This document shows positions 1-64,000 of a DNA stretch of 64,000 nucleotides, piece by piece. Location of the stretch: contig NBIV01000060.1 in the NCBI GenBank assembly GCA_003194525.1, forward strand, positions 1-64,000. The letters are read 5' to 3'. Every line of letters starts with the position of its first letter. Within the stretch, counting starts at the first letter, position 1. Under the pieces are notes generated by a model. That model saw only the letters and a program-made list of their open reading frames with translations. It was not told where the DNA came from and searched no databases. Origin of the DNA: Gracilariopsis chorda (Eukaryota > Rhodophyta > Florideophyceae > Gracilariales > Gracilariaceae). The position numbers and the translations under genes were made by a program.

Positions 1-2720
1 TTCGTCCTCATGGACAAACCATCCCCGGGTGATCCGGTAAACGAGGCATCGCACAACGACCAGCTTGCTGGGAAGAAGAAACGCCGTCATCGACGGAAAC
101 ACCACCGAAAATATTCGGACTCCGATTCTTCGACATCGTCGGACTCATCCCGAAACCATTCGGTTAGCTCGAGCTCCTCGGACTGGACGAGAAGCGAGGC
201 TACTCCTCCCGCTCGAAGCGGTCATCGGCCACTGAAGGTGTGGTCCGAACCCGCCAGAAGGGGAGAAGACACCCCGGTCTCCGGGAATTGAAACCGACAA
301 ACCCGGATTACCGGAAGCTTTATCATACCGGTACTACCGGCTTGAAGATTTGTCACTTGGACGTACGCCCCGTGGTACGGGAAATGTGCGAGAATGCATT
401 AAGCGAATGCAGCTCTCGCTCCGCAACCAGTATTTTACTGGAGAGGACCAGTCCTAGTACTGGATTTCCTATCCCGCTTTGTTAGCGGAGGCCGATATCC
501 TCGGTATGAATGAGGGACAAGCCTATTTGGCTTTACCTTATTTCTTACGGGGAGTGGCGGAGGACCAATACGCCTCTGTCAGAGGATCTTCTCGCGCCTC
601 CGAGGGAGGAGTTACTTGCTGGCGGAGGCTGTGCAGTATCTTCTGCGCTCCTACGCCACCAACACCGCTATTCAGCAGGCTATCCTCGCTTTGCGAGATA
701 CACGCCAGCGTGCTGGAGAGACCGAGACCGATTACTCGGTGCGCCTTAACAAGGCTTTCCACAGATGTGGTAACGTATACCCCGCTGGGGAGCGCAGTAC
801 CATGTTCATTGATGGTCTTGACCCGGCAATCCGGAGTTTAGTTACCCGTTATCGGCAGGACAAGCGAAGGATCACCTACCTCGAGCTGGTCCAACACGCT
901 CGAGCGGAAGGGGATGCACTTCGTGCAAGAACTCCGAACAATCGGTCTAAATCAGCCAAGGCGTTGTTGCTGGAAAGCGAAGCTTCCTCTCTCCCGCTCA
1001 CCGCGGATGGGAACCTGGACAGGGATTTGATACCGTGCATTTAGCGCAGGGGGATGGTGTGTCGATACCCACCAGTGAGTTACCGTCAACGACGGAGATG
1101 ACCCATGATACGGGAACGAAGATCCCGTTCTATACGGTGGTAACAGTCGGGTTCAACCCCAACGACTCCCGTTTTCAAACGGTCAATCCGTTATCAACGG
1201 CCTGGATGGACTGACACCCGCCCTGCGGTTCGCTTCTCCGATACTCGGAATAATAACCGCGTGTCGCGGTGCTGGGCTCTCATTTGCCACCTGTGCTATG
1301 CCCATGGCCATACCTCTCCTCAGTGTATTTGTTCACTGAAGGATATGGCCAAGGTGGTGGCAAATTATGAGGCCCTCACTCCAGAGTAGAAACGTTCCGT
1401 CCCGACGGCTTCCTAACTCCGTGCTAAAACGGACTTTTCCACGCCCTACCACAGACCCCGCGTGCCCGGCAGCTTCATACACCCCGATTCGGGAGATCAC
1501 GCAACATCCGTTGCAACCCCGCTTATGCGGATAGAAACCCCGTCAACGGATGAAGCACTCGTTGTCGAAGAAACCAACCCACCGCCGAAGGCGGAAAACT
1601 AACTGAGGGAGTCTCCCTTTGGGAGAAGCGTCCTCAAGAACGAGGCTGTTGGCGCCCGAGGCGTCCTCGCCTCGCTCATCCCCGGATTCCCGGTAGAGTC
1701 TTGGTCTTGGCCAAGCGCAATTATACGGTCTATGCCGACCTTGGCCTTGACCCCCAGTTTATGGTGAGGTTTCTCACCGTCCTGGATACAGGTGCAGGCC
1801 CCAACTTTGTTGTGGAATCATTGTTACCCCCGCTTGTGCGGTGGCGTATCCGCTCTGACGCGGTCCCCGACATTTCGGATGCGAACAACAATCCTTTACA
1901 TACGGTGGGCACAGTGGACCTCGTCGTGAGACTTGGTACCTCTGTGGTGAAGTTGGACTTCATCGTTTGCCGTTCATTGGCAGCACCAGTGAAACTGGGA
2001 TGTGATTACTGCGACAGATTTATCGACGCAATCAGGCCCCGCCTCAGGCGTGTAGAACTTGACGACGGATGGTCGGTTCCGATTATTCGCCGCCCGCTAA
2101 AGCGGTCCTCTCGGAAACAAGTTCCGGTCCCTGCTGCGCAGGAACCACCGCCCGCGTCCCGCGAGTCCACCAAGCTCCGCGTCGCTGCCTCGGTTTCTAT
2201 ACCGGCTGAGTCCCAAGTCTGGGTGCAGGTGAATTCCCGTCAACACGGTCTTCGGGTTTATACAACCCCTCGCCTCGTTGTACGAGAAATCCCAACTGGC
2301 GCTGGCTAATGGAATTGTCTCCATTTCCCCGGATGTTCCTTTCCGGATATTGGTTGCCAACCTTGGCAAACACCCCCAGTATCTGGTCAAACACCAAGTA
2401 ATTGGGAGTGTAACCCCCCATCCTATGGGAATGCTGCCAACAAAGATGACAGCCGCCGATGTACTCGGAGTTACCACCTCTTCTGAGGAGTTCGCCCCGC
2501 CGTCCGAAGACGTCAAGTCTAAGGAGGGGAGGAAACCGCTACTTCAGCGTCGAACATACCGAGTAACTCGGAATTGCAAACCACACCTGTTCCACAGGAC
2601 AATGCTCCATCGAGCAACGACCGGATTGATCCAGAAAAAGCACTTGAAGCGCTGGACTTCAGCCACGTGCCAGAGTCGCACCGCTACAAACTCCGTACTA
2701 TGTAACGGGAATTCACCACA

Positions 2721-5611
2721 ATGTGGGATGGCTCGCTTGGCGAGATTAATGCAATGGAACACAGGATCGATTTAATCCCCGGTGCGCGACCGGTTGCACA
2801 ACCCCCTTACAGGGCAGGTCCGAAAGCTCGGGAAGAGGAGCAGTCCCAGGTGGACAAGATGCTCCGCGCAGGTGTGATTGAGCCCGCTCAATCACCCTGG
2901 GCATCCCCAGTTGTACTGGCTTTAAAGGCCGACGGAACCTGGAGGTTCTGTGTCGACTACCGCCGGCTCAATGCCGTGACTGTTAGGGACACCTACCCCA
3001 TCCCTCGTATGGACGAGTGCATTGAATCCCTTGGAGACGCCACCGTATTCACGGCCCTTGATGCCAATTGGGGATATTGGCAAGTACCTGTCAGACAGGA
3101 GGATCGCGACAAAACCGCATTCAACTGCCATGCAGGAACGTACCGCTTCAAGCAGATGCCATTTGGGTTAACCAACGCCCCCGCCACCTTTCAGCGTGCA
3201 GTAGATATTCTACTCAACCGCTTTAAGTGGCGGAGTTGTTTGGTCTACCTTGATGATATTATCATCTTCTCCAACTCGTTGGACGACCATCTCACTCACG
3301 TCCGAGACGTGCTGACCGTACTCCGCGATGCGGGAATTACCCTCAAGTTGAGTAAATGCGAGTTTTTCACAGATACTGTGAAGTATCTGGGTCACATTAT
3401 CCGTCCTGGACGGTTAGCGATCGAGAAAGCTCGAGTCAAATCCCTCGTTGAGGCGAAAGAACCCCGTACTCAAACGGAACTGTGCTCCTTTCTGGGGCTG
3501 GTCAACGTCTATCGACGGTTTATCCCGAACTTTTCGGATACTGCGGCGCCCCTGACCGCGTTGTTGCGAAAGGGGAACCACCCAAAACTGGGAACATTTA
3601 TGCCCGAGCAATCGGAAGCTTTTAACTCCTTGAAGGAGGCTGTCACATCAGCACCAATCCTACATCTCCCAAAACTTGGGTTGCCATACTCCGTAGATAC
3701 GGACTCGAGCGACTACCAAGTCGGGTGTGCTCTTTTTCAAACCACCCCCGAGGGGGAACGACATCCAATTGGTTATTGGTCGCGCTCGCTCAATGTTCAT
3801 GAGCGGAACTACTCCGTATCGGAGAAAGAGTGCCTCGCCGTCGTATGGGCGATGACCACTCTGCGCCCCTACCTTATGGGAATTCACTTCACCGTGTACA
3901 CGGATCATTCCTCATTGAGGTGGTTGATGAATATCTCCGACCCGTCGGGACGCCTCATGCGCTGGAGACTCCGCCTCGCGGAATATGAATTTCAAGTCAT
4001 TTATAAAAAGGGTGCGCAGAACACTCAGGCCGACGCTTTATCGCGGTTACCCACAAGTGGGGAAGCACTCCCAACGGAGGATGATGAAGTCCCATGCTTC
4101 ATGGCTATAGACCCGGATGATCCGGAATATGCCGTCGAGGCTAGGCCAGAAACCTGGGACGAGGATGCTGATTTTGACGAACTACTCGCATCGCGAGATA
4201 AATCTGAGAACCCGTTACCGGGAAACTTTGTACCGGTATCACCGGAAGAAATGATCCGAGAACAATTCGGCGACCCATTCTGTACGAGAATTCGTGCCCG
4301 TATCAACGGTGGTGAAGATCTCCCTTTCGGGGTAAACGACAAAGGCTACCTCGTAAGAAAGGTCGAAGCCCGCCCACAGATAGTGGTACCACATTCCCTG
4401 CAATCGCGGGTGTTACATCTATCACACTACGCCCCCATTGGAGGTCACCCAGGTGGGAGGACACTCTACCTAACCCTGCGAAGGGATTTCTATTGGCCCG
4501 CCATGGCGGTGGATTGCTACGCAACTGTGCGGTTTTGTAGCGAATGCGCGAAGAGTCGCGTCAAACTCCGCAAAAATGCGAAGAAGATGAAACTATTTCC
4601 CGCAAGGGCGCCACTCGAGTTTATCACAATTGATCTTCTCGGACCACTACTCACCACAAAACGTGGAAACAAGTTTCTACTTGTCATCACCGACCGCTTT
4701 TCCAAGCTGGTACGGACTGTCCCTCTTCGGAGGATAACCGCTCTCACGGTGGCCCAGGCTCTGGTGACGCACTGGATTTTTGTCTACGGTCCCCTGTGGA
4801 GGTGCTCTCCGACAACGGGAAGCAGTTCGTGAGAAAGTTCTTCCAGGATGTTTGTCGCATCCTGGATGTCAAGAACTGGTTCACGACTACTTACCACCCC
4901 CAGTGTAATGGGAAAGTTGAACGGTTTAACCGGACGTTACTCGCGGCGTTACGTTCCTACGTCGCTGACCATCCAACGAATTGGGATCTCTACGCTGATG
5001 CGGTAACCTACGCGTACAATACGCAGGTACACCGGACTACCGGAGTTTCGCCATTCGAGTTGGTTCTATCTAGAACACCCCCGCCTGTAGCGCTGGAACC
5101 CCAAGCTACCTTGGACAATTTCCCATCTGTGGGTATCTACCGGCAGCAATGGAAGCAATGGCTTTCCAAGCTGGTCCCCGCTGCGCGGAAGTCTATGGCA
5201 CGGGCCCAAGCCGCTTACAAGCGGGATTTTGACGCTCGCTTGCGAGGAAAGACCCCCCCGATTCGGGCAAATAACTACGTCTTCATCAGGAAGGAGTACT
5301 ACAACCCGGAACGGGAGAAGCGTCACAAACTTTCGCCTGTGGCGGATGGACCCTTCAAGGTCATCTCTGTTAACACCGACACTGTCGTGGTAGAGATGGG
5401 GGACACGCACGAACGGATTTCCCGTGATCTTGTTGTCCTTGCCCCTCCTCCCTCGTCAGAGGTAGTCCTGGATCCAGGCAACCCCGTTTCTACGGACTCT
5501 GGAACACCGGAACCATCCGGGAGTACTAGACCTACGGTACTACCAAACCCCAGCCGGGGACTCTCAGACCTACCGACTCTGTCGGACTCACCGGCTCAGC
5601 CGGGTAATTAG
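2721..5611 (+). mobile_element. pol region of the hairpin-rich Ty3/gypsy element: RT, RNase H, integrase
   Basis: Reverse transcriptase motifs are plain: the FCVDYRRLNAV block, the QMPFGLTNAPATFQ block and the YLDDIIIFS active-site box with its two adjacent aspartates. RNase H follows (DTDSSDYQVGCALFQ, then TDHSSLRWL and ADALSRLP at its end). The integrase shows the H-x-H...C-x2-C finger (HYAPIGGHPGG... FCSECAKSR), the first core aspartate in ITIDLLGPL and the NGKVERFNRTL region around the last catalytic residue. The C-terminal part has the GPFKVISV fold typical of gypsy integrases. It is a fossil copy; the family is known to make Gag and Pol as polyproteins. Hairpins of 5-9 bp lie inside the coding sequence, including one centred on the YLDD box codons (3252-3266). 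Confidence 0.92.
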
Positions 5612-5895
5612 GGCCCCTCAGCGCCCGCCTCTACCACGTCTGCCCCACTGGCGCGCATCTATACCCGCCAGGCGGGGAATGTTATCCCTTATCCCGCCGC
5701 TCCGTCTAAGGAGGGGGAGGAGAACACTCGTTTTCGAGGAACGATATCGCCGTCGCAACGGGAAACACAGCGTAACATACGGAACACTGACCGTGGAGCA
5801 CTGAGTATGTCACGCGACACTAATCCCTCGTTCCCGGGCAGTGCTGTGCAACAGGAACCAGACGCGCAGGCCCGCAAAAGCGGCAAATACACCGT

Positions 5896-7236
5896 TTGTC
5901 ACGGGAAAACGAGAAGCCTCACTCCAATACCGCAGCAGTGGAAAGGCAATCGCCCAATCTATCCCCGGAGGCATCGCCACAAACGCGGAAAACATACCGT
6001 GCTACACGGGAAGTTGAAGCGCAACTACCGCACACCCCTGTCAGGGAAGGATCCCCGACAAGGGAGTATGGTGACGATTGCCCCCAATCCCATGAGCAGG
6101 GCGATGCCTCGAAGCCGCCGTTGGCGGAAGTCCCCGCGGAAGCGGTTCAATCAGGTCGATCAGACCCGCGCCTTGCGGAGAAGGGGCGCCCAGATACGCC
6201 GGCCTCACATGGAAATACCCACACCCCTCTTGGGGAAAAAGGCAGCCAAGCCGCAGTCGAAGCTTTAAGCCCTGGCTCGCAAGCACCGGAAACGCCTCCC
6301 GTCGTTGACGGAATCGAAGCCCCCGCTACGGGGAATAATTTGCGCCAACCCCCGCAACGCTGCGGCAAAGAACCGAGGAACTCGGGAAAAACGCGAGCCA
6401 TCGCACGCTCGAAACCAGTCGTACCGGACGCTGCTCCTCCTCATGGAGATGGTGCAACGCGCTTAGCGGCAATTCCCCTGAAAAGGGTGTCATCGGCACC
6501 TGCCCGGCACCCCCCAGAGGGGAATTTTGACCAAAATACCGGTGTACCGGAGTTAGCCCCAGGCAACCCGTCAGTAGCCGGGGACACCACGGCATGGCCG
6601 GAACGTATGGTGCAAAGCACTCGTGCGCCTGGCAGGGAGGCAGTTTGCCACCCAATCACCGTGTCGCACGGGACCCCCCAGGGGATTGTGGAAATGCGGA
6701 TCCCGCAGGAGCGGTCATCTTCCCGCAAACTCGCGGTTCGTGAGCTCAACCGCGAAGGTGGAGCCCAAGTCCCCCGCCGACTGGCGGTTCGCCCGCAATA
6801 CCGCGAAAGCGGAAATGAACCTGCCCCAATGGGGAATGACTTGCCGGTGAAAACCGTGGCATCACACACCCTCTTGAGGGATATCTTCCCGCATGAGCAG
6901 CGGCCGCTATCACAGCGCACGGCAACGCCGGAGTTATCGCCGAACACCCTGCTAAGGGACATTATACCGCACAGCGGGCAGCCCCCGCAAGGGAGTACAA
7001 CCACCACCCGGCACGGCCGGCAGGTCTACGAACGAGAGTTCGTAGTAGACCGACTTGTCGGACACACCTGGGACCAGGATGGTATTCTACAATACCGCGT
7101 CCGCTGGTACGGGTATGACCCCAGTGGGGATACGTGGGAGTCAATCGAACACCTCCCACGGTCGCAGGTCGTGCGATACCACCGTCAAACGGGAACTGCA
7201 GCTCCAGCCACGCTGGTAAATGCCCAAGTTTGGTAA
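5896..7236 (+). mobile_element. Downstream frame of the Ty3 element: long disordered linker ending in a chromodomain
   Basis: The 446-residue frame is open from 5896. About 370 residues are low-complexity, rich in P, R, G, S and T, and resemble no known domain. The last 75 or so carry a chromodomain: YEREFVVDRLVGHTWDQDG, then LQYRVRWYGYDPSGDTWES and IEHLPRSQVV. The aromatic pair in the RVRWYGY stretch and the DTWE motif are hallmarks of chromoviral chromodomains, which help steer integration into heterochromatin. In most chromoviruses the chromodomain follows the integrase closely. Here the linker is long, and much of its DNA is made of back-to-back mini-hairpins, so its peptide sequence may be a by-product of that structure (inference). 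Confidence 0.8.
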
Positions 7237-7480
7237 CGTTGCCGCGCGAACGGAGGGCGATAGGAAAGGATAACAAGGCAAGGTACGTCGAAGACGGGGA
7301 ACTCAAACGAGAATCACCGTTCAAAACGGGAAAGTTTATTCAAGGGAGCAGCTAGCTCCCCACAACACTATACTACAATAGCCGGCTATGCCAGGAAAGA
7401 AGAACCGGAGACGGCGTACGCGCTTTTATCACCCATTTTCGTCTGGGAACCCTCCGCGTCCGCGGTCGTTTTCCCGTCTT

Positions 7481-7491
7481 AGGGGGGGATA
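7481..7491 (+). other. Polypurine tract before the 3' LTR
   Basis: The purine run AGGGGGGGATA directly precedes the LTR start TGTAGTGCAA. In this family such a tract primes plus-strand DNA synthesis. Its position fixes the left LTR boundary at 7492. Confidence 0.8.
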
Positions 7492-8821
7492 TGTAGTGCA
7501 ACGCCCTCAGGGAGGGATTCTTGGTACTTGAACGCTTTCCCGATATTATCGGTTGTGTAGTGTGTATATGAACTACGCCCCACCATGGTGGATATGAACA
7601 CGTGGGACACGGTTTTGGGTCAATTGGCGGTTGGCCACAGTAGTGGATGTTGCCACGAAATGTGGAGTATTTTAGTTAATATTATTTATTATTTTCACAC
7701 CCATTTCTGGGAAGCTAGTACTTAGTGCGACGGCGCACTGCCGTCGCACCAGTAAATCTTCCCCAACAAGGGACCCCAACCTGGGGAATTGGCTCTAGTT
7801 GTTGCCGCTTGCGCGCGTACTCTACTCCTCCTTGGAGGGAAACGCCGTAAACCACGGGACATCTAACCCCCTTGCACATCTAAAGGGACCCATCACTGGG
7901 AGTATAATTGTTCCAATCATATTGGTGTTTCGCCCTGTATAGGGATATTGTTACCGGCATCGCCGTATCTGTTCGTCGCTCTCGCGACTCACATCGTCCT
8001 CTCTTCCTCCTCTTCGCCCTTCCTTTTTCCCCTTTATAGGGTAGCACCACCCGCTATCCGCGGCCCTCGTGTGCGCATCCGCTCACACACCCCCACTTAC
8101 GTGGAAACATTCCTCTACTGAAGATCACACCCCGCTCACGCGGATACCGATTCTTCGCCTTCACCTCCCTGCGCGAGTCGCGACAGGTGTCCCTGGTCTT
8201 ACAAACCGGCTTCGCCGTGACACCTCTGGGAGGGCTCTACCCAACTGGGTTCACCTCGTGAGAGGAAGATCCCGAACGTCTTTCGGTGTTTTTCCCCTTT
8301 GGGGCATTGCACCACAGAGGTAAAGCCGCGTTACTAACGGTAGACCTATCCACCCTGCGTCACTAGGAGTATCACCGCCTTGGGCACTTGTCACTTAATT
8401 CACCACCGCCGTGTTCTCGCCCCTGTATAGGGTTCCTTTGTACCTTTTTCCGTGGTCCCGCTGGCCCACACCCCCGTCGCCCCCAATCGGGCATCCCCCG
8501 TATTTCCCTTACCCCACTCTCGTGGTTTCTACCCCTTTGTGTGGTTGCTCGTCACCGCTAACGCGTGTCTCTCGTGCCGGTATCCCGTGACGTCTTCCCC
8601 CATTTACGTGGACTCGTACTCCTTGGAAGGGCTGTTTTCCCATTCGTGGTGATCCTAATCCTACCGTATCAACTCTCCCCGCTTGGCGTGAGGGCGAGCC
8701 TCGGCTTTACAACCCGACTTCGTCGTGCTCATCCGGAGAGGCTCCGTTCGCTGTGTTATCCTCCAGAGGGGAAGATCCGAACGTCTTCGTGTGTTGTCCC
8801 GCTTGCGGGTATTGCACTACA
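7492..8821 (+). repeat. 3' LTR (about 1.33 kb) of the Ty3 element
   Basis: It is bounded by a perfect 10 bp inverted repeat, TGTAGTGCAA at 7492-7501 and TTGCACTACA at 8812-8821, with TG...CA ends. It has no credible gene; short frames inside it are chance. It contains an internal duplication: about 8175-8316 is a diverged copy of about 8670-8821, both ending in a near-identical TTGCAcyACA (8307-8316 and 8812-8821). Hairpins are as dense here as in the coding part. Confidence 0.88.
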
Positions 8822-9517
8822 TGAAGGCCTCCACCATTATATGGGAAACGAAGCACCGTACTTACGATTTCATTACGAACCAGGCCCTTTCCAACATCTA
8901 ATGATGGTGCGTCGATATGGCAAGCATTTTACGCAAAGAACGATGAACAGAGAAGATGGATTGACCACATTTTCGGTTCATCGAAAACTTGCTGGTCAAA
9001 TCCGAGAGGTTCAGGGACGTTGGATGTGCCAGGGTAGAGTTATGGGTTTGGGAGAGAAGTTAAAGAGACTTCATCCTGATCTTCAAGGTCCATGTCTACT
9101 ACTCCAACACTTTGATTATTGGGTTGGGAATTAGTGAGGGAATTTTATTCACGTTCTTGCCTTTATAGCTCGGCGATGAGAGAAGACTAAGGCCCAAGCC
9201 CAATATACTCATAAGCGACATGCAAGCGAGCTCCTCGAAGGTTCTTCTTATAGGAAACCACCAACACATGCTCGGTGGCATAGGCTACATACCCCTTGCA
9301 CCAGGAACCATATTTACCTTGGATCTTGTAGAATTATATGGAGGTGGTAGCGTGCAGAAGGTGTTGGGATGTCACATGGACAGGTTGACAGCGCATCAGG
9401 GTATACAAAACTCTTCAATAAGCTCGTTCATGATAAGAGGACAGAACTTCGAATAAACCCCGACGTTTAGGTGGACCAGCCATCGAAGGTGTACAGCCGT
9501 GGGCCTGCTAAAAGCTA
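8822..9517 (+). other. Unidentified stretch with coding-like frames to the right of the Ty3 LTR
   Basis: After the LTR the base composition changes at once and the hairpin pattern stops. A plus-strand frame runs to 9134 (roughly 100 residues beyond the LTR, ending LQHFDYWVGN) and a second lies at 9220-9456 (VLLIGNHQHMLGGIGYIPLA). They could be pieces of one decayed host gene. The NHQ-like motif recalls some lipid acyltransferases, but this is too little to name a function. No splice signals were convincing. Confidence 0.3.
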
Positions 9518-12080
9518 CTAACCAATTTGCTTCCGTACAGCACGTTTTTTAAAGAACGTCGCACGTGAAATTATCTCGAAGTCCGTTCGGAAGAACTGAC
9601 GGGTTAGACGGAATTCTGGTTTGTCCGATAAAAGTGTTTTGACTAATGTTCGGATAGTGTCGTCCTCCGATTCAACACTGCCATTTTCTATTTTACCTTT
9701 TTGTGGGACGGGGCTCCAATCTTGTTTGGAAACGAGCACATATTCTTCTAATAATACTGCTGTCAAACTCTGGGTCGGGAGAGAGCTTCAGCTGCGGTCC
9801 ATAAGCGTCGAACCATTTCAAGGTTATCATGCAGGCAGCATCTCTCATGTAATTTAAAGTCATTATAAATGTAGAGGAGAGTCCCATGGCAAACTTCTTC
9901 ATGTGAAGTATCGGCAGGGTACCGAGCGCACGACTAAAAAGAAACTACACTTAAATGTGCTCGTTAAATTCCGCAGGTATGGGGTTAAACAATATCTTGG
10001 GCAATTGTACAGGTCTTCCAGACATATGGCACGTGTGGCGAGAGTCACTTTCTTTCTCCAGTTCCTTTGAGAGTCTGTCATTCAGAATATTACCACGACA
10101 GCAAAGCATTTTCATTTCACGAAGATTGAAGTGGGATTGCACGTGAAGCTTGTGTACAAAACTCTTTGATTCGTTAATGCATTGTTCTTTATGAGCCATG
10201 TTCAAGAGAGGAGCTTTCTCAGCAGAGAAGAAAGAGTTGAATGACTTGGCCACAGAAGGCACAACAGTTAGATGTGTGCGGCGATTGTTCTCATCACCCA
10301 AGATGTACGTTGAAAATGTCGCATCGCCTTCGCAAGTCCTAGCGCTGATGACATGACAAAATTGTTCCCCCAACCCATCAGGATCGAATGTGAGACGAAA
10401 TCACTTCCTATTGGGAGAGGATGACTTCCTTCAGTGAGGTAGAATTTTAGCATAACATTCTCGCCGTTGAAGGAAGTCACACAACGCTTCCAAATTGCGA
10501 AAAACAGCTTGGGTGTCTCACACTTAGAACCAAATCCATGATAGAAAGGGTCACAATCGAGTTCACTGATTACGAAAAATATCCCATGAGCGATTGCCAA
10601 TGCGGCAGTATACTTCATTTCACCAACACTTCGCGGGCAGCCAACCTCAATGATCAGATTACGAGCTGTCAAGCCTTCTGGAACATTACATGGCACTTCA
10701 ACCAATGCTTCTAAGCATGATTGCGATTCTATGGGCCAGCGCCTCGCTGAAAACCCAAACGGCGATCACTGTTGTGTTACAGGACACACCTTGGTTGGTA
10801 TTAGGTCCGCCTATGGTTTTAATGGCTTGGGAAGAGCTCCCGTTCTGAGCTTGACGCTCCATCATCCTCTTTTCTGTGAGGAAGGAAGGAGACGGCCACG
10901 CATTGCTACCAGCTAGATGAGTAGGTTCACCACAGTCATAACAGAAAGGAAACTCATCCCCTCTCTTCACGCTGGCCGTTCTCTTGCGAGAAAGTTGGGG
11001 CTTAGAGGTTGACTAGGACGGTTTCACAGCGCATTCACCAATGGGGGAGAATACGCTGCCTTACTTCTTCTGAGACATTGCGTTAAGGGCTGTCTCTACC
11101 TCTTGGCCGACAATGTTTTTCAGACCAGCCTTTTTGACTTGAGAAAACGAGCTGCCAGGAGTGACAGAAAGGTTTTTATGACGATAACGGCGTCGTCTAG
11201 GTTAAAATGACAAAATGGGGACGGCCTGCGGATACTAAAGCCTTTGGAGTGTAGAGCGTTTGTGTCTTCACTTAAGCTTGACAGACTTTTCAATTCATTG
11301 GCAACTTCGGTAATCCTTCTTTTAGTATACGGCAACTTCCCTTTTGTGATAGCATGATCATCTCCACTCAGAAGTCGAAGATGCAGCTTGTTCACCATTT
11401 TTTCAGTTCTTCGATAAACTGGTCGAAAGCAGATTTGTCGAAGACAAAATTGTGAGGGCCTGAAAATTTGTCTTTCTCCATGCGGGCGTCCACAAGAACG
11501 ATAAGTTGGAGCTTAGCATCGGTCAACGTCTCTTCACTAAGCAAAGAGTTGTTGAGAAGAGTAACATCTTCTACTTCTTTCATTTGAGACAATGACGAAA
11601 ACCCACCATGCATAAGATGCTATGCTGCACGTCTACGAACTCGGGAGACAAATATAGCCAATGGCTCATCTTTACGACCGCGGTAGGTCGTCACACTAAT
11701 AAAGTATGCTATAAAACGCGAAATTACAGCAAACGGCGGGTCAATGGCGATAAGCTCAAAACTTTGACGTACGACTTTTACCTGGTCATCCTGATTCAGA
11801 TCAATTTATCTTTTTGCCTGTGATTCGTCAAGAACAGATTGCTGAAAGCTCGGAAGCACACGGTCGTAGATTATAAGCCCCAACGTTGCAAAGCGTGTTT
11901 TGTAGAGGGGTTCACTGCCTTTTCTAGCAGCAAAGAAAACCTATCAGCCCAATGAGATACGTCCCTACGCAATTCTTGCAGATCGTTCGCTGGATCAAAT
12001 TGAAGTGGATCCGAAAGGTTTTGCAAAGTGTTCTGTAGTCTTGGGCCTGTACCTGAGGTATACGAAGCAAGGAGGTTGCG
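9518..12080 (-). mobile_element. Decayed LTR retrotransposon remnant (gag, zinc knuckle, integrase)
   Basis: On the minus strand, from high to low coordinates: a gag-like stretch (about 12070-11120, with FDPANDLQELRRDVSHW); a zinc-knuckle-like CYDCGEPTH (about 10950); an unclear part that may hold the protease (about 10705-10270); then integrase pieces. These are a zinc-finger-like H...H...CHTCHMSGRP region with the FNEHI segment (about 10230-9950), and a core piece with WFDAYGPQLKLSPDPEF (about 9810). No reverse transcriptase is seen between gag and integrase, which would suit a protease-integrase-RT order as in Ty1/copia, but decay makes the family uncertain. It is badly broken (ten or more breaks) and old. 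The promoter-like repeat at 13.3-13.9 kb may be its 5' LTR. Confidence 0.6.
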
Positions 12081-13199
12081 GTAGTAAGCGCAGCCGAATG
12101 ATCAGGCTTGTAAATACCCAGCTACGCTAGCGTGTGAAAAGAAAAGGAGTGGAAACAAATCCCCTGCCAACCCCGTTGCCTCCCTAACAATGATTTCCGA
12201 AGACCGGTCCGACATTTTCACTCTACTGTTGTGTGAGGTGCGAAGGATCAGTAGCCGAAAGCTCGCGCAAATCCAATCTAGCAATGCATGGTGGAGGGGG
12301 CTCATTTGCAAAAGCCCGACGCCCTTAACACCACGCCGCTGACACACAAGCATCACTACCTCCAGCTCACGGTCGTTGGCTGTAGCAGCCTTGCATGAGC
12401 GTGCGCGCACACCCCTGCCCTCCTGCTACTATCATTGTTAGCACGATGTCCATGTAGACAACCCAAATATCATAGAGCACTTGAAGACGCCATTTCGGTG
12501 GCAGTAGATCAAGAGGGGATGAAAGCCCAGATACAGGAGTAAAACAAAACAAATCGTGGCCAATAAAAGAGCACCAGCCACCGAAACGACCAAAATTGGT
12601 CTTCAAGCAACAATAACGAGAGATAAAATTCACACAACCAATGCTTGGGGCAGCAGAATACCCACCATAGATACAATTATGTACCACCACTTGTGATAAA
12701 CAATCCTGAGCATTTGTCACGAACACCAACGTATCCGAGTTAACAAGCCATGTGTACTAGCAATTTTTATTAGTTGGTAGATTATTACTGGTCTTCCACA
12801 AAAGTAAGACCAGAACAACATCAACTAAAACGATAGTTATCTGTAACTGCACTGGACCGGCAGTTTCAAATGCCGAAACTCTTCTCAACACACTAACAAC
12901 ACGATTATAAATAAACTCTATATACAAACGAAAGGGGGTGCAAACAGATGCAACTGGTCGAGTAGGAACTACTCTGATTTCGAAGTTCATTTACGCACTG
13001 CTTCAACTCGCGTATGCAATCTCTGTAGATCGTTCAGATAATATCTTTAATGTTTCAGAAACAACTGCTGGCAATATCTGGAAGACTTTATCACAACTGT
13101 TTCGATAGTATTCTGGTCTTATATCTCTTATTATCATATAAACCTGATATGCGAACTATCTAACATATCTTTGCTTTCTTTCGCTTTTTAGATGCGTTT
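12081..13199. other. No recognisable gene
   Basis: Only short minus-strand frames occur here (12102-12410, 12367-12729, 12757-12990). They match nothing I recognise and have no clear start context. If the retrotransposon remnant at 9.5-12.1 kb is flanked by the 13.3-13.9 kb repeat, this is its untranslated leader. Confidence 0.4.
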
Positions 13200-13860
13200 C
13201 ATGCTTAGAGGGCGCCAGATGGACATGAAAAAGCTTTCCGAAGGCGATACAAAGAACAATGATTGGTAAAAAGGAAAGCATTTGTATAGATGAATATGAT
13301 GTGTTTGTTAGGAATAGAGGTGCAATAGTTGAGAATGGTTGGAAGTCGATGGTGATGGTCCGAGTTGAAGTTTGGAGCGTCCATCGGGGTTTATATAGAG
13401 GGTCTAGCATAGTTGTATCATTGCCACTAGCCAATGAGAAGTCGTCCGAGTTTAAGGGCATTATGCTTGGTCTTCTCGTTGGCCTCCATATGTAGGTGCT
13501 TTACCGGGCTCAATGCCAGATCTAGCCGTTTGATGACTTGGCAAATTTCTCCAGCTGGTGATTTATTCTATGACTCGGCAAGGATCAGCAACAGACAGGG
13601 TATTGATGATCTGGCATGACCCCAAAGGTGCTCATGATGACTTCGCATGGATCTGTTTGGAACCTTTTATGACAATTTGATCATGGCTGTACCTTTTGAG
13701 GTGTTTTTTAACGTGGTAAGTAGTGGAAGACGTATATTTCGCAGCCAAATTTGTCAACGTGGTTGGTCGGGGCTTTTCTGACATAAGCATGTTGTCGTGT
13801 CCTATTGACAGTACGTCACGAAACATGTCAACTCGGCTTTGAGGCGAGGTATAAATGTCA
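13200..13860 (-). repeat. LTR-like repeat A with a TATA box (minus orientation)
   Basis: Read on the minus strand, a TATA-like CTCTATATAAACC (about 13388-13400) stands in a block that is homologous at about 60-65% by eye to repeat B at 19740-20110. The best shared part is about 13470-13590 against 19895-20020. A core promoter inside a dispersed repeat, upstream of retrotransposon remains on the same strand, suggests an old LTR. Its precise ends cannot be fixed. Confidence 0.5.
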
Positions 13861-16800
13861 TATAGGTAACGGATCTCCTCAGGAGATCGAGTAGATTAAA
13901 AATAGGAAACGAAAACACGTTAGAACTGATGCTGGAGTCAACTATACTCAAGAAATGTAGAATAGTAACTAAACCTAACTGTGTTCTATTTATTTATGGA
14001 TTATGGTTGTTCCAATTTGGGTTACCAGGAGCCTGAAATGATGTGGAAATAATAAAGGTGAGTGAATACTATTCCAGAGATCTTTCTGTGCGTTTCCTCT
14101 TAGACAACATTATACAGTTACTGGGCGATCTGTTGATTGGTGTAACTTTCTAAAAGATTGAATGTATCTGGACTAGATGATTTTTGTCACATCACTCAGT
14201 GCTGCGCTCGATACGCAATCTCAAATGAACACCAGAAAACAAAAAGGCCTTAAAAAGTGCATTGGAACTGTCTTTCGTAATTTGTTTCTGCGATTCAAGT
14301 TATTATTTAAAGCTACTGAGTCTAGGTTCTTGTAGAAGATGAAATGGCTTGGCAGTGCTTTTGTGTGAATGCGCAATATGATTGTTAACAGTCGGCACCT
14401 CCATGATTATCATTGGTTCTAGCGTTCATCGTTTACTCTCAGCCCTTTCGTCTACTGATTGAGCCGCTCTCCGACTAATCTCGTTCTGTACGAGATCAAT
14501 ATCTCCATTTGCGCTTAGTTCCTCAAAAACATGCTCACTCGTGCCATCATCTGATTATCGACGTCCGTCCCTGTAACGTTCATTTTCTTTATCTAGTACT
14601 GTCAAAAAACCAGCTCTTTATCTTGCTTCATCTCAAATTGCTCCATTCTTTTCGACACTCCATTTTTTCGTTCCCTGTTGCACGACCCAGTGAACCCGTG
14701 GATCTCTTCCTCTAGCTCCAGGACGGCCTTTATTTGTGGTGCTATGAAAACCGTTCCCACAGGTTTGAATCTGTGATGGACATTGAGGAAACATCTATCG
14801 ATACTCGTTGTTTGTCTACAGCCAGCCTGATTTCAGCTACTTTTGTATGTTGGAATGACGCTGTGGCATGTTTCTGTATTTCTTCTGCCCGTTTTTTCAA
14901 TGCGACTATCTGGTGCCTTAGTTCTAGCTTCATCTTAATAGAGCATATATTTACCACAAGATACTGCTTTCCAAATTTTGTCTGAGATGAATATTGAGTT
15001 GGTCTAATAGGCTGGTCACTCAAACGACACTATGGTTCGTTATCGCTTTTGGAATTTCTACCAAGCGACATTGCTGAGCTTTCACAATCGTATTTCAAGT
15101 GCATGTTACGTGAAAGAGATTCAAGGCAGACCAAAACACAAACGTAAACCGAGGAATAAAGCTTTTATATGACATAATTGCATACATATCTGATATATTC
15201 CCCTCCTTATTATCAACTATCCGCTCAATGCGTTCAGTTTCCACTTCCGTAAGCATCCCATTCAGCTTCCTATTCTTAATACTTAAAATAATCTCTTCAC
15301 ACTGTCGTACTTTAAACGTTTGCGATGGGCTTTGAGAAAGAGTCGAACTACAGCTACATCGGGGCTTCTGGGTAGTGCGCTGTCGATTTTGATGGCTCCA
15401 ATATCCTTCTTGTACAGATCCAGCACCTCCACAGAAAAGACATCTGGGTTTTTTCTGTTACGTTTCCTTGGATTCTAGAATGCTGGAATAATTGAACCAT
15501 GGTCTGCCAGAGTCTCGGCGCAAGTCCAAGCTTTTTCTGCTCCCATTCTTATACTTTATGCCCCTTCAGTCTATCAGGGGAGCTCTATAAACAGTGCACA
15601 GTTGTCACTGAGAAGATCGGATCTTTTGCAATTTCAATAAGTTACAATGCACTGAACCAAACAGTCAATGGTATAAGACAGCATCACAGCGTCATTTGAA
15701 CTCGTTTATGGCTTGCTCTATTGGTGTGGAAGGTTTGTTCTGACGCGAAAAAAGTGATGTGCTTCATTTGCCGTTGTTTCCTTCCAACGCCCAATGGAAT
15801 GAAATGGTGAGACCAACGTTGGCGGGAAACACTTTGGCTATGCAGGCGTGTTGCAGTCGGGGACGCAATTGTTGTTGGGAAATCATCCAGCGCACGCCTT
15901 ATGACTAAGGATCCCAAAACTAATGCTCAGCGCTCCATTAGGAGCACGCTCTAAATCTCGTATTCTTGAAGGGCGCTGGTGGCGAGTTGGAGCTCTATGT
16001 TCCAAACTATTTTTGGTCTAGAAAACCGGCGAAGAGAGAACTAAATGCTTCGAAATCCGAAATCTCCGAAGTTTTGGCGCTTGGTGTAGAGTAATGCATG
16101 TTTGCAGGTTCTCTGAACGGGATAAATCATGGATGCTGACCTACTGACTTGGCAGAGGTTCAACTTAGGTATGAATAAACAGTTGGAATCTCGGATGAAA
16201 AAAGCATGCATGTTATCCGGTGCTTTGGTACCTTTACAGGTGAAGTCTATTATATCTGGAACAGATGGACTCGTGGAAAACTTGCAAGCTTTTGATCACT
16301 GCTGGCATGATTCACACGCGTCGTCTGGCGCCGTGGTCGGCCGTTTGCTCAATGACACAAACTTGTGGCCCACAATCGTGGTTTGCTACACTATTTAGTA
16401 TTCAAATACTATTATAACCCAATAGTACATAAAAGAGGACGTCACCGCCATTTCAACATAAAATAAAGGTAAGCTGTGACTCGGCTCTGTGTTTATCGCA
16501 TGCGTGAAGTGACTAAGTCCTCCAGAGTCTCACCATGTTTGGTCTTGTTAAATTCACCCACACAGTGCCTTTCGGGACCTCTGATCTGCTTTACCCTGTG
16601 GGTCGCCCAGTGTCACCTGTCATTACCATTCTGGTTATCTTTATCATCTTGAGACATGTAGTTCTTCTACTCAGTACTGAATTTTTTCGCGCTCGCTGAG
16701 TACGCATCATCCCCACCATCAGGTATTTTTCAGCTTTCCACACAATACGCCGAGTTTTTACGTTTTCCCTTGGTCTTATTCTCTTTCTCTTTTTCTTTTC

Positions 16801-19739
16801 GGATTCTCTTTGCGCAGGAGAACCGCATACACGGATTTGAACATCAGGTTAAACTTCTGTTTCACGAGCTCCTGGTATGGTAAATGGATGGAAAAGCCCT
16901 TATAGTCCCAGGAGGCGAGCCCATACCAAAGTACATTCTGAGTCCACCAAGAGTCCGATAAGATAAAGATAAACTCTTTTATAAGGAAGCCATATGCCAA
17001 TGGGTGAAAAACCTGCATGAATCCAAAGGGGCCAGTACAAACCGCGCAAAAGGAGCTGACATGAGGCTTAGCATGGCCATACACTGCTCTTTTTATTTTT
17101 CTCGCAAGAAAATTGTGAAAAAATCCATCCGAAAATAAAAAATAGTTCCTGCACACTATGATGATAGAAATCAGATTGAATATTGGAGCATGGTTGGAAA
17201 CAATGTAAGTTTTGTAGCTAAAAACTCTACCGTTTATTGGCTTCAAAGAGTCCTGTAGATTAGCAAAATGATCAATAGCTACACGCCAAATACAGACGAG
17301 TCGATCGCTGCTCTCTTAGAGAAGTTTGTGCCTCTCTTACTATCATACCTAAGCCTCGCAAACGCCAATCAAATATTCATCTCCACGTCAGAACTTTCTT
17401 GTATTGTTTTTAATGAAATCAAACGTCTCAGCGAAAACTTCCACAAAAATTACCAGTTACGTCTTCATTTCATCGCAATCTCAGAATTCAGATAAAACTG
17501 GCCCTTTCCAGTATTTGCAGACAGAGCTCCTGAGATAATGGAGTAGTGGAAGTTCTGAAAGAGATAATACCATGGAGCCACACATCAGAGCATTACCAGG
17601 AGGGGCAGAAGTGTTCTGCTCTATTGTCAGCAGCTATCAAGGCACTGAAAACTGGGTTCGATGACTGCAAGAAACCACCTTGGATTGGATTTCAGGATGC
17701 CATCTGTGCACTCAGAGACATTGATTTAGACGAAAAAGGCCTTGAGTAGGAGTCTTATAAAAACAGCGATTCAGAACTCCTTAAATCTTTCACCACTAGC
17801 TGGAAGCCATACAAAAGAAACAGGAAGCAAAGGTTTTAACAGAATCCTACCATACCGGGGCTGCGTGAGAAATTCGAGTAAGACTATCATGAGACTAGAA
17901 ATATCGTGAAAGAAGATAATCCAAAGTATCGAAAACTATACATGAGAGATAGAAGTCCACTCAAGCATAAACGTTGTCCGCATGAGACTGTTAAGTACAC
18001 AAAAGCACACATATGCCATCTTTTCAGTATGGAACTCGATGACAGTCCCGAATCCCATATTAGACAAAAACATTACGATATACTACTGTAACATATACTC
18101 ATCTCAAAGGCTCTGTCAAGTATTAGGTATTCTTTTGGATTTCGAGACATCAAAAAATAAGTACAGAAGAGCATGGAGACAAGAAAGCATCTAATATATT
18201 CCATCTTAAACTCCTGGACGTTCTCGATCGAAACAATTAATGACGGTTTGGTACAAAACAACTTTCGATTTCTTCGAACATAACTTGCCCCTCACCATCA
18301 GGATGGACGTTCAGCAATATAGCATGACTGAATATACAGTAGAACCGATAGTTATTGCCCTCATGAGACCAAACCGTAAGAAGACCAGGACACTGACGCG
18401 TTGCTTTTCTAGAACCTCTAATTTCGATATGAGAGGGTGCTTGATGCGTCTTCCGACTGTCCGTTTGCTATTGACAAGCTTGGTACCAAGCATGAGGCCT
18501 AACACAATACAAGTGCGATTACACTGCCTAACAAACCTAGCACCAGAAGATATTATCTAAACTTGTTAAGGACCAGGACACAGTTCAAGAAAGCTTTAAG
18601 AAGAGAGGCAGAACCTCAGCTCTAATTATATAATCCATGTGACTTCCAGGCGTGCAGTAACTTCTAATAAGATAACCTATCTAATGTGATTCAGTAGTTC
18701 AATATGAACACAAAAATAGAGTTCATGTGCTGCACAATACGACGAACAAGATATGTCAACAAGCGTATTGTCGACACAGGAACAGCATATTAAGGAGCTT
18801 GCTCACAAAACAATGACTGGTTTAAATTCTAACTATCTCTGACATACGTTACCTTGAAATCTTTCCTTTCACTTTAAGTGACTGCATTCAAAACTATGAG
18901 TGCTTACACCAGAAAAACCTTTGAATATGTTCAAATCCTTCCGAAGGAGTTCATTAAATGTATAGGATGCATTGAGGAAATGCAAGAAAGCAATTCAAAC
19001 ATTCGATTGCAGTCAACTACGGTAAAAAACCATTCAAAATCATTCGACTGCATATAGAATCTAAACCTAGTTCCAAAAAAAGATAAATCTTTGCCGAATA
19101 AACTGAACCAAACCACAATGCTTTCTCCCAAACAGCTTCGCCTCTAGCCATTGAAAAACTTACACTAGAACTTAACATCATATCCTTTTCAGAACTCCGA
19201 AGCACACACGAATCAAATACACGAACGCAAACCAGTCGAAACGAACACCACAATACTAATACGCATCAGTATCCGGATCCTCTTCACATATTCGAAGCTT
19301 CAACGTACTCATTTGTGACATTTCCATCAGAACTGTCCACTCACTTCATTATATATGACACCAGTGTCATTTTTCAGCGCCACATAACCGAATTAAGAAA
19401 ATTGACTGCACGTAAATTTCGTCGATGTTTATAATCACTCGGACATCAAACGGCAGTGTGGTTCTACATGTGACAGTCTTTTTATAGACTGGTAGTACTA
19501 CAGAGTATATCACGCAGGATGTCCTACGCACGTAATCACTGAGATTGTGTCGCACTTATCCAACACGCATCCACTTACTTATCTGGGGTCCATCTACGGG
19601 GCACATCAGGCTGGGATAATACGGGGTTTACTACTAAACAATGAAATATGACGACTAGGTTTCAAACAATCTACTACAGATTCTCCCATCGAAATATACC
19701 AATCTACAGGTGGGTCATTGGCAATAGTCGTTTGTAAGG
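13861..19739. other. AT-rich stretch with no recognised gene
   Basis: Almost 6 kb hold only short frames: 14742-15023 (-, 93 residues, helix-rich with many K, E and Q), 16129-16398 (+, 89), 16776-17246 (-, 156, several hydrophobic runs and a basic tail), 17546-17749 (+, 67) and 18240-18560 (+, 106). None matches a family I know. Their length and amino-acid make-up are what decayed or non-coding AT-rich DNA gives. The minus frame at 16776-17246 is the only one long enough to deserve a database search. Confidence 0.4.
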
Positions 19740-20110
19740 AACAGAGGTGGGATGATTAAGTTTTTTGTGAAAGTCGATGAACATGATCCAAGATTGGGTT
19801 CGCAGCATCCATCATCGTTTATATCGAAGTTCTAACTTAGCTCTACGAGTTTCACTAGTTGCTGAAAAAAAAAGAGGGTCTAGCAACAATATGAAAGGTC
19901 TCCTGGTGGACCTCCGTAATTTGGTGGTGTACCAGGGTCAATGTCAGATATAGTTTTTTGATGAATTGGCGTATTCCATCCTCTAATGCCTTTTATATAG
20001 TTTCGCAAACATCAGCATTAGGTAGAGCCTTTTCGTCTGACATAAGGGCTGGTTTGCTCGGATGAGATACCAGTATGTCTGATAACTGTCTGGCCACTAC
20101 TGTACTACAG
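19740..20110 (-). repeat. LTR-like repeat B with a TATA box, diverged relative of repeat A
   Basis: It lies in the same orientation as repeat A. A minus-strand CGATATAAACG (about 19816-19826) sits where repeat A has its TATA box, followed by a similar stretch (GATGGATGCTGCGAAC against GATGGACGCTCCAAAC). A second TATATAAAAGG is nearby (about 19990-20000). Probably another LTR or solo LTR of the same family. The two copies are too diverged to be a recent pair. Confidence 0.45.
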
Positions 20111-21076
20111 TGAAGTGTCTGTCAATGTTCTAAATAGTGTATAAAGTGTTCTTTGGAGCTGTTAGTGTGGGACAACATATCAAGAGTTCTCTGACATGAA
20201 TATGTTCTCGTTCCATTTTGAGCACAGTAATGTCCAATACTGCTCAGCAAAGCCCAGTGGTGAATCAATTCATTGATACCATGTTTAAGAATCTGCAATG
20301 AAAAGAGCAGTAGTACAAGATATCTTTGGTGAGTGAAGGGCAAAAACTTCATACCTTGATATCTGTGCTTTAGGAAAGGTTGCTGCGCAAAGAAAGAACC
20401 TGAATAAATGTAAAAATGGTTTCACGTTCATGAAAACTGAACCTGGCAGCCGGAATCGAAGCCTCTCAATCGCATCCAAGGCTCCAAAACGCATCAGTGT
20501 ATATATCAACACAATATCTAAGAATTCGCTGCAGATCACATCGTAGAGTTAGGCCACAATGTATGATGTTGACTGCCAAACATTTTTCACTGTAGCATGA
20601 TCAGCAGCTTTATTACTTAAGAACTCAACCTTAGTTGCTTTAGGTGTAAATGATTCTGTCGCAGCGACTGAAACGTAACTGATTGGACGGCCGTTCCGAA
20701 CAGAGCCTAATCTGCTCGGGTATGATTGATATTTCTATTCTAGTATCGCATTGAAACAACGTAGGCAGCAGTCTTTCTTGCGACTCCGGTCCACTTCAAC
20801 GACTTACGAGCTCGTGCTTTCGGTGGCGTACGCGTCCACCAGGCTGTGTAATCGCAACCAGATCAGCCCACACTGCACTTTGTAGTGTTGAGGTGCCATT
20901 GCGCTACCCGTCGCGCCGGACTTCGGTGGATGGAAATTCTTACGTTTCCATCCATAATTCAACATGCCGCTCTCCTAGACGTGTTGAGCTCTAATCCGTA
21001 GCTCACTACTCGTTATTTAGGCGTCCTTAACAACCATTCCTAACCATGCAAACCCATAACGGTCTTCTTCTTAGAT
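20111..21076. other. No recognised gene; one long perfect hairpin
   Basis: Minus frames at 20122-20352 and 20285-20539 match nothing I know. From about 20690 to 21000 the DNA is GC-richer than its surroundings and includes a perfect 10 bp stem (20927-20936 with 20945-20954, loop 8 nt). Confidence 0.35.
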
Positions 21077-23337
21077 TTGGTACGGCGTCAGTCGCCAACC
21101 ACGACAAGAACTGATTTTCCATACTGCGCATCAAACAGCTCTGCGCAAACACATAATGTGCCCCTAGTGACAAAACGATTTTCTGTGAAGATCGTGACAA
21201 CCTCGACAGGTCTTAAGAAGAGCGCTGATGTCATTTCACTCTCCATTGAACCATGCAAAAAGTCTGCAGTTGGAGATCAAGCACTTTGCAGTTGTATCTA
21301 CGGTTTTAGTCATGAAACACGTAACAAAGCAGCGATGCGATTGCGCAATGATAATTTTACATATGCTCCTTCCTTTGCGTGAAGATTTAGTGTTTGATGG
21401 CATTGTGGCGGTCTTCAATGAACGATACTTCAAGCCCGCGTTGGGAATAAATGGAGGCTCATTCGACCGTTCTATCAGACAGGTAACTCCCGCAATTTGT
21501 AAGGACTGCGATATGGGGAAGCAATGAGGTAGAACAACTATTCCTACGGACATACGTTTAGCTTTATTTTTGTGAATGCTAGCATTTGCCAGCTATCTTC
21601 ACGTTATGATATGCTTCTGTGTAGTTTCATTGCGTAAGAGATATTTCATGATACCTGTTTTCATTTTATGAAGGTATGGAAGCTACCAGATATTCCGATG
21701 ACGTTTCTAGAACTCCAGAGGTTGTCAGAATAGTTCAAACACTCACGGTCTCCCCTAAGTCCATTTCAGAGTGCGTTAGAGCTTCAGATGGTATTTAAAT
21801 TTGGATCAGAAAGCCTGAAAGAAATTTGAAGTCTCCGTCCTTCTACTGTCTCTCATGGTTCTATGCTATACCGGCCCAGGCTTTAGTGGACGGCTCGTAT
21901 ACTTTGAGGAGCAACTCTGCCAGATGCGTCGGTTTTACGAATGATGCTCTCGCTCATGTAGTTTCTGGTGTAGGTATGTTTCTGGAAGCGCATGAAATAC
22001 TTAGAGAAGTTTGGATCGTAGGGGAAGAAGAATATGTATGCAATGAAAGTCTGATCACACCCATATTGATATCTCAAATGTTAGTTGCTCATGAAGATGC
22101 GTTCAATTACTATCTATCTTCTCTCCAATTGCATTTTGAACCATCACTTAGGAAGCGGGTTGCTAGATCGAGGATCCTGCAAAATTAATTGCAGTGCTCG
22201 GTTTACATTACGTCTACGTTAGTTTACTTATGCATGAAGCTGTATAATGCCTGTTCGGAGGATGGCAAACAGCTCTTGCACCGTATTCGGTACCAAGAAG
22301 AAGTACAAATTTGAATGGAGGTGCAAGAATGGTACTTATCCTGCAAGAAAGACAACCGTATTCAACTTTCAATACACGAAGAGACTGGTCCTTGTGACCG
22401 GGTATAAAAAACGGGAGGAACTGGTTTCCATTCTCCGCCGTAAGGAAATTCGGCAACCCTCGCTGTATGATGTTCCTTGCCGCTGTTTCGAGTAGTACAT
22501 AATACTACATAGTCACGCAGGCCAGTTGAATTCCGGTGCGCAGCTGCGTAGGCGTCGCGAACTAGAATGAGAAAGAGCTACGTGAACAAACGGCAATATA
22601 ATCTCAACCAAAGGCTGTCTTCGAGTCCAGTTTGGTTACAAAACTCCTTACAAAACCCCATTCGTTCGGAAGTTTATTGACCAGGTTTCAGATCACAACA
22701 CTCTCCTGGACAAGTGAAGACACAACTGCAGAAACTGGAAGTTCCACTCCGAAACGTTTAGGTAAAATGTAGTGCTTGTCAAATCAAAGGATCGAGCATT
22801 GATGGCTGAACTTCCAAGGGTGCTCAGAAATACTTTGGCAGTTACCGCTGGCGCTTGTGTGCTGGCATTTCCCGTAGCGAAAGAGCGCAATTTCCAATGT
22901 GCGCCTGCAAAAATATGGACCTTGAAAGCACTGAAAGCTGATCGTGGGTATAAAACTGAACAAATGTACTGCAGATTGCATGAAGGATGTGCAAAGCGCC
23001 CTTGCATAGTTTGCAATGAGACGGGATCACTTGCTAGCGGTGGGACTGAGGGTTGCAAGTACACGATGTTCTGAATGTTGTGGAGAAAAAATGATACCAT
23101 GTATTAGATGTGACAGTTGGGGGCAAGTCGGGGTCTAACGCCTTTGTCAACTCAAGACTGAACCTTGTGTACTATCAAGATCCAAGCTACACGCTCGTTC
23201 TCTTGTCAGATCTCGCTGATGGTATGAGCATTGCGCAAAAAACGTCCTCAATGGTTCCTATGGAGGCCAACGTAGTGCATGCAAGGCATCGTCTAGTGCT
23301 GTGCCCATTAGTAGACTATCTCTGGAGGATGAGTTGA
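21077..23337 (+). other. Run of plus-strand coding-like fragments, unidentified
   Basis: Successive plus-strand frames at 21077-21382, 21228-21527, 21826-22188, 22247-22495, 22772-23074 and 23110-23337 all point the same way and may be remains of one long decayed gene. The 22247 frame has a W-R-C...P-A-R spacing slightly like a FLYWCH or MULE-type zinc finger. The 22772 frame ends with cysteine pairs (CRLHEGCAKRPCIVC). I do not recognise the product. Confidence 0.3.
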
Positions 23338-24729
23338 GATTTTCAGCAGAGAACGCGATAATAGTCGGAAACAGAACGCTTCTGCAGTTCAAAACATCTA
23401 CGGGACTTAGTATGTCATATCATGCGTAGCGCAGTGAGTCTAGTTCCCCTGTCGATTTTCAGTTCTTGGCTATGATAAAGAAGTAAAGTATTGCTGGGTG
23501 CTTAGGTTTTAGTAAACCTTTGCTCTATGACTATGTAATGTGTGCATGTGTGTAAAACAATGGAGAAAAGACTTCAACCAAGTGCATATCTAGTAACCGT
23601 AAGAGGACATATCATCGATTAAAAAGAAGAATCACAGGTTCATACCTTGCATCATTCGTATATAGTTTGACTTTACTCTGCTAACAAGATTCTGAAGAAA
23701 CGTGGCCCTCCTTCACGCGGCGCACATCTCGCCTCCACAAATTCAGACAGTCCTAAGCCGATTGTAGCCCAGAATAAAAAGATGAAGATGCAATCGAATT
23801 TCATACCCTTTTGAAAATATAGGTTGAAGCACAAGAGAGAGTATAGAAAGGTACGCAGTTTTCAGTCCATTTCTGGCTCTTGCTCTCCTGACCCCTTCGA
23901 GAAAAGTTCAAATTCACGATGGTATGCTTCAAGTGCGCGACGACAACTATATATGAATACACTGTTGGTTGTCTTCCTTGCCCGTTATTGTCGCAATGCG
24001 CTTCCGTATAGAAGGTGCATGATCTTGTTTTGCCTCTCCAGTCATTTGAGCATCCTTGCCTGGTTTTTGTAGTTGCTCTCACTCTTTGAGAGTTTGTAGA
24101 GCATTTAGTCTCTCAATAGGGCAGTGAGAGCTTCGGAAGTCGAGCCAGGGCGTTTTGGACCTTCTGAACGTAAATCCCACCATCGTGCTAGAAACGACGC
24201 TTTCGCTTCAAAATGGACTCCAAACCATCTCGATAACTGAGCACTCTATCCTCAAATTCAGCATCATCTTCGCCAATAAGCTTGGTTCTCATGCGCCAAA
24301 TCGATGTATCTTAGTTCGTTGTGCGTAACTTTTATACAGTAGACAAGATTTAAACGCGTTTGGAATCACAAGTTAGATCTCCGTTTTTGTGTACTGTAGG
24401 AATGTGCTAAATCGCAAACTGCCATTCTGAGCAGACCCTGACCAGTTATCTCGTACAATAGTGAATTGTCTTGTAACCTGCTTTAACTGATTTCTCAATA
24501 CCGTGGCAGTGCGAAAAGAAAGCGGGTCCATGTTTAAGTCAACCCCATCAACTCTTTCTCTGAAATCTTTCACCGTATCCACATTTTCGTCATTGAAGCA
24601 GTTCTTAACCATGGTACAGAAAGAATTTCTGGTATCATTTGCATCCGGTTGAGTCGTAGTAAGTCCTGACCCGATACCTGTGGTTAGTGCACATCGCCCT
24701 CCCTTATTACCTTCCAGTAAACCGCTAAG
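23338..24729 (-). other. Decayed minus-strand coding remains, perhaps a transposon DNA-binding protein
   Basis: On the minus strand 24612-24373 reads DTVKDFRERVDG, then LRNQLKQVTRQF and NWSGSAQNGS. This has the cadence of Myb/SANT-like DNA-binding proteins carried by PIF/Harbinger-type transposons. Further fragments continue in other frames to about 23801 (EDDAEFEDRVLSYRDGLE near 24260; CRRALEAYHREFELFSRR near 23930). No transposase is visible beside it. 23338-23800 shows nothing. Confidence 0.3.
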
Positions 24730-25149
24730 TGCAACAGAGTGATGAAGAACTGTGCAACAGAGGATTTGAAACTGTGCAAAATTATGATAAGGAGCCTTAC
24801 AACGGCCACTCTAGCCTAACGATCCAAAATGTATCGTGGCGAAGATGGGCAGTGTTTAATCGCCGCGCAAGTCTAACCATCCCAAGTGTATCGTGGCGGA
24901 GACCGGCAGTGCTCGATTGCTAAATGTATTGGCAGAGATGGGGGGGTGCTCCATACATGTGTACGGCTGTTGTATCGCGAATATGGCAGAGGACTGCGCT
25001 AAAGCGATACATGAGTCAGCATAGAGAAGACAAAAGAGAGAGAGACGGAAGGAACAGTATATATAGCCATGGGAAGGAGCAATCATTGTGCTACCGTGGA
25101 GAGGCATGGACCGTTCGGAGAACACAAGTAAACAATATAGTCTGCTAGA
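24730..25149 (+). repeat. 5' LTR of the outer Ty3 element
   Basis: It starts TGCAACAGAG and ends CTGCTAGA, where the 3' copy ends CTGCTACA. A TATA-like CAGTATATATAGCC stands near 25057-25070 and may be its promoter. It is preceded by target duplication CTAAG and followed within 2 nt by the primer-binding site. Confidence 0.92.
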
Positions 25150-25150
25150 G

Positions 25151-25165
25151 TGGTAGCATCGCTAC
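25151..25165 (+). other. Primer-binding site of the outer element
   Basis: TGGTAGCATCGCTAC follows the 5' LTR directly. TGGTA-initial sites in plant and fungal LTR elements are usually complementary to the 3' end of initiator tRNA-Met. The inner element has nearly the same site on the minus strand (about 31209-31222), so both use the same primer. Confidence 0.7.
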
Positions 25166-26545
25166 TTTGCAAATATTCCCGTTTCTGGCCCTCTGCAAAC
25201 CTCGTTCCCTATTAACGTTGAAGGTTCTCATCATAGCACGGATGGGTTGTCCGTGTTTGCGTCGATCAATTTGAAGCCCAACAAACCCGAAGTGTTCAAT
25301 GGTAAACGCGATTACCTGGTGGTGAACACTTGGTTGTACAAGGTAGAACAGTATTTCACCTTGATTCAGTTGGCAAATCAGAATGCGCCTCTCAGTGTCA
25401 GTAACAAAGTCACGTATGCTACTACTCTTTTAACGGAAACTGCTGCTATCTGGTGGTATACCACGTTGAAGTCAAACAATGCACCACAGACGTGGAGCTC
25501 GTTTATGCACGCTATAAGAAAGTAATTCGTCCCAGAAGATCATGAACGTAGAGCTCGAGACTCTCGTCGAGAGTGCAAACAGAAGATGAGTGTGTCAAGC
25601 TATCTTTCCGAGTTTCGTAATATCATTCTCACTATCCCGGATATGAGCTCTACCGAAAATTAGGATACGTTTGTAAGCGGATTGAAACCAAAAATACAAT
25701 TCGAAGTCCCAAAATCAAATTGTGTGGATTTCGAAGAGTCGAGCAAGATTGCCATGCGCGTCGAAGCTGCCTTTAAGGGTGTTTCGATCGATGGTTCCGG
25801 AACTAGTAGTAAAGATTGAGCTGTTCTCGATCGTATGGAAATTGGAAATTCTGAGAGTAGAGGCAAAGATGCTCGAGCCAAGCAGCGACTGATGGACATC
25901 CGTTATAATGCATGCTTTATGTGCCATAAGGCCAGATGCCGTCCTTGGAAGCATCGAAAGGGTAACGCCTCGGCACTTTTGAAGATTTCAAATGCGGAGA
26001 CAGATCTCTCTGCAGGTAATGATGATGAGATAGACTCAGATAGTTCGGAAAACTAAAGGGTCCTTCCAGAATCAATTTGAACCAGTTGGAATGACGTGAT
26101 TTTTTATTGCACGTGTCTATGCAAAACCAGTTAGTCAATCACTCTGGCCATGTTCCGTGCGTTCCGTTACTCTTCTTCAATGGATCTTTAAATGGGAGAA
26201 AAGCGCGAGTGCTGAAAGACGATGGTTGCAATACGAATGTGGTCTCGCGAAGTTTTGTGCAGCGGAATCGTGCGTTTCTCCAATTGCAACCGGCACAAGT
26301 TCAATTTCACCACTCTAGTTTGGATTCTACAGAAAATGGGAGAGAAATGGTGGTCAGTGGCCTTGTCAGCATCAATGGATATGATTATTGCAGTAATTTC
26401 ATTGTTGCCGACTACCGGTACGATGTATTGTTAGGAATGCCGTGGCATACGGATGCAAAGGCAGTGGCGGATTACAACAGGAGATGTGTTTCGGTTTGCA
26501 ATAATGTCTTGAAGGCTAAAGACGTCAGCAAAAATGGAGCATTGT

Positions 26546-26752
26546 TGCAATTGGGATGTTTTCTCTTTACACAACTGTTCTTCTGACGGATAGATGAGCG
26601 TTCTCTTCTGACACAAAGACTAGAACTTCCTCCTTGAGTATACTACCTATGATCACGACCTTTCGCATGCTCTGCAACTCTTCGGACTCTCATTCCAATT
26701 ACAAGCACCAGACAGTGTCCTTCAATTTCGTTTCTCAATTGCGTCCGTTGCA
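26546..26752 (-). repeat. 3' LTR of the inner element
   Basis: The inner element runs on the minus strand, so this is its downstream LTR. It begins TGCAATTGGG and ends CCGTTGCA in plus-strand reading. Confidence 0.9.
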
Positions 26753-29700
26753 CTATTGTCATCCCTCTCCTTGTTGACGTCCACGTCAATGTTTTCAATG
26801 TAGATGGGGTAGCAAATTCTTTTGAACGGTGTATCTATGAAAAGCATCTGTTAACGTCCCATCCTTATCGACAAAGTCTTTTGTACGTTGCCATTGCGCG
26901 TCATGCGTAGTAGAATTTTCCATGAGGGTCAACCATTGATATCCTCGGCCGCGACGTCGATGGGCAAGAATACGATCCACCTTGAACAACGGTATAGAAG
27001 CAGTAGCATCCACAGGTGCAGCAGAAGATCTACAACTCTGTGCCAGATCTTCAGGCTGCTCGACGTGGGGCTTTGTGTGCGATACATGAACAACTGGATA
27101 AATTCGAAAGTGACGAGGCAATTTCAGTCGAACCGCATTTCTTCCAACAAGTTCCTCAATAAGAAACGGGCCATACCTCCTCGCTGAAAGCTTTGAAGAC
27201 TGTTGTGCATTACTGTACGAATCTTTGAAAAGCTTATGTGATCTCCAGACACGGTCACCTATACCGTAGGAAGGCTTCTTGAAATGAACACTGGCTTCTG
27301 CTATTTGCTTCGCCTTAGCAAGTTTGTGAGCGTATTGAGCGTCTTCCATTACCGCCTTTAGACGCTGACGGAAATCCGATAATGATTCCAGCTGTGTCGG
27401 AGTTCCAAGAAGCATCTCCACTGGACCTTTTGGTTGCCATCCTAAGTCTACCTCAAAAGGTGAAAGACCAAGATCCTCAGACACTGCTGAATTATAGGCA
27501 AACTCAGCACAAGGCAGAAAAAGATCCCAATCATCCTGCTCGTAATTACAAAAACACCTGATGTAGTTCTCGACCATCCTATTCATCACCTCCGAAGCAC
27601 CATCAGTTTGCGGATGTTTGGTCGACAACATACGTAATGTCACTCCACAAAGTCGCATAAGCTCCGTCCAAAACTGGGAGGTGAACTTGGGGTCACGTTC
27701 GGATATAATATCATCAGGAAGGCCATGATGGGGGAGGAGGTGTGTGAAAAACAAATTTGCGACATCGTGGACTTGGTCAGTAGTCTTACAAGCAATGAAT
27801 CGAACTCTTCGAGACAAACGGTCAACCCAGGTCGAAATAGCATCAAATCCTCGAGGGGTTTTGGGTAGTTTCACAATAAAGTCCGTTGTCAACAAACCCC
27901 ACCTTCGTGTGGGAATAGGAAGCGCCGCCGGGTCATTCAACACTTGCCCATGAAAATCTTTCTGTGGTTGACAGACGGAGCACCCATCGCAATACTGACG
28001 AACATGCTTGGTCTTGTGCTTGCAATGAAATTCTCCGAGCCGAGCCAAGGTCTTCGAAAACGCAAAATGGCCAGCTAACTTTGAATCGTGAGCTAGCTCA
28101 AGGACCGCTTTTCTTGCATGAGATGGTACGCAGAGTTTCCCTTTTTAAAACAGTTTCGAATCTCGTGTGGAGAAAGAAGGCAACAATTCCTCAACTTTTC
28201 GTAGCTGCTTTTGATCTGTGGGCCACTTGCCATTCAAGGCAGCCATAATGGGCCCAAACTGATGGTCTTGGTCATAGCGGCAAACAACCTGCCCAAAATC
28301 CAGCAGAGACGGCGTGCTGCACTCCACTTGCTGGAGAGACAAACGATCCGGGATACGGGAAAGGGAGTCCCCAAGTACATGAATCTTACCATGCACCAGA
28401 TTCATCTCCCTAATATTAAACATGGCCAGCGTATCCAACCAACGCGCTTTACGCCTATTCACGGACTTCTTAGTCAGGAAATTCTTCACAACCTGATTAT
28501 CCGTCAAAACATCAAACGTAGACCCCTCAAGATAGCACCGAAAACGTTGGAGCGAAGGAACAAGAGCCAAAAGCTCTCTCTCGTTAGCAGTATAGTTCTG
28601 CTCAGTTACCGTGAGCTTCTTAGAAGTAAAAGCCACCGCTCGATCTCGACCGTCAGAATCAAATTGCGTCAACGTGGCTCCAATGGCCACCTGAGAGGCA
28701 TCAATGTGAACTCGAAATGGTTGAGACCAGTCAGGGGGAACAAGAACCGGAGCGGTCATCAACGCCGAATTCAAGTCCATAAACGCAGCTTGCGCAGACT
28801 CATCCCACTGACGAATAACAGCGCGCTTCTGCAACAGGACATACAAAGGCGCCGCACGAGCTGAAAACCCTCGTATAAATCGGCGGAAAAACTGGACCAA
28901 CCCAAGGAAACTACGTAGCTCTGTCAAGTTGATAGGTCGAGGCCAGTTCTGAATGACTTCGAATTTATGCGGGTGTACGCGTATGCCATCTCGTCCGACA
29001 ACCATACCCAAAAACTCAGCCTCCTCAAGCATAAACGAGCACTTCTTTGGAGAAGCATAAAGTTTATGCTCTTGCAATCGTTCCAAAACCATGCGAATAT
29101 GAGCAAGATGGTCCGCCTTGGTGTCACTGTATATAAGGATATCGTCGATATATACAACCAGGAACCGATCAATATAGTCGTGAAGAACACGGTTCATCAG
29201 CGACTGAAAGGTTGCCGGCGCATTGCACAACCCCATGGGCATCACCAAGTACTCAAATTGTCCATATTTGTAGTTGAAATCCGTCTTCTCAACATCGGAA
29301 GGACGCAGGCGTATCTGATGGAAACCCGTCTTGAGGTCTAGCTTTGAGAAAAAACGGGCCTTCCCCAAACGATCGAACATTTCATCACAGCGCGGCAAAG
29401 GGGCATTATTCCGCTTGGTGATCCGATTTAACCCACGATAGTCAACAACACCGCGCAACGCTCGTCCAGGCTCCTTAAAAAAAACAAAGGAGAGCCATAA
29501 GGGGACCTGCTTGGTCGTATCTTGCCGGAGCGCAAGAGCTTGTCAACATATTCGCGGGCAGCAACCAACTCGGCTGGCGACAACTGATACAGTGGACGAT
29601 GTGGCGGTTGGCTGTCTGGTATAGTATCAATAGCATGATCCACATCACGCTTGGGTGGTAGTCCATCGGGCAGCTCCTCCTGAAAGACATCCTCAAATTC

Positions 29701-31223
29701 ATGCAACAAAGCGCAGAGATCCGGATCATCTTCATCTAACAGTTTCGCCTTCGGACCCTCAGGCCTAGATGCCGGAGAAAATTGCGATGAAGACACCTGG
29801 ACAACCCGAAAGACTTCGACGCCCTGTTTTCCTCGGCGGAGCAGACGACGAAATTTCTTCACTCCAAGGTTTGTGACCTGCAAGGCCGAGCGACGCGACA
29901 CTGGACTAGCTTTAAGAAGATGACCACCAACAGCAAGGGTTCGAGCGCGGTAATCGGCCTGTGGGTTTTCCTCAGTGTGCCATGGCATGCCGAGTAAAAC
30001 ATCGTAGCGACAGTCCGCCACAACCCAGTTTCCTGTGTAAGAGTAAGACCAGAGTGAAACGGTCCCATTTCCGACCATTTCAGTAGATATTTCTTGAGCA
30101 CCTCGCTTAGAATGGCTCAAATCAATCAACACAGGCGCGAAAGTAAGCAGATGTTCATTAGCGCGAGCAAACTCCCGCGATATCACATTTGACGAGCACC
30201 CATCATCCTTCAGCACTTGAGCAGGAATACTATTAAACGTTCCATCCAGGACCAATAATGGAACACACGGAACTTCGGCAGATCCCGAATCACAAAGGTT
30301 TTGCAACGACACGTCACCATAAACACGTCCTTCTAACGTGCACTTCTTGATTCTAGAAGGACTTTTTAGTTTTCCGAACTGTCAGAATCTACACTATCCT
30401 GATGCTCTTCCGACCCTAACACCGCCTCAATATTGGCTACAGAAACATTTCCAGCCCCACCCTTTTTGCGATGCATCCACGGACGGCACCCTGGCTTATG
30501 ACCATAGAAACAAGCGTTGTTACAAATGTCCTCTAGGCGTTGCTTTGAACGCGGAGGCTTATGCACTTGTGTATTTCCAATTTCCATAGGCGCAGGTGCG
30601 GACATATTGTCAGCAGCAGATTTACGTTCGTTCAGATCGGAAGGTAAAGAAACACCAGAAAATGCAGCTTCGACGCGCATAGCAATTTTTTTGGCTTCTT
30701 CGAATTCTTGACAATTGGCCTTTCGTACCTCGAACTGAATCTTTGTCTGCAATCCACTCACAAATTTGTCCCATTTCTCGCTAGAACTCATGTCCGGAAT
30801 GGTGAGAACTATGTTTCGAAACCGAGAAAGATACTCGGATACAAAGCTCGTTTGCTTACATGAACGCAATGCATCCCGAGCACGTCTTTCATGGTCTTCT
30901 GGAACAAAATCTTTGCGGATGGCACTCACAAAAGTATCCCATGTCGTTGGGCTTGAACACGCTTTCAAAAGCGTATACCACCAAATTGCTGCAGTATCCG
31001 TGAGTAGGGTTGTAGCATAGGAAATTCGATTCTCATCCAACAAGATGACATTCCCGTTCGCAAGCTGGATAAGATTGAAATACTGTTCAACTTTATACAA
31101 CCACGTGTTGACAACAAGGAAGTCTCGTGCTCCACTAAATGCCTGCGGCTTGTTCGGCTTCAGATTCATCGATCCAGAAGGATTAGGCGTAGGATTTGTG
31201 TTTTCCATAGCGATTGCTACCAG

Positions 31224-31430
31224 TGCAACTGGGATGTTTTCTCTTTACACAACTGTTCTTCTGACGGATCGATGAGCGTCCTCTTCTGACACAAAGACTA
31301 GAACTTCCTACTTAAGTATAATACCTATGATCACGACCTTTCGCATGCTCTGCAACTCTTCGGACTCTCATTCCAATTACAAGCACCCGACAGTGTCCTT
31401 CAATTTCGTTTCTCAATTGCACCCGTTGAA
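31224..31430 (-). repeat. 5' LTR of the inner element
   Basis: It has the same length as the partner LTR. The minus-strand primer site CTGGTAGCAATCG lies just inside it, at about 31211-31223. ATTGT follows it at 31431-31435. Confidence 0.9.
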
Positions 31431-34400
31431 ATTGTAGGTTTTTAACATTGGCGTCAAGAAATTCCGACGAATGCTGCGAAGTCCTCCAAAAGTTACTGAG
31501 TTTTATCGACTGGTTCCTTCAAACGCTGATTTGAATTTGAGCTCAGTACTTGAAGCTACTGTGAGTTCCAGTACAGCAATGGAGGCCTTCCTTGATGCTG
31601 ATGACCAAGAAGTTCGGTCTTTGTTGAAAGAATTCTCCGACATATTTCAAGAAGAGTTGCCTCCAGGGCTACCACCAATAAGAACGGTGGATCATGAAAT
31701 TTGTACAGAACGAGACGTCCGTCCGCCTCATAGACCACTTTACCAGCTGTCGCCATCTGAGTTGATAGCAGCAAAGGAATATGTCGATAAACTCTTGCGA
31801 AGTGGCAAAATCCGCCCGAGTCGATCACCGTATGATGCCCCTCTCTTTTTTGTTAAGGACCCTGGCTGTTCTTTGCGAGGTGTCGTCGACTATCGTGGTT
31901 TGAATCGGATAACAAATAGAAACAACGCCCCGCTCCCCAGGGCAGATTAAATGTATGACAGGCTGGGGCAAGCCCGTTTCTTTTCCAAGCTAGATCTAAA
32001 ACCTGGCTTTCATCAGATCCGCATGAAGCCAGAGGATATTGACAAGACGGCCTTTAACACCAAGTACGGCCAGTTCGAATAATTGGTTATGCCCATGGGT
32101 TAGTGCAACGCACCGGCAATATTTCAGACAGTAATGAACGGATTTTTGCATGATATCATTGATAAGTTCGTGGCCGTTTATATCGATGATCCGCTTATAT
32201 ACAGCAATTCTCGCGAGTAATATCTGGAGCACATCCGGGCTGTACTCTCTCATCTGCGTGCTAACAAGCTGTACGTGTCACCTAAGAAATGCATCTTTAT
32301 CACACAGGAAACAGAGTTGCTTGGTCTACTTGTAAGTAGCGAAGGATTACGTGTAAACACAGCTAAGGTTGGAGTCGTGCAGAACTGGCCACGCCCGATA
32401 TCTCTCACAGAACTTCGAAGTTTGCTTGGCCTTTTTCAGTTCTTTCGACGTTTTATAAAGAACTTCTCGCTACGCGCGGCACCCTTAACGTGTCGTACGC
32501 AGAACAGAAACGGAATCAAGTCATGGGACTGAGCCTCAGCGTCTGCGTTCAAAGATTTGAAGACTGCTCTCACTACGGCCCCAATCCTTGCTCCCCCGGA
32601 TTGGAAAAAGGTGTTCCGTCTTCATATTGATGCTTCACAACTGGCAATTGGGGCTACGCTGACACAGATGGATACAGACCACCGCGACCGTGTCATTGCA
32701 TAAATGTCACGCAAGATCTCTCCAGCGGAGCAAAAATATACTGCCAATCAACGGGAACTGTTGGCATTGGTCTTTTCACTTCAGAGATTTCGTTAGTACT
32801 TGGAGGGTGCACCTTTGATGTCATGACAGAAAACCAAGTGGTGGAAAACTTCATGCACAAGAATAGCATCAATAGGCGGGAAGCCCGATGACTAGATGTC
32901 CTTGCTTCTTTCAACATCCGAGATGTCTCGCTAACGCCCGGCCGCATTCATGTTTTGGGTGATTCTTTGTCTCGTATTCGGCATGAATTAGAAGTGCTCA
33001 ACACGTCATGTTCAGCCCCAATGTTCACGGACCTGGAACAGGACTTACGAAGCTACGAATCTGATCAGATATTTGGCCCTATTGTGAGTGCCTTGCGAGG
33101 AGCCTGGCCGTCTTGTACGAAGCAGCATCGACGTCTCAAATAACTTCTTGAGTCATTTTTGATCAAAGACAATTTACTGTTGTACAAAGGAAAGGTGCGT
33201 GTCCCCATGAAGGCAAGACGTTCCGTTCTGGAAATGGCACATGACTGTCGATTTTCAGGGCATTTCGCATTTCCGAAAAGCTTGTCGCGTCTTGAGAAGT
33301 ACCATTGGAAGAACAAAACAAAGGACACGAAAAAGTACTGCCAGGGCTGCTCAGTCTGTCAAGAAAGCAAGCACACACAGGCACAGTCATTGAATATGCC
33401 AACCCCACTTCCAATCCCAACACGACTATGGGGGCCTGTTGCTACCGATTGTATAGTGAAGCTCCCAACCACTAATGAAGGGTATGACAGCGTCACCACA
33501 TGGGTTGACCGCTTGTCCAGAATGGTGCATTTTGTTCCCTCTCGTGAGACTGATGACGCTCCACAGGTTGCATTATCCTTTGTGAAGCAAATTTTACCAC
33601 AGCACGGCCTTCCTGACGCAATTATATCCGACCACGATCCAAGATTCGTTTCTCGGTTTTGGAAGTCTTTGATGGATATTTGTGGTGTTAAGTTACGAAT
33701 GTCGTCCTCCAGACATCCACAAACGGACGGCGCTTCTGAGTTTATAAACAGAATGGTGGAGAACTATATACGAAGCTTCTGCTCTTTCCGACAGAAAGAC
33801 TGGGACATGCTGCTGCCAATGGCTGAATTTCCGTACAACTCCGCAGTCAGCGAAGATCTTGGCATGTTACCGTTTGAGGTTGATCTTGGATGGAAGCCAA
33901 AGGGCCCTTTGGATCTACTTATCAAAACGGAAAGTGGAGTCGAATCTACTGAAGAATTTTGTAAGAGACTGCAGGCCGTTCTTGAAGATGCCCAGTTTTG
34001 TCATCACTTGCCGAAAGCGAGACAGGCAGCGGAGTCTAGCGTTCATTGGAGGGAACCTTTTTACGAGGTCGGCAATCAGGTTTATGTATCTAGAAAACTC
34101 TTCAAGGATGCTTACAGTTGCGCAAGGCCGTCAGATAAGTTGTCTGCCAGACGGTTTGGTCCTTTTCGTATTACAGATCTTATTGGGAAGAACGCAATAA
34201 GGCTTGACTTTCCGTCCAATATCAGAGTGCATCCTGTCGTTCACGTTTCTCACATTAAGACGTATGTACCGCAACCGCAACCTATTGCACAACCCGTCCG
34301 TTCGACTCCTGTCCCAGTTGAGGTCATGAATGGGAAGGATTTGTTTTTGGTAGACAAAATACTGAAGCACAGAAAGAGAGTAAAAGGGTATCAGTGGCTA

Positions 34401-34563
34401 ACACTGATGAAGAAAATTCCCACCCACGATGCAGCTTGGCAGCCTACCAAAGACTTTGCGGAGAAAGACGGTACTATTACCGCATCCTTTCATGAGTACA
34501 TTGTGAAATACAACTTACTTCCCCACTTGCATTGAGTTTTTTACCGTCCGGAGAATGCAATGG

Positions 34564-34983
34564 TGCAACAGAGTGATGAAGAACTGTGCAACAGAGGATT
34601 TGAAACTGTGCAACATTTTGATAAGGAGCCTTACAACGGCCACTCTAGCCTAACGATCCAAAATGTATCGTGGCGAAGATGGGCAGTGTTTAATCGCCGT
34701 GCAAGTCTAACCATCCCAAGTGTATCGTGGCGGAGACCGGCAGTGCTCGATCGCTAAATGTATTGGCAGAGATGGGGGGGTGCTCCATACATGTGTACGG
34801 CTGTTGTATCGAGAATATGGCAGAGGACTGCGCTAAAGCGATACATGAGTCAGCATAGAGAAGACAAAAGAGAGAGAGGCGGAAGGAACAGTATATATAG
34901 CCATCGGAAGGAACAATCATTGTGCTAGCGTGGAGAGGCATGGACCGTTCGGAGAACACAAGTAAACAATATATTCTGCTACA
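34564..34983 (+). repeat. 3' LTR of the outer Ty3 element
   Basis: It is the second 420 bp copy, followed by the target duplication CTAAG at 34984-34988. The pre-insertion junction would have joined ...AACCG with CTAAG and CCTCGCAAACTC. Confidence 0.92.
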
Positions 34984-34988
34984 CTAAG

Positions 34989-36285
34989 CCTCGCAAACTC
35001 GTTGCGTGAAAACCCTTGACCAGTCGCTTCCATGCTCGCTTCTTTTTGAGCGGTCTCAATTTGTACTAAAGTTCCCTCTCCATCCTCGCTTTGCTTTCAT
35101 ACCTCTTCTCTTCTAACGAGTTCAAGTATGGCCTTCTCTTTCCTCTCTGCCGTAGCCTCCAATACCCCCGATATTACCGGACATTCAAGGCACTCTTGTG
35201 CCTTCTCAGCGCTGCTTATGCCCATGATAATAAGAGCTTTGAAACTTCATTTTGTCCAACCTAGTGAGTAAAATCTCTTTTTTTGAATCCTTCCGCTATA
35301 AAAAATAGCATGATTCTCCCAGTTATTTCCATCATATTCTTCTGACTACGTTTCAATCCCCAGGTTTTGTTAAAACTGTGCAAAACATGCCTAATTTGTG
35401 AATGAAGATAAATCTAGATACGAAGCGTTATCAAGGGATCTGGAAATAATAGTGAAGGGGAATAATTAGTTTGTTATATTCATTCTTGGTTTTTTTTGGG
35501 TAATTTTGCTACAGAAGAGCGATTTCCTTGGCGCATCTCGATGTTTTAGCGGGTTTGAAGACGAGTGTTTCGTGGACTTCGCCGCAGTGGTGGATAAAGC
35601 ATGCTAGTGGTCAATGGATTCATGAGAGAGGGCACTGGAATCGGTAATTTTGCATCTCAAATGTTTCAAACAGTGGCAACCATTATGCATATGGAACGGG
35701 AGCATCGAGTAACCTTGGAGGAAATCAAAAACGAAAGAAAAGAACATATCACAAAAAGTTGGTCCAAAGTTATGAAATGTTCTCTTCAGAGAGTGCCACG
35801 TGGCCAAGTAAAACGTATGTACTGCGATCTGAATTACAGTGTCTCCCATCAGGGCACAAGCAGAGGCAAGCAGGACCAGTTTAAGAAATTTCAAAACCGG
35901 TTAATGGGAAAGCAGAACTGGCCGATCAGGCTTCCTATTAGGTTTGTTCGAAACCTTGAGCGATCAACTGAGAAACAGTTCTATTCTTGTGGCGTATGTG
36001 GTACGAAAAAGTGGAAATGGCTGCTGGTTTGACAGAACTGACTTATCAATGGCAAAACAATTGAGTTTAATGGACGAAAGAAAGATCGAAGAATTGAAAT
36101 GGTTATGAAGGTATTCAGTTTTGATGCTTTGATATTATAAAGTGCAGTATTTCGTTAATGAATCAGATTTGGTCATAGCCATCCGTACAAGAGTTGATAT
36201 TTGTTTGTTAAATGGTTAGAGGATCTCCACCCATGTAGTGATCCAATCTAATTGAGGCTACACGTCAAGCTTTGACTGCCTCCCA
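34989..36285 (+). other. Unidentified region with one 143-residue frame (35601-36032)
   Basis: 34989-35600 shows no gene. The frame at 35601-36032 is basic (many K and R) and ends with a C-x2-C pair in FYSCGVCGTKKWKW, so it could be a zinc-binding fragment of a transposon protein. Its start is not marked by any recognisable context, and I know no match. 36033-36285 is AT-rich and empty. Confidence 0.3.
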
Positions 36286-36722
36286 TCAATAGATGGAACA
36301 CGTTTCAAATACGGCGACGTAGATGCCCAGTTGAACATGGATTGGACCCACTGGCAACACGAATGCCATTCCAAAGAAAAGCCCTTCAGCTTTCTCTCCA
36401 CTGAGGCTATGCAAGCCACAATGCCACCTGCTTTCAAGACGACAGGGAGAGTCCAGGCGTTCTTCTCTGACTCCGCGACCCTCGACGACAAAGCATATAG
36501 TGCCCAAATATGGGTGCAAATGGCTGCTCCAGCTCCTTAATTCTTTCAAGCCCAAAAAGATGGCGGCTCCAAGATTGGAGAAGTGGGTAATCGGAATAGA
36601 GACCATGCAGAGGTGGGCGCTCGTTACATGCGCAAGTATTTTGGCCGACATAAACCGCCAAAGCAGCAACAGACCAGTTAGGTCCGGAGCAGGGGGACAA
36701 AGCATTGAAGTGAAGATTTCAT

Positions 36723-37613
36723 ATGTCACGAAGGGTGTTTAGTCGCATTTTTGCGGCAGTTGTCAATGAATCAGATTACATTCGCAAAGGACTACGCTCT
36801 GATGCGGTGGGGAAAATGGCCATTCTGCCTCTGCTGGAGGTAGTTTGCGCACTGCGCCAGCTTTCATACGGAATAACGGCAAACCTGTCAGACAATTTGT
36901 TTGACGTGGCTGAGTCTACTGCTGCTCTTTGCCTCGAGGTTTTCTGTCAGGCTGTTGTAAGGTGTTATCAGGACCAATATTTTCGCGTTCCTACTGCGGG
37001 CGACCTGGAAAGATTGGAGAGGGAGTTCGCAGCTGTTGGATTTCTGGGTTGCATCGAGTGTTTTGATTGTGCTGAGTGGACGTGGAACCATTTTTCGAAA
37101 GCCCTACAAGGGATCATGATCAGAAAGAACGGCGTGCCCACTGTGAGAATGGAGGCGATTTGGTCTTTAGATTTAGGCATTTGGGCATTTCGATATGGTT
37201 TGCCGAGGGTCATGAATGACCTCAACATTCTTGTGGTTAGTAATTACCTCCACAGCATAATCGCATGAAATTTCCTGCCCATTGTACCCAGCTTCACGAT
37301 AGAGGGACAGAACGTTGATTGCTTCCACTATCTAATGGACGAGATCTACCCGTCGTGGAAGTTGTTTGTCAAGACTGCCTCCAAGTCTATAATGAAGAAA
37401 CAGAAAGTGTTCTATAGTGTACAAGAAGGGGCCTGCAAATGTGTCGAACGTGTTTTTGGTGTTCTGTTCCAATGTTTCACACTCTTATACGTCGCTACGG
37501 AGTTCTTGGAAGTGGAAAAAATGCGCTGGCTCGCTACAAGCGCCATTTATCTCTATAATATGATTTTCGAAGAAAGGGGACATAGTTATACTAGTGACAG
37601 CGCGGGTGGGGTA
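36723..37613 (+). pseudogene. PIF/Harbinger transposase, broken
   Basis: The reading matches plant-type Harbinger transposases. It has FSRIFAAVV after the N-terminal part, then ALRQLSYG and FRVPTAGDLERLEREF. GFLGCIECFDCAEWTWN holds the first catalytic D and RVMNDLNIL the second. VQEGACKCVERVFGVLFQ holds the catalytic E, and LYNMIFEERGH stands at the usual HNMIVEDE position near the C-terminus. The coding frame is interrupted: one piece runs 36723-37268 (181 residues, in-frame stop TGA) and the rest resumes at 37335 in another phase. All three DDE residues are still readable. The sequence stops matching at the pogo insertion point (TA at 37612-37613). Not functional as it stands. Confidence 0.82.
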
Positions 37614-39835
37614 GCAATCATACCGGCTTTATTTGAGAAATGGCTCAATTTGAGACGGCAAGGATTTCGAAAGTGGAATCTCGTATTTCCAAGATTCCAT
37701 TTAGGTCCACTCTACCATAACCTAGCCTAGCACACGCCAGCACCATTCCATTGCTCTTGGCCTCCTCCAGAATCTTTGAACACGATGCATCCTTCAATGC
37801 AGCGGCAAACTGCCCGAATTAAAGCCCAAGCCGAGCGTAGAACAGGCGAACAAACCAACAGACAGCGCGCAGTTACATTCTTCAAGAATGGGAAAAAACC
37901 ACGAGCAGTTGCTTCTTTGTGTACTCTTTCTCGTGCAACAACGTACCGACTGTTTGCAGCCTACAAGAACAATAATAAAGCAAAACTATCCAGACTGCTC
38001 GATCCCGTACAAAATCGACCAGGTAGGCGATCAGTTCTCACGGATTCCGAGCAAATTGCAATTGTTGCTCGCACGTTGTTTGCGGCAAGTCGGGGATTCG
38101 CACTTGATACAAACAACATGAAAAGCCTTATGGCTGAAGTTGCAGCTGACGGATGTCCTGGCTATAAACATGTGCTTCCATATGATGATGCACTTCGGTC
38201 CTTTCGTGCAAGAAACAGAACACTGACATTTAGATCTGCTGAACGTATGTCACACAAGTACTTTGAGGGTGAGAACCTAAAACACGTAGCAAAACTGAGA
38301 AATGCCTTCACTGAGCTTCGAGCGCAGGAACCAGATCTGTTTGAAGACCAAGATAGAATTTGGAACTTAGATGAAACCAGCGTCAATGCACAACATGGTA
38401 AGAAAGTTAAGGTTTTCTCTTCTGCTCGCACTCATTATTCGGGAAGAAGACACGACTTGAAGGACAATGGTAAACATCTCACCGCAGTTATTATTGCCTC
38501 TGTATCTGGCAAGAAAGGGACACAATTCCTAATCGCTGCAGGAAAGAAAGCGATGCAAACTTGGATGGATGCCGTGGAACCAAGTGTCATTAGGCTACTC
38601 CCAGAACGATACGAATGGCTAGCAAACCTTACATGGACACCACAAGGAACCACAGTCCGAGGTACACCGAAAGAACCAATGGATTCCACAACATTGAAGT
38701 ACTTGATCGAGCACCTTGCAGAGTATGTACGCAACTTTGTGCCAGCGTCGAAGTCAATTCTGCTCCTTCTTGATGGACATAGCTCACGAAAGGGAACAAA
38801 ATGGATTGAAGAGTGTCAGAAGTACAATATACATGCCATTCAGCTTCCCGCGAATACCTCGCACTTCTTGCAGCCATGTGATTCTCATATCAACAAGAAG
38901 TTCAAAGAAGAAACGCGCGTGCTTCGTGACCAGCTACTACTTAGCGGAGAGTTCACGCATGCAAATATGGCTTTCAAAGTGAAACTTGCTCTGAGCGGAT
39001 ATCGTGCTGTTACTGCTGAAGTAATTGGAAACAGTTTCAAGGATGTAGGGTTGTGGCACTTTGAGCAAGAGTTTCTGAAGAAGCTGAGAATGAGATTGGA
39101 GTGCCGCGTCCAGGAAGAAAATGAGTGGTTTGAACCAGACAGAAAACAGACTAGAACTTCAGCTCGCTTGTGATGTAGCGATACAAGTATTTGTAACAAG
39201 GTCCGAGCCGTGTTGCGTAGTGAACAGGATCCAACGATTGCGCTGATTGCCGTCGAGAATATTCTGCAGAACAACCGCACCACGAACAGAATTTTTTGGG
39301 ATTGTGCTCCTTTGCGTGCACCTGTGCGTATCATGAAATCAAAACGACCATCTCTTGGAGGAACCCCAGCTCGTTGGCTAACAAAGCCAGTATGCTGTCC
39401 CAAGCTGGGTAATGATGCCAACTCTGACAAAGAAAACCAAGTTCCGGGTAATGCAGGGAACGCTTCTGTACGGAAAAGACGCGAGGGAACTGGTAGGAAG
39501 AAGGTTTTGCCCTCGATTTTCCAATGCGAAAGCGACAACGAAAAGTCAATTCGCTCACTTATTGAACGTCGTGCGGCATTGAGATCTTCTGCGATGGCAA
39601 TGAGCGACGGCGGAGAAACCACAGAAGGCGCAAGAGCATTGCTTCGTATCCGCTTGCCTCGTTGAGAGAGGCAAGTTAACATATGTGAAGTTAGAAGCTT
39701 GCGTCTCAAATAAACCCACATTGTTCAAGTGGAGCGTCGACGACGTTTGTTGAGGGTGTTATTTTGTGATTTCAGGGTCAAAATCGCACTTCTTTGGGAG
39801 GCAATTTTTGTCTCAAATTGAGCCATTCTGATTGC
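37614..39835 (+). mobile_element. Pogo-type (Tc1/mariner superfamily) DNA transposon, copy A
   Basis: It is flanked by TA at 37612-37613 and 39836-39837. The left end is GCAATCA, then a spacer of about 18 bp and AAATGGCTCAATTTGAGAC. The right end, reverse complemented, is GCAATCAG followed at once by AATGGCTCAATTTGAGAC. The inverted repeats are therefore the same, apart from an extra block in the left one that copy B shares. It encodes a pogo transposase (37776-39665). Confidence 0.82.
37776..39665 (+). CDS. Pogo-type transposase (DDE_1 superfamily) with one internal stop
   Basis: Cuts and pastes its own element. An N-terminal helix-turn-helix (about residues 25-65, LSRATTYRLF) would bind the ends. 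The catalytic triad is visible: D199 in IWNLDETSV, D333 in LLLDGHSS and D369 in FLQPCDSHINKKFK, giving a DD-36-D spacing usual for pogo/Fot1 relatives. The first 465 residues end at TGA 39171-39173, but the same frame goes on to 39665. The further part (VRAVLRSEQDPTIALIAVENILQNN) is matched by copy B (about 43220-43320), so it was coding in the ancestor. The internal stop therefore truncates a C-terminal tail. The catalytic part is whole, so activity is conceivable but unproven. Confidence 0.85.
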
Positions 39836-39837
39836 TA

Positions 39838-40371
39838 GCATCACTATCCGCATTGCAGGAGGATACAACAGATATCACGTTTTAACCTTTTCAGTGTTTA
39901 ATGTAAAAAATGTTCATAATTCTCCATATGCAGATACTAAGCTTCGTAGCCAAAACTGTCAACTGTCCACCGCATTGATGGGCCGCTTCTAGAATTTAGA
40001 CGCGTCGTCGGACTAAATTTCATCAATGGTTTGTTCCAGGATGAGTGTAGTTCAGCAAGAATGACAAATTGCGTGACGAATACTGGCTTTCATGCAATGC
40101 TGCTTCAGTTTCATCGCGTGGGTTGCATTGTGCGACTGAATTTTCCAGTACCTTCGTCCGCTCCTTTAGCGCAGACAACGAACATGCAGACCTATGGCTC
40201 AAAATCTCCCGTTTGAGAGAAGCGAGGGCTGACCATTGGGACAGCAGAACAAATTTCTTTCGCACAGATTCCAGTGCCAGGCATAAAAAATAGAGCTACT
40301 ATAGACTGTTGTTTCTCAACCTGCAACATTTTCTCAGCTACATTGTTGCATTAGTATGACGCCTCCACCAG
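39838..40371. other. Spacer between the pogo element and the Myb-like gene
   Basis: No gene is supported. It should contain the 3' remainder of the interrupted Harbinger transposase, but nothing was clearly readable. A short basic frame at 40031-40216 is probably chance. Confidence 0.4.
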
Positions 40372-41072
40372 CTATGGAATGCCGTGCACTCCTCGCTTAA
40401 ATGCAGTAAAATGCCTGATGTTTTCGAGACCACGCTTGTTTCCTATCGGTCGCTTCGGATTGACATCCACCAGTTCATCCAGGACTTCCTTCTCTTCGAA
40501 GACAACCATGTTGTTCGTATCCTTTTGGTTCACGCAAACGATTCTGCCGAAAGATGTTTCTGGCGTAGTCAACCCCATATTCTTCTTCCCCTTCACCTGC
40601 GTCGCGGAGAGAATGAGTTGCCAGATAGCCTTTTTTCGCAAGTATTGCTGGCACTCTGCAAAAGGGCACACTGAGCCGACGGAAAGATACGCTTCTTGAA
40701 GGTAGCTGTACATTTTCACTACCAGTGCTTCTCTGTTCTAGATTGCCAACGCTTCCCGGAGAACGTCCTCATCTGATAGGGAACCGGTCGATTCTTGTCG
40801 CCTGTTGACGTAATGACACCCTCAAACATAATGAATTCGCATCGTAATTCGCGGTAGCGTTGAGATATTGTATCCCGAGTACGCTTTGGGAAAAGAGGTG
40901 AGTTGCTTTTCTTTTTTATCGGGTCAGTAATACGTTCGTAGGCGTAACGCACTCTGAACAGGAAGATCTCTTTGTTCTTCCCAGATCCTGATTTCGGGTC
41001 TTCGGAAGAGCATATGTACGCTTTGCAGGCAGGAACCATATCTTGCGATTTCCAGCCTCGTCCAGAGCCCAT
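40372..41072 (-). pseudogene. Myb/SANT-like DNA-binding partner of PIF/Harbinger, broken
   Basis: Read on the minus strand, it opens MGSGRGWKSQDMVPACKAY, followed by SEDPKSGSGKNKEIFLFRV and RYRELRCEFIMFEGV. This is the pattern of the trihelix/Myb-like proteins that PIF/Harbinger elements encode beside the transposase; they bind the transposon ends and help import the transposase. The reading is split into two frames, 41072-40719 and 40719-40372, the second with GKKNMGLTTPETSFG and FEEKEVLDELVDVNPKRP. It lies tail-to-tail with the transposase at 36.7-37.6 kb once the pogo insertion is discounted. Confidence is moderate because the family is poorly conserved. Confidence 0.55.
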
Positions 41073-41750
41073 TTTGTAATCTTCTTGGCTGGCCAGGTAG
41101 CGTCAGCCTTTCGGAGCTCGTGAGTGTGGTTTGGGGTGCAAATTGTAGAAACCTGTGAATTGGCAAGCGTGAGCGTGTTCCCTGTTGACTTTTCAGTGGT
41201 TGATGCTGGTCTGAGGCGCATAGAGACACGAAAAGAAGAAAACAATTGGTAAAAACGCAGAGGTGAAGCTGGCGGCTGCAGAACAAAGCACCGCCTGTGT
41301 TTGCGTATCAGCGACAGGGAGAGTAGTAGGGTGCTTGGCTCTCAAAGTGAGGGCCTCTGAGATGTGTTCGTACCTAAACGGTACGAAGAAGTTTGATAGT
41401 CTTTGTGATCATGAGTTCACGCGGCATACCCCTCCTTGGGTAATTTCGGCGGGCATCGAGGGCGGCATACCTCTTCTCCGCCATAATCACCGTTTCGGTT
41501 TGAATTAAAACGCGCTAAGTTGTGTTTTACATGGCACTGATTTAGGAAAAGATTTGAGAAGATGGATGTCAACGATATCGACCTCAGCAATGGCAAAACA
41601 CTGGTGCTACGGTATTTGTAAAATCCAAACTCCAAATCAAGTACAAATTGAATTGAAAACGCACGTGTAGAGATGCTCTTAGAAGAAAGTCGTGGCTTGC
41701 CTTTTTTCATAATATTGTACTCAGGGTTAAACAGGGTACAGAGAAGGGTA
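41073..41750. other. Spacer with no supported gene
   Basis: Short frames on both strands (41263-41508, 41417-41758) lack family resemblance. The right end of the old Harbinger element should lie in here. Confidence 0.35.
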
Positions 41751-43853
41751 GCAATCACACTAGCTTAATTTGGGAAATAGTTTAATTTGAGACGGTATGG
41801 CTCTGAAACATGGAATCTCGAATATTGCAAACACTATTCGCCTCTTCTCCAACCTCAGCAAGCCTTTACTAGATCCTGACCACCCTTCTGCCACTCACAC
41901 ATTCCAAGTTCGACAACCACCATGCCTGTGTTTATAAGACGCCAACCAGCCCGAGTCAAGAACTGGACACAACGCAGAATGACAGAAAAATCAAACCGTA
42001 AACGAGCAGTAAAGCTTCTCAAAGAAGACAAAAAAGCACGTGCGGTAGTATCAGCATGTAGTCTTTCCCGTTCTGCTGCATACCGCTTGTATACAGCCTT
42101 GAAAAACAAACGCATAGCAAAACTCAACTGACTCCTAAATCCAGTAGTGCACATCCCATGAAGACCAACCATACCCGAAAAAATGCGAAGAAAATGCGCT
42201 TGTGAGACGCACGTTGCTTGCGGGCAGCCGCGGATTTGCATTGGATGTAAACAACATGAGAGAACTGATGGGAGCAGTGGCTTCTGATAGAAGAGTAGAA
42301 TATAAGCGGGGTGTTCCTTCCGAAGATGCATTAAGGTCCTTCCGAAGATGCATTAAGGTCCTTCCGAGCTAGAAATCAGGAGCTAGCTTTTCGTTTGGCT
42401 GAGGACATGTGCCACAAACACTTTGAATGGGACATTTTTGAACAGGTGAAGACCTCGAGTATGGCGCTTTCAGGGTTGCAGAAAGAAGAAACAGACCTAT
42501 TTCAAGCACCTTACTGCAGTTATAATTGGTTCTGTTTCTGGAAAACTAGCACCTCCATTCCTCAAAGTCGCCGCGAAAAAATGCATGCCAAAGTGGATGA
42601 ATGCTATGCAACAAAAGGTGCTGCGATGGGATCCGGCTTAATATGAGTGGCTTGGTTACAACAACTGGGTCCCGAAAAGAACAATGATAATATGTAAACG
42701 AAACGTTTCAATGGATGCTAAGACAATGAAACATTTGGTAAAACACTTTGCAGAGTTTGTACGCCAACTGGTTCCAAATGTGAAGTTAATTCTTGTTCTT
42801 TTAGATGGTCGCAGCTCACGGAATGGAACGGAATGGGTAGAAGAATGCATGAAGGTCAATATACAGGCTATTGAACTTCCAGCAAATACATCCCGCGTCC
42901 TCCAGCCATGTGACTCCGACATTAACCAACACTTCAACGGAACCAGAGTCATCTGTGACTAGCTATCTTTGAAAGGAGAATTCTCGCACACCAACATGAG
43001 TTTCAAAAGTACGCTCGCTATGGCTGGTGATTGGGCGGTGAGCAGCAAAATAGTCCGCAAGACTTTTGTTGACGTGTGATTAAGGCCATTGCATAATGCG
43101 TTTGTGGATAAGCTGCAAGATAAGTTCCAGCGATGGCTAGAAGGAAAGAGTATATCAACGGAAAACAGGAATCAGAGGGTAAGACAATCTGATTGAATGC
43201 GCTGTACGAACAAAGTCATCTGTAGTAAATTGCAAAGAGTTTTCGCAGAATCGCAAAACCCAACGTTTTCCGTGACAGCCGTAGAGAAAATCTTGCAAAA
43301 AAAATCTAAATCCAACAGAGTTTCGTGAGAATTGGTGCCACTACACGCACCAGTTTGTGTAATCAAAATTAAAGGGGCAAAAAAGGGTCAGACGCAGCCA
43401 TGTACTTGACAAAGAACAAAGTTTCTGTGGATGTAAACGCTGAACCCCTTTTCACCAGAAAGGAAAATCAAAATCCAAGTGTGGAGACTAAAAAATGCAC
43501 TCCATGAACTCCCGCGCGTTTGAGTGTTAGGGCGCCTATGATTTCCCTTTTACAGAGCCCGGCGGATGACATTGTGTCGATTCGTGCGTTTCTACGACGT
43601 TCCAGCGCAAAGAATAGGTGCGATAAACACGATGGTATTCGTGGAAAGGAAACACAAGAAGTTTGAGTATTCAATCAAATGCGGTTGCCGCGCTAGGTCC
43701 CACGGAGGATATAGTGGACGCTTGGCAGCATCGTCTCAATTAAACCCATTTGGTTCCTGTGGGAGCATCGCCTCTCATTAAGCATCCGATTTCATTGTCA
43801 AATTAGAAGCTATTTGAGGCACCGTTTTGTTCAAATTGACCCTTTCTGACCGC
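41751..43853 (+). mobile_element. Pogo-type DNA transposon, copy B (decayed)
   Basis: TA flanks lie at 41749-41750 and 43854-43855. The left end is GCAATCA plus a spacer and AAATAGTTTAATTTGAGAC. The right end, reverse complemented, is GCGGTCAGAAAGGGTCAATTTGA. The interior is a diverged copy of the copy A transposase on the same strand: HTH part at 41922-42131 (SLSRSAAYRLYTALKN), middle pieces about 42240-42650, and a catalytic part at 42684-42962 (LVLLDGRSS, then TSRVLQPCDSDINQHF). Many stops and frame changes break it, and a 22 bp tandem duplication stands at about 42320-42365. It lies 2 kb from copy A in the same orientation and is clearly the older of the two. Confidence 0.8.
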
Positions 43854-43857
43854 TAGT

Positions 43858-46200
43858 GTACTGGATTTTGGTTTTTTTCTATTAATCTATTGCGATATAT
43901 GAAACCCTATCTGTATCTATTTATGGATAGTTTAGGGTTAAACTGGGACAGGAAAGATTTATGTATTCAACCAGACACGAGTGAGGAAGAAAAAGGAAAC
44001 ATATCTGCAATTGATACTGAACTGCATTTGTGTGCCGTTTCATTTCAATTAGTCAAACTGCCGTATGAGATCTGATAAAAGATCAGTACATCGCTGCAAA
44101 GCTGGACATTTCAGCTTTCTATTGGTGGCTGTCTCGAAATGAACGGCCCAGAACGCGCGATTCTACGGCAATTACAATCAGACGATATTTCGTCCACAAA
44201 AATATGCGAAACGCCAGCATTGTGCGGCAAAGAATAGAAAAAATCTTTCTATCTGATTTTTCAGGTCCATTGCTCCCAGCACAATTGAATGATTCCCGTG
44301 AGCTCCATAGTCAGCCACAACTCACCATACAGCCTCTCAACCCCTTCAACATTGAGGCCTTACAAAAACAGGCCCTCTTCGCGGCAGACCCTGTCGCTAT
44401 GTCTGAAGTGCTCGAAGATGGCACCTCCCCGACTCTTCCGAGCAGCAAACAAACTCAATTAGCCGACATCGTCCCTGCAGCTGTCCATGAAGACGAAGAA
44501 CACCATAGCGTCTCTATGGGCGACGCCGTACGCTTCTTTGACACTCAAATATCTCAATGTCTCTGTATACGTACATGTGCCGTTACGGATATGATGGAGC
44601 TAGCGAAGAGCTTTGCGCTGCTCTCTGAAACCGACAATATTAACACGGTGCATGCAATGCTACTGGCAGTTACTTCACGTCAAGACGAAACGAATAAGCT
44701 GCTGAGGGGTGATACGACATCTCGAAAACGCACTCGACGGACGTATGAGGATGCCTATTGTACTACAAGGTATTGCGTACGTGGTGAGGCTGTTTGTCGA
44801 ACTGCACTTTCCGTCATACTTCAGATACATCCGCTCACTGTCAACCCTCTCGGAAAGATGTTGGAAAGCTCTGAACATTTTCAGCTTGCGGATGGCGGTG
44901 CTAACGCCAACTGAAACGTGAAGTGGACAGTACAGAACGCTGTTACCCTTGTGGTCCTGAAGCGTTACGGAAAAATTAACGCCATGTTGTGCCCTATTGG
45001 CCGACGTTCTGCTAGCGAAGACCATGTAAACTGGCTACCAAGTGACACAACGCGCGGAAATGTCTATGCGGAGTGCTGCTTTGAGTGGCGGGACATATTG
45101 GATGGTACAAGCTACAAAGGTCTTGTTCTACCAATGCAAGACCTATTGCAGAACAGCTTCGTAAACGTCTGGCGTTCGAACGCACCAACGCTTCGCATTC
45201 TCAAGAGCAGTAGCAGTTTCTGCGACACGTGCACTGAGCGGTCTGGTCTCGTGTTGATTTCAACCAATGGTATGAATCGTGAATCGATTTCGCACGTGCA
45301 CAGTAGCCATAGAGAAGAAGCTGGGCAGGAATTTTGCTTCTATAAATCCTTGCAAAGCCATACGCACCTCTATACAAATGAGGATAACGTGAACGTGACC
45401 TTTGAATTCGCAGGAAAGATTTTACTGCCTCACCTCCTTCGACAGCCTGGACAGCTCTATTTTCTTACCAGCCTCAAGTTGGACTTTTTCGGAGCTCACA
45501 GCAGTAATCTCAACAAGACGTTTGTGTTTGGTTTACCAAAAGGCCACTGGCCAAACAAGAAGAGTACGAACGAGCTTGACTCTATGCTGATACACTGTAT
45601 TGAGGCTCATAAGAACTTTCCTACTCTATCTAGCGCCAGGGCGCTTTGTGTACACGGCGATAATTGCCCCGCCGAAAACAAGAGTAGGCATATGCTATAG
45701 ATGCTGGCGTTTCCTGTCATGATAGGTTACGAGAACGAGATTAATTTCTACTTTCTCGTTTCTGGGCACTGGAAGAACCGATGCGACGCAGCGTTTGGCT
45801 TCGTAAAAAAAAGTAAAAACAAAAAAAGTCCTGTACCCGCGATAAATGATGCAAGTTATACAAGACAGCTCCAAACCTAACAAAGTTGTGCCTTCCACGT
45901 GTTTGTGGTGGTTTGACTGGAAGCAGTGCTTATCGGATTGGTTTACAATACCGCCAAAACTCCGTATTTCCAAGTTCTATGTCTTTTCTTTCCGAAAGGA
46001 CAATCCAGATGTTCACCGTGCTAAGCACCTAACCATGTCTGACGCGTGTAGTGAATTCAAATTATTGAAGCGTTTTATGTCTGCTGCGTTTATTCGCTCC
46101 GCCAAATCCGGTGATCTAAGCTCAAGGGACTATATATTGACCAGAGAAGATATTTCAAGTATTTCGTTGGCCCAGAAGGGCAACCAACGCAGTTAGCTAA
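43858..46200 (+). pseudogene. Broken gene with DUF7869-like domain, probably transposon-derived
   Basis: Two main frames follow one another. 44204-44914 (236 residues) is unrecognised. 44918-45700 (260 residues) has ILLPHLLRQPGQLYFLTSLK, DFFGAHSS, GLPKGHWPNKKSTNELDSML and CVHGDNCPAENKSRHML. The reading goes on past the stop at about 45700 as FPVMIGYENEINFYFLVSGHW and KNRCDAAFGFVKK. The order of blocks (P-Q-G-Q-Y-F, F-G, D-N-C...N-K, G-H-...D-..F-G) is that of a widespread family I know as DUF7869, found in many copies in cnidarians and oomycetes. An RNase-H-like, transposase-like role is my inference from the spaced D, D and D residues. Frames are interrupted in at least two places. Terminal repeats were not found. 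Confidence 0.5.
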
Positions 46201-47258
46201 GGAAAAAAAATATTATCATGCGCTACTATATGGACACACCAGGCTTCGGGGAGGACTAGTTTGCCTTGGGATACAACGGTAACCCCTCTGAAGAAGATGG
46301 AAATAAATCCCCTTCTTCCGGTCCTGCTAGGGGCACATGTCATTATTGTCATGGAAGGTGAGGGTGTGCTGTGGTGTTGAAGTTCTTAAGATTGCTGTAG
46401 AGCCTACTTAGGAAGATACAATTCTGCTTTTAGGTCCAATAGGGCCATATTTGACTCATTTTGGCCATATCTCCGGACCGCCGGAAGGGTGAATTGAAAC
46501 AATTGAAATGGAATGTCACACATTAGTTTTCTCTTTTCTTCAATTTTTACTTGTGAATCTTTTGGTTTTGCGTTTCAGGTAGTTTTCGAAGGCTTGATGT
46601 CGGTTTGGTACTCTTTATATGCTAAAGAGCGCGAAAAAAGTTTTGTATGCAGCTCCGAGGCCAACCAGTCTTTTGTCATGTATTAGGAGTGCTACTGTAC
46701 GTATCTAAGGGTCGCGTAAGTAAGCTCATATAAACCGCCTTATCTACCGGAGCTAAGGAAAAGCTCCCGGCAGACTGGTGCCGTTTTCTTGTTTTTGTTT
46801 AACTCAAAATTCGCCCACTAAGCTTCGAATAATGAATCTCGACCACGTGTTCGAAGTTCAAGCCAAAACTGTAATGTACGGTCTGACAAGCGTGACCCAA
46901 GAAAGAGACATTGCAGAATCTTTCTCTCAGATTTATGTTTGGAATAACGCTTTGCCTATAAGTTTTTTTTTATTTTTGGGCTGGTATAGTACCATATGAC
47001 CATGTCGATGTCCATATCCTTAATGTCGCTGTTGAGCGATAAATCGATCTTCATCAAATTTCGACCGTTTTGGCCAAACTGCGCACTTGATCGAGATATC
47101 GATCAGGGGAGCCGTTTCGAAAGCAATCTCAATGGCTGTGAGCCATTCTTACAGTTCTTTGGATTACGCATTGAGCCTGACGACTGTAATTTGTGGATCG
47201 TTAGGAAGAATCTCGAAGTTCAATATCAAACATCCAATGTGTAGAACCGGATCTATCT
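46201..47258. other. No recognised gene
   Basis: Short frames at 46778-46999, 46996-47244 and 47087-47332 overlap each other and match nothing. The DNA looks like decayed spacer. Confidence 0.4.
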
Positions 47259-50200
47259 GTGGTTGCGCACAAGGCACCTTCCACGATGAACGAATCTCGC
47301 TCCACCGTTCACAACGTCCCTTTGTCGTGTGAGTTCGCAATCCGTACTCCACGCCAAAGTACCTCAACCCCTCCGCAACCTCCAACAGCGGCTGCTGTCG
47401 CCAACCCCACTACTACTACGCCCTCAACGGTGCAACATGGCAGTTGCCCAGACACCTACGGTACGAACAATGCCACTGCGGCTGCGCGTCAATGCTGCTC
47501 CAGCAGACATTTCGGGCGCCCGTGTGCTATCTAGCCCTCTGCTGCTGGCAGCACCTCAAGGAAGAGTAGGTAGCAGTGAAAGAAGTTGTGTATGGGGGAT
47601 ACAGGGAAGGGGGGGTGGTCTCACTACATCTGTTTGAGGGAGGGGCAGAAGAAGAAGAACTGATGTTACTGGTGCTGATGGTTCGTCTTCGAGGAGAGAT
47701 GGAAGAGGCAGGACAAGAGGTGGGCGGTCACGGTGCGGGCCGGATCCAACCCAAGGTTGGTGTTTAGGAGTTTCACCATGTAGAACTATGGTCATGGAAA
47801 AGGATTTAACTGAAGAAATGATAGAAGATCGGGCGCGAATGTTCTGCTCGAATGCTGTGAGGAACTTGGAAGTGCAGTGCAATGTCCATGGTATCTCCCC
47901 AACAAGGGCTGGTGCTTTGGTCCTGTTGATTGACAGTCTTCTAACCCAGCTCATGCAATGGCTAAATGGGTTTATTGTGCTCAGAGAGCTGTCTTAAAGC
48001 ACTGTTACACTGGCCAACATGTACTGTTACGTTTACGTGTTGTCACTGTCACACATGACCGGGTTCGGGTTTGAAAGGACAATTGACACGCTTCGACAGT
48101 TTGGGCATATTCCTTGTCGCTGGAAAGAATGCAGTTCATGTGAGAGAAGATGAACGCATACTCTTCCACCGGAGCGGGCTATGAAGGGAATGTCAGTTGA
48201 ATCGCACCACGCGACCAAACAAGACAACTAACCGAGTTTGAAAACATGGCGTTCAGGAACACACGAAAAGTATTCTTCACGCCACTGCAGCTTCTCTAAA
48301 CTCTCGATGAAGACCTTTTTGGCACCAGGGCAGCGAACAATTAAGTGAAGACACTGATTTGAAGAAAGGCGTCCAGAGAAGAACAATTCGCTGACACCGT
48401 AGCTGACGCCTTGTTTCGCGTGGTTTTTGGTATAAGATATAGGCGTCAGGTCGAGGACCATGTGCCATCGGTCAAAATCTTCTCTATCTTTTGCTAGATG
48501 GCCCTGGAGAGGAGTCTCTGACCACTTGCATCATGACCACGGAAAGAGGGTACGGAAAAGAGGCTTTTATGGAATCGCTTTCTGGTTTTGGAATGGGCTC
48601 GGTGTTCGTCATGTCTGATCACCTTTTGAGGGTGCATCCGTTAGTCCGTTCGTGGCTTAAGGACTCTGCACGGGGTGAAGAGCAAGATGCTGCCACTGAG
48701 GGAGAGGAGAAGCGCCAGGAGAAGTTGTGGGAGGTTTCATTGGACATTCGGGGGCGGAGAAAAGGGTGGCTAACGTCGACACGAGCGTGTAGTCCGCCGG
48801 TGCAGAGGGTGCGGGGAGTGAAAGTGGTAGAAACTTTTCCTCAGGTTTTGCAACAGCTGCTGCTTTGCTTCTTGCCCCAGACACGCAGCAAGTCCTCGAC
48901 CGCCGGAAAGAGTTCGTAATTGACGACAAATAATCTTTGGGGCCGGCTTGTCTCGTTGCAACACAATCAGTGGGCGCCTGATAGAGCCGTCGCGTGGGAC
49001 AGTCCAGAAGCAGCTGTTGCTGTAAGAGAGCGTAGAACAGGCTAGTTCTCCAAAGTGCTTCGGTTCATGTACACTGTGCCACAAAGTATTCAAGGAAGTT
49101 TGAACAGTTGGGTGGGAGTTCTCAAACGTAGAGTTGCCTTGACAAAAGCTCTGTTTCATGAAATCAGAGGAGAGCGGGGCCACTACCAGGAAATTAAGGA
49201 GCTAACACAGAATGTCATACTGGCGAATTGCCAGCCCCTCACAGTTGGTCAGCGATGCGCTGACTGGTTCGTATTGCGACAATTTCGCGTCACCGGAACC
49301 AATGCAGGACAAGTCTTGTTAAGCCTGGTAGAAATAAGGGAAATGATAGGGTTGGAGGGTGGCAATTCTGGAGAGGAAAGAGGTGTAGAGGGCTGTTTGG
49401 ACTTATTATACAGTGGCTTGTTTAGCTCAATGGTTTCAACGGAACCCATGATGAGAGGCACAATCAAGGAACAAGCTGTCTTAAGCGCGCTAACAGCTGA
49501 GAAGTTTGTCAAAAGGTTTTTCGATATCGAAATGGTCGCACTGAAAGACGCGCAATACTTAAACTGCTCCCGTGATGGTGTTGCCGTTCTCCACAGAGAA
49601 TATTTCGAAGATTTTGAATTAGATATTAGTGTAGATTTGGAAGTGGGAGACGAGCCATTTGTATTGAATGCTGTTCAGATCAAATATCGAGTTGCAGCTT
49701 CCAGTCTCGGGGCAGGTACAACGCTATCAACAACTGAGTTGATTCAGTGCGAGTTTGGCGACGAAACGTTTTGGTAGTACATTTTGAGAGAGCACATGAC
49801 CCAGGTAGTTCATCAATTATTTGTGCTAAAATTTGGCCTGGCGTTGTATATGTGTGCGGCAGAAACGGAAATACTGTACATGGTGGTCGTAAAGTGCTCC
49901 AAAAGCGTCCTTCAGCGCTTTTGTGATGTCATTATGACTTTTGTCAGGCCAGTCGTTTCTTGGGCACACGAACGAGTGTCGGAACTACCCTCTCATGTCG
50001 AGGATAATTGCAAGAACATGATCTTGTATCGTTGGCACTTCCGGCAGATAATTGATGGGCATGTCAAGACAAAGAGTCCGTTTCCACCGTTGAAGATTTT
50101 CAAACACGGCTCTCATAGTTTTCAATCTAAGAAAAAGGCCGGTTTTGATAGAGTCACAAAGTTGCGAGCCGTGGTGAGATCTTCAACATCCCATCGTCAA

Positions 50201-50638
50201 TGGGTGCAGAACATTGTCTCTCAGATCATGAAGACGATAGCTCTAAATGCGTTTCTAGGCTGGCAGATGCATGAGCGTCGGAAACTATTGGAATCCTTTA
50301 GTTTGTTTCATTCGTTAGACAGCTATAGTAATTTGTTGAGCACGGTTCAACTGACGCGCAAATTGTTGATATATGTATACTGAGAGCTCCTAAAACATAA
50401 AGCATAACTAATGCTAGCGTCTAGGGGAAGAAAGAACCCCGATCAGGCCAAAGCTGGTCACTCACGCGCAAAACCCGCGTCACTGTCAGAAGAAGAGCTC
50501 AGGCGTCTGGGTTTTCTTGCGCATAATCACAAAAATAAGCGTATGGCTTTTATTAACAACACCAATGGGCATGTTCTGACACTTGTTGTTCAACAGCAGA
50601 AGACGCACCTAAAAGCGTCGCTATTAGGTTCTTTTTGA
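47259..50638 (+). mobile_element. DNA-transposon remnant with DDE-like and YqaJ-like nuclease parts
   Basis: A run of plus-strand frames is best read as one broken element. 47788-47997 (EEMIEDRARMFCSNAVRN, ISPTRAGALVLLIDSLL) looks like an N-terminal helical part. 48491-48919 reads TTERGYGKEAFMESLSGFGM then SVFVMSDHLLRVHPLV, like the D-R-G-Y block of IS4-like DDE transposases. 49055-49777 carries a YqaJ/lambda-exonuclease-like fold: R-C-A-D-W-F-V-L-R-Q-F-R-V-T-G-T, RGTIKEQAVLSAL, LNCSRDG and VQIKYRVAASS. 49784-50383 continues it. YqaJ nucleases are known from ISL2EU-type DNA transposons. Terminal repeats were not located. Confidence 0.5.
49055..50383 (+). pseudogene. YqaJ-like nuclease (PD-(D/E)XK fold), transposon-encoded, broken
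   Basis: Two frames are separated by a stop at about 49775. The first has the usual order: a W...LR..R.TGT entry (about residues 70-85), a G...E motif in MRGTIKEQAV, then YLNCSRDGVAVL at the place of the family's SPDG, and NAVQIKYRV at the place of the E-x-K active-site strand, with Q where the catalytic acid normally stands. The second opens MREHMTQVVHQLFVLKFGLALYM, like the C-terminal strand region in which such nucleases read '...Q...LY'. The missing acid and the stop suggest it is inactive. Its job in related transposons is not settled. Confidence 0.5.
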
Positions 50639-51216
50639 GACCAAAGTCTTGCAACAGAACGCGGCTACGGATTTTCGTAACATTGTACAATCTGCTGGAT
50701 TATCCTTTTTTTTGTACACGTAGGTTTGCTAGAGAAGTGCCGAAGTATATACCAATTGCTGTACGGGCTTTTTTTGCTAATACTTCCGGAGAATTGAACA
50801 TCTTTGCGTAGAAGCACATAAGCGTCCTGCACGGAAAGTAGTAGTGAGATATCTATGCCTTTCATGAGTAATACGGATGGCAGAGAGGCTTTTTTGAGCA
50901 AGACAAATAACAAAGCGACTTAGCTGCCGTTACGGAAGGCAGAGTGTACACTGCGAGTTAAATATGTCGTAGAAACCAAACTAAGCAATCACCTGCTGCA
51001 AAGTCGAGTACTGCACTACCGGAAGATGAATATACCCCGATACAAACTCAGGCTGCTTTTGCACACGTGAGGAAAAGGAAGGCACCGGAATCTGCGGTGC
51101 AACAAGGACGCACTACGCGGAGGAGAAGAGAAAGTTAGGCGTAGTGGATAGAGCCCCTGTAGCATGACGTTGTGCTAGTGATCGGTTTAACGATCAAAAG
51201 CCTGTTTTTGGCCTTC
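50639..51216. other. Spacer before the copia element
   Basis: AT-rich, no supported gene. A minus frame at 50665-50913 has no known relatives. Confidence 0.4.
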
Positions 51217-51221
51217 GTCAG

Positions 51222-51318
51222 TGTCATCACGTAGTGTACACGTAGCGACATACAATAAGGTCCCTGCCCGCAGGCGAGACCGCCAGAGGGAAGGGAGTAT
51301 CGATTCTCTCTTTTCTCA
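51222..51318 (+). repeat. 5' LTR of the copia element
   Basis: It begins TGTCATCACGTAGTG and ends TTTTCTCA, preceded by GTCAG. It contains ACAATAAGG, a possible polyadenylation-type signal. Confidence 0.88.
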
Positions 51319-51331
51319 GGTTATGGGCACC
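51319..51331 (+). other. Primer-binding site resembling half-tRNA-Met priming
   Basis: GGTTATGGGCACC follows the 5' LTR. As I recall, Drosophila copia uses a very similar GGTTATGGGCCC site that pairs with an internal fragment of initiator tRNA-Met rather than its 3' end. Confidence 0.55.
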
Positions 51332-54300
51332 AGCGCGCCACAGCGCCACAAACATAAACAACCGCAATCGATCCGCGGTCAGAGCGTTGCTCCCGTGTTT
51401 CCCGGTCAGAGCGTTGCTCCCGTATCTCCCTGTCTTCGTCCACATTCGTTTTCCCACCTCATGGACCGCGAAAAACGTGCGCACTACCGTGAAACTAGTT
51501 TCATCTGGTCAGATTTGTGGACAAACGCCAAACTTCCAACCACCAGCTCCAGGTATACAATGAGCGGGCCTTCTCAATCTAGTTTCCCTGCAATTCCAAT
51601 CACTCATCCTTCCTGGCGGTTTACAGAAGAACTCGTTGAACTCACTGCTCAAAATTATATCCAGTGGAGACAAAACCTTGACGATATTCTTACGGAACAT
51701 GAATATCAACAACTCCTTTCCATCACATTTCAACCCACGACCAGCGAAGACCACAAAGCGACCGCCAGTCTCCGCCGCATCATTACAAAAAGCATCACTC
51801 AAGATGTCAGTGACATGCTCGCTGATCCTACGATCTTCAATCAGTCCCCAGCAGCAATAGTTCACGGTATCCAACGCGTCATTGACAGCCAATCAGCTAA
51901 AAATTACTTTAGCCTCACCACTGAAGCAATGAACCTCCGCCGCACTGGAACTATCTCGGAATACGTTGCAAGCCACCTCGCTATTCGCCGCAAACAAATT
52001 TCAGCCAATACTCCTGGAATATCCGACGAACGAGTGACCATCAACTACATTCTTCAGGGCCTTGTGAATGACCATCGTTTTTCTCAACGAGCTGTCACTC
52101 TAATGCTTGACACACCCCCAACCACCATTAGTGAAACCCAACAACGCCTGGAACAATCCGAGAGCATTCTAAATCAACAAGAACCCACCTCACACCAGGT
52201 CCATGCTGTCACACAAACTCTGCCTACAACCCGCCTCTCGCATCCGTATCGTGGCTGCAGTCGTGGAAGAGGAAGATATGGCCAATCCCGTGGCCGTGGG
52301 CTTCGACAAGCGATAGAAGATATAAATACGAAGCTCGAATCATTGCAACAAAATAGGGCACGCAGAGGACGCGGTAGAAACCGTGGAGCCTCATCTGCAA
52401 ACCGAGCCACTAGCCATAACGACAAAGTATCTGCAGAGATTCTACAAGCCACCCAAAACCGATACTTCACAACCTTTATTGAACTCTGCAGCAGGTATCC
52501 TTACCTCCACTTCAGTCCCACACGCACAGAGCTACCACGCGTACTACCCCTTGTGTTGCGACTTTTTCGCAACGCAACAGGACGCATGCCCGCTCTCTTC
52601 ACCTCCGACAATGCCAAGGAATACCTCGCGAAAACATTGACCAACTACCTTGTCGCCAATGGCACCCTCCATCTTACCTCTACCCCCTACACCCCACAAC
52701 AAAACTCCATCGCCGAACGCATCAACCAAACATTGTGTTCGGTTGCCAGAGCAAATCTCATACACAGCAACCTCGGGAATGAACATTGGGAGGACGCTAT
52801 CAAAGACGCTGCGTACAAGTACAACCTCACACCCCACTCAGCAACCAATCAGTCCCCACACGAAGCTCTATTTGGAACCACTGCAAGACCCTCAGCTCTT
52901 TTTGCCTTCGGTCAGCTCGGTTATGCCTACATGCCTGTGGACAACAAGAGACAAACCAAATTGGACAGCCGCGGCATCCCATGTCGCTACATGTACGGCA
53001 TAAACCCCCAAAACATAATGACAATGGTTGTGGGAACAGGCAAATACCTCCAAGTCCCATGCACTAACTTCCATTCATACACCTCGCACGCTGACCCTGT
53101 CTACAGCCAATCTCGAGCATTCAAGAATCACATACCGCACCCAACACCATCAACTGTTACAGCCACCATGCCACCCCCCGCATCTCGAAAACAGGCTGCA
53201 GCGTACCCAGATGCCAGAGCTTGGGCCAAAGCCCACAACGACGAACTAGACAAACTAGACAACCTAAAAGCCATAAACTGGCTTCCAAAGGCACAACTCC
53301 CGCCACGGCTTATTCCTCTTACGATGACGTACAAATAAAAAAAAGACCCCGCACTCACCACCCACGGACAAAAAGCACGCTGCTCAGTGCGCGGGGACCG
53401 TATGATTCCGCACACCGATTATAATCCTCGAGAAACTGCAGCACACCTCTCACAAAAAGACTCAGTCCGCCTCATTCTCGCGTTAGCCACGCACCACAAT
53501 CTTGTCCTAGAACATTTTGATATCACGTCGGCATTCACCCACGAACAATACCAACATCCATCCCCGGTTTATGTGAAGCAGCATCCACGCTTCGACGGAT
53601 CCTATAAGCACAAGGAACCCGGTGGAAAACTGTTACTCAACCTATATTGCACACCACCAGCAGGACCCTACTTCTTAGAAGAGGCATGGAAGTATCTCCA
53701 ATCACTTGGCTTCACACAATCTTCTGACGACCCCGCTCTTTTCATCGCACGCCGATCACCCACAGAATATACTATTATCTGTCTGAACATTGACGATTTC
53801 TTCGTAGCGTCAACCCACCAACGACTTGTCGATCAGCTTTTCAAGGATCTACAGAAGAAGTACGATATAAAGCGCCTCGGTCCCCCTGCACAGTATCTCG
53901 GTTGGTCCATTACCTACCAACCTGACGGTTCCATTATTATAGCGCAACCCAACACAGTGGACCAGATCCTTCATCTTCTTGGACTAGAAAACGCCAACGG
54001 TAAGCAGCATCCGTATACCTCAGGGCTAGGATATCACCTCACAACCGACGGTGACACATTATCCACGAAACCCAAACATCTTTACGCCCAAGTCATTGGC
54101 CTCCTGAGATGGCTCGCTGACTGTACAAGGCCGGATATTGCCTTTATCGCCTCAAAGCTTGCTTTCGCTCTTACGTCTCCAACTGAGCGCCATTGGAAAC
54201 ACGTCAAGTCTACAGCAAGGTATCTCAAGCATACCCGTACCCATGGTCTATACTACCCAAAAAGCGCAACTCAGACTAACCCCTCCCCAACATTAGTGTC

Positions 54301-54889
54301 CTACTCCGATGCCGACTTCGCAAGTGACACTGCAAATCGCCGGTCAACGTCGGGAGCCACGCATTTTCTACATGACAAACTATTCTCTTGGTCTTCTCGA
54401 AAGCAACCGGTCCCAGCGCTTTCAACGTGTGAATCAGAATATGTTGCAGCCACAGCCGCAACGCAAGATACAATTCTATTCAGACGAATACTACGCTTTC
54501 TTGGTTTTACAATTACCGCACCTTCTCCGCTTTACGTGGACAACCAAGCCGCTATCTCAGTTGCTCTAAACCAAGGAGCACTCAAACGGCGAAAGTATAT
54601 CGATTTGCGCCACCACTATCTGCGCTATCACATACGCGCAAATAACATCTCTGTCAAACATGTTTCCTCCGCGGACCAATGAGCGGAAATCCTCACGAAA
54701 CCACTCAAGTCTCATGCGTTTAAACGCAATCTTCGAAATCTCCGTATTCAATCACCTCACACAGCCGCGCAATAACCCGACCACCCCAGAAAATGTTTGA
54801 CATCGACAAGCACTCACTTGCTCGCGTTGGAGGGCGTGTCATCATGCACTGACGTGCGCTCTCAAACAGACGCGAGCACATCATCACGC

Positions 54890-54986
54890 TGTCATCACGT
54901 AGTGTACACGTAGCGACACACAATAAAGTCCCTGCCCGCCCGCGAGACCGCCAAAGGAAAGGGAGTATTGATTCTCTCTTGTCTCA
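54890..54986 (+). repeat. 3' LTR of the copia element
   Basis: It has the same 97 bp length as the 5' copy, with about 92% identity by eye. It is followed by GTCAG at 54987-54991. A second TGTCATCA stands 50 bp upstream (about 54838). Confidence 0.88.
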
Positions 54987-55065
54987 GTCAGCTTGTCCCA
55001 AACCCACAATTTGAACGCAGCACTGTGGTTACAATTATTATTGAAAAACAAGGGTAAGAAGGTAG

Positions 55066-55248
55066 CACTCTTTCCTGCAGTTGTGATGTCTGCATCTGGC
55101 CTGCAGGAAAGAGTGGTAAAGCCGCCCTACCATTCTTTCCTGCAGTTGTGACGTCTGCATCTTGCCTGCAGGAGAGAGTGATGGGGCCGGAGCTTGAGCG
55201 GTCACAAACCTGAGAATCAAACGTTTTGGTTGTCCAAAACGTTTGATT
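55066..55248. repeat. Cluster of three long hairpins
   Basis: Hairpin 1: stem 55066-55080 with 55101-55115, 15 bp perfect, 20 nt loop. Hairpin 2, a tandem copy 65 bp on: 55131-55145 with 55166-55180, a few mismatches. Hairpin 3: 55215-55229 with 55234-55248, 15 bp perfect, TTGT tetraloop, unrelated in sequence. Hairpins 1 and 2 share the CTTTCCTGCAG stem and a very similar loop. The third could fold as an RNA stem-loop or mark a small fold-back element. The rest of 54992-55410 holds no gene. Confidence 0.8.
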
Positions 55249-55896
55249 ATCATTGGTGCAAAGAGTTGGCGTACCAAAAGGCTCAAAAAATGAACGTGAA
55301 GCACGATTTTGGGTGCTCGCGCAGTTTGCGCCAAAAATACGAAATGGTGCATTTTACTAATTTTTTGAGGGGTGCAAAGGTCGTTGTCGCACAAATCCTT
55401 AGTTGGGTTAGGGCGTTCCCAACCGTTACCGTAAACCCCAAATCCAACATAGCAGTCCAGTATTTGCTCAAAATTTGACCCCCAACCGTTGACGCAATTC
55501 TCAAAACTCGGCCTAAAAATTTTAGTCCACCCTAAATCCCACACGTTTTGGGCCAGCTCCCTAAAAGCTCTGGTAGCTCTGCATGGTTACCCGCCCCATC
55601 TCCGGTCGTATCGTCTTCGTCACCCCCCTCCGGGGTGACGCCGCGTTGTTTGGCATTCGCGCACTCCATCTTGGCACAACCTTGTTGTGTTTTGCACGGA
55701 ACATTTTGGCGCCAAGAACGACGAAATGCAAACACTTTGTTGGCTTGCGCATGGCGCCAAAAGACCTATTACGGTCTGTCCATCGACCAACGGAGCCCAA
55801 ATTGCAATGATTGCACTGATTACCCGCCTTTGAACGCCTTAGACATAACTTGACGGTAACCTTTTGAGGTGTGCACCTTAAGACTTTGGCAGTCGG

Positions 55897-56967
55897 TTGC
55901 TTGTTAAAGCAATGAGTGGGGAGGAAGCAGCTTGTGCGCAAACTGGTTTGGAAGAAGGAGGCAGCCCAAGTAGAGGGAAGAATCTGACATGGGACGAAGA
56001 AGAAACGCAGGCGTTAGTGCGTGCGGCTGCTGCCGTTTGTACCGATCCGGCTGTGGGCTCTAGCATGTCAGGAGCGGAGCTCGGGCGTCGCATTCGCAGT
56101 GTCTTTATCAAAGACAATGGACGCCCGCAACATGCATGCTCACTACGGCGCACTGGGTGTGAACTGGACCAAAGGAGGTGGGACGGACGATCAGCAGATG
56201 GGTGTAGGAAGTATTGGGACAGGATTCGTGCGGAGTGCACACGCTTCAAGGCTTGTTACGACAGAGTTATAGCGATGAATCTAACTGGAAATGTAGGACC
56301 GGAGGACTTGATTCGATGTGCAGCCTTAATTTACAGTGATGGAAGTAACTCCGTATCCCACCTCTACGACTGCGTGAGAAATCCAAATTACCACATAGCG
56401 AAGCGATTCAAATTCAAAACCTCGTTTACCTTCTTAAACGAAAACACTATTCTACTACAGGCTAATGGTATTGATGAGGTTAAAAAGAGTGGTGATGTTT
56501 TGCTGGAGAGGCCAATGGAGACAAAGAAGGCCAAGAAATTGAAGGAGGGAAAAGTCGATGGAGCACGAAGTGGACAGGACGGGTTTGCGGATTCAATTCG
56601 CCGCATTGAAAGTATACTGTCTGACTCAGTGCGAGAGAAGGCACTCATGGCAAAAGAGAAGGTGGCACTACAGAGAGAAAAGCTGGACTGGGAAATGGCA
56701 AGCAAACTGTTGGCATCGGAATCTGGAGTATCCCTTGAAGAGAAAAGAGAAATACGAAGTCTCTTAAAATGTCGTTTACTTCGCAGACTTGCGTGCGGTG
56801 GCGAGAATAATACGCACCCCAACAAGAAGAGGCGTATGTCGCTAGAAGAACATGAAGAGATGCACACTGTCCAGGCAAAAGTTTCCGGGAACAATCAAAC
56901 TGCTGAGGCACTACTGCAGCTGTCGACAAGAATGGAAAACACCGTGAACACGGACGTTGAGCAATAA
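55897..56967 (+). CDS. Myb/SANT-like DNA-binding protein of the Harbinger transposon
   Basis: 356 residues. A Myb/trihelix-like domain opens it: LTWDEEETQALVRAAAAV (about residues 29-46), then GAELGRRIRSVF and RRWDGRSADGCRKYWDRIRAEC (about 92-115), where the spaced tryptophans and the KYW...I helix are typical. A basic stretch (KKAKKLKEGK) follows. A long charged helix (EKALMAKEKVALQREKLDWE, about 245-265) is likely a coiled coil, as in the C-terminal part of NAM-associated-type transposon proteins. In the family this protein binds subterminal repeats and brings the transposase to the nucleus. The second start, at codon 6 (MSGEEAAC), is equally possible. The frame is whole. Confidence 0.75.
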   Translation: MLVKAMSGEEAACAQTGLEEGGSPSRGKNLTWDEEETQALVRAAAAVCTDPAVGSSMSGAELGRRIRSVFIKDNGRPQHACSLRRTGCELDQRRWDGRSADGCRKYWDRIRAECTRFKACYDRVIAMNLTGNVGPEDLIRCAALIYSDGSNSVSHLYDCVRNPNYHIAKRFKFKTSFTFLNENTILLQANGIDEVKKSGDVLLERPMETKKAKKLKEGKVDGARSGQDGFADSIRRIESILSDSVREKALMAKEKVALQREKLDWEMASKLLASESGVSLEEKREIRSLLKCRLLRRLACGGENNTHPNKKRRMSLEEHEEMHTVQAKVSGNNQTAEALLQLSTRMENTVNTDVEQ

Positions 56968-56994
56968 AATAACCGTCTTTGTTACTGCATTGTC

Positions 56995-58347
56995 TTACAC
57001 ATCTCCTTCATTATCACCATGCGTGTTCCAAATGTTCGAGATTAGTGCATCTTGCAGTCTCAAATGGTTTTGTAAATCGTCCACAGGGTCTAGCAGTTCT
57101 CTCCAAATATTTGCTTGTTCATAACTACAGTTAGGATGTGAAACAGTATCATAAAGAGTACCACTTGTCTGCACCTCGTGTTCGCCCACACGAAATTTTG
57201 CGGTTCCGTTGTAACCGCGCTCTTCTGCAACCATATTATGTAGAATCGAACAGCACAATACAATATTATTCAAATCCTCCCGATTTTCCAACCGCGCGGG
57301 ACGATCCAAAATTTCAAACTGTCCGAAGAGCGCAGCAAAGACCCTTTCAACACTCTTGCGCGCCGATGAGTGCACTGCAGTATACAGACGCTGTTTTTTC
57401 GACTTTGCATCAGGATGCGGTTTTGCAAAGAATCTCAGACGATGGTATATCCCGTCTGACAAGAAAAAGAACCACTCAATGGGAATGCCAGAAATGTTAG
57501 TACTAGGTTTGATCAGTGGCCATTTTCCATTTCGAATATCATTGAACAAAGAACTTTGTGACATAATAGATATATCATTCTTAGCTCCCGGGCTGCCAAA
57601 CATCATGTGCCAAATATGTAGCTTATCGTCACACACAACCTCCATCCGTAACATCGGCTTGTTCTCCTTACCCTTATACTGTCCATGCCAAGCTACAGGA
57701 CAGTTCCTCCACTCCCAACCTGAACAGTCTACAGCACCAAGGCATCCAGGGAAGCCTAGTCTAGAATAATCACTTTCAATCTTCTTAATATCACTCTCCG
57801 ATGGGCGTCTTAGATGTTCATCTCGAAAGCACTCCACAACCGTTCTGCAGAATTCTTTCAGAGTAGAAAGCAATTTGGACTCATGCAGTCGAATATACGA
57901 CACTAAATGATCTGCAGAAACACCAGAACTGAGCTGCAAAAGTGCACCAGTCATTTTCTGATCAGTCGTTGCTCCAAATGTCCAACTTGCATCTTTGCGC
58001 TGTAGAAAGAAGGAGTTTGCCTGGCAAAGAGCGGATCGCAGTTTTTCGTATATTGGTCTTGTTATTGCAAAGCGACGTTCAAATTATGCAACACTAAACA
58101 TCGGCGAGCGGTGAATATGAATTCGACAGAAGTAATCTAAATCAATTTGGTGTGCTCCTTGTTTACGGCCAATCTTACGGTTCTTTTGTCGACCGGCATA
58201 CGAGCCTCCTTTCTTTGTTATCAGGGGTCCATCGGAAAGTTTGCGGTACATGCCATTGAGGATGTACAAAATTGAGTGATGAATAATGTCCTCATCAGAG
58301 GAAGAAGAAGAAGAAGAATCGGTTGACATGCTCTGGTTCTTCTGCAA
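56995..58347 (-). pseudogene. PIF/Harbinger DDE transposase with one in-frame stop
   Basis: The reading starts MQKNQSMSTDSSSSSSSDED at 58347 and reaches a TAA at 58084-58086, then goes straight on in the same frame with FERRFAITRPIYEKL. That is just the FRRRF...RP..F/Y..I block that follows the N-terminal part in this family, so the stop is a point change in one gene. From the M at 57954 there are 319 residues with the triad D76 (GAVDCSGWEW), D127 (GAKNDISIM) and E203 (KSVERVFAALF), plus LHNMVAEERGY near the end. The catalytic part is whole; the N-terminus is cut off by the stop. It also differs strongly from the older Harbinger at 36.7 kb, so the two are separate families. Confidence 0.85.
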
Positions 58348-58507
58348 CCACCGAAGGATTTCGGTTCTTAGTCGAGTTAAGGTTTTGCGACCATTCGGAG
58401 TGCCAATGGTGCCGGGCAGCCTATATTGAGCTGGTGTTTGTCGTCCAATGAGGTTTGCGCATTTGGCCTCGTTTTTTTGCGATTTGGGCAGATGGTTGGG
58501 AACGCCC

Positions 58508-58815
58508 TTAAGAGACCTTGTACAATCCCATTATTATTGAAAAACTTTGTACAATCCCAGCTGATGGCTTCGGGCTGAGCCTTATCCAATCAGATCCGAG
58601 ATCGGGTTTGCTGCGCCGAACTACTGAGCTGTCAAGTGTAATGAGACGTATACTGATCATAAAATTCTGGCATTAGGGATATGTAGAAGGCGTCAAGCTC
58701 ATGTTGTTGTTGTCGCTGATCAGCGTGCTGGCGTTCAACGTTCTGTGCACATCATCGTTCTGCACGCGAGCATGCGCCAACGCGCCGCGCTCTATGACCC
58801 GTTTCCCCTGCCGCA
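58508..58815 (+). promoter_or_regulatory. Upstream region of VPS53
   Basis: This 300 bp gap between the transposon and the VPS53 start should hold the promoter and leader; I see no clear TATA box. A 13 bp direct repeat TTGTACAATCCCA stands at 58518-58530 and 58547-58559 around a TTATTATTGAAAAAC stretch that also occurs at 55035-55049. An upstream frame from ATG 58701 overlaps the VPS53 start out of frame. Confidence 0.4.
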
Positions 58816-61326
58816 ATGAATCCGCCCCAGCCGCTAGTGGCGGAGCGGCTCCCTCCGCCCACGCACCCCATGCCCGCAGACCTTCCAGAACTGGAGGAGC
58901 TCGCCCAACTGGACATCCCCCTTACCGCCGAAATTGACGTCGCCGCCTATCTCAACGCTCGCTTCCCCTCCGAAGCCCAGCTCAACACCAATCTCAACCC
59001 CTTTCTCGATCGCATCGACGCCGCTTTACATCGTCTCGACACCCATCTCACTACCCTCATCGACCGCCATCGCAATGACACCCTCCCAATCTCCGATAAC
59101 ATCAACTCCACTACTCAATCGCTAACAGACGCCCAATCTTCTCTCGCTACTCTCACCGCCGCTGCCGATACCGCGTCAGAGAGCCTCCAACAAGCTCTTG
59201 CCCCAGCCACCTCAACATACGCCGCCCTACAAAACGTTTCCAACACAGCTGCTGCAGTGGAAGCCCTTGTCACACTGGATGATGCCGTTGTCAAGTTAGA
59301 GACCGCCGCCACCTCAACAAACCTGGACCACATCGCTTCGCATTTGAACGTATTCGATGCCGTACGCGACTCTCTCACGCTCTTCGAGTCGCAACCTGAA
59401 CCGAATTCATTGCCTCCGCTGCGAGCCCGTGCCGCCGTTGCTACAGAGACACTGCGTTCCACTATGCTTGTCGAGTTTAAGCGCAACTCGGATATGCTCT
59501 CCACTTCCGATACCTCTTCCAAGAATCTTGACGCTGCTGTGGAACGACTGCGCACCGCATGTATTGTAGCAGAGGCGATGGGCTCCATTGTGCGTGCTGA
59601 ATTGTTGGGTTCTTATATTCGCACCCGTCGATCTGCCTTTCGCGCCGCGTTTGAAATGGATCGCTCTGGGTTCGCGGGCATTGATAAGCGCTTTGCGTGG
59701 TTAAGGAAAGAACTGCGTGCGAACTGGGCGCATTTGGGTGGTGAGATGGTTGACAGAGGGTGGGGAAGAGTGTTTCCTGAACACTGGGGCGTTGCAAGAC
59801 GTGTTGCTGATGGAATTGTTGCCGAACTCAGGGAATGGACTTCCCGCACCTTGGATGTCGGTGCAGATCGTGATGTTGCAATTATGATACGCGCGCTGAG
59901 CAAGACCAAGGAGTTTGAGGTTGATCTTGATCGCCGCTTTAAGGTTGAACGGGCAAACTCTTTTGTTGGTAACATCAGTGAAAGCTATGGTCCTTGGATG
60001 GGGGCTTACGTTAATCAAGAAGATGAACATTTGAAGATTGTTCTTAGCGAACTGCTTCGCGACGAGACCTGGCTTTGTGAAGATTCTACAGTGCTCCGTT
60101 CTGGAACTGAACTCTTCCTTGTCATTAAGAAGTCTATGCGCACATGCGCATCGCTTGATGTGCGACAGCCTTTGTTTTCGTTGCATAGCGTGTTCCGTAA
60201 ACATCTATCCGCTTATGCGAATGCGCTTGTCAAACATTTGCCGGGCTTTCATGAAAATGCTCTGGCTGATGGGTCGGACCCTGAGGAGTTTACACGCAAG
60301 AAGAATCGTTCCTGTGCGATCGTCAATACCGCAGAGTATTGCTCAAACACCGTAGAACAGTTGGAAGAGAGCTTGCGGAGAACTGTTGAACACGCGTATG
60401 TCACGGACATCGATCTGTCAAGTGAGAGGGAGAAGTTCTCGGCAGTTTCTGCGAAGGGTGTTCAATCCCTTGTTGCGCTTATTGATGAGGACCTGGAACG
60501 TGACTTAAAAGCTTTATCTTCGCAAAATTGGGCGTCATGGCCTGAAGTTGGGGACACCAGCGAATGGGCTGAGAACATCTGCAAGAAGTTGAAGGATTCA
60601 GTGGAAGAAATGGTGAAGTTGATAGAAAGACATCACTTTAGGTTCTTCCTAGAGAAACTTGCGGTGTCCTTCTTGTTGCGGTATAAGAAGCATGTTTACA
60701 AGTGTGAACAAGTGAACAACTACGGTGCTCAACAGATTCTACTCGATTCGTCTGCGTTGAAAACTGTGTTGCTTAACCTGCCGCCGTTGGTGAACACACC
60801 AGTACCGGCTGCGTTTGTGAAACAGGTGAATCGTGAAATGGGAAAAGTGGAGGCATTGCTCAAAGTAATTCTCGCTCCACTTGATGCCAGTGTCGATACC
60901 TATGCTGCTCTTGTACCGAACGGTACCGCAGCGGACTTCCAGCAGGTTCTTGAAATGAAGGGTCTTCGCCGCGCTGAAGCTGCACCTCTTGTGTTGAGCT
61001 ACTCCAGAGGAATCAGCCCGGCGCAGAGATTAGGATCCAATAAGAGTATCGTTACATCTCCGAAGAAAGTGTCAATGAGCGACCTTACGGAGCAAAAGGA
61101 TAATCCTGCTGGGAAGGAGGAGCCTATTACTAATGCTTCTGATTCAAACGCTTCTCAAAACCAAAGCGCGGCTGTTGGGTCAGTGATTTCCCTATTTGAT
61201 CGACTTGGCTCTTCGTTAAAGGAGTCGGGAATAACGGATCGCATTGATCAGGTCAGCTCTCATTTCGAATCTACTACAGATCGACTGAAGAAAGAAGCAG
61301 CTGCAAGAGGATTTCGATTTGGATGA
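58816..61326 (+). CDS. VPS53: VPS53, subunit of the GARP/EARP tethering complex
   Basis: 836 residues, no introns. Vps53 joins Vps51, Vps52 and Vps54 (or the EARP subunit) to tether endosome-derived vesicles at the trans-Golgi. The N-terminal block AAYLNARFPSEAQL (about 43-56) followed by RLDTHLTTLIDRH matches the family signature 'YINxLFPxExSL...IRxLDxxI'. A long, coiled-coil-like alanine/threonine-rich region comes next. GIDKRFAWLRKELR (about 286-300), VFPEHWGVARRVADGIV and LSKTKEFEVDLDRRF fit the conserved middle. SLHSVFRKHLSAYANALVKHLPG and NTAEYCSNTVEQLEESLR (about 500-520) are strong matches near the Vps53_N end. The C-terminus is low-complexity. The start is the first ATG in this frame with family similarity close behind it; an ATG at codon 19 is an alternative. 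Confidence 0.93.
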   Translation: MNPPQPLVAERLPPPTHPMPADLPELEELAQLDIPLTAEIDVAAYLNARFPSEAQLNTNLNPFLDRIDAALHRLDTHLTTLIDRHRNDTLPISDNINSTTQSLTDAQSSLATLTAAADTASESLQQALAPATSTYAALQNVSNTAAAVEALVTLDDAVVKLETAATSTNLDHIASHLNVFDAVRDSLTLFESQPEPNSLPPLRARAAVATETLRSTMLVEFKRNSDMLSTSDTSSKNLDAAVERLRTACIVAEAMGSIVRAELLGSYIRTRRSAFRAAFEMDRSGFAGIDKRFAWLRKELRANWAHLGGEMVDRGWGRVFPEHWGVARRVADGIVAELREWTSRTLDVGADRDVAIMIRALSKTKEFEVDLDRRFKVERANSFVGNISESYGPWMGAYVNQEDEHLKIVLSELLRDETWLCEDSTVLRSGTELFLVIKKSMRTCASLDVRQPLFSLHSVFRKHLSAYANALVKHLPGFHENALADGSDPEEFTRKKNRSCAIVNTAEYCSNTVEQLEESLRRTVEHAYVTDIDLSSEREKFSAVSAKGVQSLVALIDEDLERDLKALSSQNWASWPEVGDTSEWAENICKKLKDSVEEMVKLIERHHFRFFLEKLAVSFLLRYKKHVYKCEQVNNYGAQQILLDSSALKTVLLNLPPLVNTPVPAAFVKQVNREMGKVEALLKVILAPLDASVDTYAALVPNGTAADFQQVLEMKGLRRAEAAPLVLSYSRGISPAQRLGSNKSIVTSPKKVSMSDLTEQKDNPAGKEEPITNASDSNASQNQSAAVGSVISLFDRLGSSLKESGITDRIDQVSSHFESTTDRLKKEAAARGFRFG

Positions 61327-61538
61327 GTGTACATGTACTGTATTGCTACCCTTGTACTAGTGTTCTGTGGGATAGAGAAACATATGTATGAAGTCGCAAA
61401 ATACTGGTACGAAGGTAGATTGCTAACCCTTTATGCCACAGTTGTCGTGTGGTATCGCTTCGCGTACTCAAACTAACTCACAAAACCTCGGCCATAGGAG
61501 ACTTTTCTCTCATCAAGAAATAGAGCTCTTGGTTTACA

Positions 61539-62612
61539 TCACCATGTACGCCGAAACGTCGAGCGTGATGGAGATGAGGTCCTGTGGTTTCCGACTCGTA
61601 CCTCTTGCTTATGGGATACGCGTTTCTTCACGGTCGAGTTCTCGATTGTGACTAATCGCTCTCCAAGTTTAACAGATTCTCCTGGTTTCACTTCGAATTG
61701 TAGCCCCTGTTCAGGTGCTTCAAACAGAACCAAAATCGCAGATCCTAATCGAAAATGTCCCACGGAATCACCGGGCTGAAGTATTTTGAGTTCCTCATAA
61801 GACTTGTTTGTAACCTGGCCCAGTTTTGGCTGCAGTCGTGGTGTAAAAGGCTCCTCATCACCGTCAAGTACAATAGATCCCCTTCCTGCAGCACCAACTG
61901 CTGCCATCGCGAAGAAGCCATGGTCCCAGCCCCCCAACACTGCCACTCGCTCGTTCTGAGTGTACAAACCGTCGACATCGGAATTCATCCACAGCAGATA
62001 CCCCTCTATATATCTTCTGCTTCTCAACGTCCACTTTGCGGGGGAAACGAAACGATGACTATGCTCAGGACCGATATGAATGACTACATACCACAAGCGT
62101 GATCCGCTTTCTTCACGATCAGCTACTGCTACTGATGACTCGGCCAAAGGCTCCCTCTCAGTGGCGCCCATCAAGTCACGGATTCGATATTTGATCCCTT
62201 TCACGTCAATTGACCCATAGGCACCCACAGGCCCAGCAGCCATTACTTGGCCGTCACAGGGCGTAATCAGATCTGCTAACCTGTCTATCGGTCGCAGGTC
62301 TTGCCGAATTCTTCTTGCGAAGAAATCCGCAAGAGAGTAAAAGTCTTCAAGCTGTGCATCAACTTCAGATGCATCACATCCGGTTACGGAACAGTAGCTC
62401 GTGTATGCGTGTTTCCGCAGTGGTTTTGGGATCGGAATGGAAGCTGTGTAGTGCGCGACAATACCGATAGCGTTTAAGGGAACGGTGCGAAGCAACTTCG
62501 CGTCCTTCGATACGTTCGGACCGTTTTGCCAGTGAGCCGCGGCGAGCCCCATGGCTCCGACTCCTATACCCGACAACGCCAATGCCCCTATCCTTCTTCT
62601 AGCCATGAGCAA
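61539..62612 (-). CDS. PSD1: Phosphatidylserine decarboxylase, mitochondrial (PSD1) type
   Basis: 357 residues, one exon. It removes CO2 from phosphatidylserine to make phosphatidylethanolamine, normally in the mitochondrial inner membrane, after cutting itself to form a pyruvoyl group. A basic start and a hydrophobic stretch (about 8-27) fit a targeting and membrane anchor. Family blocks: LADFFARRI, TPCDGQVMAAG with D120, IGPEHSHRFVSPAKW with H186, NERVAVLGGWDHGFFAMAAVGA, and the cleavage site HFRLGSAILVLFEAP with S291. Two departures stand out: V189 replaces the second histidine of the YHxxH motif, and LGSA replaces LGST. In E. coli the second histidine (H147) belongs to the self-cleavage triad. 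Convergent with VPS53 (212 bp apart). Identity is sure; activity is open. Confidence 0.9.
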   Translation of the reverse strand: MLMARRRIGALALSGIGVGAMGLAAAHWQNGPNVSKDAKLLRTVPLNAIGIVAHYTASIPIPKPLRKHAYTSYCSVTGCDASEVDAQLEDFYSLADFFARRIRQDLRPIDRLADLITPCDGQVMAAGPVGAYGSIDVKGIKYRIRDLMGATEREPLAESSVAVADREESGSRLWYVVIHIGPEHSHRFVSPAKWTLRSRRYIEGYLLWMNSDVDGLYTQNERVAVLGGWDHGFFAMAAVGAAGRGSIVLDGDEEPFTPRLQPKLGQVTNKSYEELKILQPGDSVGHFRLGSAILVLFEAPEQGLQFEVKPGESVKLGERLVTIENSTVKKRVSHKQEVRVGNHRTSSPSRSTFRRTW

Positions 62613-62902
62613 TTTCTAGACAACCTCTGGTGATAGTTTTCTTTCCGCACTGACTGCTTTCATAGACTGTCCGGGCAGACTTCCTGGATTTCGGTCATCA
62701 ATAGAGAAATGACGAGTACAGTTCTCTGCAGGTGAGGTCTCCTATTACTGCCGGAAGCAGATCGAGTGAGTAGTACGCAGAGTTGTAGTGTTAAGCCTGC
62801 TAAATGTTATGTGCGTTTAGGTCTTGGCACCATGGGACAGTCAATCGCTATGTATAGTGCTTAAAAAGACGCGGCGGCGAAGATCGGATAGCTCCTACAG
62901 TA

Positions 62903-64000
62903 TCAAGCTGTGAACACAAGGAAAACTGAAACAACATAGATCAGAACGAAGTGCATGCCGGCGAACGCCGTGTTGAGAAGCACGAATATGTCCGGGGCAG
63001 ACGCCGGAGGACGTCCGAAAATAAGAACAAAATTCAACACGACGGCAACGGTAGCATTCCCCAGCACAAACCATTGCATAAACTGCCTTTCCCTTCGAGT
63101 ATGACCTCCGAAACCCATGAACTTTGGTGGGGTTGATATGGCAGTTACTACGTGAATGGCAATCGATGCAGCGTACGCCGATGCAGACCCTTCTCGAAGA
63201 AGTAGTGGAAACAGGGAAAAAGCGGCAGCAATGGACATCCATGTTGAAAGAACCGGGTACCTGCCGTGAAGTGCGGCAATTGGGGTAAGCGGTATCAGGA
63301 TTTGTTTCTCGTGTACCTGAAACGAGAACAGGTATGCACTTAAAGAGCACCCGAAAGTGGCCAGGAGAAGACGTGTTGGTGAAGGTTGGAGAGATACGCC
63401 AACACAAAAAGGGAGTGAAGCAAGCAGAGTAATGATGGCACAAAACAGGAACAGGCTCTTTCCAGCAAGCCATCGGTTGACCTTGAAGAGTACAGAAACT
63501 GAGCACCAAACATTTGCAACTTTGTCCTCATACAAGCCTCGAGATATTGGGAACAAACGAACCAACATCCCCCTCAACAGCTCCCCATCCATGAGCCAAG
63601 GAGCGAATATGAGACAACTAATCGTGATGATCGTTGCAAGGATTTTTGCAGCGTACAATCCTGCTGCCATCGCTCCTCGCCCTTTGTACAGTCGAAACAT
63701 ACGACTCACTAAAAAGGCGAATATAGCAAGGGCATAGTACATGAGCATATGTTTGAAGTAGATCGCAGCGCAGAAAAACGCAGACCCAAGCACATCATGC
63801 TCCTTAACGAAACATGTCAGCGCAGCGAGAAAAAGTCCCAAGCTCACGTTGTTGTACTGAAAGTGTGCGTGGTCAACGAGTAAGAGAGCTGGAAGGCTTA
63901 GGCAGAAGGCTGCTGATCTGAACAACTCTGACCCGCATTCGCACCAACAGGAGAAACTTGATCCAGGCTTAGACTTTTTGTAAACCACGTATACACAAGC
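62903..64000 (-). CDS. ALG6: ALG6-type dolichyl-P-glucose glucosyltransferase, N-terminus outside window
   Basis: The frame is open to the window edge, so the N-terminal part with the first luminal loop is missing; about 365 residues are seen. ALG6 adds the first glucose to Man9GlcNAc2-PP-dolichol in the ER. Marks: LLLVDHAHFQYNNVSLGL, FKHMLMYYA, RLFPISRGLYEDKVANVWC, FSFQVHEKQILIPLTPI, and many membrane helices. The RGLYEDKVANVWC block separates ALG6 from ALG8, which, as I recall, reads more like RGLxHAYWAPNFW. The C-terminus ends in a hydrophobic helix (FVLIYVVSVFLVF). It lies 290 bp upstream of PSD on the same strand. No introns are seen. Confidence 0.92.
   Translation of the reverse strand, partial: ACVYVVYKKSKPGSSFSCWCECGSELFRSAAFCLSLPALLLVDHAHFQYNNVSLGLFLAALTCFVKEHDVLGSAFFCAAIYFKHMLMYYALAIFAFLVSRMFRLYKGRGAMAAGLYAAKILATIITISCLIFAPWLMDGELLRGMLVRLFPISRGLYEDKVANVWCSVSVLFKVNRWLAGKSLFLFCAIITLLASLPFCVGVSLQPSPTRLLLATFGCSLSAYLFSFQVHEKQILIPLTPIAALHGRYPVLSTWMSIAAAFSLFPLLLREGSASAYAASIAIHVVTAISTPPKFMGFGGHTRRERQFMQWFVLGNATVAVVLNFVLIFGRPPASAPDIFVLLNTAFAGMHFVLIYVVSVFLVFTA

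What the first reader, a model, noticed from the sequence alone, without database searches (positions are those of the whole stretch)
1..8821. A retrotransposon built over a dense lattice of different perfect mini-hairpins
Seen: perfect stems of 5 bp or more with short loops recur about every 40-50 bases through gag, pol, linker, untranslated DNA and LTR (for example 84-96, 427-441, 1256-1270, 2874-2895, 3297-3311, 7026-7045). By-eye counts are about three to four times chance in two sampled stretches. The stems differ in sequence but share a style: CC ends, loop often 3 nt, GG ends. They cross codons in all phases, so they are not a protein repeat. I know of no LTR element described this way. 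Possible causes: selection for a structured RNA genome (packaging, protection from small RNAs), or template switching during reverse transcription that perfects near-palindromes.
Basis: partly seen in the sequence, partly recalled or inferred. Interest (0 to 1): 0.92.

Follow-up and report, generated by a model that had tools for sequence, protein, structure and literature searches.

The report
Retrotransposon studded with selected mini-hairpins
A jumping element in a red-alga-like genome carries about one small, fixed-design RNA/DNA hairpin every 40 letters through its genes and ends, and natural selection appears to keep these hairpins, perhaps as docking sites for the element's own coat protein.

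Summary
In window 1-8821, perfect stems of 5 bp or more (loops 2-7) number 149 against 46 in dinucleotide shuffles; the five other stretches of the window give 0.93-1.35x.

The hairpins share one design: mostly 11-13 nt, 4-5 Watson-Crick pairs, base CC..GG, loop 3-4. CC..GG hairpins are 11.8-fold enriched, the mirror GG..CC 1.5-fold. They run through gag, pol, linker, 5'UTR and LTR and stop near the LTR end.

Three related Ty3/chromovirus families (about 65% nt identity) carry the lattice. Synonymous-codon shuffles give z = 15, 8 and 9, against -1.1 to 0.2 for five in-window controls.

In 29 family-A copies, singletons are about as common in stems as outside, but inherited variants are depleted in stems (odds ratio 2.3-5.1), also at synonymous sites. 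New mutations destroy hairpins about five times as often as they create them. This supports purifying selection and argues against template-switch mutagenesis. Family C is not significant.

Best reading: dispersed binding sites for the element's Gag/nucleocapsid. The reader protein, and whether RNA or cDNA folds, are inferred.

The parts
1..8316 (.). Hairpin lattice: 217 non-overlapping hairpins (4 bp or more, loop 3-5, C in the first or second outer position) where shuffles give 45.9+-5.0; mean centre spacing 38.3 nt; through gag, pol, linker, 3' untranslated DNA and LTR. The element runs off the left end of the window; the design is strand-symmetric (CC..GG on both strands)
11..1560 (+). gag region of this copy (start by eye), frames broken; hairpins 3.2x over shuffle. 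Open frames exist in other copies
   Evidence: Gag relatives, 12 of 39 with PF03732 (Retrotrans_gag), (query L002)
1285..1326 (+). CCHC zinc knuckle of the Gag nucleocapsid region (CX2CX4HX4C)
   Evidence: the same pattern in 27 of 39 Gag relatives
2721..4832 (+). pol open frame: reverse transcriptase, RNase H, integrase H2C2
   Evidence: Pfam PF00078, PF17917, PF17919, PF17921
4796..5611 (+). rest of the integrase core (out of frame with the previous ORF in this copy)
   Evidence: PF13683 weak, below cut-off
7039..7164 (+). chromodomain at the end of a long linker
   Evidence: PF00385, E 5e-10
7492..8316 (+). 3' LTR (TGTAGTGCAA...TTGCACCACA), 22 CC..GG hairpins vs 1.1 expected
   Evidence: the tested stretch began at 7493
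8317..8821 (+). tail of a diverged related LTR, not part of this element; 3 CC..GG hairpins vs 0.9
84..96 (.). example 5-bp/3-nt hairpin (CCGTC atc GACGG)
1781..1792 (.). hairpin CCTG gata CAGG also present at the same codons in family C (2 of 3 families)
2130..2142 (.). hairpin CCTGC..GCAGG present at the same codons in all three families (4 bp in C)
3812..3824 (.). hairpin with compensatory change: pair 4 is C-G, T-A and G-C in families A, B and C

Best explanation
The lattice is a selected array of short stem-loops (217 counted in the 8.3 kb of this copy, about 46 expected by chance) covering essentially the whole sequence present in the element's genomic RNA: gag, pol, 5'UTR, 3' region, LTR. 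Each is a 4-5 bp Watson-Crick stem that starts with CC..GG, carries a 3-4 nt variable loop and, in families A and B, mostly has unpaired flanks. Adjacent hairpins keep a 6-14 nt linker more often than chance in family A. Shown: the array, its design, its presence in three diverged families, depletion of inherited variants in stems (family A only), and partial position conservation with compensatory pairs. Inferred: the hairpins are multivalent docking sites for the element's own Gag (basic patch plus CCHC knuckle). They would let Gag coat, condense and selectively package its own RNA, and perhaps chaperone it during reverse transcription. The differences in design between families would reflect co-evolution of each family's Gag with its RNA.
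For: Enrichment: 166 CC..GG hairpins vs 14.0 (A), 49 vs 4.2 (B), 30 vs 4.4 (C). CC-N7..9-GG without interior pairing is hardly enriched (1.43x, 0.97x, 1.06x), with both interior pairs 13x, 15x and 8x. Synonymous shuffles, all stems: z 15.0/7.7/9.1; five controls -1.1 to 0.2. Noncoding too: LTR 22 vs 1.1, 5'UTR 11 vs 1.6. Variants in 29 A copies: singletons 127 in stems and 281 outside; variants shared by 2 or more copies 29 and 146 (OR 2.3, p 0.0002), by 3 or more 6 and 68 (OR 5.1); synonymous only OR 2.4, p 0.013 and OR 4.5, p 0.003. Hairpin centres coincide between families 23/26/22 times vs at most 12 when one partner is codon-shuffled, 60 shuffles; 19 compensatory pairs in these. Design differs by family: TC..GA hairpins are 26 beside 30 CC..GG in C but 20 beside 166 in A. 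Flanks are kept unpaired in A (15 of 166 paired, 40.7 expected) and B (2 of 49, 12.1 expected), not in C (9 of 30, 7.9 expected). Gaps of 0-3 nt avoided and 6-14 nt preferred in A. Gag relatives carry the CCHC knuckle, 27 of 39. Published yeast Ty3 stoichiometry, about 20 bases of RNA per Gag (PMC6525542, passages), is of the same order as one hairpin per 38 nt.
Against: No binding, probing or expression data. The strand or molecule (sense RNA, antisense, cDNA) is not determined. G-U pairs are not enriched in clean A and C copies, and in B no more than other mismatches, unlike what I would expect of selected RNA helices; that could point to single-stranded DNA or to a strict stability need. 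Pair-by-pair conservation between families is only slightly above control (both sides changed and still paired 6.7 vs 4.3%, ordered comparisons counted twice), so most sites turn over. About half of the position coincidence is explained by the shared protein sequence (26-31% vs 13-15% of hairpins). The variant test is not significant in family C (35:9 in stems vs 108:37 outside); in C, shared variants lose hairpins in 8 of 42 cases (null 11.9%) though they also gain them in 4 of 42 (null 1.2%). Flank bases differ clearly from the family's own background only in A (p 0.0002-0.008); in B only at +2 (p 0.025), in C nowhere, so a family-specific label is weakly supported. One control ORF (26795-28048) has 9 C-type hairpins vs 4.6 (z 2.4). 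In yeast Ty3 most of the interior is dispensable in cis (PMC4974528, passage).
Confidence: 0.42

Rival explanations
1. Generic structured-RNA selection (genome-scale ordered RNA structure): many small hairpins shield the transcript from RNAi, nucleases or antisense pairing; no specific reader protein.
For: Local folding energy z is more negative in the element (mean -1.40 plus strand, -1.28 minus) than in the rest of the window (-0.22, -0.33); selection on stems in family A.
Against: CC..GG is enriched 11.8x but GG..CC only 1.5x in A; stem length capped (C-outer 6-bp stems 2 vs 1.2 expected); loops of 6 or more not enriched for stems of 5 bp or more; no clear G-U excess; flanks kept unpaired in A and B.
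Confidence: 0.24
2. The hairpins act in single-stranded cDNA during reverse transcription (NC chaperoning, pausing, or protection of minus-strand DNA), not in RNA.
For: Watson-Crick pairing with no wobble preference on either strand in clean copies; 3-nt loops favoured for stems of 5 bp or more (62 at loop 3, 32 at loop 4, 16 at loop 5).
Against: No independent sign of the DNA stage; 3- and 4-nt loops are equally common among stems of 4 bp or more (128 and 128).
Confidence: 0.18
3. A mutational product: template switching or quasi-palindrome correction during reverse transcription perfects near-palindromes.
For: Occurs in coding and noncoding parts alike.
Against: Family A: singleton variants create C-type hairpins in 17 of 468 cases (3.6%, null 3.2%) and destroy them in 93; of 34 singleton clusters 3 gain, 7 lose, 24 no change. 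Family C: 8 gain (5.1%, null 4.5%), 26 lose of 157; of 10 clusters 1 gain, 2 lose, 7 no change. Singletons are not enriched in stems; shared variants are depleted there in A. Capped length, CC base and unpaired flanks are not expected.
Confidence: 0.05
4. Composition or codon-usage artefact.
For: The element is GC-richer (0.557) than the rest (0.43-0.50).
Against: Dinucleotide and synonymous shuffles keep composition and codons and lose the signal.
Confidence: 0.01

Closest known systems
Dispersed RNA packaging signals of single-stranded RNA viruses (MS2 and others; review PMC6281560, passages read)
   Same: Many similar stem-loops spread through the genome; shared recognition features; spacing matters.
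   Different: In MS2 the motif lies in the apical loop and a bulge; here the loop is variable and the constant part is the CC..GG stem base. One per 38 nt, in an LTR retrotransposon, no coat-protein binding shown.
Genome-scale ordered RNA structure (recalled; the term was searched, listing only)
   Same: Whole-genome excess of folding over shuffled controls.
   Different: A fixed mini-hairpin design, Watson-Crick pairing, short stems only.
Yeast Ty3 genomic RNA (SHAPE-MaP, PMC11381356, passages read)
   Same: Same superfamily; structured RNA bound by Gag with one CCHC knuckle (the knuckle from PMC4974528, passages).
   Different: The passages seen describe a well-folded core of about 20% of the RNA and a structured 5' end, with no regular hairpin array mentioned in them.
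Coding palindromes in Nematomorpha mitochondrial genes (PMC6649704, abstract read)
   Same: Many perfect inverted repeats inside coding sequence, compatible with the protein.
   Different: Long repeats (up to 284 bp) in mitochondrial DNA, not a fixed 11-13 nt design in a retroelement.
Ty3/Gypsy chromoviruses
   Same: gag, RT-RNaseH-integrase, chromodomain, LTRs; closest red algal relatives with a name are in Agarophyton chilense (71% over 77%, 65% over 73% and 55% over 68% of the query).
   Different: The hairpin lattice; three chromodomain loci of the same genome lack it (L070, L071, L073).

Membership tests
Ty3/Gypsy chromovirus | RT, RNase H and integrase of the Ty3 type in gag-pol order | tested here: met
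   PF00078, PF17917, PF17919, PF17921
Ty3/Gypsy chromovirus | Chromodomain C-terminal to integrase | tested here: met
   PF00385 at 7039-7164
Ty3/Gypsy chromovirus | LTRs with TG..CA ends, multi-copy | tested here: met
   LTR 7492-8316; 44 LTR matches (the window's own, one at 90% and one short at 71% included) and 63 RT matches (the window's own included) listed, lower bounds
Dispersed packaging signals | Many stem-loops with a shared recognition feature across the genome | tested here: met
Dispersed packaging signals | Shared motif in loop or bulge | tested here: not met
   loop positions show no fixed base; the constant part is the stem base
Dispersed packaging signals | Bound by the capsid/Gag protein and promotes assembly | not testable with these tools
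   needs binding and packaging assays
Genome-scale ordered RNA structure | Folding energy below shuffled controls along the genome | tested here: met
   mean z -1.40, 34% of 56 windows below -2, vs -0.22 and 4% of 92 (plus strand)
Genome-scale ordered RNA structure | RNA-type pairing with G-U tolerated on one strand (expectation recalled, not from a call) | tested here: not met
   clean copies: A L046 GT 7 vs 6.2 expected, A L002 5 vs 3.0, C 4 vs 4.4; B 10 vs 3.5 but AC 8 vs 3.8 and others 39 vs 15.4 alike
Template-switch quasi-palindromes | New mutations create or perfect hairpins | tested here: not met
Known RNA families | Rfam match | tested here: not met
   0 matches in 1-8821 at gathering score

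The most novel reading that the evidence does not exclude
A clade of LTR retrotransposons encodes, over its whole genome and on top of its proteins, a periodic structural code: on the order of 170-220 Watson-Crick CC..GG mini-hairpins per genome, read by the element's own Gag at roughly one hairpin per Gag subunit, with family differences in the hairpin design acting as a self/non-self label. It would be a nucleosome-like or packaging-signal-like code that I know from no retroelement.
Probability: 0.27. Interest if true: 0.95.

Novelty: new variant of a known kind. Interest (0 to 1): 0.85.

Why it matters
How Ty3-type elements select and pack their own RNA is poorly defined; the cis signals are not precisely mapped (PMC11381356, PMC4974528, passages). 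Here is a clade in which a candidate signal is repeated some 200 times per genome in a fixed design, with natural variants in three families. Gag-RNA recognition, self-selection and structure-over-coding constraint therefore become directly testable. It would also be an extreme case of a second code laid over proteins by synonymous choice.

Tried and rejected
Wobble as a strand test: the damaged window copy showed an A-C excess (22 vs 10.7 expected, GT 8 vs 8.9) that looked like antisense G-U pairs; it is absent in cleaner A copies, so I attribute it to decay of this copy and draw no strand conclusion.

Family-specific flanks: one search compared families directly and gave p 2.4e-5 and 4.0e-5 at -1 and +1, but did not correct for each family's own bases next to CC and GG. 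One search did so: clear in A, weak in B, absent in C. I lowered the claim, and with it the odds of the best explanation (0.45 to 0.42) and of the novel case (0.30 to 0.27); the shielding rival rose from 0.22 to 0.24.

Lattice outside this genome: viral contigs and genome contigs gave no related locus. Protein relatives exist but I had no DNA for them. Genome-wide scan: not possible; only loci from searches were held. Rfam: nothing. tRNAs in the window: none. Pfam on the Gag piece of L002: only a sub-threshold match to RAP1. Hyperstable tetraloops (GNRA, UUCG; recalled motifs): no such base pattern in loops.

Print: eight searches; in the top rows that they listed (15 at most each) no title or abstract start describes such an array in an LTR element. 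Longer hit lists were not seen in full, and subscription papers are mostly not in that library.
Full report
OBSERVATION. Window 1-8821 holds 149 perfect stems of 5 bp or more with loops 2-7, against 46.4+-7.5 in 30 local dinucleotide shuffles (3.2x). The excess lies only at short loops (innermost loops 1-5; none at 0 or at 6 and more for stems of 5 bp or more).

DESIGN. Of 313 stems of 4 bp or more with loops 3-5, 215 have an outer C-G pair; G-C, A-T and T-A outer pairs number 41, 29 and 28, against 20-31 expected for each type. Anchored on dinucleotides, CC..GG hairpins are 166 vs 14.0 expected, the mirror GG..CC 20 vs 13.2; outside the element CC..GG is 32 vs 27.8. Of the 166, 153 span 11-13 nt. 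CC and GG at the right distance without interior pairing are hardly enriched (1.43x, 0.97x, 1.06x in families A, B, C), but with both interior pairs complementary 13x, 15x and 8x. Pairing itself is therefore what counts, and this points to a single-stranded hairpin rather than a double-stranded DNA site. Stems stop: six-pair C-outer stems are 2 vs 1.2 expected, and the bases just outside CC..GG are paired in only 15 of 166 (A, 40.7 expected) and 2 of 49 (B, 12.1 expected) cases, but in 9 of 30 (C, 7.9 expected), where a further pair often lies outside. Loops are variable and A/T-rich in A. Non-overlapping C-type hairpins number 217 vs 45.9 in shuffles. Neighbouring ones avoid gaps of 0-3 nt (11 vs 27.5) and favour 6-14 nt (81 vs 51.4) in A; part of the first may come from the greedy choice of non-overlapping hairpins, and B and C have few data.

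EXTENT. Every part of the element shows it: gag 3.2x, protease region 3.2x, RT-integrase 3.3x, linker 2.9x, 3' part 2.8x, LTR 4.2x (all stems of 4 bp or more). Noncoding parts alone: LTR 22 CC..GG vs 1.1, 5'UTR (copy L002) 11 vs 1.6. The lattice ends near the element's edge: no CC..GG hairpin starts in the 9-12 kb bins, and between 8822 and 9700 all stems of 4 bp or more are 10 vs 9.6. The element's own LTR is 7492-8316; 8317-8821 is a diverged LTR tail.

IDENTITY. RT, RNase H, integrase zinc domain and chromodomain are found by Pfam. Gag has a CCHC knuckle at 1285-1326; 39 Gag relatives were found, 27 of them with the knuckle and 12 with PF03732. The genome is 91.3 Mb, unnamed here. The family has at least 62 other listed RT copies at 96-98% amino-acid identity (lower bound). 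This copy's gag and pol frames are broken; open frames occur in other copies.

OTHER FAMILIES. The 30 RVT_1 loci fetched (of 150 listed) fall into two further families, B (7 loci) and C (23 loci), 64.5-66.2% nt and 40-41% third-position identity to A and to each other. Both carry a lattice. Against 100 synonymous-codon shuffles: A 181 stems vs 64.0 (z 15.0), B 103 vs 47.8 (7.7), C 99 vs 42.7 (9.1). Five in-window control ORFs give z -1.1 to 0.2 for all stems; for C-type stems alone they range from -1.8 to 2.4 (the 2.4 is 9 vs 4.6 in ORF 26795-28048), against 16.5, 11.8 and 11.3 in the families. A fourth relative (L072, 1692-3135) has 12 CC..GG vs 1.9. Three chromodomain loci (L070, L071, L073) have 0, 2 and 0 (1.1-1.5 expected), and the in-window Ty3 element with about 35% RT identity has 5 vs 6.0. 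The trait thus looks tied to one clade and not to this host genome in general, on the few loci tested.

FAMILY DIFFERENCES. The anchor spectrum differs: besides CC..GG, family A uses CG..CG (70 vs 12.2) and hardly TC..GA (20 vs 8.7), family C uses TC..GA (26 vs 4.0) and hardly CG..CG (9 vs 5.4). Flank bases also differ between families (chi-square p 2.4e-5 at -1, 4.0e-5 at +1), but against each family's own bases beside CC and GG outside hairpins this is clear only in A (A/C before, AA after; p 0.0002-0.008), weak in B (T at +2, p 0.025; others 0.08-0.55) and absent in C (p 0.36-0.8).

SELECTION. In 29 family-A copies (29 of the 62 others listed), single-copy variants fall in C-type stems about as often as outside (88 and 93 per kb), but variants shared by 2 or more copies are depleted in stems: 127:29 vs 281:146 (p 0.0002), and 127:6 vs 281:68 for 3 or more. 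At synonymous sites alone: 45:14 vs 105:77 (p 0.013) and 45:4 vs 105:42 (p 0.003). Copies are related, so these p-values are approximate. Family C: same direction, not significant (35:9 vs 108:37). Singletons in A create C-type hairpins at about the null rate (17 of 468, 3.6 vs 3.2%) and destroy 93 (19.9 vs 23.2% null); shared variants gain in 8 and lose in 27 of 168 (null 3.1 and 20.1%). In C singletons gain in 8 and lose in 26 of 157; shared ones gain in 4 and lose in 8 of 42 (null 1.2 and 11.9%), so losses are not depleted there. In A, mutation alone would erode the lattice, so something removes hairpin-breaking variants from the lineages that transpose.

CONSERVATION AND TURNOVER. Hairpin centres coincide between families 23 (A-B), 26 (A-C) and 22 (B-C) times vs 6.5, 6.1 and 5.2 by shifting, and above every one of 60 codon shuffles of either partner (maxima 12, 11, 11). 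Per hairpin the rate is 26-31% vs 13-15%, so part is due to the shared protein. Among the 54 exact-centre cases (of 71) 19 pairs changed on both sides and stayed paired, 214 unchanged; an example is the hairpin at 3812-3824, with C-G, T-A and G-C at one pair in the three families. Over all hairpin pairs, conservation is only slightly above matched controls (unchanged 47.8 vs 43.9%, compensated 6.7 vs 4.3%, one-sided change to G-T 7.4 vs 10.6%). Density is kept while most individual hairpins turn over, as expected for many weak, exchangeable sites.

STRAND AND MOLECULE. Folding-energy z is similar on both strands (-1.40, -1.28), as expected for palindromes. One-mismatch hairpins show no wobble preference on either strand in clean copies. 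RNA or cDNA cannot be told apart here.

MECHANISM. The best candidate reader is the element's own Gag: the sites cover all of the RNA, the design differs somewhat by family, Ty3 NC with its zinc finger is needed for RNA packaging (PMC4974528, passages), and yeast Ty3 packs about 20 bases of RNA per Gag in a 540-subunit shell (PMC6525542, passages). Two RNAs with some 170-220 hairpins each would offer roughly 340-440 sites per particle if the shell were alike; this number is suggestive only. Rivals: generic RNA shielding, a cDNA-stage role, and template switching (disfavoured).

NOVELTY. It works like dispersed packaging signals, but the constant part is the stem base, not the loop as in MS2 (PMC6281560, passages), and the host is an LTR element. 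The top rows of eight literature searches listed nothing of the kind by title or abstract start.

Noticed in passing
window 8317-8821: Tail of a diverged LTR (72% over 118 nt to this element's LTR end), directly after the element's own LTR; the element may have inserted in or beside an older relative.
   Followed up: partly
L002 1356-3827; G000:C257:120758-123646: In L002 one LTR has the element's 3' internal end before it and the 5' internal end after it, as in a shared-LTR tandem. In contig C257 three LTRs follow one another about 1,030 nt apart.
   Followed up: no
window 24730-34983: Another Ty3-type element pair (pol ORFs on the minus strand, a second integrase-like ORF on the plus strand at 33159-34535), about 35% RT identity to this family and with no lattice.
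   Followed up: partly
window 55215-55248 and 55618-55640: Isolated long hairpins (15 bp and 9 bp stems) in a stretch with 14 stems of 5 bp or more in 1 kb; only 3 CC..GG types there, so not this lattice.
   Followed up: partly
window 37776-39173: Long ORF that looks by eye like a DDE transposase; not searched.
   Followed up: no
L072 1692-3135: A fourth LTR/5' region related to this family (67% identity) with 12 CC..GG hairpins vs 1.9 expected.
   Followed up: partly
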